DNA of 64,000 bases, from assembly GCA_037974965.1 (NCBI GenBank), contig JBBPFI010000002.1, positions 1,364,001 through 1,428,000 on the forward strand, written 5' to 3'. Source of the stretch: Dacryopinax spathularia. Lineage: Eukaryota > Basidiomycota > Dacrymycetes > Dacrymycetales > Dacrymycetaceae. Below, one piece after another: positions 1-64,000 of this stretch (positions are counted from its first letter, which is position 1; each line of letters begins with the position of its first letter). The position numbers were made by a program, and so were the translations under genes. The notes below the pieces were generated by a model. The model saw only the letters and a list, made by a program, of their open reading frames with translations. It did no database searches and was not told where the DNA came from.

Positions 1-64
1 GGTCAGTCATCCCTCCCACCAAACTTATCACGCATGAAGACGGCTGACGTTATGTGGTTGTTAG

Positions 65-3000
65 ACCGGAGATGTGGATACGATCACTGCTGTTAGCAGT
101 TTGCTGGCGTCCACTTCGACGGAAGCGTCTTCTTCGATCGGGACGCCTTCGATTGGCAGTATGGGCGGCGGCGTGATGTCGCCTTCTCTCGGCGAAGGCG
201 GGAAGGACCGAGCTTCCATATCACTCAGCCGGGTGTATGCGCATATCTCCAAAGCGGAGGCGGTGGTGCATAAGTTTGTCAAGGACGGAGAAGGCGCGTA
301 CTCCTCCTCTCTCTCAGCCAATGCCGTCGAATCTGACACGGACAAAGCAGATAAAGGCGTCGCCAGTCACCTTACGGACATCACAGCTGATATCCGCCGC
401 TTACCTTCTCTTTACCAATCTGGCGCGGACGGCCTGCACCGCCTGCACCGGGAAACCGAGCGACTCCGGCATTCATGCGTCAAGCTACTCGAGAAGAGCG
501 CAGACTCCGCCCTCTCCTGCCAGTCTATCAGTCCTGCCTGCCTAGCCGTGCTGGAAGCATTGCTAGAATCGGCCGAATCGATCCTCTCCTCTCGCCAAAC
601 CGCCCAAGAGCAGCCCACCGCCGAACTGTACACCGACCTCATAACCGGCTCGCTCGACTCACTCCTCGCTCTCGCTCGCATCGTCCTCTCCCCCGCGCAG
701 CACGCAACGCACGGCCTGGCCTACAGATACCTCGAGCGAGCTCACAAGCTTGCCGCTCAAGCAGAGCGCAAAGAGCTGAACAAGTACATCCGATGTCTCG
801 CCGCGGCGCACCAGAATGCAGCTGCGCTGATGTACAAGCACAATAAGGCTGAGTATGCGGTGCGGTTTGCGGAGCGGGCGTATGGGCTCAGTGTGGACTT
901 GGTTCACCATGCCAAGGAGGGGAACGAGGATGTGGATGATGGGCTTAGGGAGCAACTGGGTCGGAGAGCCGAGATTCTGGCGAGCTGTTACCTGAAGCAG
1001 GGGGAGCGGAAGGTGATCGTTTCCGCTGCACGCCGGGATTGTAGTTTTAACATTTCCTCAGCTGGCTTACCGTGCATTCTGCGATGCCCTCTCCTGGATC
1101 CCCACAGAAACGATCTCCGCCCTCCAATCCTCCCTAGCCAAAACATCAGTCCAGGATTCCTTCAAGACCCAGCCCAATCTCTCCTCCTTAATCGACCGGA
1201 TCACCCGACTCGCAGTGTCCGACCTGTTCTTACCGCCACACGAGGTCTCCCTCTGGCCTCAGCTGGAAGCGCGGGATGTGCCGGTGGACGTCATTGCGGG
1301 TATTATGGAGTATCAGATCCTTACGATGGACACGATGTTGCAGAAACCGGAATGTATGGCTGCTGTTGGCTCTCTGGTCGAAGAGGTTTCCTGTCTTTAC
1401 GGCGCGAGTGACTTCCCTATCCGACGATCGAGGTAAGTGCTCCACTTTCCCGCTTGTGAGAGATCTGACAGACATGATCGAAGAGTGTTGCTGCGAAAGC
1501 TCGAACATCGGTATTACACCACCTCTGAAACCTCATCGTCGCTTGCTAGCGACATCCTAGAAGGACTCGTCGGAGCGGACAGAGGCAAGGACGTAGATCT
1601 GGTTTCCTACATCCCGCAATACCAAGCATCGACGGAGCTCTGGCTAGCACTCCAGTCCCACGCTCATGGGGAAGGCGCGAACATGCCAGCCGTCATCCAT
1701 CACACGGAAGAAGCCGTCAAGGTCCTTCGGCGGGCATTCGTGAAGGGCTCTCTGCCGGAAGTGGATCGCTCGGCGTCTTCGAAGGGCCAGAGTGCACGGA
1801 AAAGTCAGAGGACGCCCCATATCCCGCAGACGCCCAAACCGCAGAGCCGTAGGCGCGCTGTGTCGAGCAGTACGTCTTTCCCAGCTGGTCCGAATTCGTG
1901 CAACTGACCTCTGCTTCGCTAGAAACGTCCAAAGCGCACAGTGCTCGCGTTTCCGACCCGACCAGTCCTGCCAAGACATCGAGTAATATCGCTGCTGTGG
2001 ACAACGTTGAGAGATTATACGCTAACCTAGGTACTTCGCTGTTTTGCCACGCCTGGGATCATGCTGACGATTGCTAGAACTCTTGTCTAATCTGCTTGGG
2101 TTTCTTGGTCTTCCTTTACAGCGAGTTGATGTGCTTGATATCCTGCGCCATGTCAATGAATACAGGCTCACGAGCAGAGCAACCTGTGACGGTAAGTTCA
2201 TTGCCTCCAATTTTTCATGCATGGCCTGACGTCTTCCTAACAGGGATACTTCGAACGACAACCGAGCTCGCATATGAGAATGCAAAGCTGGGAAAGACAG
2301 GTCGCGCAAGCCATCTGTATGCGCAAGCTGTAACTTGGGCACTGCATGGCCATTGTTCCGATCCAATATCCGACCCAGAAAGGATCTTCCACCTTCTGCG
2401 GTATGCAAGTTCCCTTGCTGATAACGGTAATCTTGAGAAAAGGTGTGTTCTATATCACTATTGCTCATAACGTATCTGAACGTATCAACAGCACAAGTCT
2501 CTATCATGAAGCTCTCGAGCTCAGCCTACAAACAGATCCTGAAGACGAGCCGACCACGATTGGCCGTATCAAAGCTCGTACGCTGACGATCGAACGCGCA
2601 GCCTTGGCTGCGAACGTATACGCGACGATCAAAGATGGAGAGGTAAGTATGAATCAGTCCTTCTGGAGCGCTCTAATCGTGGACGGCAGGATGATCTGCC
2701 CAATGCGTTGAATGCTCTTGAGCAGTCTCTGCGGTTATGGAATCGAGCAATGGAAAATGTGACTCGCATGAACCCAGCCCGTCATACGCCGGCACCTGAA
2801 GATGCGGACAATCCCTTCATCGACGAGGATTCCACCGCAAAATCACGAAAGCCAAACAAATATAACCATGTGGCTTTGGATGGCTTACAATGGCGCATTG
2901 CGGAGGTGACATTGCCGACAGCGGGCCCGTGTGCTTCTCAACTAATCGAACTTGCAGGGCTTGTTCGACACCCTTCTACTTCTTGCCAAGTGTCAGGCGC

Positions 3001-6000
3001 GATCTGGTTCACCAAGGGCTGCCCTGCTATACTATCAGCATGCCCTTCAGATTGCAGAGAGTTTGAAAGGATCTCTGCCGATGGGCATCGCCCTTGCGTT
3101 GCAAGAAGAGCTGAAGATAATGTGCGAGGATGTGACAGCTGAGGAAGCGCTTCCACGTGCAATGGAAACGCTGGGAAATGTAAGTTTTCACGGATTCAGC
3201 ATGACTGACACTAACTTCGCAAAAGGTGCGAACTGCAGGGCTGGTCGAACTCCTCCGAGTTCAAGGAGACCAATACGTGAAGCAGGAAGACAAGGATCAC
3301 GCTCGCCAAGTTTATGCCACAGCAGATGATATCCTACGGGACTTGGAGGGGACATACACTCAAGCTGTCAAGACACACCAAACGTATGTGGAGCGAGATG
3401 ATCGCATCCTACGTACGACACTGACTCCCATATTTAGGCCCCTTAAGCTCTCGCGGAAGCGCTCGGATGACACTCATGCCGATGTTGGCATAGATCCCCT
3501 TCTCCCCGTGTTACAAGCGGCATTGCTGCGGCAGCAAGGTATCTGTCTCCTGAAAAGGCTTACTACGCCCTGATTGACGGCGATACAGTGTGGCTCTTGA
3601 AGGAACCCTCCGATGCCCAGGAATTTGAGGAGTTGCTTACCCGTCTTCTCTCCCTTCCGCCCATTCGGGATATCAAGGTACGCGTCCTCGTCAATAGTCC
3701 TGACACCTGGACTTACCATTTACAGGCCGAAGAAAATAGCCTTCTGGGACGAGTCCACCTGCACGATGCCTGCTCCCAGTTTAAGAACGATCTATTCTTG
3801 AGTTCTTTGACAGAATCAAGTATGCATCCCATCTGCTAGCCATCTTACCTACTAACTTCGATGGTCAGTCATCGCTGTCCCAATGGGCATGACGAATCGA
3901 CGTTCAGTGACTCCGTCGGCATCCAGCGCCCAAGTGCTGGATACACTGCATAAGGCGGAACAATACTTCGCCGAAGCCTTGGAGCTCATGCTCTGCAGAG
4001 GTCATGTGGCAGAGACCAGACGCATATCGGTCAGCCTAGCTCTCATACACGCCTTCCAAACTACGCTGGGAAAGGTCAATCCAAAGGCATCGCGGCTAGC
4101 AGCAGCCTTGCTAGGTAAGCTACCCCAAACCTCCTGCACTGTGGTCTAATATGCCTTAGAATTCTGCTGCGGCACTTCCCTGCACCGCCAGATCTTAGAG
4201 GCGATCGATCTCAAGCTGAGACAGAAGACGCAGGCAGACGACTTGACGTGGCCGGGATCGGTCGTCAAGCCTAGCAAGGACCGGAGACCACAGCAAGATC
4301 CTGATTTGCTCGAAATGGATGATTCAGAGAGCGAAGATGGTGAAAACGAGAAGTTCTCAGATATTTCCTACTGGCAAGCGACCCGCGAGCGATATCAGGC
4401 TCTTCTGAACGACATTGGACATCGCAGCCCAGCACAAACAGACATGCTTCCTCCCAACTGGACTGTTATCAGCGTCAACGTGACTGAAGATCAAAGCACT
4501 ATGCTGATTGCTCGGCATCGTCCGCAGCACGAGCCCCTTCTTCTGTGTTTGCCACTCGACCGTCAAGGTAAAAGGGATGGTGACGATGACCAGTTTACGT
4601 TCCAGGCTGCGTTGGATGAACTCGACGATATAATTGAAAGCAGTAACCAAGGCATTTCCGCCGCTAAAGAGGTGGCTGGCAAGGAGGCAACGGCGTCCTG
4701 GTGGTCCGAGCGCGGCGAGTTGGACAGACGACTGGGTGAGCTGCTGGAGACGATGGAGTTTTGCTGGCTGGGAGCATTCAAGGTAAATTACAATAATGCC
4801 GGAAGAAGTCAACTGACACTCACTCTCAAGACGATACTGTGCGAACCGCCGCGAGCCACCAAAGAATCCCTCAAATCCTTACGAAGCCGCCTTGAGAAGG
4901 TGTTCCACGGCGTGGTGAGCTCTGGAGACAAGAATTCTCCTACTTCCTCAACTCGCCTTGATGATACCATCCTCGAATGCTTCGCCTCTTTGGGCCCCAA
5001 ATGCCGCGACGAAGAGCTTGAGGACCTTGTATATTTTGTACTTGATCTTTATCACTTCCATGGCATCCCGGTAGCCTTGGCGGAAATCGATGTCGATATG
5101 GTATGTCTCATGCCTTGTGTGTTGGAATGGGGCTAATATAGATCCATCAGCTCGTCATGGACATCAGGATGGCATTGGAAGAATTCGCGGCGAACCCTCC
5201 GACTTTAACCTCGGCTCAGGGCGATCCCCATCTATTCCTTGTCTTGGACAAGAACGTGCAAGGTATCCCTTGGGAGTCGATGCCTATTCTACGGGGGCGA
5301 TCCATCAGCCGTATACCATCACTCGCATTCTTAGTCGATCGCATCGAACTCAGTCGTCAGCGACGCCTGGCTGAAGGAGAGCCGCTCAATTATAGCGACA
5401 GCATCGATCGCGCAATAGTTGATCCTCGACAAACATTCTACATGCTGAACGTGAGCAAGGACCTCACCCGGACGGAACAGCAGTTCTCGCCATGGCTCAA
5501 GGACATGGACCAAGTTGGCTGGCGAGGGATAATAGGGCGGCCACCAATGGAAGGGGAAATGCTTCGAGCGTTGGAATCGTCAGAACTTGTCCTGTAAGGA
5601 GTTCGTTTACCCTTCAAAAGGTCTACAGACTGACGGATGCTCAGATACTTTGGTCACGGTGGAGGCGAACAGTATGTCCGATCTCAACAGATCCGTGCGC
5701 TGCCTCGGTGCGCGTCGGTTATGCTGTGGGGATGCTCTTCTGGCGCTTTGCGGAAGATGGGTGAGTTCGACCGGTTTGGTACACCGCACAACTATATGCT
5801 TGCGGGCTGGTGCGTGCCTCCTTCCAATCCGAGCGAAGAAGTATTCACGTCGGCTGCAGCCCGAACGTTGTAGCCACCCTCTGGGATGTGACAGACCGAG
5901 ACATCGACAGGTTCTCGGATTCGGTCTTCAAGAAAATGCATCTCGACCGACCGCACGTCGAGGCATGGTCGGCACATAAACAAGCGAATATGTCTATTGT

Positions 6001-6091
6001 TGCCGCTGTGGCGCAATCGAGAGAGGTCTGCAAGCTGAAATACCTGAATGGGGCCGCTCCCGTGGTCTACGGTATCCCATACTATCTTTGA
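65..6091 (+). CDS. ESP1: Separase (cohesin-cleaving cysteine protease), 5' partial
   Basis: Separase cleaves the kleisin subunit of cohesin at anaphase onset. I join 19 exons: 65-1012, 1062-1432, 1484-1869, 1923-2030, 2078-2191, 2244-2442, 2492-2642, 2690-2905, 2958-3179, 3226-3383, 3438-3538, 3589-3677, 3726-3819, 3869-4114, 4160-4782, 4831-5100, 5151-5593, 5645-5809, 5860-6091. They give one open frame of 1711 residues, within the family's usual size. The C-terminal peptidase C50 domain is clear: catalytic His in YFGHGGGEQY (about residue 1584 of the visible part), catalytic Cys in LWGCSSG (about 1610), then an ATLWDVTD block. The long N-terminal part is helical-repeat-like, as in other separases. 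Position 61-64 reads TTAG after a CTGAC branch-like motif and no in-frame ATG precedes it, so the first exon lies outside the window. The acceptor near 1483 could instead be at 1471. Confidence 0.93.
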
Positions 6092-6853
6092 TTATCTTAC
6101 CTGTCTGCGTAGCACTGTATATTATAGCAAGTTACGAAGCTTCTGGAGACACTTGCCCGCTCGGATCAGCTGGTAGCCGTCATTGCGCTTTTCCCAGGCG
6201 CTGCCTCTGATGTGGACTGAAACGCTGCTTCAGTCTGTCAGGGCGTGTATTACTTGGACTTGCATGAGAACGCGCACGATGATGAACGGCACGCGGATGT
6301 CATGAAATAGGAGCGGTCCTTCATACGCAGGCGCCAATTAGGGTGCCTGTAATCACCATGAAAGATTCCAGCGATTGCGAAGTAATGCTTGCTGCCAGCA
6401 ATTGCAGTGGACTGAAGTGAGGACCTCAGTCTCGCGTGGGGCACGCCGCATGCGGAGAGCCTGCAGGCAGGCGCCGGGTTTCCGTGATCACAGGTTGTGG
6501 TATGGCGATGCGCAGTTCATCGGGTGTCGCAGCAACCCAGGGGCGGTGATGTCTCTCCTCATCAGGATGATCCAGACACCATACTGGCATGTATAGAAAG
6601 GGCAATGAAATGAAGTCGCTGTCCTTTGTCATCCAACACAACTGTGCCCTCTGTCGACGTCTACTACTACTTGCGTGTCTCGATCGAAGACTGTCTGAGC
6701 AAAGGCCGAGAAGTCATCCCCTATTCCCGGCTCGGCAGTGCGGAATTGCATACACCCAGCACTTTCGCTTCATACCCTGCAGCCAGCTCGGCGTCTGTTA
6801 TACCCCTTCGCCTCCTTCACGCTTCTTTACCCTAAACTTGCACATTCGATACC
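6092..6853. other. Intergenic region, separase 3' end to CHS4 promoter
   Basis: About 760 bp without a convincing gene. It must hold the separase 3' UTR and the promoter and 5' UTR of the downstream Chs4-like gene. The pyrimidine-rich stretch ending in ACTTGCACATTCGATACC just before the ATG at 6854 is typical fungal leader sequence. I see no RNA gene or repeat. Confidence 0.5.
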
Positions 6854-9480
6854 ATGGCTTCCTACGCCAATGGACTACCGCGCAATGTGCGACCGCCAGT
6901 ACCACCTCCGCCTCCGGTCGTCATCGACGACGACCCCTACGACGTGCGCAAGTCAAACTACAAGCCTCGAACCGACTCTTTGCCACCGGTCGTTCCACCG
7001 CTTCCCACCAGTTGGAACAACGAGGAGACGTCCTTCTCGAAACCCGCCCCGCCTCCTCTTCCTTCGAATTGGTCTCCCGAGATTGAGTCGCGTTTCAACG
7101 ATGAGAACATCCTGTGGGCCGATGACGGGGGGATTAGCAGTGAGATGGTCTCTCCGAAACCGCAGAGACTCCCAGGTGGTTCCACCGATGTACGTCAAAT
7201 CGTACAACCGCTTTACTATGTACTGATATAATGCTCGTCCTCGTTGTTGACAGGCTGCTAGACGGCTTGAAGACGCGGTGACGATCTCGGCACCAGGCCA
7301 CCTTTCTCCTCCCATGCGTCAATCTGCTGGATCCACGTATCAATCCCAGGCTCAGCCATATTACCCAGGCGGGTTCGTCCTTCCTGGAGGACCATCGCCC
7401 GGACGAGCGCCGTCACCCTATGCTCCTGGATTGCCATCTTCGCCCCACTCAGCACGAATGGCGCCCTCCCCATCTCCCATCATACCGCCTCCACGAATGT
7501 CCAGCTCCATCTCAGCCGGAAGTCTCAACTCAATGACACATCAGATGCAGGCAATGTCGTTCGATAGTGGCCGACCCGACCCTTCGCAAGGACAGCATCG
7601 GCGGGGGCGGGCGTCCACAGCATCTTCCAATGTACCGCTCATCGCCGCACTGCCTACTCCTGCCGGGCTGCAACGGGCAGCGCCAAACGAGGGCACGGAT
7701 CCGTCCATCGCTCTGTCCTGGATACAGTCAGCATTACTGCTCTCGTCGCTTGCACCTGCATCAGAGCTCTCCGCCCGCTCAACCACTGGTGAACCGACGA
7801 TCGCCACCATCCTGCCGCGTGCGCTCAGATTGTTGCAAGAGATAGCAAATAGTCCGTCCCCGCCGCCTCTGGCATACTTCTTACGTGGCACATTGCTCTC
7901 ATCGGGCATCCATCCGGAGTACTTTCAGCGCAGCCCGAGGGCTGCCTTCAAGGACTATGAGAAGGCTGCTCGTTCGGGATACGACCCAGCCTGGTTCCGC
8001 CTGGGGAGAGACTACGAAAGTGTCGGCGACGTGACCAGGGCAAAGGATTGCTTCGAAAGAGGGGCGAGATCGAATGAGAGGAGTTGCTTATATGTCCGTC
8101 CGCTTCCCACCTCTCGTCACCATTATTATTGACGCATACATCTAGCGAATGGGGATGGCACACTTGCTAGGCCAGCTTAACCTGCCATCCAACCCTCCTG
8201 TTGCGTTCCCACTCCTTATCCGGGCTGCGTCTTTGGCTACTCTGGAAGTCCCACAGCCCCCCTACGTACTCGGCATGATTCTGCTCAACGAGTTGCCCTC
8301 TGTTTCGAACCTCCCTGTAGCACTGCTGCAGACTGCCTTACCCGATAACTCGGTCACTTTGCAACAACATGCTCTTGCCCTCATCCAGAAGTCCGCTTTC
8401 CTCCACTTTGCGCCCGCCCAGTACAAACTTGGCTATGCATATGAGAACGCTCAGCTCGGCCTGCCGTACGACCCTACCCTTTCTGTGCGCTGGTATTCGT
8501 TTGCTTCCCAAGGTGACGAGCTGGAGGCAGACATGGCTCTGTCAAAGTGGTTCCTTTGCGGTGCTGAAGGGTACTTCGACAAGGATGAAGGCCTGGCGAG
8601 AACATTTGCAGAGAAGGCTGCTCGCCGTGGGTTGCCTAGTGCCGAATTCGCCATGGGCTATTATTGCGAAGTCGGCATCGGCGGTCCGAAGAACGTCGAG
8701 CAGGCGCGAAAGTGGTACACCAAGGCTGCCAACCACAACAATCCGGATGCGCCAGCTCGCCTTGCAGCTCTAGACAACGCACAGCCCCAAGGCCTGTCCA
8801 GGGTTGATCATGAAACATTGACAAATTCGACCTTAGTACGAAGTCGGACCCAAGCCCGCGAACGTTCACAGCTGGAAGGCAGGACAGCGACTGGCAGTCA
8901 GAAGAAAGAACAGGAAGCATTGGCTGCCGCGAGGCGCGCTTCCCTCATAAAGTCATCTCGTTCATTCCAAGGTGGACTGGCTGCTGCGCAAGAACAACCA
9001 TCACCTCTCCCTGATGCAGGTCGATCGCCAGCCCTTGCACCTCGTGCCTCTCCCAGCTCTGCGCCTGTCCCCTTACCTGAGTCCAATTCATCTTCTCCGG
9101 GTTCGTCGCGACCTGCAACTCGACAAGGACGGAAGGTGTCGCCTGGACCGCGCCGCGAGTCACTTGCCGCTTCTCAAGGACCTCCGGCGCCCGCTTTTAC
9201 CGCTCCAGCGCCAGGCACCCCCGCGCAGGCATCCCAGCCAGCATCATTCGCACCTGCAACTCCAATGCATTTGCCACAACCTTCGGCGTCCTTCACGCCC
9301 GTGCAAACAGCCCATGGTCGCGGGTACAGCTTGTCCGAGACTATCTTGCCGCCGACAACCAACCCCACTTCCGCTCCCTCGACGCCAGGCTCGGTCCCTC
9401 CAAAGAAGGGTCCCGCTACGTTCGAGGAGATGGGCTTCTACAGCCAACCGCTAGATGAGCAGAAATGTTTGATCATGTAA
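6854..9480 (+). CDS. CHS4: Chitin synthase regulatory factor, Chs4/Skt5 family (Sel1 repeats, CaaX box)
   Basis: Exons 6854-7189, 7254-8093 and 8146-9480 give 836 residues. The N-terminal 250 residues are Pro/Ser-rich and disordered, starting with poly-proline. The middle (roughly residues 280-550) is a run of Sel1/TPR-like repeats with signatures such as AQYKLGYAYENAQLG, AEFAMGYYCEVGIGG and ARKWYTKAA. The tail is a low-complexity Pro/Ser/Ala region of about 230 residues. The protein ends in Cys-Leu-Ile-Met, a CaaX prenylation box. Yeast Chs4/Skt5 has the same architecture including a terminal CaaX box, and it recruits and activates chitin synthase III at the bud neck and septum. By inference this protein is a farnesylated membrane-associated activator of a class IV-type chitin synthase. 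The second donor (GTCCGT at 8094) is off-consensus, but the frame and Sel1 continuity support it. Confidence 0.88.
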
Positions 9481-9930
9481 TAATACGGACTCTGCTGGGA
9501 ATGAGCAGCTCCCTGCGCTCTTCCTTCTTTCGTTCTCGGTTGTATCATCTTAGAATAATGACCTTGCATGCCGTTTACCATGCAGCGGTCCCGTTCTGCG
9601 ATGGGGTCCGCGCGTTGCCAAAAGATATGGTCATGCTGGGGTGTCATTTCCGCGGTCGGGAGGGCAACATAACCCAAACAGAGTGGTTACAACGAGAGCT
9701 GAGAACCTGCTCGTACAACAAACCAAAGAAGAGCGAAAGGTGCATTGTCCCGTAACAGTCATTGTTAAGATCCGCCTCACGATGCCGGCCCGAGTTCGTG
9801 ATTGCTTCCCGATGCTCGACACGATGCTTCATTCAGTGCCTCGTAGAGCCGGCACGTCGTGAAGCCTGTTCATCAGTGAGTTCATCGTCGCTCCGTGAAT
9901 GGTGCGCCTACGGTGCTTGTGATCTGCGCC
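9481..9930. other. Intergenic, no supported gene
   Basis: 450 bp after the CHS4 stop. Short open frames exist on both strands, but none has splice-consistent extension, domain signal or codon pattern. It probably holds the 3' UTR of CHS4. Confidence 0.4.
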
Positions 9931-10108
9931 TTATTTGTCCATCTTCCAATGACCTTTCATATCTAGTCCATCAACTACAAAGCCAGATCAGCAGCTGCCC
10001 ATGCGAAGGACGTCTGGAGCTACCTTCGCGAGCTTCATACTGAGGCTGCATGGCTTGCGCTCCGATTAGGAGCAGAGCAAGAATCGTGATGCTGAGGGAG
10101 AACTGCAT
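9931..10108 (-). CDS. Candidate small secreted peptide (42 aa)
   Basis: I do not recognise this as a family. On the minus strand an ATG at 10108 opens MQFSLSITILALLLIGAQA, which reads as a classical signal peptide (short polar n-region, hydrophobic h-region, small residues at the cleavage site). Joining exon 10024-10108 to 9931-9974 across a 49-nt GT...TAG intron gives 42 residues ending in a charged tail after cleavage (MQPQYEAREV...). There are no cysteines and no CaaX box, so it is neither a hydrophobin nor a pheromone precursor. A TACATAAAG TATA-like element lies about 45-55 bp upstream on the same strand. The short length means chance is a serious alternative. Confidence 0.35.
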
Positions 10109-10823
10109 GATGTGCCTTGCTTGCGGACGGACCAGTCATGGCTGCCCGCTCGCTTTATGTACCGCGTCGAGATCTTAGCGCGTATAGTATTTTGAGAATT
10201 GAGGTACTCCTCGATCAAAATAGCGCTGCATCAGTGCGAGGGGCCGGGCCGGAGTCGCAATGACTGGATGTGAGCACCTGGCGCCATGACAGCACCATGG
10301 CTCAGAGTGGGAGAATCATCAGCATATTAGTAACTAGTCCAACAAGAAGATGCCAGTTCAGCAAGATATGACTCGATCGAAATTGGTGGTCTGCTGCATT
10401 CGCTCCTTTTATAACCAGCCCGCAGGAGAGGCAGAAGACCATAATCGCCGAAAAGGGAAAATCGGGTGGTTAGGACGCAGAACGTGGGTTGCCTTGAGAA
10501 GCCGGAAGAACCCCAGCCGGTAACCGCCAGCATCAGAAGCCGACAACGACCTCGCAAGCGCACCAGGCCGCGACGGGGCATTCAGATCGTCGACGATGCT
10601 GGCACACTGGATGAGCTTTCGCCCGACTATCGCGCTGGGCATAATGTGCCTTTTCGATACCGCTCTGTGCTGGCAACGTGGGGGGAAGACCACGTGTACA
10701 GTCGTTTACCAAGACCCCCTTTGCATACCGATACAGAATCCGATAACTACATGTAGGAAGGAAAAGAACCAACAAGCAGTGCTCGCTGGACTTGGCTAGA
10801 GCAAACCTCCGGTCTCCGACCGG
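10109..10823. other. Intergenic, no supported gene
   Basis: About 715 bp between the small peptide candidate and the RidA gene. It contains short open frames on both strands without supporting features. The region should include the promoter of the minus-strand peptide candidate and the 3' UTR of RidA. Confidence 0.4.
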
Positions 10824-11393
10824 CTACCTGAACTGACCGCCTGGAAGCGCCACGCATTCGATCTCGACGCATGCACCCAGCGGAAGGGTCGCGACACCGA
10901 TGCAAGTTCTCGCTGGCACCACTCTGAAGTACTGTTCGCGCGGTGAACACTTGTTACCAGAGACCAAGCAAGCTGACGTACCTTGGCGTACACCTCATTC
11001 ATCGGAGCGAAGTCCTCTGACATGTTCGTTAGGTAGACATTCGCCTTGACTATCTGCTCCAGCGAAGAGCCTGCTGCACGCAGCACTTTCGCAAGATTTT
11101 CCAAGGCGTATTGCTGGGCTATAATTAGCTCTCTGTTAGGCGGTAGCGTGTGAGACGCACGTACTGTCTGTGTTCGTACACCACCCGGAGGGAGCTGAAA
11201 CTTATCGTTACATCCAATACTGCCGGAACAGAAGATCAACCCTGTCGCTGGGTCCACAGCGGCATGACCTGCCCAGCTGCTGGATAAGAAGTGTTCAGGC
11301 TTCAGCGGTATCGTGCTTACAGAAGACGGGCAATGTAGGTACGGCGTCGGGAGCGTAGATAACACGCTTCGTTGTGTCGTCGTGAGCCGGCAT
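10824..11393 (-). CDS. RidA/YjgF/YER057c family reactive-intermediate deaminase
   Basis: Minus-strand exons 11321-11393, 11165-11268, 10982-11113 and 10824-10931 give exactly 138 residues, a little above the usual 120-135. Hallmarks visible: AAVDPATGLIFCSGSIG near the N-terminus, QYALENLAKVLRAAGSSLEQIVKANVYLTNM in the middle, and VVPARTCIGVATLPLGACVEIECVA at the end, which contains the conserved Arg of the active-site cleft. RidA proteins are trimers that hydrolyse enamine/imine intermediates such as those made by PLP-dependent threonine dehydratase, in mitochondria or cytosol. The first exon (MPAHDDTTKRVIYAPDAVP...) was assigned from the acceptor at 11269 that restores the PVF-x-HAAVDP motif. 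I see no obvious mitochondrial targeting peptide, so cytosolic localisation is the default inference. Confidence 0.88.
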
Positions 11394-11741
11394 TTTTAGT
11401 GGTTGACCGAAGAGCCTGTGTACTTCCGTGGGACTCAGCATCTTGAAGGGCCGGGGCTTTGATGCGTACTCACTGGTTTGAGGAGGTGGTAGTTATAAGT
11501 AAAGGAGAGTCCGCACAATCCGCTCGACATGGAAACAGCGCGTCATCGTTCTCCGGCCAGGCAGACGCCATTCCGGCCAGCGTTACAGGTGCAATGCGGG
11601 AACCCGTGGTAGACCCGCGGGAAGTATGCCGGGTACCGACGCCGTTTTAGTTTACGCTTCCGCCGAAGCTTTAGGAATACGTTGAAAGCTTTTGGGCCCC
11701 GAGGACAAAGAACACGAGGCATTTTGAAGCAAGCGTTAGAA
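11394..11741. promoter_or_regulatory. RidA promoter / rhodopsin-like gene 3' flank
   Basis: About 350 bp between the RidA start codon (11393) and the stop codon of the next minus-strand gene (11742). It should carry the RidA promoter and the 3' UTR of the receptor-like gene. No specific element could be assigned with confidence. Confidence 0.35.
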
Positions 11742-12946
11742 TTACACGGTATGGAAGGTTGTGGCAACGTCATAAGTCTTGGCCAGGGGCTCTTGCACCG
11801 TCTGGCCCGACGGTTGAGGTTGGGAAAAACTTCCGTCTGTCTCCTCTTCCTCCAGAATCAAGCTGGGAGCAGCGAAAGGGCTCCTGTAAGTGGATAGGTC
11901 TCGACTCTTCAAAATGTCCGAGGATTCGGATGCCGAGGAGCCGTATAGCCCCGGTCGCCTGATGTCCCTTCCCGTGCCGTATTGGGTTCCGGTGACTAGA
12001 GAAAGTGGTTTTGGCGTGTCGCGATCCAGGTCACGTTTGCTTTTGGAGAAGATACGGATCAGGGACGTTACAACCACGGGGATACTGCAGATGGTGAGTG
12101 AGAATGCATCTTCGAGCATTGACGCGAAGATTTCTCGTAGGCCACCGGCGAGAAACACGATCACATCTTGCACCACGGACACGATGGTGATGAGGAAGGA
12201 GGTCGAAAAAAGGAGCAACAGGCGCTTTCTCTGGATCTTGTCCATGGAACTCTTGGAAAGGAGCCAGATTGGCACGATCACGAGGGTGACATCGGCGAAT
12301 ATGTCAACTTAGGGGACCATCAGTTAATTAGAAGGCTCGGTCATGAGGAGCAAACCTACAGCAGATTTCTGTTATGGCCCGTCCCTTCCCGAGAGCGCAT
12401 TGGGGTGGATGAAGTTCCTTCCATCCGGGCTCGTGTTCGCAGATCCAATACATTTCGCCCCATAGGAACAGAAGCAGCACTGCAAAGAGGATTGCAAGTC
12501 CTGCGAGGACCCGCTTGTGAATCGCAAAGGCGGCGATTCGTATGTATGTCAGGAGGATGGATATCCTGGCTGTCCATACGACGCCATGAAAGCACATGCC
12601 GCCGGCATAGTATGCAAAGATCTGTGTAAACCGAGTTGCCTCGGCTGCTACGGTGTCAGAGGCCGAGATGCCCGAGGGAGGCGGAGGTACCCACGGGGCG
12701 GCTGCACGATGAGATAGAAGAACACCATCATGATGATCATGATACATAGAGCGAGGCAGCAAACGCCATCATCCCAGCCAAATCGAGCAGTCCGGATCCT
12801 GTCCGCTAGCCGAAAGAACGAGGTCCCGATGGCGATACCGACAAAAATCGGCAGGACAACTGGAGATGGTCAGGGGGAGAAGGCCGATCGGGCCTACGTC
12901 ACTTACTGTCCAGGTCGAGGAGCGTGGGAGGAGGTGGCAGCGACAT
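11742..12946 (-). CDS. Fungal rhodopsin-like / SAT4-type integral membrane protein (7 TM)
   Basis: Minus-strand exons 12907-12946, 12695-12859, 12360-12647 and 11742-12307 join in frame to 352 residues. Seven hydrophobic segments are visible in order: VLPIFVGIAIGTSFF, VCCLALCIMIIMMVFFYLIV, the segment around CFHGVVWTARISILLTYIRI, LAGLAILFAVLLLFLWGEMYW, a DIFADVTLVIVPIWLL helix, LLLLFSTSFLITIVSVVQDVIVFL and AFSLTICSIPVVVTSLIRIFS. The GWDD after helix 1, the conserved W-T-A-R-ISILL in helix 3 and DxxxD-x-x-L-x-x-x-P-I in helix 5 match the fungal rhodopsin-domain (PTH11/SAT4-like) family. The C-terminal 90 residues are a Ser-rich cytosolic tail. Function is unknown for most members; some ascomycete relatives act in surface sensing. 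No retinal-binding Lys is apparent in helix 7, so light sensing is not implied. Confidence 0.8.
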
Positions 12947-14304
12947 CGGCGGACGATTCTGGAATTGAGCCGATATTGCCAGTCGAGCGAGTCGAGGCAA
13001 TGCCAGGCGCGTTGGGTAAGACCCGCCCTTCAAAAAGTTCGTGGTTCCAGTTTGGCGTGCCCGTATATAACGGTAGGAACACCTCTACCCTCATATGAGG
13101 CCATGAGGCACGGCGCCGACTGCATGGATCGCGCTCAGCGATACCACTGGTTCGGCCAACACAAGACATGGTGATTGCTCGAGGTCGGCAGCGGTGTAGA
13201 TTCGGACAGCGAGATTAGTAGGGGAATGATGACTGGACTGGCCACTTGGGCGACACTGGCGCAGAAGATATAGGTGCATTGGAGCGTGTTCAACAATCAG
13301 TTTCCCCTACTACGATAAGATTAGCCGATGGCGCATCACGGATATGCAATGAGGATACGACAGACCTGGTAAACAGACAATCCGGTCGGCAGGAGCCCGA
13401 AATAGACCCAGCATGCTGGACCCCGCCATGTGCATTCAGGAACCATAGAGCGAATAGAAGAATCCCAGTCCAGCTTGGCTCGTAGATCACACGTAAGCGT
13501 TAAGTGCCAGCACCGACAGAAAGGCTGAACTCGGTGATGCACCAACCTTGGCGCCAGCCAAGAGGCAACATAGCATATGGGTAGTATTGTTGAAGAGGTC
13601 GCAGGTGCGGTGCGAAAACCGTTGCCGACTTCTTCAGAGGGTCAATGACAGAAGTTGTTCGAACATGTCGCGCCGAGCTCCATGCCAGCACAGAGCAATA
13701 ACTCGCAAGGCAACGTCGAAAGCGAATGAGCGTTTCCCACAGTCCCGCTGACAACTATTATCCCCCGGTGCCAGCCATTTCTGGCAGTTTTGTGGGAGTG
13801 GTTTAACAAGCTTCCAAGTAAGAGCCAAGCCCTCTGCACCCTTATAAACAATGGGCCCGATCACTGCAAGGCCCTAAATTTAGCAAAACCACGTGACTTG
13901 CCGACACGGTGCGGACGCGCCGACAGAAGCGTATCGTAGAATTGAATTGCCCCTTTTGGGCGATCCGTATGAATCACGGCAACCAGGTTGCGCGATATCT
14001 TCAACATTAGACGTTATCAGAGCTCTCTGTTGCGCGGCATACTGAATTTACTTGGTTAAATGGCTCTGGATCGGGGGTGGCATTGCCGATACGGTGAATG
14101 TGGCATCCACTTATGAAAACCGCATGTTCGCGGTGCAAACTTTCTCTCCGGGATCGTCCAGCTTTCGATCTTCTCAGACGCATTCAATTCGAAGCATACA
14201 TGGAGCCTCTCAATGCTATAAAGACCTGTAAGAATGCCGGCTGCCGCATTCCTTCTGACTGCAGCGTCTCCTGCTTGGTCTTCTTGCTTTGCGATTAAGG
14301 CACA
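12947..14304. other. Intergenic region with possible membrane-protein relic (13090-13545, minus)
   Basis: 1.36 kb without a supported intact gene. On the minus strand, hydrophobic stretches occur in shifting frames between about 13545 and 13090 (for example WTGILLFALWFLNAHGG and CTYIFCASVAQVASPVIIPLL), separated by stops. They look like a decayed membrane-protein gene, but I could not match them to a family. The plus-strand promoter of the AAAP transporter must lie at the right end. Confidence 0.3.
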
Positions 14305-16666
14305 ATGTCCATCGCAGCACCAGGCGCGCTTTCCGTGGAGGATGCGGTATGACGTGATCTTATACTTTATATGGTCCCTTGCGCTGATCCAGGGTCTCGT
14401 ATAGGTGAACCCCAAGATCTTCACTGATGAGAAGAAGGAGCATGACCTTCTCGCTCCGGAGCACTACACCTGTGGGTACATTCTGCTCGTAGCAGAGCTG
14501 ATGTCAAGCTAAACACTTTCGACTCTGCACAGATCTCGCCAGCAGACCTCGTTTCGAGGACTACGTCTTCTATGCACAGGCTCAACGGGAGTCGGAAATC
14601 GACAGCAACTCTGTCGAGGACGGCCAAAAGTTCGGACCCTTCGGCCTCTGGCGGCACCAGAATGCGGCCGGCGTCCAACGGCCCGGAACGGAGAAAGAGA
14701 AAGACGCTTCCCCTATCGCGTCTCCTACTCCTCCGGTTGCGGAGTACGATATCCAAACGGAGGGCTTGACTGAGGAAGAGCGCGAGCGGGTCGATGCTTG
14801 GCGTGCGATCCGGATCACTTCCTGGGCTGGCGCGTTCTACCTCTGCACGACGGATATCTTGGGTCCCTTCAATGCGCCGTATGCTTTCCGTCAGAATGGC
14901 TATGTTCCTGGAGTGCTGCTCTATGCATTCAGTCAGTTATCGGTACCATAGGTGCTCGGTAGAAGCTGACGATTGGATAGTGGGTCTGCTGGCTTTCTAC
15001 GGCGGTGGAATGCTCTGGTATCTCTACGTGAAGCTCGACTCCGCTCGTTTCCCCGTCAAGAGCTAGTAAGCCCGACCATATTCCCATATCCCTCATGCTG
15101 TTGACGTGTCTGACCCAGTGCCGACATCGCCGAGCGCGTCGCTGGACCATACTTTCGTACATTCGTCACCTTCCTCGTCTTCGTGCACATGATCGTCAAC
15201 GTCGGCAACACCTGTCTCGGGAACGCGCAAGCCCTAGTCCAGATGGCAAAAGGCAACCTCTGCTTCATCGTAGCCGTCGTCATCTGGATCATTGTGTACG
15301 TGCTTCCTTCCTGTTTCCCCTCTCGGAGCACTGCTCATCGGAAATATCTGTACAGTGGGTTTGTGATCGGCCAGATTAGGACACTCAAGGCCTATGGCTG
15401 GCTCGCGAACTGCGCCGTCTGGCTCAATTACCTGCTTATATTCCTCTCTATGGGCTTTATTGCCCACAGCGAGCCGAACTTCTCTTCCGCAAAAGCAGCG
15501 TACGGGATCGACGCCGGCCCGGTGATAAAGCAGACGTTCGCGACTTACCCGATCTACGAGCGGGTAAATGGCGTGATGTGAGTCTTCTTACGGACTGGGT
15601 TGCTGAAGTGGGAGGAGGCTGATGGGGATGGCCAGGAACATCGTTTATGCTTATGGAGGAGCGACGATCTTCCCTCAAATTATTGCGGAGATGAGGAGGC
15701 CGATGGATTTCTGGAAGGCGTTCGCTATCGCCCAGGTCGTGATTATGACCGCATATATGATGTGTAAGTGCACACATTTACCTCTAGCGTGGTGCAGCTG
15801 ATTAAGATTGGGTAGATGGATTGTATGTCTACTCGTTCCAAGGGCAGTATACCCTGCCTTTGGCGTACCAGGGGGTGGCGAACTATCCGCTTCAGACCGT
15901 TGCGTGAGTATTATGAAGCCTGGGACAGCGTGCATCATCTGACATCATGGTAGGAACGTCATCTCGCTCATCTCTGGTATCATCGCCGGCGGTCTATACG
16001 GCAACATCGGTCTGAGTACGCGTTCTCCAGCTTCGCAGGAGAGCACAGCTGATCCCTTTCTGCAGAGGTGGCCTATGTCAACATCGTCGAAGACATCCTG
16101 CACGGCCCGCCCCTCATCACCCGGAAGGGCCGTATCACATGGACCAGTACGTTACTAACCTCTCCAACCATCGCCATAGCGCTGACAGGGGTTCCGGCAG
16201 TCTCCGTATTCGTCTTCTGGGGCGTAGCATTCGTGATCGGCACCGCCATCCCGCAAATCCAGAACCTCTCGGGCATGGTCGGCGCGACCACAAACGTGCA
16301 CTTCACATATTCCTTCCCGACAGGCTTCTACTTCATCTACAGCCTCATGTCCGCCGCGGCCTCCGGTGACCCGCCGTACGTCCCTGGGCAAGAGCACGTG
16401 CGGAAAGATAGCTGGAGGGAGTGGAGTAGGTGGAAGCGCGGGCTTACGGCTGGCACGAGGAGGGAGGTGGTGTTTAGGTACTTTAATTTGTTGCTTTCGC
16501 TCGCAGCGCTCGCGTTGGGCGGGATTGGGATATATGGAAGCGCGGAGAGTATCAGGGCGAGCTTCAAGGCCGGGTCGCCGAGTACGTGTTTTCTACTTTA
16601 ACTTATTGCTTGCTGATGGGTACTCATTGCTTTGTAGCGTCTTTCTCGTGCGCGGCGCCGGTATGA
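14305..16666 (+). CDS. AAAP-family amino-acid transporter (Aa_trans)
   Basis: Exons 14305-14346, 14405-14471, 14533-14931, 14981-15065, 15119-15295, 15356-15577, 15636-15763, 15816-15903, 15954-16015, 16066-16581 and 16638-16666 give about 590 residues; a possible extra 42-nt intron at 16147-16188 would remove 14. After a hydrophilic N-terminus of about 160 residues come roughly eleven membrane segments. Family signatures: the TTDILGPFNAPYAF block, NIVYAYGGATIFPQIIAEMRRP in the middle (the strongest fungal AAAP motif), Y-x-x-QGQYTLPLAYQ, and a TSFSCAAPV C-terminus. Members are proton-coupled permeases for neutral amino acids in plasma or vacuolar membrane. Substrate and localisation cannot be read from the sequence. 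Both neighbours are unrelated in function. Confidence 0.88.
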
Positions 16667-17609
16667 TCGAAGCACTCCTTACTTCTTCTCTAGAATATCT
16701 AACGGCGGAATAATACGGTATACTTCCTGGAATACGGTCTAGACTTCCTATCATATTAGAAATGCAACCTAGACTGGTCTGCAACCGTCTGACGTCCCGG
16801 AAGCCAAGTCTGGTGCCGAAGAGCACGTACCGACTGCCGATCGGCGGTGGATCTGCGGAGGGGTCTCATCAAACCGCCGGCGCCTCCCAAAAGGTCCAGA
16901 CCCGAAGTCCCCATTTCTGCCGACGCTTCTCGGCTGCGCATATGACACGTTTCCGGTGGTTGAGCGCGTTAACGCCCTCTGAACGAACGCGAAAACCAGC
17001 CTTTTGCATGCCATGGTGGAAAGGAGGGTGTGAAATACTGTTATTTTGGACTCTCACATGTAAGAATGCTCCGATCCGAACTAGTCGAGTTGGTGCGCTC
17101 CAAGACTTTTGCATGCTCCTGCATGGTCATTAAGAGCCCGCCAAGCCGCCCCGAGTCGTGTCATACGGTCAAGTCCGTGATTCGTTGCTTCCCACCCCGC
17201 ACTCCTTGTCCCGGCACAGCTCGGCATGCCGCCCCGAGCCCTCCAAGGAGAACAGGCTTGAGAGGAAAAGTATGAAAGAAGTTGTCGGCAGTGAGATGTG
17301 TAGCGGGATCAAACACGTCATTTGTGGGAGCGGGAAAGAATTAGGCGCGGGTGCTGTGGTCCCTACACCACCGAGCAGGAAGGAGGAGAGAGGAGGATTT
17401 AGACTCGCCTTTGGTGGGTTGCTCTTTTGGGAAGGTGACACCGTTCGGCCTCAGACACGAAGGCGCAAGTTGTCCAAGAACTGCAGTGGACAGGCACGGT
17501 GTCTCTTGCGAACCACCATACGCTGCAGTCCGTCCTGCGTCCACCTAACTTCACCTCCTCTCCATCACCCATCCTTCACACGTCCCGCCACATCCTCCGT
17601 CCATCCGCA
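16667..17609. other. Intergenic, YVH1 promoter region
   Basis: About 940 bp with no supported gene. The last 100 bp before the ATG at 17610 are C/T-rich (CCACCTAACTTCACC-like), typical of a fungal 5' UTR. Open frames here are short and lack any domain or splice support. Confidence 0.45.
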
Positions 17610-19820
17610 ATGGCACCCGTAGCAACCTCAACGCTCCTCGTCACCCCCTCACCCGCATCCGCAGCATCTTCAGATGGGAATGCCTTGAAGTATGTCCCGG
17701 ACGACTCGATGCACGAAGTGATCCCCAATCTCTGGCTGGGTGACTACCTCGCTGCCTCCTCGCCCGAACTTCTGCAACAGCACGGGATCACCTATGTCCT
17801 CTCTGCTCTGAGGTGGAAGCCCAAGGTCGCAGCTGGTGTAACGTACATGCATGTGGAGGTGGATGATACGCCTGATGGTGCGCCCTCCCCTTTCCACACT
17901 CAGGACGACTAGCTGCTGACTGTCAACTCCGCAGCTGACTTGCTGGCCCACCTCCCCTCCTGCGTCCGGTTCATCTCCGACGCCCTCGCCTCGAACCAAG
18001 CCATCCTCGTACACTGTCAAGCTGGCGTCTCGCGGAGCGCGACAATAGTAGTCGCCTACCTCATGTCGGCCCGCTCTCTCCCAGCCAACGAGGCCCTCGC
18101 GCTCGTCCAGCAAGCGAGACCACAAGCAAGTCCGAGCGAGACGTTCCTCGCCCAGCTGGCATTGTTCAGCGAGGTCAAGTTTAAAGTGAGCAAGAAGGAC
18201 AAGGCTACGAGGAGATTTTATCTGAGCAGGACAGCGGAGGAGGTCATGAGTGCGTTCCCCTTCCTTCTTTCTCTTAGCCTGGCCTTCCTGGCACCAGGCA
18301 AAGGGTTTGCTTCCGATCAAATGCTGACTTTTTGCTTCTGGTGTAGACGGCGACGGCTCCCCAGTCCCGCTAACGATGCTCGCTTCCTGGCCCGCAACCC
18401 CATCCAGCTCAACGCCCAGCACACCCTTGACCGCCCCCAAGCGAAGGATCAGGTGCAAGAAATGCCGACGCGAGCTCGCAACGCGAGAACATATGCTGGA
18501 CCATCATGTCGGTCCTGGGACGCAGCCGAGCACGCCCTATCCTTCTTCGGACAATGAGAGGGACCCAATGGAGCAGAGGACGAGTCTGTCGAGGCCTAAC
18601 AGTAGGCCGCCGAGCAGGGCTGGGAGTCGGTCTGGGAGCAGGCGAGGTTCGGCAGTAGGGGGTGAGAAACCTGCGTTAGAGGTGCCTCCTCCCTTGCCTA
18701 CAACAGGAGCAATGCCTAGGAGGAGGTCGAGCGCATCGAGTCCTCTGGCACAGGAACTACCTGTTCCGTCCGAGGCACTTGCTGCTCCGCCGCCGCTGTC
18801 GACACCTACGATCCCGGAAGACGCGGTCATGCCCTCCACCCCACTAGACGGGATCTCTGCGCGCCCGCCCGTGCGCAAGCCCAGCTTGAGGCGAAGCTTC
18901 GGTACCACTCCCGCTCCCGGTCTGGGGGCAGAAACAGTACCTCGACTGTCAGCACTGACGATGACGACTCTTCCGTCCTCCTCCACAAACTCTACCGGAA
19001 CAGGGAAGGAAGAAGACTCCGCAGTGAGCGAAGACGACGGCGATCCTCTGCCCTCACTGCCCCTTCGCTCGACAGGGCTGATGGCAGGCTCAGCACTGAA
19101 CGCCAACCTCCCTCCCGCACTCGCTGCCTTGCGGAGCATAAGCACCCCAGCCGTCCCGCCCCCAGCACCATCCTCAGGAGCAGCAGCACTCGGCTCCGCC
19201 ACCACCGTCGCTCCATCAACGGCAGCAGTAGGAGGCAGCGTAGCCCTCCGCAAAAAATCGTTCAACCTCCAAATGTCGCGCATTGACACCTCGCCCCCTT
19301 CGGCGACGGACGACTCCCCCGCCCCAGCGGGAATGGGCGTGCAGGGCCAGCCTTTGCCTGCGCTTGCGAGTGTTGCTAGGGTTGCGGATCGCGAGAAGGG
19401 CTATTTCTCGCCGCCGATATTGATTAATCCGGATTGTTCGGGGTATTTTCTGGAGCCGGTGCGTCTTCTTCGTCTCCTCCCCTTTTCTTGCTTTCCCACT
19501 TCCCTTCCCCGGCCTGTTGTTCTTCTCTCTTCTTTATTCTCGCGATGAGTGGAAGGAAGTATGCTAACCCACCCTCGCACAGATGAAATGGATGGACTTC
19601 CTCGAAGAAGGTGAACTCGGCGGGGCGATCTACTGCCCAAACAAGAAATGTAACGCCAAGCTGGGGAACTATGATTGGGCGGGCGTGAGGTGTGGGTGTA
19701 AGGAATGGATCGTTCCTGTACGTCTTTGACCTTTACCTATCCCCTTGCCTCGAACTCCGAGCTGACTTGATGGGGCAGGGGTTTTGTATACATAAGAGCA
19801 AGGTGGACGAAGATCTGTGA
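17610..19820 (+). CDS. YVH1: Dual-specificity phosphatase Yvh1 with expanded linker
   Basis: Exons 17610-17877, 17935-18249, 18365-19458, 19583-19717 and 19779-19820 give about 617 residues. The N-terminal dual-specificity phosphatase domain has VHCQAGVSRSATIVVAYLM, so the HCx5R signature has catalytic Cys at about 117 and Arg at 123. The C-terminal zinc-binding region is in pieces: CKKCRRELATREHMLDHH after the phosphatase domain, then YCPNKKCNAKLGNYDWAGVRCGCKEWIVPGFCIHKSKVD at the end. Yvh1 releases Mrt4 from late pre-60S ribosomes through its zinc domain, largely independent of catalysis. The two zinc-ligand clusters are separated by about 310 residues of Ser/Pro-rich sequence, whereas yeast Yvh1 totals 364 residues. 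The acceptor of intron 2 (18364) is chosen for frame and is less certain. Confidence 0.9.
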
Positions 19821-20380
19821 GCGGCGAAGACCGCGAGCAGTACTGGCCTTCAAGAAGATTGTCACAATACGTAGCGGATCCGCCCGGAGGACATCTCAAA
19901 TTCCCGCATCTGTACACTACTTACACCGCAAACACGCTGCCATATTTCCCGACCTTATGATCCCTCCCACGCCGGCTCTCCCGAGCCCGGCGCATATGCA
20001 CATGCCATTTCTCCATCTGAGAAAACTGCCTCAAGCCCCTCCCTTACTAAACGTTCTACATTAGATAGTCGTTGTATTGGTACAGTACAGAAGGGGTGTA
20101 CATGAATTGATGATCCGGTTGAGGAGTGGATAAAAATTGTGATAAGGAGTGTTCGATAAGAATGGTGGGGGTTGGGATGGAGGGAGGTCCGGATTATACC
20201 ATAAAGGCGGCGATATGGATACATATAGATATCGTAAGGTCCACTAAAGCACCCAGCAAGAGCGAGCGTATTGTAACAGGGGCGGCCACGTCCGCCCTGT
20301 GCGGCAGAGACCACGAAGCTGCGGATAAATCCGAATGACCGGCTGGCTGCTGGTATAAGGCAACAGATTCGTCAATGCCG
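19821..20380. other. Intergenic between convergent YVH1 and SPT8 3' ends
   Basis: 560 bp between two convergent genes, so it holds both 3' UTRs and terminators. No supported coding sequence, RNA gene or repeat was seen. Confidence 0.45.
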
Positions 20381-22744
20381 TTACCGGATCGGCGTAACCT
20401 CATGCACGAGGACTGTCCGTGAGCTGTCGCCCAGGTTGAAACCTCGATCTCCGCTGGCGGTGATCATGAACTTCGAAGTAGCGTCAATCACTAGCCCAAC
20501 GAGTCAGCACGCATTCACGCAAGAAGAGGAAGAGACGAGGCGTACATATTGACGAGATGATACCGTCATGGTGGCCTGCGATGATCTTGAACTGCACACC
20601 GGCTCGTCGGCTGGACGGGTTCGCATCTGGATCGAAGGCAGTCCGGACGTTCCATAACCGGATGTTGTCCTTCGATGCTCTGCGACAAAATTGAGCCGCA
20701 AAAGCATGGTGAGAGGGCAAGGGAAGACTCACGTTACGATGTGATCACCATCAGGGAAAGCAGCCACACATGATACAGGCCCAGAATCATCCGGATTCCG
20801 GATTGTCCTCAGCACCCTCGGAGCGCCAGTCGCTGTTCTTCGACCCAGCACTCGCAGGTCCCATACATCGACAGATTGGTTCCTCCGGCCTGCGTAGATG
20901 TATTGTCCGTTCGGCGACCAGCATGCAGAGATACACCATTTTGGCGTTCGTTCGTGCATCTCCAGTCGGCCGACTGAGCCCTGCACTCTCGTATCCCACA
21001 AAAGGACCTGGCCATCGACGGAGGCGGTCATGAGCACGTTGTCGGAGTAATTCGCGTATTGTGCCGGGCCTAGTACGGGGTAGGTGGATGCTGTTGATTG
21101 GGTTGTCACTTGTGGTTGCACGTTCGCGAAGAATCGGGCCGTCGTTGGTAAGTCGGTGGCGTCTTCGTCGGAGGAGTCATCTCCTCCTCCTTGGCCTCGG
21201 GTATGACCGTTGACAATAGTGTTATTACGACCATTGACCATCCCGTTCGTCATAGTCGGCGGTTGTGGAGGCTGGGATGGGCCGCCAGCTTGTTGCCCTC
21301 CATGCGGTTGATGATCAGGGTCAGGTTCGGCATCCGCGTCGGCATCCGAGTTATCGTCCATTTCTGCATCAAAGAGAGGGTCAAATCCCTCGTCCTCCCC
21401 ATTCCCGTCTGCTGCACCTCCTGCAGCTTGCCCAGGTATCGGGCCGTTGGGGGGTGCTCCATTCGTCATCCCAGCAGTACCGTTCGCTTGCGGTTCCTCT
21501 GCAGGTGTCATCGCGGCGATGCCATTATTCGGCTGTACACCGGTATGTGAATCTTCCTGCATGAATGGGCTGCTGCCTGGTGAGCTGAACGTGCTTGCGC
21601 CTTCCGGTCGTAAGGCGACCACTGTCATTTGGGACCCTTGTTGCCGGCCTTCTTCCTGTCGTCTTCGTTGGAATGGCCGGATGATTTGACCAGTATTTAG
21701 ATCCCATTGCTGCAAAGTCCCGTGGTCAGCTTGACGTGTGGGGAGGAGGGCAAACTTACGAAAGTTTGGTGATCCCATCCTCCGCTAAAGAAAGATTTCT
21801 CGTCATGGGCCATCGCCATGCACGAAACCGGACTATTGAGGTGTCCCTTGAAAACATGGTGTATGCTGCCAGGATCATGCCGGATCGTAAACAGGTTGAT
21901 GTGCCCATTTGTTGTTCCCGATAGGCCCCATAGCGCATCCAGCTGGCATATGAGTGAGTGGACGGGTAGTGGTTGCCGGTCTGGTCCTTCGGAGGAAGCG
22001 TTCATCCACCAGGACCGCATCACTCCTCCCTTGGTAATCCCTTCCCCAAGGCCGCAATACTGCCGTTGCTGTGAGGTGAGCAGACTCTCGCCGTTGACAC
22101 CGGCGAAGAAGTCGTAGTCCCGGACAAATCCGTCGTCGGAGCCGGTAAGAAGGTGTGTGAGGCAGAGAGATGACGCAAGGCAGTTCGTGTGCGTCTTTTC
22201 TGGATGAGGGAGCGCGCATATTGGATCGATGGCGTAAGAGCGATGAGGTACGTCGGCGGTGAAGAATAGGGCTCGTCGTTGTTGCTCCGCAGATGTAGGT
22301 TCTTGCGGAGCTTTTGGAATATCTGGATAGTCATCAGACGAGATTTAAATTGCCGAGTCGTCAGCACGCACCTTTGTCCTCATCATCATCCCCCTCAGCA
22401 TCATCCATATCAGCGTCACTCTGGTCATCATCATCGTCGTCGTCCTCGTCACCCTCAGCGTCCTCATCATCATAGTCCCCATCCCCGGGTTCCTCCAGAG
22501 ATTTCGCGAGATTCAGAGCATCCTTCTCATCCTCGTCTTCCGCCTCCGCATCATCCTCATCATCGTCATCCTCATCATCGTCATCATCATCGTCCTCGTC
22601 ATCATCATCATCGTCCTCAGCATCCATGTCTGCTTGTTCCTCGTTCTCCTCATCGGCGACCTGCTCGATGTCCTCATCCTGATCCTCCATATCCTCGCTC
22701 TCGTCACTTCCTCCAGGACTTCCATACTTCATGAAGTCGTCCAT
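20381..22744 (-). CDS. SPT8: SAGA complex subunit Spt8 (WD40)
   Basis: Minus-strand exons 22372-22744, 21760-22322, 20733-21709, 20546-20679 and 20381-20490 join in frame to 718 residues. The first 125 residues are extremely acidic, with long Asp/Glu runs. WD-type repeats follow: HTNCLASSLCLTHLLTGSDDGFVRDYDF, GHLNSPVSCMAMAHDEKSFFSGGWDHQTF, QWDLNTGQ, YANYSDNVLMTASVDGQVLLWDTR, WCISACWSPNGQYIYAGRRNQSVDVWDLR and TASKDNIRLWNV, and the protein ends near FMITASGDRGF. This order and the acidic N-terminus match Spt8, which delivers TBP for SAGA-dependent transcription in the nucleus. A 160-residue low-complexity insert (Asn/Gly/Pro-rich, acidic) lies between blades three and four. The start codon is shared with the divergent promoter toward the Cue3 gene. 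Confidence 0.92.
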
Positions 22745-23339
22745 TCCGACTCAGAATCTGTGCAATTGCAATTGCTGCGGTTCTTTCGTCGTTCAACGCC
22801 GCAGATTGACCACTTTTCCACTACAATATTCTTTGGTAGTTCTTAGTACCTGCATAATGGATATCATTAGTGCCAAGCTCGATGCCGCAGTGTGGGATGC
22901 TTACCACCCGCACCAATGCTTCAGGGACGCGTGCACATCCTTCGATTCCACGACGCAGGCGAGGGCACGCACGGTATGCTGGGCTCCCGTAGAGCTCGGG
23001 TTTACCGGTCGCGTTGGGGGTGTAATAAAAAGCCTGGGAAGTGACAATACTTCCTAGAGATATACGCAGCTTTACGTTCTTTTGTTCAACAATACGTGAA
23101 TGGCCGGACGTGTGAAGTGGCGAGGCTGAGCGGGGAGTCGCGAGCCGTACATTTCGGTGAGATTGGTTCCGCGGGGAAGCGACCCTAGGTCCCTGACGCT
23201 CACGTGGCTATCACGAAGCGTCATCATTCCTCCTTTTCGGTTTGGCGCCAACCCTCAAAGAGTCATCTCGTGTCACTTCCTGCTGTGCCCTCGTCTGGCT
23301 CCCAGTATATTACTCGCTCCGTTCGACAAAAGGGTAGCC
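22745..23339. promoter_or_regulatory. Divergent promoter SPT8 / CUE3
   Basis: 595 bp between two divergent start codons (22744 minus, 23340 plus), so it must contain both promoters and 5' UTRs. No TATA box is obvious. A short open frame over 23157-23339 runs into the Cue3 start in the same frame without a stop, but its composition is unlike coding sequence, so the ATG at 23340 is preferred. Confidence 0.5.
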
Positions 23340-25617
23340 ATGGTCGATGCTGGTACCATTAACATGCCTATCTGGCCGGCTGCGTCTTTGCGAGGCAAGA
23401 TTCCCGCCGCTCGATGGGAACAAGCGGTTGGCACGTTCGTTCACCAACTGACAGCCAACCTAGCAACCACGGACAATCGCCTTCTATGGAAGAACACCAG
23501 TTCTTTCGTCAAGAGTTATGTGCACGATGAAGCTGCTGAGCGTCTTCGGCAACTCGACTCGGAGCTACCGCCTGGTTCGCCGGCAGAGCTCACTTTGCGC
23601 AAATTGGCGTTTCAAGCTCTGCGAAGAATAGCCACCGTCTCAGGCGCTGTAGACTTGACGCTCCTTATGGACTCTGCCGTGGTTTACGAAGGAGGCAACC
23701 ACTCGGCTATGGCCTCGCTCACGGAGGACGCCGTTCGCACGGACCCCGGTCTGGCTCACGCGCTCACCACGCAAGCTTTGCCCGCTTTCACAGCAATGCT
23801 ACAGCAACCAAGCAGTGATGTTCGCCCCATCCTTCGAACATCGATTTGTCTCGTCAGACTCCTCGGCTGCGGTGCCAGCGTCACAGAAGCCCTCTCCGCT
23901 AATGAACTCGTCCTCGCTGTTGCCAAAGCTTACAACAGCGTCCTACTGGGCACTTCACCTGACGAGCAACTTGTCTTACAAACGAAAGCCAACCTGATGG
24001 ACGCATTCCGTATCCTTCTCTATCACCGCACATCAGCAGCAAGGCATCAGAAGACGAAGCGAGAACAGCTGTACGAGCTCCTGTTCCTCTTGAACGACGC
24101 AGCACCCGCTTCGTCGAATACACAGCCTCCGGCTGCTTCCTCAAGCCGGGCCACACTACTCCACGCACCGATATTGGCGGTTTATGAGTCGACGTATGGG
24201 CTATCGGAAACATTGGCCGCCATGGGTGTCGGGGAGGACGCGACGAGGGACTACATGGTGCAGACTTTGAAGGGGCTTCGGATACCTGGGCTTGGACAGC
24301 CTGTGCAGGCACCGCAACGGGTACACGCGCCGACGAACGGCAACACGGCCAATGGGAACACGAAGGGCAAGCAAAAGGAAACTGTAGGATACTTGCTATT
24401 GCTCACTGTGATTGTGGCTCTGAATGACAAGCAGCAGACTTCTTCCAACGATAGCAGCGAGCTCGACCTTAAAGTCACCCAAGTGCTCGATATCCTTCCG
24501 GACGAAGATCCCGCCCGTATCCGCGCATGTCTCCAACACTCCAAGTTCGGAGGCTCGGTCGAAGCAGTCATCTCAGCGCTCCTGGAAGGCAACGTGCCTG
24601 CCGATGTTATGTCTTCCAACGCTCGAGCCACATCTCATCCCCAGGAGAAGAAGGATGGCGCTGGCGCCTTCCCTCTCTTGGCAAGCAGGAGGAATGTGTT
24701 TGATGATGATCCTCTTGACTTCTCCAAGCTCCGAATAGGGAAGAACCGGTACGTCATGTGCTAGGTCTTTGATTGGCATGATCTGACCAGGTTTCAGGGA
24801 TAACGCTGATGGTCTCTTACGAGATCGATCGCATCTTGATGCTATCAAAGCGGACATCTTGAGGCGTGTGCAGGAGATGTCGGACGAAGAAGAGGAAGCA
24901 GAGGCAGCGGACGGAGGAAAGATAATTGCATTTGAAGAGGAACTGGAGGACGGTATGGAACCGGCTAGCGCTGTCAAGGTCACAAATGATGGCGAGGATA
25001 CGGACGAGGAAGAGGACGACGACACTGGCGACCCGCAAACCGCGAAGAAGGTCGATATCGAGTCGCTGCTTGAGCAGACTTACATCAGCGCTCCGAAGTT
25101 GTTTGACCGTGATTCTGCTACCCGGAGAACGAAGCAAAGGGCGGACTTGCGCGCGCAGACAGGTGCGCTGATATTCTCTTCCGCCCCGATAAATCATGTT
25201 CATATTCTGTTTAGGCTGGTCAGATGAACAGTTGGAAGGCTGGCGCATCATGCTTGAGCGAAATGTAAGCTGATCGATCTACTTCATCAACATTACATTG
25301 ATGAGAGAACACAGCCTCGGAAGGAGAAGATATTGCAGAAGCACGAGTTCTCTGGGAACAGGCCACTTGTTTCGGAGGACGAGGGTCATACGTCTTCTGC
25401 CCACGCATCAGACCGGGAAGGGCAAGGCAGCAGTCGCGGACGAGGTGGAGGGAGAGGTCGTGGAGGCGGCCGCGGACGAGGTGGAGATGGACGGGGCGGT
25501 GGCAACCCAGCTAGGGAGAGGGCGTGGAAAGATAAGAACAAGGCGAGGCAGGGCAATCATGACCGAAAGCGAGGGCACGACAAGAAGATGGCTCGGGCGG
25601 CGGGACCACCTGCATAA
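23340..25617 (+). CDS. CUE3: CUE-domain protein, Cue3/ASCC2 family (ribosome quality-control trigger subunit)
   Basis: Exons 23340-24748, 24798-25162, 25215-25264 and 25315-25617 give 708 residues. The N-terminal 400 residues are helical and begin with PIWPAASLRGKIPAARW. A CUE domain follows at about 410-460 (LKVTQVLDILPDEDPARIRACL ... VEAVISALLEGNVP), which binds ubiquitin. Next is the conserved FDDDPLDFSKLRIGK motif, an acidic segment, and the WSDEQLEGWRIMLERNPRKEKIL block near the C-terminus. The tail is RG/RGG-rich. Yeast Cue3 and human ASCC2 belong to the RQT/ASC-1 complex, which splits collided ubiquitinated ribosomes, and ASCC2 also recruits the alkylation-repair complex. The stop codon lies only 26 bp from the left end of a DNA transposon, so the original 3' UTR has been displaced. 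Confidence 0.88.
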
Positions 25618-25644
25618 TTACAGGCTGGCATCATATTCTTGTAG

Positions 25645-25663
25645 TGGATGTCTTCCCGTAGAC
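25645..25663 (+). repeat. Harbinger left terminal inverted repeat
   Basis: 19 bp, identical to the reverse complement of 28691-28709. The core itself contains a small inverted repeat, GTCT...AGAC. Confidence 0.9.
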
Positions 25664-25785
25664 ATCTGCGAGGAATCTGCGTTAACGCAAATCCCGGCAT
25701 GCTGTCATGCCGAGTTAGGTGAGACTGTCTCAGGGTTTGAGGGCTCTCCTAGATTCGTTATCTAGGAGAGGGGGGGCCCCCCCTC
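25653..25785. repeat. Array of inverted repeats in the Harbinger left subterminal region
   Basis: Within about 130 bp after the left end there are five further perfect inverted repeats: TGCGTTAACGCA, CGGCATG(ctgt)CATGCCG, TGAGAC(t)GTCTCA, CTCTCCTAGA(ttcgtta)TCTAGGAGAG and AGA-G7-C7-TCT. The last two abut. The right end of the element shows no such array; it has direct repeats instead. Function is unknown; possible roles are transposase binding, transcript processing or protection from read-through from CUE3. Confidence 0.8.
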
Positions 25786-25889
25786 TTCTAAATTGATGCC
25801 GTCTCGCAGACTCTGGCGGAAGCATAGGAAGCCAGTGATCGGGCTCATGTACATGGCTAACCCCATCTGCTGGTCTTTCTCCAGTAACG

Positions 25890-27106
25890 ATGTCCGACTA
25901 TCAGTTCTCAAGTGATTCCCCTACCCAGTACCCTTCCGTGCTCAACCCGCCAACTCCAGCACCAACTCAAGTCTGGCCTACTGGTTCAGCATATACCGCG
26001 TCACCAGCATTCAACCATGCTTCACACCTGGCAGATGATACGACCTTTCCGCTTGCTGGGTTCTCTCCCGGGCGTGCACCCTCTCCAACTCTGGTATCCG
26101 AGAACCGACCAGCAGCTACTGGTTCAAAGCGTGCCCGCCCAGCAGCAAAGCCAGCCACTGGTACTCGCCAACCAGCAGTAAAGCGAGTTAGCAGAGGCCG
26201 GGTTCCAGGGGCAAGGGGCTATAGTGAAGCAGAGCTGCGACGTTTGGTCCAAGCTGTGGAGGAGCATAAGCCGATTGGGTCTGGTGGATGGGAGGTGGTT
26301 TACTCGGAGCTGGTTCAGTTCTGGAAGGAGAACATGCTGGAGGAGCGGACCCAGGAGAGCCTGAAGCGGAAATTCTTTGAGGTGCGCTGGTAATACTCAC
26401 TGGTCCACGTATATTGGTTGACCAGTAAAGACAGATGGTGAACACATCAAAACCAACAGGCACGGGCGAGATTCCAGACCTCATTCTCCGTGCCAAAGCT
26501 GCCAATCTTGAGCTTGAAGGAGAAGTCTACCTCGGAAATCTCCATGACTCAGAACCAGATGAAACTGATGACATTGAATGGCCAGAGTCAGACCGAGAAG
26601 TACCTCGACCTGCAAGTGTTAGCAAGACTACTGCGAGTACACCTGCTGGCTCAGATGAACCAGTAGTTGTGAAGAAGCGGAATACTGGACCAGCAAAGGC
26701 AACTCGGCCAGATCGTGCTACTGCAACCGCAACATTGATGGCGAATGTCAACCGTGCTTTCGATCCCGAGCAGCAAGCCCAGCGAGATCGTGAACGAGAT
26801 GGGCTGAAAGCTCAACGTGACATCTATCAGGCGGAGCTCACCTCTTTGCGAGCACAGCTCAGAGACAAGGACTTTGAGCTGATGCGGGTACGGGAGGAGA
26901 AAGACAAGGTGATTGAAGATCTGCGCCAGCAATTACTGGACAATGCCCGCAATGAGGTAAGCATTCAGCGTCAGCTGGATGTTGCCCATGCCCGACTGGA
27001 GATGCAAGACCAAATGCGAACCATGATGATGAGTATGGGTGGTATGGGTGCTTTGATTGGCCAGGGTATGGGTTTAGGTACGCAGACAAATGATTCAACT
27101 ATGTAG
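25890..27106 (+). CDS. Harbinger accessory Myb/SANT-like DNA-binding protein
   Basis: Exons 25890-26381 and 26435-27106 give 387 residues. The first 110 residues are Pro/Ser/Thr-rich. A trihelix/Myb-SANT-like domain follows (ARGYSEAELRRLVQAVEEHKPIGSGGWEVVYSEL through RTQESLKRKFFE), then KPTGTGEIPDLILRAKAAN, a conserved downstream block in such proteins. An acidic linker, a basic patch (KKRNTGPAKATRPDRATA), a coiled coil (about residues 280-355) and a Met/Gly-rich tail complete it. In Harbinger transposons this protein binds subterminal DNA and helps the transposase enter the nucleus. The intron is supported by GT at 26382,  CAG at 26432-26434 and preserved frame. It ends 9 bp from the convergent transposase stop. 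Confidence 0.82.
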
Positions 27107-27115
27107 TATTACCAG

Positions 27116-28531
27116 CTACTGGTCTTCTTCAACTACATAATGGAACATGGCTACCCGGTCTGCTTTTCGGATTGCTGGAAAGAACATATCCCGCAAGTTC
27201 TCCCATACCTGCCTCAGCTCACGAGTGGGCGTCCAGATGGGCTCGTACACTGTCTTTAACTGGTTGATGCCGACCAGCCGGACTCGAAGCTGATGCAACC
27301 GGAATGCAGTTTCCAGCAGCTCATGCCGACCAGCTGGATCATTTGCATCTAGTGGGAGGCGAAGTCGTCCAAATGAGCCCTGGATAGCCCGCATCCCCCA
27401 TTCCGCTGATTGACGATATGACACCAGCTGGCGCAAAAAGTCAAGTTCAGACCGCGGGATCCGAGCACCGCTTTTCACTGTAGCTCGTATCTTCTCACGG
27501 ACTGAGGCACGATTATGTGGAAAGGCTGAATCTGCTGCTATGAAGTAACCAGCTGGCGTTGCTTCATCGAGCTTCTGATAGATGAATCTTGCAACTCGTG
27601 AATCATGCCAGCTTCCTGGTGCGTTGATTGCGGCATGCAAAAGCTCACCTGTGCAGACATGAGTTACTGGTCCAGTGGAGATTACTGGATGCGTACCACG
27701 AGCGGAGAAGACAAGCACACTACTAGTATAATGCCCATGCAACCATCCATTGTACTGCGCATTCTGCCATCGATCATCACTGGATGCTGCTGTAGGCAGG
27801 TTCAAGCCATCAATTGAGCCGAATGCACCTTCCAGCAATGGATGCCTTGCTGTAACAAGATCCGACAATGCATCGAATTCTTCACCAGTAGGCCACTGAA
27901 TACGGGCTTCTCCTATCCTTCGAAGGCAACCTTGGAGGAGTATAAGCGCAAAGGTGCGGTAGCGGGTGACAACTGCTGGTGTCAAAGCGAAGACTTGTGC
28001 AAGTGTTTTGTCAAGCATTGTCGAGTTCAACCAATGCAGGACAAGACCAAGTGCACCAGCAGCATCAAGGCTACGACGCCAGACCCGTGGCTCCCCAGCT
28101 GGTGATACATCGGTTCGGGGGATGGTTGTTGTGTCCCATGCTTCCTGGAAGCCAGCATGTAAAACATACTGGAAGGTGCGCACATCGAGGCCCATAGTTG
28201 TGATATATGCACGATCATCCTGACCTCGCAGAATTCGCTGGAAAGGGGTGTCCCCTCTTGGATTTGGAAGAAGATTTGGTCGCGTAAGGTATGTATGGCG
28301 AGTGTAGCGCTCTTCAGCTCGGAGGAGAGTTGATTGCAGCTGGGTAAGTACGATGAAGGCGGCATGCCGATGCTGGCTTTCCTCCATTTCCTGGTCATCA
28401 TCTGAGTCGGACAGAGCGCACAGCTGGTCATTCTCCTGCTGGACCAGCATATGTCGGTGCATCTCCATGCTGGCCGTCAATAAGGTGTACTTCCTTTCCC
28501 TTTGGCTGCTCAGCATCATGCCAAAGTACAT
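27116..28531 (-). CDS. Harbinger DDE transposase (DDE_Tnp_4-like nuclease)
   Basis: Single uninterrupted minus-strand frame of 471 residues. The N-terminal 130 residues are helical. The RNase H-like catalytic core has the first Asp in FGSIDGLNL, the second in YFIAADSAFP and the Glu in SAEWGMRAIQGSFGRL, matching the DDE triad of the DDE_Tnp_4/plant-transposase-like family. No stop or frameshift interrupts it, so the enzyme could be active. It is read convergently to the Myb-like partner with a 9-bp spacer, implying overlapping 3' UTRs and possible antisense RNA. There is no intron. Confidence 0.88.
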   Translation of the reverse strand: MYFGMMLSSQRERKYTLLTASMEMHRHMLVQQENDQLCALSDSDDDQEMEESQHRHAAFIVLTQLQSTLLRAEERYTRHTYLTRPNLLPNPRGDTPFQRILRGQDDRAYITTMGLDVRTFQYVLHAGFQEAWDTTTIPRTDVSPAGEPRVWRRSLDAAGALGLVLHWLNSTMLDKTLAQVFALTPAVVTRYRTFALILLQGCLRRIGEARIQWPTGEEFDALSDLVTARHPLLEGAFGSIDGLNLPTAASSDDRWQNAQYNGWLHGHYTSSVLVFSARGTHPVISTGPVTHVCTGELLHAAINAPGSWHDSRVARFIYQKLDEATPAGYFIAADSAFPHNRASVREKIRATVKSGARIPRSELDFLRQLVSYRQSAEWGMRAIQGSFGRLRLPLDANDPAGRHELLETAFRLHQLRVRLVGINQLKTVYEPIWTPTRELRQVWENLRDMFFPAIRKADRVAMFHYVVEEDQ

Positions 28532-28640
28532 TAAAGAGCTGCCCGATCAGATACATCCGCTGTCACCACTGAAACAAGTATGACGAGATCTAGGAGCAGT
28601 CCAATTCTGCGAGCAACAATTCTACGGTCTGCAATGATGA

Positions 28641-28685
28641 TCGCAGATTTAGGAGAATGCTTCCGACACACTCGCAGATTTAGGA
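28641..28685 (+). repeat. Harbinger right subterminal direct repeats
   Basis: A perfect 14-bp word, TCGCAGATTTAGGA, occurs at 28641-28654 and 28672-28685, 31 bp apart and just inside the right terminal repeat. Its core in reverse (AATCTGCG) also occurs in the left subterminal region near 25674-25681. These are plausible binding sites for the Myb-like protein or transposase. Confidence 0.75.
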
Positions 28686-28690
28686 TCTAG

Positions 28691-28709
28691 GTCTACGGGA
28701 AGACATCCA
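28691..28709 (-). repeat. Harbinger right terminal inverted repeat
   Basis: 19 bp, the exact reverse complement of 25645-25663. Confidence 0.9.
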
Positions 28710-28986
28710 GTACCACCGATGTTTGCAGTCTCTTGCCATGAAACTGTCAGGCACATATTGTGGCCGGGAGTGATGCTGTACAGTCGCCTCGGAGAGAACC
28801 AGTCGGATGATCTTCATAACCGGACAAACAGAAGACTGATGATGCAGATAATCACATTCCAGTCAACTGGACCCTAAAGGCCAAATTTGGACGCGATGTA
28901 ACCGAAGAAAATGGCCGGATTGAACCGCCCCCATCAACGTACGAGTTGCATGGCTGTATGTTCTCCACTCTTGCTCCTGCTCGACG

Positions 28987-30670
28987 ATGTCTACGGGCGA
29001 AGAAACAAGGGCCGAAAGCAACGTTAATGTGTTGAGGGAACCTCTGACGTTGCCCTGCGGGAAGGTGGTCCCGAACCGACTCGTGAAGGTGCGCCTGTCT
29101 GAGATGAAGACATCAAAGCCGCAGCTGATGATTCGCAGGCAGCCATGTACGAGGCGCTGACCTCGTTTGGGGGTGGCCCGCCCAATGAGCAACATTTTCG
29201 GTTGTACGAGGCATGGTCGAAGGGAGGATGGGGAATGGTGGTTACAGGTGCGGCCTGCAACCCCAATAAGCGCCGGAAGGAAGCTTATGGGCCGTAGGGA
29301 ATCTCTTCGTCGATCCACGTTATCAAGGTGGGCGCACACGTGTTGTACTGTTCGACCCACTTACATGGTATGCAGGACTGGGTCAAGATATGATTGTTCT
29401 ACCCCGTTCCAAGTGGGACGCCTACAGGGTGCTGGCACGATGTGCTAAAGGCCCTAATCCGGGCCCTTCGAGCCCACTTACCCTTGTGCAGATCAACCAC
29501 GCTGGACGCCAGTCCATCCGAGGAAACGCCCGAGCGCCTTGGTCGCCGGCGCTTGCCCCATCGGCTATACCCATGGACTCGAAAGAAGGCTTGATTGCTA
29601 CATTCGCATATAGGGTCGTCTATGGCATCCCGAAGGCAATGACGCAGGCGGAGATCGATCTGGTCGTGAAGCAGTTCACGGAAGCCGCCTTAATGGCGCA
29701 CGAGACGGGTTGGGATGGTGTCGAATTGCATTGCGCTCATGGCTGTGAGTATCACAAGTTACGTCGTGGTGTTGGTAATGAAGACCTCTTAGACCTGCTT
29801 TCGACTTTCCTCTCACCACGGGTACGACCCTCGCTTTTCCTGCCATGCGGCGAGCTCACAGTGCAGCAGACAAATCATCGCACGGACGCCTACGGTGGCA
29901 GCACACGGGCACGGCTGAAGATAGTGCTCGATATCATCGCGGCCATCCGAGCTGCTGTCCCATCGTCCTTTTGCGTGGGCATGAAGATCAACTGCAGAGA
30001 CGTGTCGATGGGCGGGCTGAGTGAAGACGACGTGCTCGAACAAGTCCGACTTCTACACGAACACGGCGGCGTTGACTATATCAACATGAGCGGTGGAACG
30101 TACGAGGAAGTAGGCAAGTCGTGCGGGCTTTCGAAAAGGCTCGCGTGGCTGATTTATTCGAAAGCTTTCTTCGAGGAGTCCGACAAGCCTTTTTTCGAGC
30201 GATCTGCCGCCGCAGCCTCCTCTCTGCTTGCGAATGATCCCAAAGCGCCGCGAATCATGTTGACGGGCGGTTTGAGATCACGGGCACGATGTTCTGAAGT
30301 TATCCACCATAATGCGGCACAGCTATGCGGAATTGCGCGACCTGCAGCCGTCGACCCCAACTTTGCAACAAAACTGCTCGACGAGCGAGTGCCCGACTCG
30401 GAAGCAGTAGCGCCTTCGTACGATATTAAAGCGGGGTCGATCTTCGACGTTATTCCGGTGAAGATAATTGGGGCATCAACTGTCTCGATGTACCACAGCT
30501 TCATGCTCGCTCGCATAGGAAGAAGACAGAAGATCGCTATTGGCACAGGGTTTTGGCCCTTGACATTCTGGCATCTCGTTTACAGTCGCGATTTCTGGAG
30601 AATGCTCGCATTCGTAGTGGGCCTTGCAGTTCTCGGTCGACGAGTGGCGCGGAAAGATAGTAGCAAGTAA
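28987..30670 (+). CDS. Old yellow enzyme family NADH:flavin oxidoreductase with C-terminal membrane anchor
   Basis: Exons 28987-29088, 29139-29247, 29298-29327, 29376-29744, 29793-29821 and 29867-30670 join to 480 residues. This is a TIM-barrel FMN enzyme: CGKVVPNRLVKAAMYE at the N-terminus, GGWGMVVTGNLFVDPRY, QINHAGRQ (FMN/substrate binding), GWDGVELHCAHGY (His active-site region), SPRQTNHRTDAYGGS, FCVGMKINCRD and DYINMSGGTYE. Family members reduce activated alkenes with NAD(P)H. The C-terminal 35 residues contain a hydrophobic helix (MLAFVVGLAVLGRRVARKD), suggesting tail anchoring, probably to ER or outer mitochondrial membrane; yeast OYEs lack this. Substrate is unknown. The Harbinger element ends about 275 bp upstream, so it may have altered this promoter. 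Confidence 0.88.
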
Positions 30671-30795
30671 TACCATAGACATTCGATACCAGAGGACCAA
30701 CGGGCGACAAGAAACTCGTGCATATTCAGACGCGGATGATAGAACAGACAGGTGGAACCACTGAAGTCTTAAGTAGCCATTTCGACATCGTCCGC

Positions 30796-31757
30796 CTAAG
30801 GATGGCTTAGCATATACACGGGTAATGGAACTCCAGCGAGACCCACCTTAGCGGCTGGCTCGGTTGTCTGAGCTTTGCTCTTGTCCGTCCCTAGATAAGC
30901 ATCCAACTCGTTATCCAGGTCAGTCTGCGACTTCGGCTTCGGTCTCTTCACACGCGCCGGGCGGCCACCACGCGCAGGGCGCGTAGGGGCAGTTCCAGTG
31001 GCAGCCTTCGGTGCGGTAGGAATCGGTCTGGCTCCCATAAGTGCATATAGGGTGTGTTTGTGTGATTTATACCCACTTTCCAGCAGCGGGTTTGGGTCCA
31101 CCGAGGCGATCAAGCAGGCTTGTGTTCGGATTCGTGCCTATCCTCGCCAAGAGGGACTTGCCTTGTGCGCCACCTGCACCTGCGGGTGGTGCGATCGCAG
31201 CCTCAAATCGTATTGAAATGTTCTGGCCTGGACAAACATTAGCCCAACCACTTACTCAGATGTGAACTTGTTAGGCGGACCTTTGGCAGGCTGCCCATCG
31301 AATCTCTGCTTTGCCCTAAATGCGTCTTCATGCCTCTCGAATGTGATGTGAGCGACGCCGGTCGAACGGCCGCTGCGATCGTACTGTTGCGGGAGAAAGC
31401 GTATCGGCAAGTCGTATCTCAGCGTCCGAAGGAGAGGGTATGTACAACGATACGAGGCGGCTGTGCCAAAGCGCCTACAGACGAGAACAACTTCTGCAGG
31501 AGATAGTCAGCAAGGATACAGAAGGTTCTTCTGGCCGAACGAACTTTAAGATCTTGCTCTGTCACTTCATAGTGCAGGTTCGACACGAGAATACGCGTCG
31601 AACCACCTGTTCCAGCCGTGGTCGGTCCGACTGTTTGAGCAGGACGCTGTTGCAGAGTCAGCGTTCTGAAGCCTTGTTTCCCGCAGAATATACTTACAGC
31701 ATAAGGCGATCCTCGATTCCGCATTGACCTACGTCTGTCCACTGCAACGCCAGCCAT
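30796..31757 (-). CDS. YRA1: ALY/REF (Yra1/Mlo3-type) mRNA export adaptor
   Basis: Minus-strand exons 31698-31757, 31545-31646, 31446-31493, 31281-31383, 31077-31227 and 30796-31027 give 231 residues, the normal length. A single RRM is present: STRILVSNLHYEVTEQDLK (RNP2-like), LFSSVGAL, then YDRSGRSTGVAHITFER (RNP1-like), FDGQPAKGQNISIRFE. A basic C-terminal region with RPARGGRPARVKRPKPK precedes the family's C-terminal motif TDLDNELDAYL, which binds the helicase Sub2/UAP56. The N-terminus has an MxNRGSPY-like element. ALY/REF couples splicing/TREX to the Mex67 export receptor in the nucleus. The start at 31757 is the least certain part; an additional upstream exon is possible because the usual N-terminal Sub2-binding motif (LDxSLDDII) is not seen. 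Confidence 0.87.
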
Positions 31758-32069
31758 GAGGATATAGAGTAGATATTCGTTGTAAGAAGAGGGCAAATGG
31801 AAGGCGAATGCGTCTACTTGGCTCGAGCGCTCGAGACCATTTCAGGCGCTGCGTATCGGATGCAAATGCGCAGGCGCCCCCGATCCGCGACGACGTTGAG
31901 TCATTAGCTTGTTTGCCTCGATTACACGAAGAGGCAGGTTCATCCTTGATCGTGGATTATGCGGTCAGATTCATCTCGTGCGTTGATCAGGATTAGTTAT
32001 ACACATTAAAAGTGGATGTAATGTACGATACTGAGCTCCCAGGACCCTCATAACGTCGTCAACACATGA

Positions 32070-32803
32070 TCAAGAAACAATAATACCAACTGTGCCAAAC
32101 TGCCTCTCGTAAGCTGCCGCAAGGTATCGAGCCGCCTCTGCCAGTTGCAGGACATGCATATCGTAATATGTCGAACAGAGTTTGCGAAATTCGTCCCATT
32201 TGATTGGTCGACCCGCTCTGATGAGGACGAGCTCTCGCAGAAGGTAGACCGCGTCGGAGAAACAATGCTGAGGCGCTCGAACTTCTTCGTCGTACAGCCT
32301 GTCGATCGTGCTTGCTAGGGCCCAGTCCCACTTGACCGCATATGCTTGCAGGACCCGACCATCGAAGACCACCGTGCCCTGCTTGATGCATCCAGCTAAG
32401 AACTTCTGGTCAACCTCCTCTTTCTCGTCCTCCGGCAAGAACATGGAGAACTTGTCGCTCATCCAGTCTGGTGTCCAGTTTCGATCTTTCGCAATATCGA
32501 GTGATAACTGCCATAGCTTCCAGTCGAAGTCGCGGGGTGCGGGGAATCGAGGTCGTATGAAGTCACAAGCCCGCGTTGTTGGCCGGGTTAACCATCGTGA
32601 ACAGACCAATAAACCTCCAGCAATGATAATCTTGACTTTCGGGATATCGCCGTAGAAGCTATGCAGTCGCTTGTCGAGCTCTTCGATCCCTACTTCACGA
32701 TCAGCTATGGACCAACATAACAAGATCGACGATGCGCACCCGAAAAAAGCTCAGCAGGTGTAAAAGACCGCTTCGGACACGGTAAAGCGGGTAGACTAGG
32801 CAT
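32070..32803 (-). CDS. Uncharacterised fungal protein, possible nucleotidyltransferase fold
   Basis: Minus-strand exon 32740-32803 spliced to 32070-32704 gives 232 residues. The donor GTGCGC and the acceptor CATAG restore one frame from an ATG at 32803 (MPSLPALPCPKRSFTPAEL). I do not recognise a named family. The segment KVKIIIAGGLLVCSRWLTRPTTRACDFI resembles the N-terminal strand-turn-helix and Gly-Gly motif of minimal nucleotidyltransferase folds, with an acidic residue at the end, but a second catalytic acidic pair is not evident. The rest is helical with many Trp and acidic residues. There is no signal peptide or membrane helix. It lies 300 bp from ALY/REF on the same strand, but nothing links their functions. 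Confidence 0.65.
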
Positions 32804-34073
32804 AATGTTTGCGGTGAACCTCACATATCCCACGCCTCTTATATCGCAACGCTCGCCAGCAACCGCAGGCGGTCCGCACCGCGCGAGCGCCTCGAATTGG
32901 TGATTACCGTTGTTCCGGACGTTCGAGCACTACGTAAAAAGCGACCCTGGGAGCGTCGACCCATCGTTCGAGTGGGAAATAAGGCGCCCGATCGGTCGGT
33001 AAAACATAGGTGCGGTGGGCGGGGGACGGTCGCCGCGGGCCACAGGAACTGGCCACTGCATTCTATTCCGAGCTGTAGGGGTCGAGGGGCACGCCTAGCA
33101 AGCCGCCCGATATGGAAAGCTTGTCGCAGGTTTGGCAGAGCGTGAGCAAGCCCGGTCCGACTGTGTATGACCGTCGCGCAGCGGATGTGGTGGTCGTGAG
33201 AATACCGAGCCCGAAAGCGCCGTTCGAGACGAAACAAATTCCGTGCCGCGCGTGGGTTGAAATGTCCACATACAGCGGTCTGCAAACCCGTGGCCCCTGC
33301 GACGCCGTACCCTGCCCTTCCCCACACAAGCTCTTTCGGAACGGCGATTCTCACGCTGTTCAGTTTTCTCACTCCTCAATAGCGTGTGCTAGGAATAGAC
33401 CACCAGATTGGGTTCATGTCTCGATCGAACTACCGGAAGTGTGTGCATCGTGTAAACGTCCTCTGGTCATCTACTCGTCGATCCGTTCTGGCCGGACCAC
33501 AGAGCAGAAAACCACTCATGTAATACTCGGCCCGGGGAATTCTCATAACTGCGAAACACGGACTTGCTCCAACTTCTCCTGTGTTGTACTAGGAGAAATC
33601 GAACTCTATGAATTGGTTATATCTTCCTGCTTATCAATCCAGCTCCGGCGCTACTCGACCGCCGAGCTCCATTCGTGTCAAGGTCATTGCCGGTTTCAAC
33701 CCCTGCTGGTGCCCGGCCAAGTAAGGTCAATATGTGGTGGTCAGCTCAACGACGCGCATCGAGGATGGTCCTCCCGATATCGCCCGGCTCTGGAGACGCA
33801 TACGTATAGCGATGTACATAAGAGCTCCGCACGCACTGATCTTGTTTAGGAGTGATATGAGATCAGATGGAGTTCGATTCATGTTCATCGTGTTCGTTAA
33901 CGGGCGAGCAAGCGTACGCACACCGGCCAACAAAAGGCACAACAATACGCGCTGGAAGAAGACGAATGTCTACGAATTCCCAGAGAGTCGCAACGCACGA
34001 ACTGTTGCTTTGGAAGCTTCCAGCAGCTGAGAGCAAACGTGGACCGAACCCTGCAGGCCTGTGCTCCGTACTC

Positions 34074-34121
34074 GGAAGGGGCCGGGCTCCGCTGCGCGGG
34101 GCCGGCAGGTACCTAGCTCGT
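34074..34121 (+). repeat. Dispersed GC-rich repeat, copy A
   Basis: Starts GGAAGGGGCCGGGCTCCG and ends ACCTAGCTCGT. It matches copy B at 39389-39426, except that copy A has about ten extra bases in the middle. Similarity extends weakly about 20 bp further right (GTGT..CGCTGA). Confidence 0.7.
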
Positions 34122-34192
34122 GTTAAGTTCGGTGTCGCTGAGCATTAAGTAGAAGAGAACTAATTCTGAAGTCGATTGTTAGCTTATTGCTC

Positions 34193-34232
34193 GCAGTACC
34201 GGCCTCCCCACCCGCCCCCCGGCCGGTACTGC
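34193..34232. repeat. 12-bp inverted repeat with C-rich loop
   Basis: GCAGTACCGGCC at 34193-34204 and its exact reverse complement at 34221-34232, separated by a 16-nt C-rich loop. Outside any gene; function unknown. Confidence 0.75.
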
Positions 34233-34560
34233 TCGCGCAGTTTGTGAAGAAAAAGCAGAGGGGACCGCGGAAGAGACACCATCTCCCCATAATGATTATT
34301 TTATGCGTGTACCATGTAGTTGAAGAGAGGTGCAGGCAAGAAATAAGTCCTTTTCTTTTTGTTTTCCTGTTTTGCCCCTCGCATTGGCATCCGGTAAGGA
34401 AGACTTATCAAACTTCGTAACCCCGTTAGTAAGTGTAAACTCGTTTTTTCTGGGGCTAATAGAGGTAAAGCACATAAATAAGTGTATTTGCAGCATAGCC
34501 ACTGAACCCTTGCACAGCATTGCACGATTTTAAGTGGACGAAAGTCGACATTTGGAATAG

Positions 34561-34584
34561 ACCTAGCTCTGCGACGAGCTAGGT
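34561..34584. repeat. Palindromic end-like motif ACCTAGCTC/GAGCTAGGT
   Basis: Perfect 9-bp arms around a 6-nt loop. The right arm, read as ACGAGCTAGGTAA, recurs at 42358-42370. Together with copy A (34074-34121) it may mark the two ends of a roughly 0.5-kb element. Confidence 0.55.
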
Positions 34585-35772
34585 AATCAAGGAATTGACC
34601 AAAACGGACATTCAGCCGAGTGCCACCCGAGATCGTCAGGTCTTGACCCTTAGGGGACTTGCGTGAAGGGACATCAGGACAACGACATCGCAGAATGGGC
34701 TGGCGGCTCGGTGATTGTATCGCTGGACGTTGTAAACCTGTCAAGAGTACACGTAAAATGATAAGATATCATGTGAACTAGACATACATGCAGCACCGTG
34801 CACCAGGCTGGGAAACCTTCACACGCTGAAAACATGGCGCAGACCTCAGCTCCACCCAACTTTGTTGTGGAACTGTTGCGACTTTCGATGTGGTCACGCA
34901 ACATCCCGGTTCTGACCAGATGATGCCAAGTGATCAGAGCAGTACCTCCGCGGTCGGCGGTGTGTTTCAGGATGCGCAGGTCTTAGTTGCTGTTCAACGT
35001 GCAACTCGTACCTTCGATGGCTACTGTCGATATCTCAAACAGAACAGCGAGTGCAATCATACAGGCTAAACATCGTGCTTGGAGGCTGATGATTAGACGA
35101 ACTTAGAATATTCCCGGTCGGTTAGCGAGTTTGAGGTGGAAGCTAAATGGGGCGAAGAGCGCAAATATTGGGTCCTCGGTCCAACGGATAGGAGCGGTGT
35201 TTGCGCGGTATTTCCGTTGATACTTAGGAAGGATGATTGTGAAAGTGAAGACAATAGAACAATCGCCCATTGAGGTCTGGGCCTAATGCGGCGTATGATG
35301 AAAGCAAAGGGGATGAAAAGGGCGAAGAGTTGCAGGATCCGGGTTGGCTGCCGCACTCGCCTGCCGCCATGTATTTCGGGAGCTGATGCGCGGCTGACGT
35401 CGATGCGGGCGGCGGTTTGGGTTAGCACGTCGCCGACCGACCGCTCCGCCTCACCTCGTCCAACGCAGCCACCTCCTTCTCCTCGCCCGTTACTCCCTCC
35501 TTTCCTTCCAAAAACTATTGTCTGCAGGGCGGGCAGCGGGCTTAGACTATCCGACTATCCACCTTACTCCTAGAATCATCCTTACTTCTTTCCGCTTAAG
35601 CCCCTGGATCCTCCTCTTTCCCCTCTCAGTTCCCTATCCCGAAGTCACCGCCTCCTGACCCCTTCCATCGTCGGCTCACAATTCCACGGCGCAGCGCACA
35701 CGAGGCCACGCAGCACCTCCAAAAGGTGCAGTTTCCTCCTAGCGCTCCACACTTGTAACACATCCTCATACT

Positions 35773-38713
35773 ATGATCGTCACCACTAGTCGAAGCTGGG
35801 ATCCACCCTTCGACCCGTTTGCGGCGTATCAAACTCAACGTTTTCCGGGTGTGAATGCGATTGGCTCTGGTTAGTACTGTCCATTTGTCTGCTATCCCTG
35901 CCGTCCGTGTTTACTAACGTCTTCTTTTGGAATTGCAGCAAATATGAGCTCGGCGACGACGGCACAGAGTCCAGCGGCACCGATTCCGTTAGGCGTGGGA
36001 CCGCCAGTACCATCACGATCGGTCCCTCCAGCGGTTGTACGCCACCACCCGTATTCTACTCTGTGTGGACATGTTAGTCTGACTCATTTTGTAGGCGGGC
36101 AATAGTTCCAGCAATGGACCTCCTAATCCTCTTGACGTGGACATCGACGCAGTGATTCAGATGGCGACGGCTCGCGCTGCTGCGTCTGGTAATGGCGTAA
36201 GATCACCAAACGGAAGGGACACCAGGACGCAGCTCTACGTTGGCAATGTGCGTCTTTCAAAATCAGTCAGTGTTGCGTGTCTAAACAGGCGCATATAGCT
36301 TCCTTACAGAGTGCGGTGGCAAGACCTGAAGGATTTGTTCCGGAAAGCCGGCACTGTTCTGCGGGCTGATGTCAGCCTTGGCTCGGACAATCGGAGCAGA
36401 GGCTACGGCACGGTTCTTCTTGCCACAGCTGAGGATGCCGGGCGTGCTATTGGTACGTTTTCCGTTCACTTCAACATGTATGCGTTGTTTGACTCGCTAG
36501 CAGACATGTTCAACGGCTATGTTTGGCAGACCCGCACGCTTGAGGTTCGTCCGGACCGACTTCCACCCCCAGACGCCGAACATCAAGTTCCGCCAAGTGG
36601 ACCTTCACCTCTTCATGCAATGCCTTATGTTCCTCCTGTTACCAATTTGGCTCCTGCCGCACCACCTCCTATCCCCAGCGGGCCGTGGTTGAACGTCGAC
36701 GGAGCACCTGCTCGTCCTCAGTCAACGGTGCAATTTGTCGAAGGATTGGAACGTCCCGGCAGCAGTAGGTCATCGCTTCACGGCTTGAGGAGAGGTTCCA
36801 CCGCCGGTGCGTTCGAAGGTGTGGACGGTTTCAGGATGAGGAACCGGAGCGCCAGCCCAGGAGCAGAGATGGCTCTGAGCGTGCAGTCGAACTCGCCATT
36901 TGTCTACCCTCACAAGGATCTGCCGAATGGGGTTCCTGGTGGCAACGGTGAATTGCGTGGTACCCCACCTCTAACGGGTTTGAACGGTCACAGCCCGCAG
37001 AACACGCTTGGACGCAGCGTGTTTGTTGGCAATGTATGTGGTGGCGATCGAGTCCGAATGTATGCGCTTACTGAATTCCCTTGTAGCTGCCTTTCCACGT
37101 TCAGTGGCAAGACCTCAAGGATCACTTCCGAAGTGCTGGCCAAATTGCTCGTGCGGACGTCGCTACTGGTCCAGATGGTCGCTCTCGCGGCTTTGGCACG
37201 GTACTGTTTGTGCATGAATCTGATGCACTCCAGGCTGTTGAGATGTTCAACGGGTCGGTGGTATTCCAAGCGTTCAACTCTGAGCCATATTGACGGTCAC
37301 CTGTAGGCGAGAGTATCATGGCCGTCCTCTGAAGGTGCACTTCGACAAGTACAGCTACGACAAGTTCAGTCCAAGCGCTACATCAATCTCGCCGTCGCTC
37401 AACCCTACCTTGACTCACCCCACCATCCTTAAACATCCTTCTAATCACACTCTGCCACTCTCTAGTTCCGGCAGCTCGCTCGGTCACCAATCGCAGCACT
37501 CGACTTCTTCCACCTTCGCGGGGCTGCCACCGTCGATGTCGCAAGTTTCCATGTCATCGGCATCGGATATGTCGTGGCCGCCACAGCCGCCTAACAATGG
37601 CCATCCTGGCTTCTTCAACCCCTTGTCGAACGGCAAGAAGGAAGACCACGCGGACAGGGCACCTCTTTCACCGGGCTCGCCCATTATGCCACCGCGCACC
37701 TCGTCAAGGCACAACAGCCTAGGAGGTGGCGGTCACCCTCATCACCCCGGTCAGATTTCTTTGCCTCCTACCAGCATGAACTTCCTCGGTGGACCGTTGT
37801 CGCCGCTTATGACCCATGGGTTGCCCCCCATGACGCCGACCATGCCTGGCTTCATGTTCCACCCGCAAGTGGTAAGCTCTGCTTTCCTGTTCTATGCCAA
37901 GCCAATTTAACATTATGCGAGCAGCAAACGCCTCCGTTGCACCCTCATTTCCTCTCGCCTGGTATTGGTCCATTCTCTCCCATTCAGGGCTCCCCCTTCT
38001 TCCATCCGCACAATGCGCCACACAACTGGAACCCGGCTCCTGGAGCCCCGCTGCATGTGCCGCAGTCTCCAGCTTCTCCCCCTCCCCTTTCCGGGTTCAA
38101 CCCGAACTACCCGCCATTCCCAAGCTTCGGCTCGGTCGATTTGGCGGGTAATGATGGTGCTATCGATCTCGACAAGGAGGACGGTGTCAACAAGAAGCAG
38201 GAGCCCGAGTCATACTTCGCAGCGGCGGTGCCAGTCCCTCTATCCACCGGAGACGATTCTGGGAAGAACAGCGAGAGAAACTCCAACTCGGGCGATACTA
38301 CGGAGAGTTCGACCGCCGTCTCCGCTGCCCCGTCCCAGCTGAGCTTTGGCTTCGGTGACGCGGCCAAGGCAGTGCCCACTGCCAGCGAGCGTGGCCTAGG
38401 TCTCGGCCTCTCTGACATGATGAACAATCTTTCCGTCTCCGATGGAGTACCCCAGCTTTCGCAGCCTGCTGTGACAATTCCGGCTGCCAATTCCGATGAG
38501 GGCTCTATGAAGCGTGCTCAAGCCGCGACACCGTCCAACAGCATGCTGAAGACTCCGACACCTCCTGCGCCGAAGGTTCCCGCTCCAGTCGAAGGGGGGG
38601 TAGATCCAGCTATCGTGCCGAATGTCTGGGGTCGCTCGTCCTTCGAGGCCCTTGTCGCCCCTACGACCAAGGCTGACAGGCGCTCCTCCTGGGCGATGGG
38701 AGGGAGGACATAA
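35773..38713 (+). CDS. Tandem-RRM RNA-binding protein (Gbp2/Hrb1 or hnRNP-M-like)
   Basis: Exons 35773-35869, 35939-36036, 36095-36247, 36299-36452, 36504-37033, 37087-37253, 37307-37871 and 37925-38713 join to 850 residues. Two RRMs are clear. RRM1 (about 105-190): [21 protein letters not shown] ... SRGYGTVLLAT. RRM2 (about 335-415): RSVFVGNLPFHVQWQDLKDHF ... SRGFGTVLFVHE. Both have the W-Q-DLK helix and the R-A-D-V strand typical of the Gbp2/Hrb1/hnRNP-M group. The remaining 60 percent is Pro/Ser/His-rich disorder, with a long C-terminal tail. Yeast Gbp2/Hrb1 are nuclear mRNA export and surveillance factors with SR/RGG N-termini and a third atypical RRM; neither is seen here, so the exact orthologue is uncertain. 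Both RRMs start right after an intron at an equivalent position, pointing to duplication. Confidence 0.85.
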
Positions 38714-41614
38714 TGGGCTCTGATCGCATTATTTGCCTTCTTGAGTTTTGGGTTTTGTGGTTTGGGTTTGTGTGGGTTGTCTGTTGATGGTCTTGGGCTG
38801 GGCGAGCTCGTTTCTTTCAAAACCTTTTTCAAAAATAAAGTCTCGGGACTGAATTCTGTGTGCCGTATGTTTCTTTCCCTTCTTCTGCTTCGGTCGTGAT
38901 GGTTAGCGTTGTCTTCCTCGGTCTCGGTTCCCATCATTCATATCATCGCCGCATCCAACCTCGTACTCTTTCATCCGCATTCCTCTTCATCCTGGCTTGC
39001 TTCAATTTCCCCACGTACGCATTCCGCTCCGCTCTTTCTCTTCTCTGCAATCATCGAGTCAGGCCTGCACTCACTCTACCATACACGTATCCGCTTGACC
39101 TGGTCTCTCTATGCCTCTTCTCCCCGGTTCTGGTCCGGTCGGTATCCGTCGCTTGCGTTTCTTTCCCTTCTGGTCTGCTGTAACAAACCCTCCTAGTAGC
39201 GATACCGAGTCTTTTTGGCAGATAGTTAGTAACTTATGGATCATGCATTAGTGCGCCGCCGCTACCCTGGGTCTCATTGCAGGAAGGGTGGGGTAACGTC
39301 GTCGTAAACTCCGCTGATCCGGATAAGAACCCCTAACGTACGTAAGAGGCCCTGACAATGACGATCTGACATCTTCCCACCAAAACTTGGAAGGGGCCGG
39401 GCTCCGCCGGCAGGGACCTAGCTCGTCCGTGTTCGCTGATAGTGGAGCCGATCGGTGTGTCGGAGATATCACCAATGAGCATACTGGATGTGAATTGATA
39501 TCATCTATTGCTGGGAAGAAGGTATCTATTTTGGGAAAAGTGAAGAAGCAGATTTTTTCTTCGGATGCGAAGAAGAAAGAAAGAAAGAATTTCATTGTTA
39601 GACCGGATGTTGGAATATTGTAGAGGTGCTGCATCCACCTGCAATGACATTACCACCTCCCAATACACCTCACTTCCCGGCGCTGCTGCCCGAAGGATCC
39701 TGAACAGCTTCAAAAAGCTGTCCAAAAGACAAGCCCCACCACCACGGTCAACAAAAGGAGACAAAGACTCCATCATTCCAAGGAGAGAAGGACGCTCAAT
39801 CAGCAACCCACGGACAGAAAGAAAAGCCAGCCTACCAAGAGAGGCATCGCACCACAAATCAAAGGAAGCAAATAAATCACATGGACGCACCAGTACATCC
39901 AACAAACAAATCATGTCACACAATAGGGTGAGCAACAGAGCCAATGACGGAGAAACCTTCAGGAGAAAATGACCAAATAACCACATTGGTACCTCCTGGG
40001 AAGAAAAGGAATCACCCAAAAACAAGTAAACATTTCCATACTGTTTACTGTACGTGCATGCAAAGGTGACCATGTAACGTGTAACAGACCCAAAAAGTCA
40101 AGCTACTTTTGACAAATGTAACTGATGTCAGGGCACACCATACTAGCAAAGCCCGAAACACGAAGATGAGGGCGAAGCGGATCGACACTGGTGGCCCTGA
40201 CAGCCGAACAACCCATAATAAGGTCGCTAGGTGGATCGGAGACCGACTTGAGGTCTCGGGCCAACGTCGACCATACTCGTATGGGTGTCGGGCCATCAGG
40301 CCATGTTGGGAGCAATGGTAGTGGGTGTCGGTGGTGTCGGGTCCGATAGCAGTACTCGGCCTGCTTCGGCATCCCAACGCGGGAGGTTCGGATGAGGGGG
40401 TCATGGCTGTCAACCACAATCAAATGTGTCGAGGGAGCCAGAGGTCGAGTCGTCTAGAGTCAATACCCACAACAAGGGCAGTCGGCAGCAGTCGTCGCTC
40501 GGAGGAGGGGTTCGGCAGTGGGTCTATGGTGTCGCCACCAATCGGACTCCAGTCGCCCGGGGTGTCGACCAGAAGACTGGACGTCGGCTGTTGAGAGCAT
40601 GCTTTGGCTCATCAGTACTCATAACCGGAATGCCAAAGGACAAGTCGCCAGTACGATCACGAGTCGATCACAGGTTGGGGTCGGGGTCAGAGGAAGAGGA
40701 GGGGAACTCGGCATCGAACATAGCACGAGTATGGCGAGAGACTGCGAACCAATCCAAGAAGGGTTTCGCTCAGAGGTCGTATCCAACAACATGTCGAAAA
40801 GGCCTAGTTGCGCTAGCGGTTGTACGCTTCGGCTCGTCGGTATATTGGACAAGGATATGGAAGGTGTCGCCAGTGGTGTTGCAAGTCGAGAGGTACAACA
40901 AGGGGGAATAGAGCAGTGTCGTCATGGGTCGCCACTTCGGCATCTGTGCCAGAAGTCGGTCGAGGCATGTCGCACAGGTAACTGCCCAACTTGAGGGAGT
41001 CGGTCCTCGGGTCGCACTGGATGGTGGGATTCCTGAGAGAACAGATCTGAGGCTACAGTGCCCCCAGACCCGTGCACTAAGTACATGCAGAAAAGGAAGC
41101 AATACTATGGTGGCTTGGAACTGTACAGCCCTACCTCAGGGTGCAGCCAACACTGCGCAATACCTACGACACTCTCGACATCGCTCTCCGAAGGTCCCTG
41201 TTGTCGGCCCGAATGCGGTGTGTCGGCGGTGTATCAGGCTGCAGTCGTGTGTGTGTCGGAGTTGACGGGACATCCCCTGACAACCGACTTATTGAGGCGA
41301 AACTCATTTTTGATATCCGCTTATGTAATCCAACTGAGCGGCTCAGTAGTGGCAAAAGCTCAAATAACATACCTATAAGCTGATAAAGATACCTGAAGTG
41401 TTTTATAGTAAAGTTTCTTGCTTCTGCAAGTCTCCTGGGGGTTAGAGGACATTCCTTGACAATGCACATTTGATCAATGTAACACCGGATTAGACCCAGA
41501 TATCATAAGTACTTATGATTTATACTTCCATCCTAAAAGCTGTGCTCAGAAACATTAATCACCTTACCATGCGCATACAGTACATTACCTTTCCTTAGAT
41601 CATCTCTGCCATGG
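38714..41614. other. Repeat-rich intergenic region including GTCG-rich tract
   Basis: About 2.9 kb without a supported gene. The first 500 bp hold the RRM gene 3' UTR. From 39389 a copy of a dispersed GC-rich repeat begins. Open frames such as 39501-40073 (minus, 190 codons) have no domain signature. From about 40140 to 41290 the plus strand is strongly enriched in GTCG/TCGG words on a background of moderate GC, broken by stops in all frames; it may be decayed transposon coding sequence. After 41290 the sequence turns AT-rich. Confidence 0.4.
39389..39426 (+). repeat. Dispersed GC-rich repeat, copy B
   Basis: GGAAGGGGCCGGGCTCCG followed by CCGGCAGGGACCTAGCTCGT. Homologous to copy A at 34074-34121. 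The inverse end motif ACGAGCTAGGTAA occurs 2.9 kb downstream at 42358-42370, so this may be one end of a larger nested element. Confidence 0.7.
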
Positions 41615-42274
41615 CCCCCCCCCCCCCCCCCCCGGGGCCACTTTTGGTTCCGAGAAGGTCCGTGTCAAAGAGCACAGCCGCTAACAAGGGTCCAGAGTCC
41701 ACTGTCTTTATACTGTTAAATTACTCTCAATTTCATTACTAGCTACTACCGTAATAATGAATATTCTTGCTTTAGGGTAATTAGCTTCAAATGCAATTTA
41801 CTGTGGTTTAAAATGTTAAGAATTGAGTGAAAACAGCGAAGTTTGCATGGGGCTGTTCGCTCAGGAGGACCCTGTACTGTCATTGATGATGAGTCAGCAC
41901 AAGTGCGACCAGTCATCTGTGGTTAAGTCTCACACAAATAATGACCCAGTAAACACACCTACCTAGGTTAGGGTTAGGGGCGAGCAAAGCAAGCGGTAGG
42001 GGATAGGGTTAGGGTTGGGTCGAAGGGGTTAGGGTTAGTTTATAATATTATTTTGTAAAGTAATTAGCATCTATTAGATTGGTAGAGTATATGTCTTTAT
42101 CCAACCGGGCTAAGCCAACTTAGATGGCTGCTAAAAAAAATATCCCGCTGTAAGTTGACTCTTAATGCTGGAAACAATGACATTTAACGCCTTACTTTAG
42201 CTAATAAAATGCTTTTGAACATAATAAGTGCCGGAAGGGCTCTCGGAGCCGAAAGTGGACCCCCGGGGGGGGGG
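41615..42274. mobile_element. Poly-C/poly-G-bounded inverted-repeat element (MITE-like, unclassified)
   Basis: A 660-bp AT-rich block bounded by homopolymers: C19 then GGGGCCACTTTTGGTTCCGAGA on the left (41615-41655), and TCTCGGAGCCGAAAGTGGACCCCC then G10 on the right (42241-42274). Reverse-complementing the right end aligns with the left with one indel and two mismatches, so these are terminal inverted repeats that include the C/G runs. No coding sequence is inside. It contains degenerate telomere-like repeats. No target duplication was recognised. I know no named family with poly-C ends of this kind. Confidence 0.6.
41968..42038 (+). repeat. Interstitial telomere-like TTAGGG repeats
   Basis: Three degenerate clusters of TTAGGG: TTAGGGTTAGGGG at 41968, ATAGGGTTAGGGTTGGG at about 42003, and GGTTAGGGTTAG ending at 42038, with diverged units between. 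TTAGGG is the telomere unit in many filamentous basidiomycetes. Here it lies in the middle of a gene-bearing window, inside the poly-C-bounded element. Confidence 0.8.
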
Positions 42275-42357
42275 AGCTGTGGCGAAGTTCCTTAGATCGT
42301 AGGACCCTTGCACGAAAACAGGGCACGCATTCAGGACGGGGGAAGGACCTACCTCTA

Positions 42358-42370
42358 ACGAGCTAGGTAA
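42358..42370 (+). repeat. ACGAGCTAGGTAA end motif, second copy
   Basis: A 13-bp word shared with 34574-34586, and the inverse of the ACCTAGCTCGT ending of the dispersed repeat copies. Confidence 0.55.
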
Positions 42371-42654
42371 CGCCACAAACCCGAAATGACCGTCAATCAC
42401 TTTTACTTTCTCAAGGCGTAGGGGCGAACAACAAGGTTATGGGATGGAGGATACGCTAGTCTCACCTCCTCTTCGCTAATGTTGGTGTGAAACGATGCCT
42501 CTATCTACGGATGAGGCGATAATCAGCTACATCACAACCTGCTGCCCTCCATCTCCTCGAGGCACAGAACGAGAAGTCCCGCATCTATACCGTCCTTAAT
42601 CCTCCAGCCTCCCCCAAATCCCCAACTCCAATCCACTTCGGCCTCCTGGGAGCA

Positions 42655-42880
42655 TGTAAGGCACGTACCCAAATTGGGTAAGTGCTCTTCCTCATTTAGG
42701 TAGTTTTACGCCCATAAGGCGAAAGGATCTTCTGGATCCGTCTACGTGTACTTTACGCGTTCATGGGCGATTAGCCCTTCTTTTCTTTACTCTCATTAGT
42801 ACACGACAATTGTATTAGATTAATATCTAATTACACTTGTTCTGTGTACTTGTGAGCGAAAGGGCATTAAAGCCCTTTCA
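42655..42880 (+). repeat. 5' LTR
   Basis: 226 bp, TGTAAGG...CTTTCA. It is tiled by nine short hairpins, including 42661-42685 (GCAC+TACCCA stem), 42744-42760, 42814-42831 (7 bp) and 42858-42879 (8 bp, GAAAGGGC/GCCCTTTC). The single difference from the 3' LTR is G at 42769 versus A. Confidence 0.96.
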
Positions 42881-42975
42881 CTTTTTTACACAATTAGTGT
42901 ATCAACGTGTGCTAAAGAGAAGCCCACCCAGAATTTGGGTAAGAAGAGAGATCCGCAAAGTCCGCGAGATCAATC

Positions 42976-45900
42976 ATGTGGAATGGGCCTGGCCCTCCCT
43001 CGCAGCCTGCGGGTTGGGGGACAAGTGCCCAAAGAGCGTTCCTGCAAGGGATGCCATCTAGAGGGTCTAGCACCCCGGGAGAAATCCCAAATGTATGGGA
43101 AAATATCCCTACTCGCTCTCATGCGAGTTCGGCTACTAGCCGGGAAGTTAATCCCAACTCGCTGACTCGAGAAGAGCCAGAAAGTGGTGAGTTCCCACTT
43201 GAGGAAGAGGTCGGGGAGCAAGACGCCCCGACGAATGCTTCCCGCATAGTGGAAGAGCTTCGAGACGAAGCTGGTTGGATCCGGCGAATTGCCGACAATT
43301 ATCAACGTCTGATAGATAGAGATCCGGAAAATGCGGATCAATACGCCCAATTGGCGATACAAGTTGCCTTCCTCCATAGGGAAGATATGAGGAACCGAGC
43401 TGGCGCGGCGTCTAATACGTTCGCCCCTCGCTCGAGATTCAGCTCCTCTGAACATCGTCAGAGCGTCCCACAGTTTGGGCAAAGTACGCCTGCGTCGAGG
43501 CACGCAAGACCCGATTTGGGAGAAGGAGGCTATACGCCGTCCGGAATGGCACAGGCTGAATCTTCAGCCAATGTCCATGTACGAAGAGACATGGCTTCTT
43601 CAATAGCGCGTAACCGCGCAGATGCTACACATGGTAGCGTTCCTTTAATGAGGAACAAGTCCGAATTAGGGACAGGCGCACTTCTGCCCGATACTCCTCT
43701 GAAGAGGATAACCCATTGGGTTGAAGCGGCGAGTGATGATCGCCATTCGACTCATTGGTCTAACCACCCAGGGTTGAAGGTAAAGCACCCGGATGAGCCA
43801 TATGATGGCGAGTCGGATGTCGATAAGTTCGTCGAATTCATCTCAACCCTGGTGAGAATGTTCCGCAATTCGGGAACCATAGGCCCAGAATATGGTGCCT
43901 GGCAAGTTGATGCCATGAGCCAGTACTTGACTGGAGAAGCTTATCGTTGGTTTGAAGCCAACATAGAGCTAGGGGACCTTCCCCGAACGGATTGGACATT
44001 TGCCAAAGTGGTGTGGGGAATGTACCACCGCTTCTTCTCTTCGGAAGAAACGCATAAAGCATATTCTGCTTTTGAAACCCTTAATCAGGGAAGCCTCACT
44101 GTCGAGGCATTGAAAGATAAGTTGAGCGGCATATTAGGCCGAATGCATGAGCGTCCAGGTGACTATGCCGTGCGAAGAAAGTTTCTTCTCGCTCTTCGCG
44201 AGAGCCTTAGGACCAAAATCCTAGAGGGAGGTTATGACCTCGATACTGATCCTTTCAGTGATCTCTATGCGAGAGCGATAGAAATAGAACGCGGCCGAGA
44301 AATGGCTCGCGAGGTAAATGCCTATAGGGCAAAATCCATAGAAGGATCTGGGCTAAATAAGCCCGCAGGGAACAAGTCCGTCCCGAAGCATGATGGTGCG
44401 AAACCATCAGAGCGTACAGATGTACCAAAGACAGTGACCTTCGTCACTTCTTCCCATCGTCAGGGGCGTGAGCATAGCCACAAGAACCCTATTCGGGAAG
44501 CAAGGCGAAGTGCCCCTGCCAAGATCAATAATGGTCGAGCGCCTAATTTAGGCGCGGATAAGCGCCATGATAAGCGCCCAGCCACTAATAGTGGAAATGA
44601 CGGAGTTGTCTGTTATATATGCAGACAGCCCGGTCATTACGCTACCAGTTGTAGCCAGCGTAAAGGAGTACGCGTAGGAGCTACTAGCTCAGCGAACGAG
44701 GATCTTGTCCTCACAGATGATGGCGTACATGCCATTCTTACAGATAGAGAAGCAAATTCTGCTTCACTCGAAACTGTCGAATCCCCTTCCGAAGGAGCGG
44801 AATGCCATGATGATGGCTGGGAGACTGCAGATGAATCATCTGCCGACTCAGATTATGAGGATGATCACCAGGAAATGACTGGGGCGTCTGTGCGCGTCAT
44901 GTCCATACAACCTGTAGGATTACAAGTTGTAAGGGCCGCCGCGGCACATCCATCTTTTACTCCAGATAAGGGAGTTAAGCCAGAAGTATGGCGACATGAC
45001 GGTACTATCCGTCTGGGTAAAAATCAGCCCGTAAGAGACGTAATCACGTCCACTCCAATTGAGTGTTACATCCTCATTGATGGACGACCCGCTTGGGCAC
45101 TGGTAGACAGTGGTGCTGAAATAGACACCATATCTGCCGAGTTCGTCAGAGCGCACAATCTGCGTTTCATTAAGCTGGAATCTCCAGTCGCTCTTCAGCA
45201 AATGAGTCGCGGAAGTCGCACTATAATCCAATATGGGATTAACGCTGAGATTAGCGTGGCGGATCGTAAAGTCGATCATTACTTCGACATTGTCAATATG
45301 GACAAGTATCAAGTGATACTAGGTCTCCCCTTCGGAAGACGCTTTGAGATCATGATAGATCTGGCCCAGAAAGGCATCCTCATAGGAGGACGTGAAGGGA
45401 AATGGATCCCATCCGGAGAACCTCTCTCCAAGGGAATAGAAATCCCTAAGAGCCCTCAATCAGGGAAGAAAAGTTCGAGAATCTCGAAGCCCAAGATAGT
45501 AGTGGGCATGCGTGCCTCTACCAGTATGGGCGCGACTATTAATTCGCCAAATAGGCGAAACCCCACGATATCGGGGCTTAAGTCTTATCCCGAAGCCGAT
45601 CTTCAAGAGATCAGGAATACGCTGATAGCGGAGATAAGTGATCTCACTGGGGATATTCCCCCTGTTCTTCCACCTTTAAGGAAGGTTAATCACAAGATCA
45701 ATTTGATCGATGACAAGGCCATCTATAGGACTAGACGTCCTACTTGTCCCGAAGTACATCGGGAAGAGCTTCATCAGAAGACTCAATGGTATATTACCGC
45801 GGGCTGGTGGGAGCCAGCGCAAACGCAAAACGCGCTTCCCATGCTTTGCATTACAAAGCGAAACGGTAAGTTAAGAACTACCGTAGATTGTCGAGAGAGG

Positions 45901-46080
45901 AACTCGAACACGGTGAAAGATGTCACCCCGATGCCGGATCAAGATGAGATCCGAAGATGGGTTGCTAAACACCCTTTTAGATCCAAATTGGATCTGCGAA
46001 ACGCTTTCGAGATGCTCAGAATAGAGCCAGAAGATGTGTGGAAGACTTCCTTTTCCAAAACCCATTTGGGACCTGCCTAA
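42976..46080 (+). CDS. Retrotransposon Gag-protease-RT (N-terminal part of polyprotein)
   Basis: 1034 codons from the ATG at 42976. Residues 1-260 are disordered, with a charged helical segment. A gag capsid-like domain spans about 270-465 (PYDGESDVDKFVEFIS ... YRWFEANIE ... FFSSEETHKAYSAFETL). A CCHC zinc knuckle sits at about 546-559 (CYICRQPGHYATSC). The aspartic protease has the LVDSGAEIDTIS active site at about 709-720 and LGLPFGRRF near its end. The RT domain begins at about 905 and includes CITKRNGKLRTTVDCRERN and KLDLRNAFEMLRIEPEDVW. The frame closes at 46080, in the middle of RT, while the rest of RT continues in the -1 frame. Gag and Pol are thus fused in one frame, with no gag stop. 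Confidence 0.92.
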   Translation: MWNGPGPPSQPAGWGTSAQRAFLQGMPSRGSSTPGEIPNVWENIPTRSHASSATSREVNPNSLTREEPESGEFPLEEEVGEQDAPTNASRIVEELRDEAGWIRRIADNYQRLIDRDPENADQYAQLAIQVAFLHREDMRNRAGAASNTFAPRSRFSSSEHRQSVPQFGQSTPASRHARPDLGEGGYTPSGMAQAESSANVHVRRDMASSIARNRADATHGSVPLMRNKSELGTGALLPDTPLKRITHWVEAASDDRHSTHWSNHPGLKVKHPDEPYDGESDVDKFVEFISTLVRMFRNSGTIGPEYGAWQVDAMSQYLTGEAYRWFEANIELGDLPRTDWTFAKVVWGMYHRFFSSEETHKAYSAFETLNQGSLTVEALKDKLSGILGRMHERPGDYAVRRKFLLALRESLRTKILEGGYDLDTDPFSDLYARAIEIERGREMAREVNAYRAKSIEGSGLNKPAGNKSVPKHDGAKPSERTDVPKTVTFVTSSHRQGREHSHKNPIREARRSAPAKINNGRAPNLGADKRHDKRPATNSGNDGVVCYICRQPGHYATSCSQRKGVRVGATSSANEDLVLTDDGVHAILTDREANSASLETVESPSEGAECHDDGWETADESSADSDYEDDHQEMTGASVRVMSIQPVGLQVVRAAAAHPSFTPDKGVKPEVWRHDGTIRLGKNQPVRDVITSTPIECYILIDGRPAWALVDSGAEIDTISAEFVRAHNLRFIKLESPVALQQMSRGSRTIIQYGINAEISVADRKVDHYFDIVNMDKYQVILGLPFGRRFEIMIDLAQKGILIGGREGKWIPSGEPLSKGIEIPKSPQSGKKSSRISKPKIVVGMRASTSMGATINSPNRRNPTISGLKSYPEADLQEIRNTLIAEISDLTGDIPPVLPPLRKVNHKINLIDDKAIYRTRRPTCPEVHREELHQKTQWYITAGWWEPAQTQNALPMLCITKRNGKLRTTVDCRERNSNTVKDVTPMPDQDEIRRWVAKHPFRSKLDLRNAFEMLRIEPEDVWKTSFSKTHLGPA

Positions 46081-48896
46081 GTTTGGTAGGGCAACAGGGC
46101 GATTGTAATCTGCCCGCGTCCTTTCAGAGGATGATGATGGATATTCTCCATCCATATTGGATGAGAAAGGTAGTGTGCTACCTTGACGATATTTTCGTCG
46201 TGGGGACTACTCTCGCCGAAGCGATCGACAATCTCCGAATAGTCTTCGGCGTACTTAGAGAGCAAAAGCTCTATCTGTCAGCTGACAAAGTGGACTTATT
46301 GTCCCCGAGTATCGAGTGCCTAGGGCACAAGATTACGGATGACGGCGTGTATGCCGATGATGACAAGATGTCTGTCATTAGAAATGCGGAATTCCCGCAG
46401 GATGCGAAGTCTATGCAACGCTTCCTAGGCATGGTAACTTACCTGTCGCCGTACTTTCCGGACTTGACTAGATATTCTAGTCCTTTATCTGCGCTTACGC
46501 ACATACACAACAAGTTTGTGATTACTCCCATGCACGTCTGGTGCTTCAAGAAGATTCTTGACTTGGCTACGCACTATCCTGTGCTGAAGCCAATAGACCC
46601 AAATAACGGAATTCCCGTTTTCGTCATTGTTGACGCCTCGACTTGCGGGGTAGGTTGTTATTACGGACAAGGTCCGTCTTGGGATAAAGTACATCCCGCT
46701 GGATTTCATTCCAGGAGGTTCACAGACGCGCAGATGGCGTACCCGACCTACCAGCAGGAGCTATTAGCTGTGTTGGAGGCGCTCACCAAGTGGGAGAGTC
46801 AGTTGATAGGAATTCCTATCACTATATGCTCTGATCATGAGCCACTGAAATATCTTCAGTCTAAAGCCAATTTGGCTGGTCCTAGAGTGACTAGAGCGCA
46901 AGAATATTTACAGCGCTTTAATATAGTGAAGATTCTTCACGTACCTGGAGAGCGCAATATTGTTGCGGACTGGATGTCGAGAAGTGAGGGGTATAAAGAC
47001 CCAGTTTCCGCCGATGTGCGGATTGACAAAGATATGGACACTCTATCGTCCGCTCAAATTGCCGAGCTCATTCCCGAAGTGGCAGTCCGTCAAATGACGA
47101 CCCGGTTTAAGGGGAATAAAGTACCCCTTAGGTACAAAAATGATCCGCAAATCGCGGAAGAGGAGAAGCAAGTAGCGTCTCAAAATCGGAGAAATCGTTT
47201 GGAGCCAAGAGCTCGAATCAGCCAGAAGCTGAACTCCGGCGCCCCATACGCCGAACCTGCCGTTGCCGCAGTGGAAGGATCTATTCCTCCCAATACGGCA
47301 TCGGCAGATGCAGAGAATGAAACGGCGGAAATACCGCCAATGGTTGATCAAGACCGATCTTCCGATCCCAAATCGGGATACTTCCCAAGAGGAATGACCG
47401 CTCTGATTCGAGCGATAAAGCATGCCTATTCGGCAGATGTCTTCTACAAGAAGATTAAGGCAATATTGCCTGGATCCAATATTTGGATTGAAGAGGATGA
47501 TCTCCTCAAGTTGAAGCACCCGGAAGGACAACTCGTCCTTTATGTACCAGAGTGTACCTTTCAGGGGAAGCTCCTGAGGCCGAGGCTAATAGCCAATGCT
47601 CATTCGAGCGTAGGACACTTTGGTCCGCGGAAAACATTGGCCTACTTGAGGCATCAGTTCTGGTGGCCGCGGATTTCACGCGAAGTACAGACATTCTGTA
47701 AGGCATGTCCTCTATGCCAAGTGTCGAAAGATTCGACGACTAAGCCATTTGGCTTATTACACTCACTGCCCATCCCGGCTGATCCGTGGAGGGCTATAGC
47801 CATGGATTTCGTGGGACCATTACCCATGAGTAATGGATACGACTATCTATTGATAGTCATCTGTCGGATGTTGACTATGGTACACTTGATACCGTGCATG
47901 ACTTCTTCGTCATCTGCAGATATTGCAGCGAGCTTCCTAAGGGAAGTGGTGCGTTTGCACGGCATGCCGGAAAGCATAGTGTCCGATAGAGACTCGAAGT
48001 TCACTGCCAAATTCTGGCAAGAGTTGCACAAAAAGGCAGGGACAGCGCTTTTGATGTCTACTGCCTTCCATCCCCAAACGGATGGAATAACCGAACGTAT
48101 GGTTCGGACTGTGACGCAAATTCTGCGAACGGTCGTAAATGATGACCAAACAGATTGGTGTAATCGTCTCCCCATGGTGGAGTACGCAATCAATGCGAGT
48201 ACCAGTACGAGTACGGGCTTTAGCCCTTTCGAACTGGTTTACGGTCATATACCGCCCTTGACTAGAATAGTCAAACACTCAGAATCTGAGTTCCGCGGAG
48301 TAGATCGCTTCCTTCAAGCAGCGCGATATAATGTATGCATCGCAACTGATGCGATTATTGAAGCCCGAGTTGATCAGGGTGTACACGCTAATAAGCGTAG
48401 ACAGGAATCACCTGCATTCCAGATAGGTGACAAAGTATATTTGTCTACACGGAACTTGTCCGTACCTAAAGGGCGTGTAGCCAAGTTGATGCCCCGCTAT
48501 GTGGGACCTTTTGACATCGTCAAAGTGACGGACACAGACAATTGTCTGCTAGACTTACCGCAGAGTATGCGTGATCGGAGAATTCATCCGACCTTCCATT
48601 CTAGCCTACTTAGGCCTTACGTCAAAAATGACGAAATGATCTATCCAGATCGTGACCCCGACACTGTGTTTGGGGATGTTCCGGATGGGGAACAGTACGT
48701 GGAGGTGATAGATGATCACCGATGGCAGCACAATAAGCTGCAGTTCCACTTCGTTTGGTCCGACGGAGACCAAACGTGGGAAACGGCTGATAAAGCCGAT
48801 AGATTAGTCCAGTTGGACGAGTACCTTGCTCTGCAAGGAGTCCAGGATATGGACGAACTCCCAAAATTAGGGGGGAAGGGACGTGATGCCCAATGA
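46038..48896 (+). CDS. Retrotransposon Pol continuation: RT-RNase H-integrase-chromodomain-like
   Basis: 952 codons in the -1 frame relative to the upstream ORF, overlapping it by 43 nt. The first in-frame ATG here is probably not a real start; this is the distal part of Pol. RT: QQGDCNLPASFQRM and catalytic YLDD at about residue 48. RNase H: FVIVDASTCGVGCYYG, YQQELLAVLEALTKWE, ICSDHEPLKYL. Integrase: HHCC zinc domain at about 520-565 (HSSVGHFGPRKT ... CPLCQVSK), catalytic core with DFVG, SDRDSKF and the Glu of GITERMV. The C-terminus VEVIDDHRWQHNKLQFHFVW-x-DGDQTWE reads as a chromodomain-like module, placing the element near chromoviruses. It stops at TGA 48894-48896, overlapping the ATG of the next ORF. 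Confidence 0.92.
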   Translation: MEDFLFQNPFGTCLSLVGQQGDCNLPASFQRMMMDILHPYWMRKVVCYLDDIFVVGTTLAEAIDNLRIVFGVLREQKLYLSADKVDLLSPSIECLGHKITDDGVYADDDKMSVIRNAEFPQDAKSMQRFLGMVTYLSPYFPDLTRYSSPLSALTHIHNKFVITPMHVWCFKKILDLATHYPVLKPIDPNNGIPVFVIVDASTCGVGCYYGQGPSWDKVHPAGFHSRRFTDAQMAYPTYQQELLAVLEALTKWESQLIGIPITICSDHEPLKYLQSKANLAGPRVTRAQEYLQRFNIVKILHVPGERNIVADWMSRSEGYKDPVSADVRIDKDMDTLSSAQIAELIPEVAVRQMTTRFKGNKVPLRYKNDPQIAEEEKQVASQNRRNRLEPRARISQKLNSGAPYAEPAVAAVEGSIPPNTASADAENETAEIPPMVDQDRSSDPKSGYFPRGMTALIRAIKHAYSADVFYKKIKAILPGSNIWIEEDDLLKLKHPEGQLVLYVPECTFQGKLLRPRLIANAHSSVGHFGPRKTLAYLRHQFWWPRISREVQTFCKACPLCQVSKDSTTKPFGLLHSLPIPADPWRAIAMDFVGPLPMSNGYDYLLIVICRMLTMVHLIPCMTSSSSADIAASFLREVVRLHGMPESIVSDRDSKFTAKFWQELHKKAGTALLMSTAFHPQTDGITERMVRTVTQILRTVVNDDQTDWCNRLPMVEYAINASTSTSTGFSPFELVYGHIPPLTRIVKHSESEFRGVDRFLQAARYNVCIATDAIIEARVDQGVHANKRRQESPAFQIGDKVYLSTRNLSVPKGRVAKLMPRYVGPFDIVKVTDTDNCLLDLPQSMRDRRIHPTFHSSLLRPYVKNDEMIYPDRDPDTVFGDVPDGEQYVEVIDDHRWQHNKLQFHFVWSDGDQTWETADKADRLVQLDEYLALQGVQDMDELPKLGGKGRDAQ

Positions 48897-51475
48897 GATT
48901 GATAATAATCTCATTAATGAAAGTCGCGCCAATAGCGCGTCGAGGACACGATGTATGCGCGTCTCGCGTAAGCACGTGCCAAGCTAAGGACCCTATTTGG
49001 GCCATCACGTGTCAAGGGCAGTGCAGACCCTTTGATAGGCCTAATCTGCTCCCGTGGTCTCGGACGGAGGCATTTCGTCCAGCGTTAATTACGCGCTCGA
49101 GGAGACAATCTCTCCCTCATACCATCATTTGCACCTCATCGGTGTATGACAGTCAATTGCTGTCAATGTCGTCTGACAAGGTCGGCCCTCCTAAGGTCAA
49201 GAAAGCAGTGGCCCGCAGGGTTAAAGCGAACAGTGTCGCTAATAGCGACAATAACGCACTTGGCGTTGTACTAAGTGGAGAGTCGTCCACGACGCCTTCA
49301 TTATCGAGTGCGACAAAGTCTGTCGCGGACTCTCAAGTCCACATCCCACCTGCGGATGACGAAGTCTACATCCCACCTCCTGAGGAGATGGATGTTGACT
49401 ACGTTCCTCCTACTTCGGCAGAATCTGCTGAGCCAGCTCAAGAAGCTAATCCGGTTGCGAACGCTCCGGACCCAACGACTACCGAGTCGGATGAGGCAAA
49501 TTCTGCCTCTCGTATCACAACTTCCGCCGACTTGGCGTTAGCCGCTGTGACTTTGAGCGTGACCCCGTCCGCCCAGGATCCAACGACGCTATCTGCTTCT
49601 TCAAGCATGGAGTTGGTTCTTCACCCCAGCTCAAGCGAATTGCTCAACTCGGCGAGTAGCCTGGAGGATTCTCCTTATATGCCTCCCAGGTTCGGGAGAA
49701 GGGACTTCACCCTTGATGATGGCCTTCCCGAGTGGAAGACCATGTACTCCCATGATCCAAGGACTCGGATCGAAGGCGAGCGGCGAAATGCCGAAATGAT
49801 GGCAAAAGCCAATGTTGACGACTTGATCGACGAAATAATTGGGCTACAGAGGGCCCAGCGGAGCCTTTATCCGCAAATCGATTCCCTGCAAAGGGAACTT
49901 TCCCACCAAAAGTTGGTACACTCGGATCTTAGATCGAGTTATGTACTACGGCTCCAAAATCTGGAGGCAAAGTCCAAATCGGACTCGGAAAACTTGTCCA
50001 ACGTGCTCGCCGCAAATGTGGTGTCGCAACAGACTATTGCGAGTCTCCAGACCGCCCTTAATGAGGAGCGTGCACGGAGCGAGAAGCATCGCAATAGCTC
50101 TGACCACTGGTACGACAAGTACGAGGCCGTGAAGGCCGAATTGCACAAGAGTCAACGTGACGTGCGCAGTCTTAATCAGACTATTGACGAGCTCCGTGAT
50201 GAAAACAAGGAGCTTCATTGTCGATTAGACAGGATATCCGCTACTTCAGCAACTCGCCCATCTTCCGGGCCTACCGAAAAGACTGCTGGCAAGCGCCCAG
50301 CTATGGACGAATTGCCCTCTGCTCCTCCTCGGAAGCTGGTTTCCCCTCGAGTGGACGACGTCCCCATGGGTGAAGTGGAGGAATTCCCTCCTTTGCCTGA
50401 GACCTATTCAAAGGTCGCGAGGATTCCTTCCCCTCCTGCTGCTCTCGCCGCAATTAGCGGACCTTCGTCTAGCGGACCATCTGTCCGTAAAAGGGATATT
50501 ACTCCCATCCCTACCAGCGTTCCTGGGTTCACTCCCATGGGCAAAAGTAAACCCCCGCACATGCCGGGAGCTCCAGTCGTTATCCCGAAATGGGAGGATC
50601 AACGTGATCCATGGAGAGGGATAGTGGACCCCAAAGTCCTCAAAGCCATTTGGCAAGAGCAACGTGCTCGATGGACGGCTCTTGTAGCCAACGCGGATAC
50701 CAAGTTCCCGGAGGGATCTCCAGCGCGGAACTCTCCGCTATTCCAGGCTTATATCAAGCTGATTAGCAAGAAGTCCCCTGAGGAAAACAATCCGCACCGT
50801 CATAAGGGGCCAGGCGTACGCCGTTCTCCAGATGGGAGATACTATGTCCCAGATTTGGACACGTATCAAAAGATACAAACAATGGCTCCATCAGCCCCGC
50901 TATTCTCGACTTCTTTAGTCAGGAACTTCCACCATATGTTGGAAACCGAAATCTTCACTTCGAAGGGAAGTTTCCGCAAACTGGTGATGCAATACGGAGT
51001 TGCCACCGACTTGGTCCCCAACCGTCGTTGGAATTGGAGCGACTCGCTCGCGGTGGACAAAAAGTCCTGGGACCTGCTTAAGGTCCTTCGCGGACTAATT
51101 GTCCTCGGCGTTGGCCCAACAGTGGCTGACGAAGAACTCGTGCCGTACTTCGAACGGCGGCGTAATAAAATGGCGAATGGCCATTTCCTGAACGCGGAGC
51201 AAGCCGCTGAATTACCGGCGACTCTCGCTGATGGACGTCCAGCTTGGACGCAGCCGTACTTAACGGCGTTACCAGCTTCTTTGCGGCCGAGCGGAACGGC
51301 TGCCCCCGGTGCCCCAACCGGATATGTTCCTCCATTATTTGGAGATCTCAAAGTAGATGATTGGGACGATGATGTCAGCATAAGTCAGGGGGATTCCCCT
51401 TCAGCGCCATATTCTGGCACTCCCCAGTATGAGGAACGGTCGTCTGACTTTGATGACTTACCTTATGATGGCTAG
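48893..51475 (+). CDS. Third retrotransposon ORF of unknown function (860 codons)
   Basis: Open from the ATG at 48893, which shares ATGA with the Pol stop, to 51475, 14 bp before the polypurine tract. Residues 1-91 look like untranslated sequence; a better start may be the ATG at 49166 (MSSDKVGPPKVKKAVARR), giving 769 residues. From there: an acidic Pro/Ser-rich region with VYIPPPEEMDVDYVPP repeats; a strong coiled coil at about 215-365; a Pro-rich linker; then a globular-looking region (WEDQRDPWRGIVDPKVLKAIWQEQRARW to VGPTVADEELVPYFERRR); and an acidic tail. There is no signal peptide or membrane helix, so it is not env-like. No protease, nuclease or knuckle motif is visible. It may be a second structural or nucleoprotein-type protein, or a captured host gene. 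I do not recognise the family. Confidence 0.85.
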   Translation: MRLIIISLMKVAPIARRGHDVCASRVSTCQAKDPIWAITCQGQCRPFDRPNLLPWSRTEAFRPALITRSRRQSLPHTIICTSSVYDSQLLSMSSDKVGPPKVKKAVARRVKANSVANSDNNALGVVLSGESSTTPSLSSATKSVADSQVHIPPADDEVYIPPPEEMDVDYVPPTSAESAEPAQEANPVANAPDPTTTESDEANSASRITTSADLALAAVTLSVTPSAQDPTTLSASSSMELVLHPSSSELLNSASSLEDSPYMPPRFGRRDFTLDDGLPEWKTMYSHDPRTRIEGERRNAEMMAKANVDDLIDEIIGLQRAQRSLYPQIDSLQRELSHQKLVHSDLRSSYVLRLQNLEAKSKSDSENLSNVLAANVVSQQTIASLQTALNEERARSEKHRNSSDHWYDKYEAVKAELHKSQRDVRSLNQTIDELRDENKELHCRLDRISATSATRPSSGPTEKTAGKRPAMDELPSAPPRKLVSPRVDDVPMGEVEEFPPLPETYSKVARIPSPPAALAAISGPSSSGPSVRKRDITPIPTSVPGFTPMGKSKPPHMPGAPVVIPKWEDQRDPWRGIVDPKVLKAIWQEQRARWTALVANADTKFPEGSPARNSPLFQAYIKLISKKSPEENNPHRHKGPGVRRSPDGRYYVPDLDTYQKIQTMAPSAPLFSTSLVRNFHHMLETEIFTSKGSFRKLVMQYGVATDLVPNRRWNWSDSLAVDKKSWDLLKVLRGLIVLGVGPTVADEELVPYFERRRNKMANGHFLNAEQAAELPATLADGRPAWTQPYLTALPASLRPSGTAAPGAPTGYVPPLFGDLKVDDWDDDVSISQGDSPSAPYSGTPQYEERSSDFDDLPYDG

Positions 51476-51489
51476 ACACCTGTTCTAGC

Positions 51490-51498
51490 GGGGGAGGG
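51490..51498 (+). other. Polypurine tract (plus-strand primer)
   Basis: GGGGGAGGG directly abutting the 3' LTR, as expected for plus-strand DNA priming. Confidence 0.85.
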
Positions 51499-51724
51499 TG
51501 TAAGGCACGTACCCAAATTGGGTAAGTGCTCTTCCTCATTTAGGTAGTTTTACGCCCATAAGGCGAAAGGATCTTCTGGATCCGTCTACGTGTACTTTAC
51601 GCGTTCATGGGCAATTAGCCCTTCTTTTCTTTACTCTCATTAGTACACGACAATTGTATTAGATTAATATCTAATTACACTTGTTCTGTGTACTTGTGAG
51701 CGAAAGGGCATTAAAGCCCTTTCA
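51499..51724 (+). repeat. 3' LTR
   Basis: 226 bp, differing from the 5' LTR at one position by eye. The difference falls in the loop, not the stem, of the GGGC(n)attaGCCC hairpin. It is followed by the GAGCA target duplication at 51725-51729. Confidence 0.96.
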
Positions 51725-53013
51725 GAGCAGCCGCAATTGCACCCGCGGCGCTCATCAACCTCGCCCGCCGCTGCCGCGATGCCGTCGTCTCTGTCGTAGG
51801 CGCGAGGAGCCCGGAGAGGGTGCAGGAGTTCGCCAAGAAGCATGGAGTTCCCCGGGCGGTAGATGGGTATCAGGCTGTTTTGGGTGATGAGGAGGTCGAG
51901 GCGATCTACAACCCTGTACGTCCCCTCTCTCCACTCCCTCGCAGAGAGCGTGGAACAGGATACTGATGCGGGTGTGTTGGCACGATAGTTGCCCAATGGA
52001 CTGCACTATGAGTGGACTGTTCGAGCTCTGGAAGCGGGGAAACACGTGCTACTCGAGAAGCCTGCGACCTGTACCGCGAAGGAGTGCGACGAGCTTTTCG
52101 CTCTGGCGGAGAAGAAGGGGCTGGTCCTCCTGGAAGCCGTTCATTATCAGTGCGTCTTCAAGCTCGCGCGCAGCTGAGAGGGGCTGATCTGAGTCTTCTG
52201 GAATGTAGATTCCACCCCGCTCCCCAGCGACTCAAACACTTGATCACCTCGAGAGAGCTAGGCTTCCTCAAGAAGATCACAGCCCGTCTCGCTGCTCCAG
52301 CAGAGTTCGTCCCGCCTGGAGATATCCGTTTCCAGTACGCACTCGGTGGTGGAGCGGCCATGGACGTAGGCTGCTACGTGATCTCCGTTTCCCGTTGATT
52401 AGTGGGGAGGGAGCCGAGTGAGGTCCTGCGGGCCGAACCTGTGCTGCAGGATGCGGAAAGCGAGCCGAAGGTGGATTGGAGGATGGAGTTCACCTTCAAG
52501 TTTCCTGCTAATGAGGGTGAGGCAGAGGAGGAGGGTGTGACGGCAGCATGCATGGGCGATCTAGGCCTGCCATGGTGGGGCCCACTCGGCCTTAAACCGC
52601 CCATGCCGATCATGGACGTCACTGCCTCCTGCGAGCAGGGCGAAATAACGATGCAAGGCTTCGTAGGACCCACCTGGTATCACTCTATCACCATTCGTGG
52701 TCCGCAAGGAAGAGGGTGGAGAAACGGTATACCTTTTTACCTGGTGAAGGACCGGAGGAGGCGGAGCAAAGAGGGGAGGAATGGTGGAGTACTTACCGGC
52801 ATCAGCTGCAGGCTTTCGTGGATCGGATCAAAGGAAGGAAGCCGCAGCACTGGATCACTCCGGAGGAGGGCGTGGCGAATATGAGAGCCATTGAAATGGT
52901 TTACGAGAAGGTGAGTTTGCTGTTCACTAGCCCATGGTTGACCTTTGTGCTGATGCTAGTTGTAGTCCGGGTTCGGTGCGAGACCTGCTTCCGATTTCAA
53001 ATTCTCCGGTTGA

Positions 53014-53633
53014 TTATAGAGAGATTCGTGTGTGCTTGCATAGGCACCTTCGTGTACAATCGAATAGGTATGACGGTGCCTTTTAATTCGTACCTACTGG
53101 TTTGCGACGCTGGGATTCGGCGGCTGTCCCCCGCCCCTTTCAAACTTGAGCGGGTTGCATGGACAACCCAGCGGCGCTTGGAACAGCTTGTTTTTGCCTC
53201 GTCGCGCATCATGGTCGACCTGAAAGTAGTACCGACATTCTCGTTGAGACCGCTCACAGAAGACCGAACTCCCCGGCCGAATAACCCCGCATCGCCGTGT
53301 CCCTTACATAATCCAACCAAAACCCACAGCTGGTCCCGGTCGTCGACCCCAGAATATTCGCCGAGTATCTGGCGCAAACAGCTCCTTAATTATTGACCTC
53401 CCTTGCGACATGCGGCGGAATACGCTTTCGAACAGTGCAAACGGAAAAGCGAGCAAACTTCCGACTGAGAGGAAGAATGTGATGTTTACGTGCCCATGTG
53501 GTGCTGTTGAGGTCGAGGAAGGTTGAAAATGCAGGCCAGCGGGATACCCTGAACCTACTACCCTTTACTCCTTCCTCCCCTCCTCTTCCCCTCCTCAATC
53601 ATCCCCCCTTTCTACGAGCGTAAACGGCCAAGG
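53014..53633. other. Intergenic promoter of dehydrogenase copy 2
   Basis: 620 bp between the pseudogene end and the intact paralogue. It should hold the pseudogene 3' flank and the functional promoter. The final 100 bp are C/T-rich. No other feature was recognised. Confidence 0.45.
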
Positions 53634-55000
53634 ATGACGATCCTCACCCGCGCCTGGTCCGTCTTCCACCCCTCCCAACCGCCCAAATCCGACAGTCCAA
53701 TCCGATTCGGCATCTTGGGCGCCGCTGCCATAGCGCCTATAGCGCTCATCCTGCCTGCTCGGAATTGTCCAGATGCGGTGGTGACTGTTGTTGGTGCTAG
53801 GAGCCTGGAGAGGGCCAAGGCGTATGCGAAGAAACATGGGATCCCGAGGGCTGTGGAGGGGTATGATGCCGTCTTGGACGATCCGGAGGTCGATGCGGTC
53901 TATAACCCTGTGTGTCCCTGCGCCTTGAATAGTATGGGCAGTGAAGGCTGACGTTGGATATCTCAGCTTCCGAATGGACTGCATTATGAATGGACGATGA
54001 AAGCGCTCCTGAAGGGGAAACATGTGTTGCTTGAGAAACCCGCTACGGACACGGCAGAGGAATGCGAGCGGATCTTCGCTCTCGCCAAACGCAAGAACCT
54101 TGTTGTGCTTGAAGCATTTCACTACCGGCATGCTACCGCCTTCTTCCTAGCTTACTACAAGGCTGACCCTACGTGCATGTATGCAGGTTTCACCCCGCCA
54201 TCCAGAGGCTCAAGGCGATCCTGGAGTCTGGCGAGCTGGGGGAGCTCAAGGCTATCAAAGCGACGCTCGCCGTCCCGCGCGGGTTCATACCGCCCAATGA
54301 TATCCGGTTCGACCTCTCCCTCGGCGGCGGAGCAGGCATGGACATGGGCTGCTATGTGACCAGTGTCAGTCGGTTCATCGCTGGACGGGAACCGACGGAG
54401 GTGAGGGAGGCGAAGGCGGTGATCGAAAATCCGGAGAAGGAGCCAAAGGTCGATCGGAGGATGGAGTTCACCTACGTCTTCCCTCCTGCTGCTGGGCAGG
54501 CGGAACCGGTGCCAGCGGAATGCACGTGCGACCTCGGACTGCCCGGCTGGGGCCCGTTCGGCCTAATTCCCTCTTTTGTGGATGCGACCGTCACCGTTAC
54601 CTGCACGCAGGGAACAGCGTCACTACGGAACTTCGTCGCGCCCGTCTTCTTGCACTGGCTGACCATCAAGGGCCCTAAAGGCAGCCGGACGGAGCGCGCA
54701 TATACGTGGGGAAAGGAGGGGAAGGAGAAAGGGTGGAAGGGCGAGTACGGCTGGAGTACTTATCGGTTCCAGCTCGAGGCGTTTGTGGATAAGCTGAAGG
54801 GGAGGGCGCCGCAGCATTGGATTGAGGGTGAGGAGAGTGTGGCGAATATGAGGTGTTTGGAGATGATTTATGAGAAGGTGCGTGGACTCGATCTAGCAGG
54901 AGAACCTTTGCTGACGAGATACGCTTGCTAGTCGGGATTGGGTGTGAGGCCTGCGTCGAGTTTCAAGATTCCAGATGAGGAAGCTGCTGGAGGAGCATAA
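53634..55000 (+). CDS. Gfo/Idh/MocA-family oxidoreductase (dihydrodiol/xylose dehydrogenase-like), intact copy 2
   Basis: Exons 53634-53909, 53967-54127, 54187-54877 and 54932-55000 join to 398 residues. The N-terminal Rossmann fold has IRFGILGAAAIAPIAL (nucleotide-binding loop) and VVTVVGARS. The GKHVLLEKPAT block carries the family's EKP motif, whose Lys is catalytic. The C-terminal domain includes the GGGAGMDMGCYV stretch, typical of NADP-dependent dihydrodiol dehydrogenase/D-xylose 1-dehydrogenase relatives. The substrate is probably a sugar or trans-dihydrodiol, which cannot be decided here. The second intron appears to use a GC donor (54128-54129) with an AG acceptor at 54185-54186; the pseudogene copy has GT at the same place. 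This is the tandem duplicate of the disrupted gene upstream, so function may be retained through this copy. Confidence 0.9.
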
Positions 55001-55486
55001 GCCGAGCAGCCAGCTATATGCGGTGCAATACACTTCGATTTGACAAGCTGTCTGTCCGCCAGGCAATGACCACGGACTGCGGAACTTTCATACCCCTACA
55101 GTTGGTCTCGGACATTGCCCCTCCCTCTCAAAGTGTATATTCTCCTTCTACCCTTAATGTTAATATTGCAACTGTCGTACGAGCCTGCGCAGTACATTAG
55201 CAGCAGATGGCGGTGACAAGTTACCACCGCACGATCGAAAGTCGTGAATAAGCGCCCGATCGAGGGATCGGATTTTCACGCGTTTCATGACGCACTTCCA
55301 AAGTGCCACACGCCACGCAGTCAGTCGGTACTCCGACAGCTTGCAGACGAGGAACCCTTGATCGCACACGACCACTTCCACTTCCCACTCTCAATAAACG
55401 ACCTAGACTTACTCTACCTCATCTAACGAACTAATCTACCCACCCGAGAAGAACAATCTTAGAAGGAGCAACCTAACAAGCGCAGA
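55001..55486. other. Intergenic, no supported gene
   Basis: 486 bp between the dehydrogenase and the DUF1769 gene. Only short frames; the right part is the downstream gene's promoter and leader. Confidence 0.45.
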
Positions 55487-56756
55487 ATGGTCCACCTCCG
55501 CGTCCTAGCCGGCACATCCCTCTCCTCCTTCCGCCCCATCCCCGTAAACACAGACGAATGGACAGACGTCTCCTCCCACCAGTTCGAGGGCCGGATAGCT
55601 GTCCAGCTGAAGGGATACGTGGGGCCGAACGGGGATAGGAGTGAGAGCAGGTATTTTGAGAGGGCGGATAGGAGGGGGAAGACGTGGAGCATTGCGTTTC
55701 AAGGTGCGCCTTTCTTGCAACTTTGGCGTAGGAGTAAGGGCTGATTGGAGGGGAAAGGGCGGTTTCTGGAGGAGATCTCGGCGGATGATCTGATGTTTGG
55801 TAACGTACGCCCCACACTCTGCTCTATTGGGTTAGGCGCTAGCTAAGAACGTGCGGCAGACATTCGACCGCCCCATCACCCTCCCCTGGGGCACGAGCGC
55901 AATCCTATCCTTCATGTCCCTCGTCGACCCCACACTCTCACACGACCTCACCTCCCAAAGACCATGGGCCATGTCGCCCGCGATAGCGAGTTTTCCCTTC
56001 CTCTCCCACGCGCGCGGGGATAGGTTACCAGAGGAAAGACATCCGAGTGAGGTGCTGGGCGAGGGGGGGTGGGAGCTGCCTATCCCTCCTGAGGGGAATG
56101 GGAATGGGAACGGGAACGGGAATGGAGGAGGGAAGGGAAGTGGGACGAGTACGCCGGCGAAGTCGCTCGAGGGGGCGGCGGAGCGGAAGGCGTGGTTCCA
56201 GAAGGCTGAGAATCGGAGGGCGGTCAACTTAGGGCCTGAGGTGCGTCTCCCTCCTCTCTCTCCTTCTCTCTCATCTCCCCCACTCCATGCCTTCTCCTCT
56301 CTCTCTGTGTCCCTCTTCCTTCATATTTGGAATCAATAGCGGAGTGCAAGTGCTGACGCCGCGCATGCGCAGGACATCCTCACAGGCGACTTCTGCCACT
56401 CCTTCCTCTCCTTCCCCGACCTCGCCCTCTCCCTCCCAGGCGGGATAAAGTTCGACCTGAAAAAATACTGGGACGGCCAACCAGTCCGGTTCGTGTGCAT
56501 GCGCCGGCCCGGGGATGGGGTGCACTGGACGGAGGGGGAGGTGTTCTGGGCGGTGCAGTTGGAGATTGTGGAGGATTTGGAGGAGGTGCGGAGGGAGGGG
56601 CGGGGGCAGGAGGGGGAGGACGAGGATGAGGAGGATGAGGAGGAAGGGGTTGAGGAGGAGGAGGAGGAGGATGAGGAGGACGAGTTTGAGGATGCGGAGG
56701 ATGGAGAGGAGCGGGCTGCGCCGGCGAAGGGGAGGGGAGGGGACGATGTGGATTAG
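55487..56756 (+). CDS. DUF1769-family protein
   Basis: Exons 55487-55703, 55758-55804, 55860-56240 and 56373-56756 give 342 residues. The family signature is spread over the exon joins: the N-terminal FEGRIAVQLKGYVGPNG, then YFERADRRGKTWSIAFQGRFLEEISADDLMFGNTFDRPITLPWGTS, then FMSLVDPTLSHDLTSQRPWAMSPA, and DILTGDFCHSFLSFPDLALSLPGGIKFDLKKYWDGQPVRFVC. This matches the fungal DUF1769 family (about 250-350 residues), whose role is unknown. The tail after WAVQLEIVED is highly acidic (Glu/Asp runs). A low-complexity Gly-Asn insert lies in exon 3. The last intron is longer (132 nt) than the window norm. There is no signal peptide or membrane segment. Confidence 0.82.
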
Positions 56757-57160
56757 ACTGAACGTGACGTGCATACTGTATTCTCAGCATACATCGTAAC
56801 TACATAGAACAACCCCACGACGTCTTATAGCGTACACTGCGTATCCTTCCTCAACCAGCTATTGGTACTGTATTTCGACGGTATATGCGCGCTGTATGCT
56901 GCACATCGCGCCCCGGCAGGCTGATAAGCGGGCCGCAGCTCCCGGTCTGGCGCTGATGCCGATGCCCGTGTCCTATGGCATCGCACTCGGGTGATCGAAC
57001 CCATCACGACCCGCGGCCTGTTCACCGCTCGAGCGGAGGATATCAGCAGCTCTTCGAGCTGAGGAGGGCTACACATCCGTCAGATGTACTGCCCCTGGCA
57101 GCAAACGAGAAAAGCAAAATAGACAAACGTGGTAAGGAGCTCCTGTCCATCACGGGAGGA
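56757..57160. other. Intergenic between convergent 3' ends
   Basis: About 400 bp between the DUF1769 gene and the convergent J-protein gene; it should carry both 3' UTRs. No feature recognised. Confidence 0.45.
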
Positions 57161-58328
57161 TCATTCGCCCTCCATCTCTCCGCCTCCTTCCGGGTTTGCT
57201 TCGCCCTGCGCCTCTTTCTCTCGAAGTTCTCTCTCTAGCCTTTCGCGCTCGGCTCGTCGCATCCGGGCGAGCGTGACGCTCTCGTAGTCCAGCCCCGCTG
57301 GGCCAGAAGGGTCGAAGTCAAAGCTCGGCATTGTCGTGTTGTCCTAAAAACATCCAGTCACAGACCCTTCAGCACCCAAAAGAAGTAGAAGTAGTAAAAG
57401 CGAAAAAACGCACCTTCTTCTCTCCCACCCCGGCCGTCGTTGTAGCAGCAGCAGCAGCCGGTAGGGTAGAAAGCCGGATCGCTTCCCCCACCCAGGGCGG
57501 CTCGACCCCTCCGACCCACTCGACCCTCACTCCCTCCAAGCCCAAATCCCGTCTCCCCCCGGCCTGACTCGCGGCAAGCGCCCCTCGACGAGTAAGGAAT
57601 TGGACGACCGCTGTGCCTCCTTTCCTTCTCTCGTTTGATTTGGGTTCTTTTCCCGGCTTTGGGGGTTTTGGGGGACGGATTAGGAGGGAGGAGGGGTCGA
57701 TAGGTCCGAGTTGGGAGAGGGAGCGGGAGAGTTGGGTGGCGCTGGGAGGAGGGTAGGGCAGGCGGAGGAGGAGTGTTAGCTCGATAGCCGGAGGCTCCGG
57801 TCCTGATCCTGATCCTGCTCCGTTCGCTGCCCCAGCACCTCCAGCACCACCTCCCGAAGCAGCACTAGCGGCTGCCTCCCTAGCTCGCTGTAGTTCCAAA
57901 GCCCGCCGCTCAGCTTCCTCCCGCCTCCTCCGGCCTTCGCGCTTGACCTCTTCCTCCCTCTCTTTCCTCCTCTTCTCCTCCCCCAGCTCGTCACCTTTCG
58001 CCCGCTTTGCAGCTCTTTCCGCTCGCTCTAACTCTTCCAGCATAGCTCGCTTTTTCGACGAGGCAGCGGCGAGCTGGGCCGCTCGAGCACGGCGAGCTGT
58101 GAGGGAAGCATCGAGTTCCGAGCGCTTTTGAGGGTCTTGTAGGAGGTTGTAGGCTAGGGTGAGGGTATGAAACAGCGTCGCCGCTTCCGGGCTTGGGTTC
58201 TTATCCGGATGATACTTGAGCGAGGTCTGCCGGTATGCACGGCGGATCTGCTCGCTCGAGGCGGTGGGGGGGATGGAGAGGAGCGTGTAGGGGTCGGGGT
58301 CGTCTTCCGTGGTGTTGTGGGCGGACAT
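57161..58328 (-). CDS. J-domain protein of the DNAJC17/Cwf23 type (spliceosome-associated)
   Basis: Minus-strand exons 57414-58328 and 57161-57343 give 365 residues. An N-terminal J domain (about 12-77) has DPYTLLSIPPTASSEQIRRAYRQTSLKYHPDKNPSPEAATLFHTLTLAYNLLQDP, with an intact HPD tripeptide. A basic Lys/Arg/Glu-rich coiled coil follows (about 85-170), then a Gly/Ala linker, and an RRM-like fold near 185-285 (IELTLLLRLPYPPPSATQLSRSLSQLG ... TAVVQFLTRRGALAAS). The C-terminus has LDYESVTLARMRRAERERLERE. J domain, coiled coil and RRM in this order define DNAJC17/Cwf23/yeast Cwc23, which work with the Prp43 disassembly step of splicing. The ATG at 58328 is preferred because the frame upstream is Pro-rich leader. 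It is divergent from the Polo kinase gene. Confidence 0.87.
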
Positions 58329-58836
58329 CTTGCTTTTGCGTTCTTCGCTGCTGGCTTGGTGTGGGGCTGAGAGAGGAGGGGGAGGGGGAGGGTATACTAG
58401 TATACAGTCGTGTGCAATGTATGCGCTCAGTAACAAGGCAGCGAGGGCAGCAGTGAAGTCACGCCAAATTCCGGTCCGTTCTAGTGGCGATGCGCCCCTT
58501 GACTTTGCTCACGTGATGATTGCGCGGACGCGACTCGCCGTCCTTCCGCCTCGCGTTCGATGCCTCGAGGCTTGTGCGTGTTTTGCAGCCACTTCGCTCA
58601 CGCCACCCTTTGTCCTCCTTCGTTGGTCGTCAGCGCTTGTCTCTTGCTACTTGATCAGCTTTGACGGTGCTGGTCTTGCTTGGTTGCTGTACACTTGCTT
58701 GTTGGTCTTGTGGCCCTGCTACAGCTCGCCATCGTCAGCGCTCAACACTCAAGGCCAACCACCACCCTACCGCCCTCAAGACCTCAACATCCAACAATCG
58801 CTCTCATTACCATCCACACCCTCCTCAAGCCGCACG
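58329..58836. promoter_or_regulatory. Divergent promoter J-protein / Polo kinase
   Basis: 508 bp between divergent start codons at 58328 (minus) and 58837 (plus). Part is C/T-rich leader of the kinase gene, with ACC/CAA-rich sequence near the ATG. An open frame continuing upstream of 58837 in the kinase frame is probably untranslated. Confidence 0.5.
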
Positions 58837-61800
58837 ATGCCACCCTCAACAGCCGGCCCCGTCCTAACCTCCCATCCCCTCTCCCGCCCACCCTCAGTGC
58901 CAGCCTTAACCCGGTACACCTCCAAGCCCCGAATGGCGCCCCTCGCCCCAGCCGGCCCATCCGCCCCAGCGCCAGCAATCAAGTCCTCCCCTCCACCCCC
59001 CGTACCCGCCAAAGATCCCCCCGCCGCCTCCGCCCCAACAACCGCCGCCCCAGCAAACGGGCAACAAGCAGCAGCTCCAACCCGCAAACACAAGTCCAAA
59101 TCCGAATTCCGCGACCCGCCCAAAACGGTCCTAGACCGGGCCTCGGGCGAGGCGTATCAGGTGATTTCGGTCTTGGGGCAGGGCGGGTTCGCGCGGGTTT
59201 ATGAGGCGAGGGACTCGAAGGGGCGGAGTTTGGCGTTGAAGGTTATCAATAAGGGGAAGTTGGCGGATACGAAGGCTAGGACTAGGGTGCGTCCTGCTTC
59301 CTCTCCTCTGTTCCTGTTGTTCCTCTTCTCCTCTCTTTTCCTCTGTGCTCTTGTACTCTTGCGAGAGGTCAGAGGAGGAGAGGAAGGAGGAGGGCCGATA
59401 TTGGGATCATGGGCTGACGCGATGGATAGTTGTATGCGGAGATCAAGATCCACCGAGCGCTAAACCACCCGCATGTGTGCGCGTTCGGGGACTGTTTTGA
59501 GGATGGCGAGAATGTGTATATCACGCTGGAGCTGTGTCGTGCCGGGGTGAGTCCTTCCCTCTGTTCCTCTCACCCGCTCTTCCTTCCCCTTTCCCCTGCC
59601 TTCGCCACCTCGCTCGCGCCATCTACCGATATCGGAGTCGTGTCGTGCTAACACCCCTCCCTCCCAGTCCCTCATGGACTTCGTCCGCAAACGCGCCCGC
59701 CTAACCGAGCCCGAAGTCCGTCTCTACATGGTTCAACTCAGCGGGGCGATCCGCTACCTGCACACGCACCAAATAATCCACCGCGACCTCAAGCTCGGCA
59801 ACCTCTTCCTGGACGACCGGCTCGAGCTCAAGGTCGGCGATTTCGGGCTCGCTGCGTTATTGGAGAGGGAGGGCGAGAGGAAGACGACTATTTGCGGGAC
59901 GCCGAATTATATTGCGCCTGAGGTACTGTTTGCGAGTAAGACGATGGGACATAGTTATGAGGTTGATATTTGGAGCATGGGGGTGATTATGTGCGTCGCA
60001 GCGCCGCCCTCCTCTTCATAGGCTTGCAGTCGTCCTTCCTTCCTGGGGCTGACAAGGGTGGTGCAGGTTCACGATGCTCACGGGCAAACCGCCTTTCCAA
60101 ACAGACAAAGTCGAAGACATCTACAGGTACGCCCCTCCTACCTCTACCCGTACACCCCTCTTCTCCTCTTCTCCTCTTGCCTCTTGCATCTCGCCACTCG
60201 GCCATGGTTGGGCGATTGAGGCTTACGTTCTGTGGCTAGACGCATCCGAGATAGCAAGTACGAGTTCCCGACGACGTTTGAGATTTCGCCGAGTGCGAAG
60301 AATTTGGTGCAGAAGCTGTTGAGTCAGAAGCCTGGTGCGTGCCGCTCTATCTACATTCACCCATCTGCCTTCCTCCCTGTCTTTTCGCTTGCTGTAACCA
60401 TCCTTTGTTGCTCCCACCTCTGCTCTTCACGCCTCGAACCCCTCCTTCTAGTCGAGAAAAGCCGCTGACTCGCGTTCCTTCGTGGTGCTGCAGAGGACCG
60501 CCCCACCCCGCAAAACCTCCTCTCCCACCCCTTCTTCACCGAGGGCCATTGCCCACTCTGGATGTCCCAAGTCTCGCGCACGCACGCCCCAACCTACACA
60601 CCGCAAGAACAGCTCAAGTCCGCGCAAAACCTGCGCGCTCTCCGCAAGAGAGCGCAGATCGACGAAGTCGGCTCGATCCGCGTCAGGCGGGAGGGCGTCC
60701 TAGCGCCCTCCTCTACAAACAATTCCCAAGTCGCCGACTCGACCACCGCCTCTGAAGGGGCCAAGAAAGCCCAGGAACAGCAGCAAGCCGCCGCCAGAGC
60801 GTGGGAAGCCGGAGAGAGAGAGTTCGAGCAAGCCGTCAATGTCGGCTCGCCCATCTCTGCGCTGCTGAAGAGCGCCAAACAGCCGCTGGTCGTAGCGGGA
60901 GAACTGCCAGCGGAGAACCTGATGCGGAAGTTGAGCGTGCAGGCTCTGTCCGCCAACGCTAATCGGAAGGGCAAGGAGCAGCAGCAGCAGCAGGAGAAAG
61001 CCTCTATCGGTGCGGGAGGGAGGGGAGCCGGAGGGAGGGGAAAAACGCTCAGGAGCGTGGACGAGGAGGTTAGGGCGAGTCCCAAAGCTGGACGAGCGAT
61101 GTCACTTCGCCGCACCACTGCGCGTGAGCGCGATTCCAGCGAGTCGGAGAACGTCCCTCCCATTCATGGCTCGACCCGCACACGTCCAGCTTCAGCCTCT
61201 GCTGCTACCACAGGAGCGGGAGGAGCAACAGGGGGGAAAAGCGCCTTGCCTGTCCTTTCCCGTGGGCCGAGCCAGACGGGGTTGAACAGGCAGGGTAGCC
61301 AGTCTGGCCTTTCCCGGCAAGCGAGTCAAGGGCAAGGGCAGCAGAGAGACGTGAGGCAATCTGTTCAGGCTCGGCTTGCCAGTGCTGCTGCTGCTAAGAG
61401 GCAGGAGGCTGTTGCTGCTGTTGCTCTTGCGGATGCGGATGAGGGGGACGATACTGAGGTTGAGGAAGGCAGGGAGAGAGCTGGGAAGGGGGAGAAGGAA
61501 GGGAGGGGGAACACGTTTGATAGGACGGCGAGGGTGTTGAATGATGCTTTTGAGGCTAAGGGGGAGGGGAGAGTTTGGAGGGATCCTGGTGCGTCCTCTC
61601 TCTGTCCCTCTCTCGCTCCTTTCTCTGCGGCTCGCGCTGCCCAATTCCTACCACACCGTTCTACTTTTTCGTAATGATTCCGCGATGTACTGACTCTGAC
61701 TATGGGAACAGAACTCGAAGCGGACCTTCCTGGTAAAGTCGTCTTTGTCCAGAGCTGGGTTGATTATTCGCACAAGTATGGCATGGGGTATGCGCTTACG

Positions 61801-62641
61801 GACGGGACGACGGGCGTGTACTTTAATGATAGCTCCACGCTTGTGCTTTCGCCTGACAATGAGTACGTCCCTCTCGCGCCTGTACCTTTCCATGATGGTA
61901 GCTGACGATGATGGTGCGACACAGACACTTCGACCACGTGACCCCCAACCCCGCACGAGGCCAATACGCGCGCGCCTCCCGCACCATGAGCTCCTTCCCC
62001 TCCTCAGGCTCAGCAAGCTTCAGCCCCTCCAGCCGCACGCGGCGCAACCGCCCCAGCGGGTCAAGCGACGACTCCTCCTCTACCGACCTGAGCGACAAAG
62101 TCACCCTCCTGCGTGCTTTCAAGGAGTATATCTACCGCGAGCTCTATCGGCAGCAGGCGTACACTTATGTGGATACGGACAAGCGGGAAGGGATGGACTT
62201 TGTTCAGAAGTGGCTTAGGGCCAATAATGTGACGATGTTCAAGTTGAGCAACGAGGCTATCCAGGTCTGTTCCCCCCTCCTTCCCTCTGCTCTTTACTCC
62301 GTCACCGAAGGCGAGTTGCTAACGCGGGCGAGCAGTTCAACTACTCCGACCACACCAAAGTGATCCTCTCCTCCCTCGGCCGGCACGTGACCTACGTCGA
62401 CAAGACGTACAACCTGCACGAATATACCCTCGCCCAGCTTATGGCTGATGCCGTCGCCCCTCCCGCCGGGAGGACGAGCGAGGAAATCAAGAATAATGAG
62501 AGGCTGTTGAAGCGGCTGAGGTACTGTCGTGAGGTGCTGAATACGATGCAGCGGCGGAATTTGTGTGAGGAGGAAGGGAATTTGCAGGCTGCGGGGAGTG
62601 TGGGGAGCCTGGGCTCTACCAAGACGGCTGGGCTGCGGTGA
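58837..62641 (+). CDS. CDC5: Polo-like kinase (Cdc5/Plo1 orthologue)
   Basis: Exons 58837-59286, 59430-59546, 59668-59990, 60067-60126, 60240-60334, 60494-61588, 61712-61862, 61925-62264 and 62336-62641 join exactly in frame to 978 residues. Kinase domain: G-loop [12 protein letters not shown] near 110, Lys135 in [18 protein letters not shown] (Asp229), DFG at 247-249, and activation segment [13 protein letters not shown] with the PLK activating Thr. Polo-box 1 begins at [16 protein letters not shown], and polo-box 2 includes [23 protein letters not shown]. Polo kinase drives mitotic entry, spindle assembly, cohesin phosphorylation and mitotic exit; docking uses the polo boxes. The linker between kinase and polo boxes is unusually long, about 350 disordered residues, and the N-terminal extension of about 100 residues is Pro/Ala-rich, so the protein exceeds yeast Cdc5 (705 residues). 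Confidence 0.94.
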
Positions 62642-62932
62642 TCCCGCCAAACCACAGCTGACGATTTTCTACCTCTCGGTACTCGAGCCCAGAAGCAGCG
62701 ACACCCAACAAGCGACACCTACACGGACAGCGACAAACGAACATCGGTTTCTTCTTTCTCTTTCTGTCTCTTCTTTGATAACTTCCCTTCAGTTGCCATC
62801 GCATTTCCGCTCCCTCGCTTTGCACAATTGGATTCCTCGCATTGTCTTCCCTGACCCACATAGCGCAACCACATATCTTGTACATTCATTATTATCACGG
62901 ATTTGGCTACACCCGACTGCCCGTCCCGCCGC

Positions 62933-64000
62933 TCACTGCAGCTCTGTAACCTTAGCCGCGCCGTTCGGCAACTGCACCCTAAACAGCCCGTACGGCTTCA
63001 CCCTCAGATCCGTACCATTATTGATTGCCGGCTGACGATAATACTGGTTCACGGTGAAGTATAAATACCCATCCGTACCAACGCTGAGCGTGTCAGGCCA
63101 TTGGATCCTCGGATCCCTTATGAAAGGCGCCAGTTTCCCCTGCGACGGGTAGTACGCAAAGATCGCATCTTGTTCTGGAGCGCCGACCCAGATCGTCCCG
63201 TCGTCACTCGTCTCCAGGCCGTCGGCGTGGCTTGCGTGCTGACCTAGGAACTGGACGGCGGCTAGGGCGTCGTTCGCCGCTGTCGGCGCTTGCGGCCCAG
63301 GAGCAATACGCAGTAGCGCAGTAGGTACGCGATAGAGCCTACGCGAAGCGAGCGGTGTGTAGTAGAGCCATTCCCCGTCCGCGCTAAGTGCGATGCCGTC
63401 CGAGCCCGTCGTAAAATGTGAGAGCGTGCCAGGGAAGGTGGGGTATGTGATTGGGTGAACGACCGCGAATGGCACGCCGTCGTAGGCGCTTATGAAACCT
63501 GGGTCGGCGGTGACGGAGGGAGCACGGTCGAGGTGACGCCAGGAAGCGCCAGTGCCGAGGTCGACGACGATAATCCCGTTGCGACCTTCGTCGGAGGAGT
63601 CGGTTATGTAGGCAACGCCTTTTCCTGACCTGAGCATGTGTTAGCCATGAATTCTTGGTGGTACGAAAGAAATGCAGACGAACGAGGTTATGCTAGGTCG
63701 CAGGTCGAACCTCACATCATTGAGGTACGTGTCCGGATACGCGACCCAAGGAGGGAACAGGATTGTCTGGAACGTCTTGTTCGTAGTCAGATCCACACCC
63801 ACAAGTTTCGGGCCTCCATAGCTAGAGAGGAGGTAGACGCCTTGGATCAGCGGCCGGCCAGTGTCGAGGATCCAGAGTCGATCTTTCGGGTCGATCACGA
63901 CGGACTGAACTGAGATCAGCTTGTCCGGGTAGCCAGCGGCGTACAGAGGGTTGGTCTCGTTGACGAGAGATGGAGGGCGATTGATGTCGACTGAGGGGAA
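62933..64000 (-). CDS. Major royal jelly protein/yellow family protein, 5' part outside window
   Basis: Minus strand; exons 63711 to beyond 64000 and 62933-63629 are in the window, joined across an 81-nt intron. About 330 residues are visible. Motifs of the MRJP/yellow beta-propeller: LISVQSVVIDPKDRLWILDTGRP, PKLVGVDLTTNKTFQTILFP, YLNDVRSGKGVAYITDSSDEGRNGIIVVDLGTG, TGSDGIALSADGEWLYYTPLASRRLYRV and DGLETSDDGTIWVGAPEQDAIFAYYP. Fungal members are usually secreted six-bladed propellers of unknown function, likely lactonase-like. The start codon and any signal peptide lie beyond the right edge. The gene is convergent with the Polo kinase gene, with 291 bp between stops. Confidence 0.85.

What the first reader, a model, noticed from the sequence alone, without database searches (positions are those of the whole stretch)
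42655..51724. A retrotransposon tiled end to end with short perfect hairpins
Seen directly: the 226-bp LTR holds nine adjacent inverted repeats covering most of its length (42661-42685, 42709-42721, 42725-42739, 42744-42760, 42765-42777, 42806-42813, 42814-42831, 42832-42848, 42858-42879). Coding parts show the same. The 255 nt from 48600 to 48855 hold eleven non-overlapping hairpins (48604-48615, 48620-48633, 48638-48651, 48678-48693, 48704-48720, 48725-48741, 48752-48776 with a 9-bp stem, 48784-48798, 48807-48818, 48824-48838, 48840-48854). Others checked: 47817-47836 and 47841-47858 (7-bp stems), 49234-49250, 49253-49267, 49275-49290, 49310-49326. For 5-bp stems with loops of 2-7 nt, random sequence predicts about 1.5 in 255 nt; roughly ten are seen. 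A quick look at host exons (53634-53900, 60980-61170) found one or two per 200-270 nt. Coding sequence has thus been shaped at nucleotide level. Inferred possibilities: genome-wide RNA structure for packaging, stability or RNAi evasion, or a copying mechanism that creates palindromes.
Basis: partly seen in the sequence, partly recalled or inferred. Interest (0 to 1): 0.92.

Follow-up and report, generated by a model that had tools for sequence, protein, structure and literature searches.

The report
Retrotransposon coded as tiny hairpins
A family of jumping genes in a fungal genome, probably of the jelly-fungus kind, appears to have chosen its synonymous codons so that the element is a string of short, self-contained hairpins, a kind of genome-wide folding known from some RNA viruses.

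Summary
Short perfect hairpins (stem >=5, loop 3-9) occur at 27/kb in the element and 5.7/kb in the rest of the window, with sharp edges at the LTRs. Codon-preserving shuffles give z=16.3, 11.6 and 9.2 for the three ORFs. It marks one Ty3/gypsy clade: all 13 Pol loci of 8 elements carry 26-30/kb, while 17 loci of other Ty3 lineages and 7 Copia loci carry 3-10/kb. Positions turn over but density stays; hairpins come and go mostly by single-base changes; enrichment follows hairpin stability. So selection, not a palindrome-making copying process, most likely maintains it, though the per-hairpin signal is modest. Folding-energy excess (21-27%) exceeds the 15% published for SARS-CoV-2 but not MS2/Qbeta as computed here, and is packed into more short hairpins than in those phages. 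It resembles genome-scale ordered RNA structure; ten literature searches listed no such retrotransposon. Its job (Gag packaging/compaction, RNAi shielding) and the strand that folds (RNA or cDNA) are unresolved. The element also encodes an orphan third ORF.

The parts
42650..42654 (.). left target-site duplication GAGCA
   Evidence: identical 5 bp at 51725-51729
42655..42880 (+). 5' LTR, 226 bp, TG...CA; 6 hairpins (26.5/kb)
   Evidence: one difference in 226 from the 3' LTR; hairpins
42976..46080 (+). ORF1: Gag (Ty3_capsid 43789-44145, CCHC zinc knuckle 44608-44658), aspartic protease 45058-45387, start of RT; 100 hairpins in 42976-46059
   Evidence: Pfam; ORF; shuffles z 16.3
46038..48896 (+). 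ORF2, other frame: rest of RT 46074-46334, RNase H 46614-46919, integrase H2C2 47574-47732, integrase core 47796-48074 (below its cut-off), Tf2-1-like SH3 48426-48623
   Evidence: Pfam; shuffles z 11.6
48893..51475 (+). ORF3, 860 aa, orphan; predicted long helices (residues 289-451, coiled-coil-like) and a small helical stretch (about 580-632)
   Evidence: none of the 8000 scored candidates reached E<=0.001; no Pfam hit at E<=0.001; in this genome matched only in this clade; poor model, mean pLDDT 44; shuffles z 9.2
42655..51724 (.). the hairpin array: 248 perfect hairpins (stem >=5, loop 3-9) counted in 42656-51724, non-overlapping ones covering 38% of the element
51488..51498 (+). purine-rich tract before the 3' LTR (probable polypurine tract)
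   Evidence: sequence read; role inferred
51499..51724 (+). 3' LTR, 226 bp
51725..51729 (.). right target-site duplication GAGCA

Best explanation
This is a recently inserted Ty3/gypsy LTR retrotransposon of a fungal clade whose whole sequence, coding and LTR, is under selection to be a dense string of short, local, Watson-Crick stem-loops (about 5 bp, loop 3-7) when single-stranded. Shown: the array, its independence of codon usage and protein, its restriction to the clade among the elements examined in this genome, its dependence on predicted hairpin stability, its maintenance despite turnover of positions. Inferred: the single strand that matters is the genomic RNA; selection acts weakly on each of about 250 hairpins, so they come and go by point mutation while density stays. 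Most likely job (inferred, weakest step): the stem-loops are repeated low-affinity sites that Gag (or the orphan ORF3 protein) uses to compact and package the RNA, as proposed for dispersed packaging signals of RNA viruses; this would fit the loop preferences that differ between families.
For: Codon-preserving shuffles z 9-16. Density 26.2-30.0/kb in 13 of 13 Pol loci of the clade (L005-L017, pieces of 8 elements), 2.8-8.7/kb in 17 of 17 fetched loci of other Ty3 lineages and 5.1-9.9/kb in 7 of 7 Copia loci. Exact stems of 3 bp 0.95x, 4 bp 1.35x, 5 bp 3.4x, 6 bp 4.3x of expectation in A. Enrichment follows predicted folding energy: A 3.9-5.6x at -4 to -8 kcal/mol, B 5.6-6.2x at -5 to -7, both lower below -8; C rises to 7.8x below -10. 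Third-position identity is only 0.34-0.43 between families yet density is kept. Differences that alter the hairpin set are fewer than neutral in 6 of 6 clade pairs (ratios 0.71-0.85; A-C11 p=0.016, C5-C4 0.0099, C5-C16 0.021, C16-C3 0.035, C3-C4 0.21, C16-C9 0.58; C pairs overlap), 1.12 and 0.93 in two control pairs. MFED against dinucleotide shuffles 21, 27 and 23% for A, B, C versus -7, 6 and 1% in three other Ty3 elements. The same local signature, weaker, is in coding parts of the RNA phages MS2 and Qbeta (1.7-1.8x) and absent from four genes of the ssDNA phage phiX174 (0.68x). Loop preferences differ by family: A has A at loop position 2 in 54% and T at position 4 in 74% of 70 five-base loops; B prefers 3-4-base loops, often T-N-A.
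Against: No sign that G.U counts as a pair: one-mismatch stems are enriched 1.26x for G.U but 2.05x for A.C (p=0.0004), and G.U is 0.70x at the outer helix end; in MS2 and Qbeta the test does not favour G.U either, so it is a weak test. Sense and antisense gain alike in 11 of 12 comparisons (the twelfth favours the antisense), and DNA energy parameters give larger z than RNA ones in 11 of 12. Synonymous rates in stems and outside are equal in C pol (0.0130 vs 0.0138; loops 0.0481). The polarised gain/loss signal (gains 25 vs 16.7, losses 36 vs 56.1 of 177) rests on copy C5, whose polarity is uncertain; the other four copies give 4 gains and 20 losses of 66, against about 6 and 21 expected. Two-sided Watson-Crick changes are not clearly commoner than in slid controls. 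No Gag or ORF3 binding was tested. The A loop motif is nearly its own reverse complement. RNA folding in cells was not measured.
Confidence: 0.48

Rival explanations
1. The hairpins shield the RNA: each stretch pairs with itself fast and locally, so that siRNA-loaded Argonaute or antisense RNA cannot anneal (RNAi evasion, or prevention of sense-antisense duplexes). No protein partner is needed.
For: The host genome has matches above cut-off to the Piwi, RdRP and Dicer_dimer families (whether the genes are intact was not checked). Strand symmetry of the energies and near-symmetric loop motifs fit a need for both strands to fold. Mainly local hairpins are favoured. Positions do not matter. A shielding role is proposed for GORS in the coronavirus paper (PMC7642675, abstract and passages).
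Against: Does not predict loop-sequence preferences that differ by family nor the lower enrichment of the most stable hairpins in A and B. The other Ty3 and the Copia elements examined live in the same genome without it.
Confidence: 0.27
2. The folding that matters is in single-stranded minus-strand cDNA inside the particle (for example compaction, protection, or control of plus-strand synthesis).
For: A.C in the sense strand is G.T in the minus strand, and it is tolerated more than G.U in all three families; among stem singletons of family C 21 gave A.C and 10 gave G.U; DNA energy parameters separate native from shuffled better than RNA ones in 11 of 12 comparisons.
Against: A.A is enriched as much as A.C, so a preference for unpaired A explains part of it; in the pair A-C11 one-sided changes to G.U and A.C are 25 and 22 (summed); four genes of phiX174, an ssDNA genome, have no such excess.
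Confidence: 0.13
3. A mutational process makes palindromes: template switching or fold-back copying by the element's reverse transcriptase turns quasi-palindromes into perfect ones, without selection.
For: Stems are strictly Watson-Crick, without a G.U preference; among the elements examined it is restricted to one RT lineage. In family C right arms look more diverged than left ones in three of four comparisons.
Against: 27 of 32 polymorphic hairpins differ by one base; A and B arms show no consistent direction of change; enrichment depends on G+C and energy and is about 1x for stems of 3 bp or five-pair stems with 0-1 G-C pairs; hairpin-changing differences are rarer, not commoner, than neutral.
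Confidence: 0.06
4. By-product of base composition or codon usage.
For: G+C of the element (0.49-0.54) is a little lower than in most of the window.
Against: Codon-preserving shuffles, no excess of >=5-bp stems at loops of 10-60, other retroelements of similar G+C without it.
Confidence: 0.01

Closest known systems
[quoted passage not shown] abstract and passages seen)
   Same: Hundreds of consecutive energetically favoured stem-loops over the whole genome, excess folding energy against shuffles, positions and pairings poorly conserved between relatives. MFED here 21-27% against about 15% for SARS-CoV-2 and a maximum of 23.4% (a deltacoronavirus) in that paper.
   Different: Here it is an LTR retrotransposon in a fungal genome; the structure sits in very short perfect hairpins, in A and B in a stability window; shuffling and fragment settings are not identical to the paper's.
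RNA phages MS2 and Qbeta (genomes fetched)
   Same: Excess of the same short hairpins (1.72x, 1.80x) and strong folding (MFED 29 and 31% by my calculation).
   Different: The phages have 10.6-12.4 such hairpins/kb, the elements 27-29/kb; the phages reach a higher total folding excess with fewer of them.
Dispersed packaging signals of RNA viruses (review PMC6281560; abstract and outline seen)
   Same: Many stem-loops along a genome, with family-typical loop features.
   Different: No capsid binding was shown here; the loop motif of A covers under half of five-base loops (40 of 93 have A and T at positions 2 and 4).
Ty3/gypsy retrotransposons; Ty1/Ty3 RNA packaging (PMC4974528; passages seen)
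   Same: Gag with CCHC, protease, RT, RNase H, integrase order; LTRs; 5-bp TSD.
   Different: That 2016 review says that the structure of Ty3 RNA was uncharacterised and describes a structured 5' end of Ty1 RNA; an array over the whole element and an orphan ORF3 are not in the passages seen.

Membership tests
Ty3/gypsy LTR retrotransposon | LTRs with TG...CA and target-site duplication | tested here: met
   226-bp LTRs, one difference, TSD GAGCA
Ty3/gypsy LTR retrotransposon | Gag-PR-RT-RNaseH-IN order | tested here: met
   Pfam order in ORF1 and ORF2
Genome-scale ordered RNA structure | folding energy excess over shuffles along the whole genome | tested here: met
   MFED 21, 27, 23% for A, B, C (codon-preserving shuffles 18, 23, 20%); z -9.5 to -17.7 in all six coding segments tested, both strands and both parameter sets
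Genome-scale ordered RNA structure | consecutive stem-loops, positions not conserved between relatives | tested here: met
   15 of 75 exact coincidences A/B, roughly what density and homology predict
Genome-scale ordered RNA structure | the RNA folds so in the cell | not testable with these tools
   needs SHAPE/DMS
Genome-scale ordered RNA structure | genome of a positive-strand RNA virus | tested here: not met
   DNA-integrated LTR retrotransposon; so it works like GORS rather than being a viral GORS case
Dispersed packaging signals | stem-loops share a recognition motif | tested here: inconclusive
   A: loop A at position 2 and T at position 4; B and C differ
Dispersed packaging signals | motif bound by the capsid protein | not testable with these tools
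   no binding data
Dispersed packaging signals | effect on assembly or packaging | not testable with these tools
   needs experiments

The most novel reading that the evidence does not exclude
A retrotransposon clade has coded its entire genome as an array of about 250 short hairpins with a family-specific stability range and family-specific loops, read by an element-encoded protein (Gag or the orphan ORF3), or acting on both RNA and cDNA strands: a whole-genome structural code co-evolving with its own binding protein in an LTR retroelement, without a precedent in the listings of the ten literature searches made here.
Probability: 0.27. Interest if true: 0.88.

Novelty: new variant of a known kind. 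Interest (0 to 1): 0.77.

Why it matters
Genome-wide stem-loop tiling is known to me as a virus phenomenon whose purpose is disputed. Here it sits in one retrotransposon clade next to related elements of the same genome that lack it, with several copies, RNAi-family genes in the host and a non-virus system. That makes the old question (packaging, immune or RNAi shielding, or replication) testable by synonymous recoding in a harmless system, and suggests that retroelements too can carry a dense structural layer on top of their codons.

Tried and rejected
Chance, composition and codon usage: rejected. Palindrome-making copying: not supported. Strict positional conservation of hairpins: rejected; the apparent excess of coincident hairpins (15 vs 1.1 for shifted controls) shrinks to 15 vs 5.5 with a null that keeps codon-to-codon substitution, about the ratio of overall density (in the other eight comparisons 2.2-4.6x against 2.0-3.4x for density). 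Two-sided Watson-Crick changes: 18 of 58 for A->B against 26 of 79 in slid controls, 26 of 54 against 33 of 77 for B->A. Strand assignment by wobble pairs: I first read the A.C excess as pointing to the minus strand, then saw that unpaired-A preference explains part of it and that MS2/Qbeta do not favour G.U either: left open. The first gain/loss test looked strong, but the signal sits in copy C5 of uncertain polarity, so I rely on the unpolarised test. The control family's first expectation was computed on one copy only and gave a false excess of losses; corrected per copy.

Searches that led nowhere: viral contigs with ORF2 of the window and of C18 and genome contigs with the C16 integrase part found no relative; Pol hits in the protein collection are at most 39% identical among the 89 listed; ORF3 has none among 8000 scored candidates; Rfam none in 42000-52300. 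ORF3 structure prediction was of low confidence and no fold search was made. Only 30 of the 93 Pol matches became loci, so more distant Ty3 lineages of the genome (below 35% identity to this Pol) were not examined. Ten literature searches (three of them returned nothing) showed, in the titles and abstract starts listed, no paper on hairpin tiling of a retrotransposon; subscription papers and preprints are not held.
Full report
WHAT IS THERE. The window lies in an unnamed 29.2-Mb genome of 24 contigs. A host oxidoreductase in the window (29390-30670) has its three best matches, 59-61% identity, in Calocera and Dacryopinax, so the host is probably a Dacrymycetes-like basidiomycete (inference from one gene). 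At 42655-51724 sits an LTR retrotransposon: LTRs of 226 bp with one difference, TSD GAGCA, Ty3-type Gag, zinc knuckle, protease, RT, RNase H, integrase and Tf2-1-like SH3 domain, and a third ORF of 860 aa without a relative found that in this genome was matched only in this clade. The insertion interrupts a Gfo/Idh/MocA-type gene. The window copy is broken inside RT: ORF1 and ORF2 lie in different frames, while the C18 element and the C family read through that region in one frame; the C11 copy (LTRs with 2 differences in 227) is instead interrupted by a stop codon nearby.

THE HAIRPINS. Perfect hairpins with stem >=5 and loop 3-9 number 248 in 9069 nt, 27.3/kb, against 5.7/kb in the rest of the window; non-overlapping ones cover 38% of the element and 9% of the host part. 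The excess begins and ends at the LTRs and is also in the LTR (26.5/kb). A 1342-bp insertion in ORF3 of the C11 copy, an internal control, has 3.7/kb. Codon-preserving shuffles give 24.4, 21.8 and 17.7 expected hairpins against 100, 76 and 56. For stems >=5 the effect is confined to loops of 1-9; longer-range stems (>=6 bp, loops 10-60) are 1.2-1.4 times expectation. Loop 0 is not enriched in A, as expected of hairpins with a real loop.

WHO HAS IT. Three families, here A (window and C11), B (C18, about 70% amino-acid identity in Pol) and C (C16, C9, C4, C5, C3, 62%), have it: 26.2-30.0/kb in 13 of 13 Pol loci L005-L017 (8 elements); clade loci that include flanks or inserts (L001-L004, L035-L040) have 11-25/kb. 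The 17 loci of other Ty3 lineages fetched (L018-L034) have 2.8-8.7/kb and shuffles of six of them give z -0.9 to 0.5. Seven Copia loci have 5.1-9.9/kb. B's LTRs are 230 bp and identical, and beyond them the density falls to near background. Shuffled controls for four B and C pieces give z 6.7 to 14.2 (those pieces were shuffled in the unturned strand, with stops in frame; repeated in the right strand with z about 22).

WHAT IS SELECTED. Exact stems of three pairs show no excess, four pairs 1.35x, five 3.4x, six 4.3x in A; B is similar (6 pairs 7.3x), C weaker at five (2.2x) and 11-16x at seven to eight pairs. Five-pair stems with three or four G-C pairs are enriched 3.0-7.4x in the three families, those with one or none 1.4x or less. 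By predicted energy the enrichment starts near -3 kcal/mol in A and B and near -5 in C, is highest at -4 to -8 (A) or -5 to -7 (B) and lower below -8, while in C it rises to 7.8x below -10. Neighbouring hairpins tend to abut (centre distances of 15-25 nt are commonest). Loop preferences differ: A favours five-base loops with A at position 2 and T at position 4 (AATTC is flanked by a >=5-bp stem in 6 of 12 occurrences), B three- and four-base loops, often T-N-A, C is broader. Loops are A- and T-rich in all three.

HOW IT EVOLVES. Between A, B and C 3-15 hairpins sit at exactly the same place (15 of 75 for A/B, 10 of 46, 3 of 31, 8 of 52 and 6 of 38 for the other pairs of pieces), roughly what density and homology predict, although some shared ones carry compensatory pair swaps; 3rd-position identity is 0.34-0.43. 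So positions turn over while density is kept, which needs an active cause. The five C copies diverged under protein constraint (dN/dS 0.02-0.16 in ten pairs over one pol piece). In their pol, 27 of 32 polymorphic hairpins differ by one base. Differences that change the hairpin set are 0.71-0.85 of the neutral expectation in 6 of 6 clade pairs (overlapping comparisons within C; A-C11 49 vs 64.5, p=0.016; C5-C4 57 vs 74.6, p=0.0099) and 1.12 and 0.93 in two pairs of a control Ty3 family. Results against strong selection on single hairpins: synonymous rates in stems equal those outside, and the polarised gain/loss signal (gains 25 vs 16.7, losses 36 vs 56.1 of 177; control family 58 vs 53.2 and 50 vs 54.0 of 953) disappears without copy C5 (4 and 20 of 66). 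I read this as weak selection on each of very many interchangeable hairpins.

WHICH STRAND. Local folding energies exceed shuffles alike on both strands in 11 of 12 comparisons (one C piece with DNA parameters favours the antisense), and z is larger with DNA than with RNA parameters in 11 of 12. G.U is not used as a substitute pair; A.C (G.T of the minus strand) is tolerated more (146 vs 71.3 expected, against 85 vs 67.7 for G.U; p=0.0004), and G.U is rare at helix ends (0.70x outside). But MS2 and Qbeta, true RNA genomes, do not favour G.U in this test either (14/14 and 14/13 G.U/A.C), and A is preferred in unpaired places. The strand is therefore open; genomic RNA is the simplest choice because coding parts of phiX174, a single-stranded DNA genome, lack the excess and the RNA phages have it.

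COMPARISON WITH THE KNOWN. The closest known phenomenon is genome-scale ordered RNA structure. The coronavirus paper PMC7642675 (abstract and passages) reports several hundred consecutive stem-loops, poor conservation of positions, MFED about 15% for SARS-CoV-2 and 23.4% as its maximum. With 351-base fragments and dinucleotide shuffles I get 21.0% (A), 27.4% (B), 22.8% (C), 29.2% (MS2), 31.1% (Qbeta), and -6.8, 5.5 and 1.0% for three other Ty3 elements; with codon-preserving shuffles 18.4, 23.3, 19.9, 25.7, 27.7 and -5.0, 9.2, 6.3%; settings differ from the paper's. The elements differ from the two phages in packing their structure into short perfect hairpins (27-29/kb against 10.6-12.4/kb). 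Whether the array serves packaging by Gag, as dispersed packaging signals are proposed to do (PMC6281560, abstract), or shields the RNA from the host's RNAi (Piwi, RdRP and Dicer_dimer family matches) cannot be decided here. Family-specific loops and stability ranges tip me slightly towards a protein reader, hence packaging.

VERDICT. Observation confirmed; interpretation partly supported; a new variant of a known kind, with a clear experimental route.

Noticed in passing
42650-42654 and 51725-51729, gene on both sides: The element sits inside the reading frame of a Gfo/Idh/MocA-type oxidoreductase gene; joining the flanks with one target copy gives an open frame. This copy of the gene is disrupted by a recent insertion (one LTR difference in 226).
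   Followed up: partly
48893-51475; L038 1222-3462; L040 1096-2241; L043 1708-2724: Orphan ORF3, 27-30% identical between the window copy and the B and C pieces, with long helices predicted in A and conserved downstream stretches; its start overlaps the stop of ORF2 in the window copy.
   Followed up: partly
46038-46080: The window copy's pol is split into two frames inside RT; the C11 copy is broken differently.
   Followed up: partly
42881-42920: No TGG-type tRNA primer-binding site (motif recalled) directly follows the 5' LTR, and no complement of 7 or more bases of the first 25 bases after it is in the LTR, so the priming mode is unclear.
   Followed up: partly
C11 987259-988601 (L036, L037): A 1342-bp insertion in ORF3 of the C11 copy lacks hairpins (3.7/kb), an internal control.
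   Followed up: partly
27119-28531, minus strand: A 471-aa ORF with a DDE_Tnp_4 transposase domain; kinship to Harbinger-type transposons is recalled, not tested.
   Followed up: no
five C-family copies, pol pieces: Hairpin loops in family C change about 3.5 times faster at synonymous sites than stems or the rest (12 of 249 sites vs 11 of 849 and 26 of 1880); not seen in A vs C11 (all sites).
   Followed up: partly
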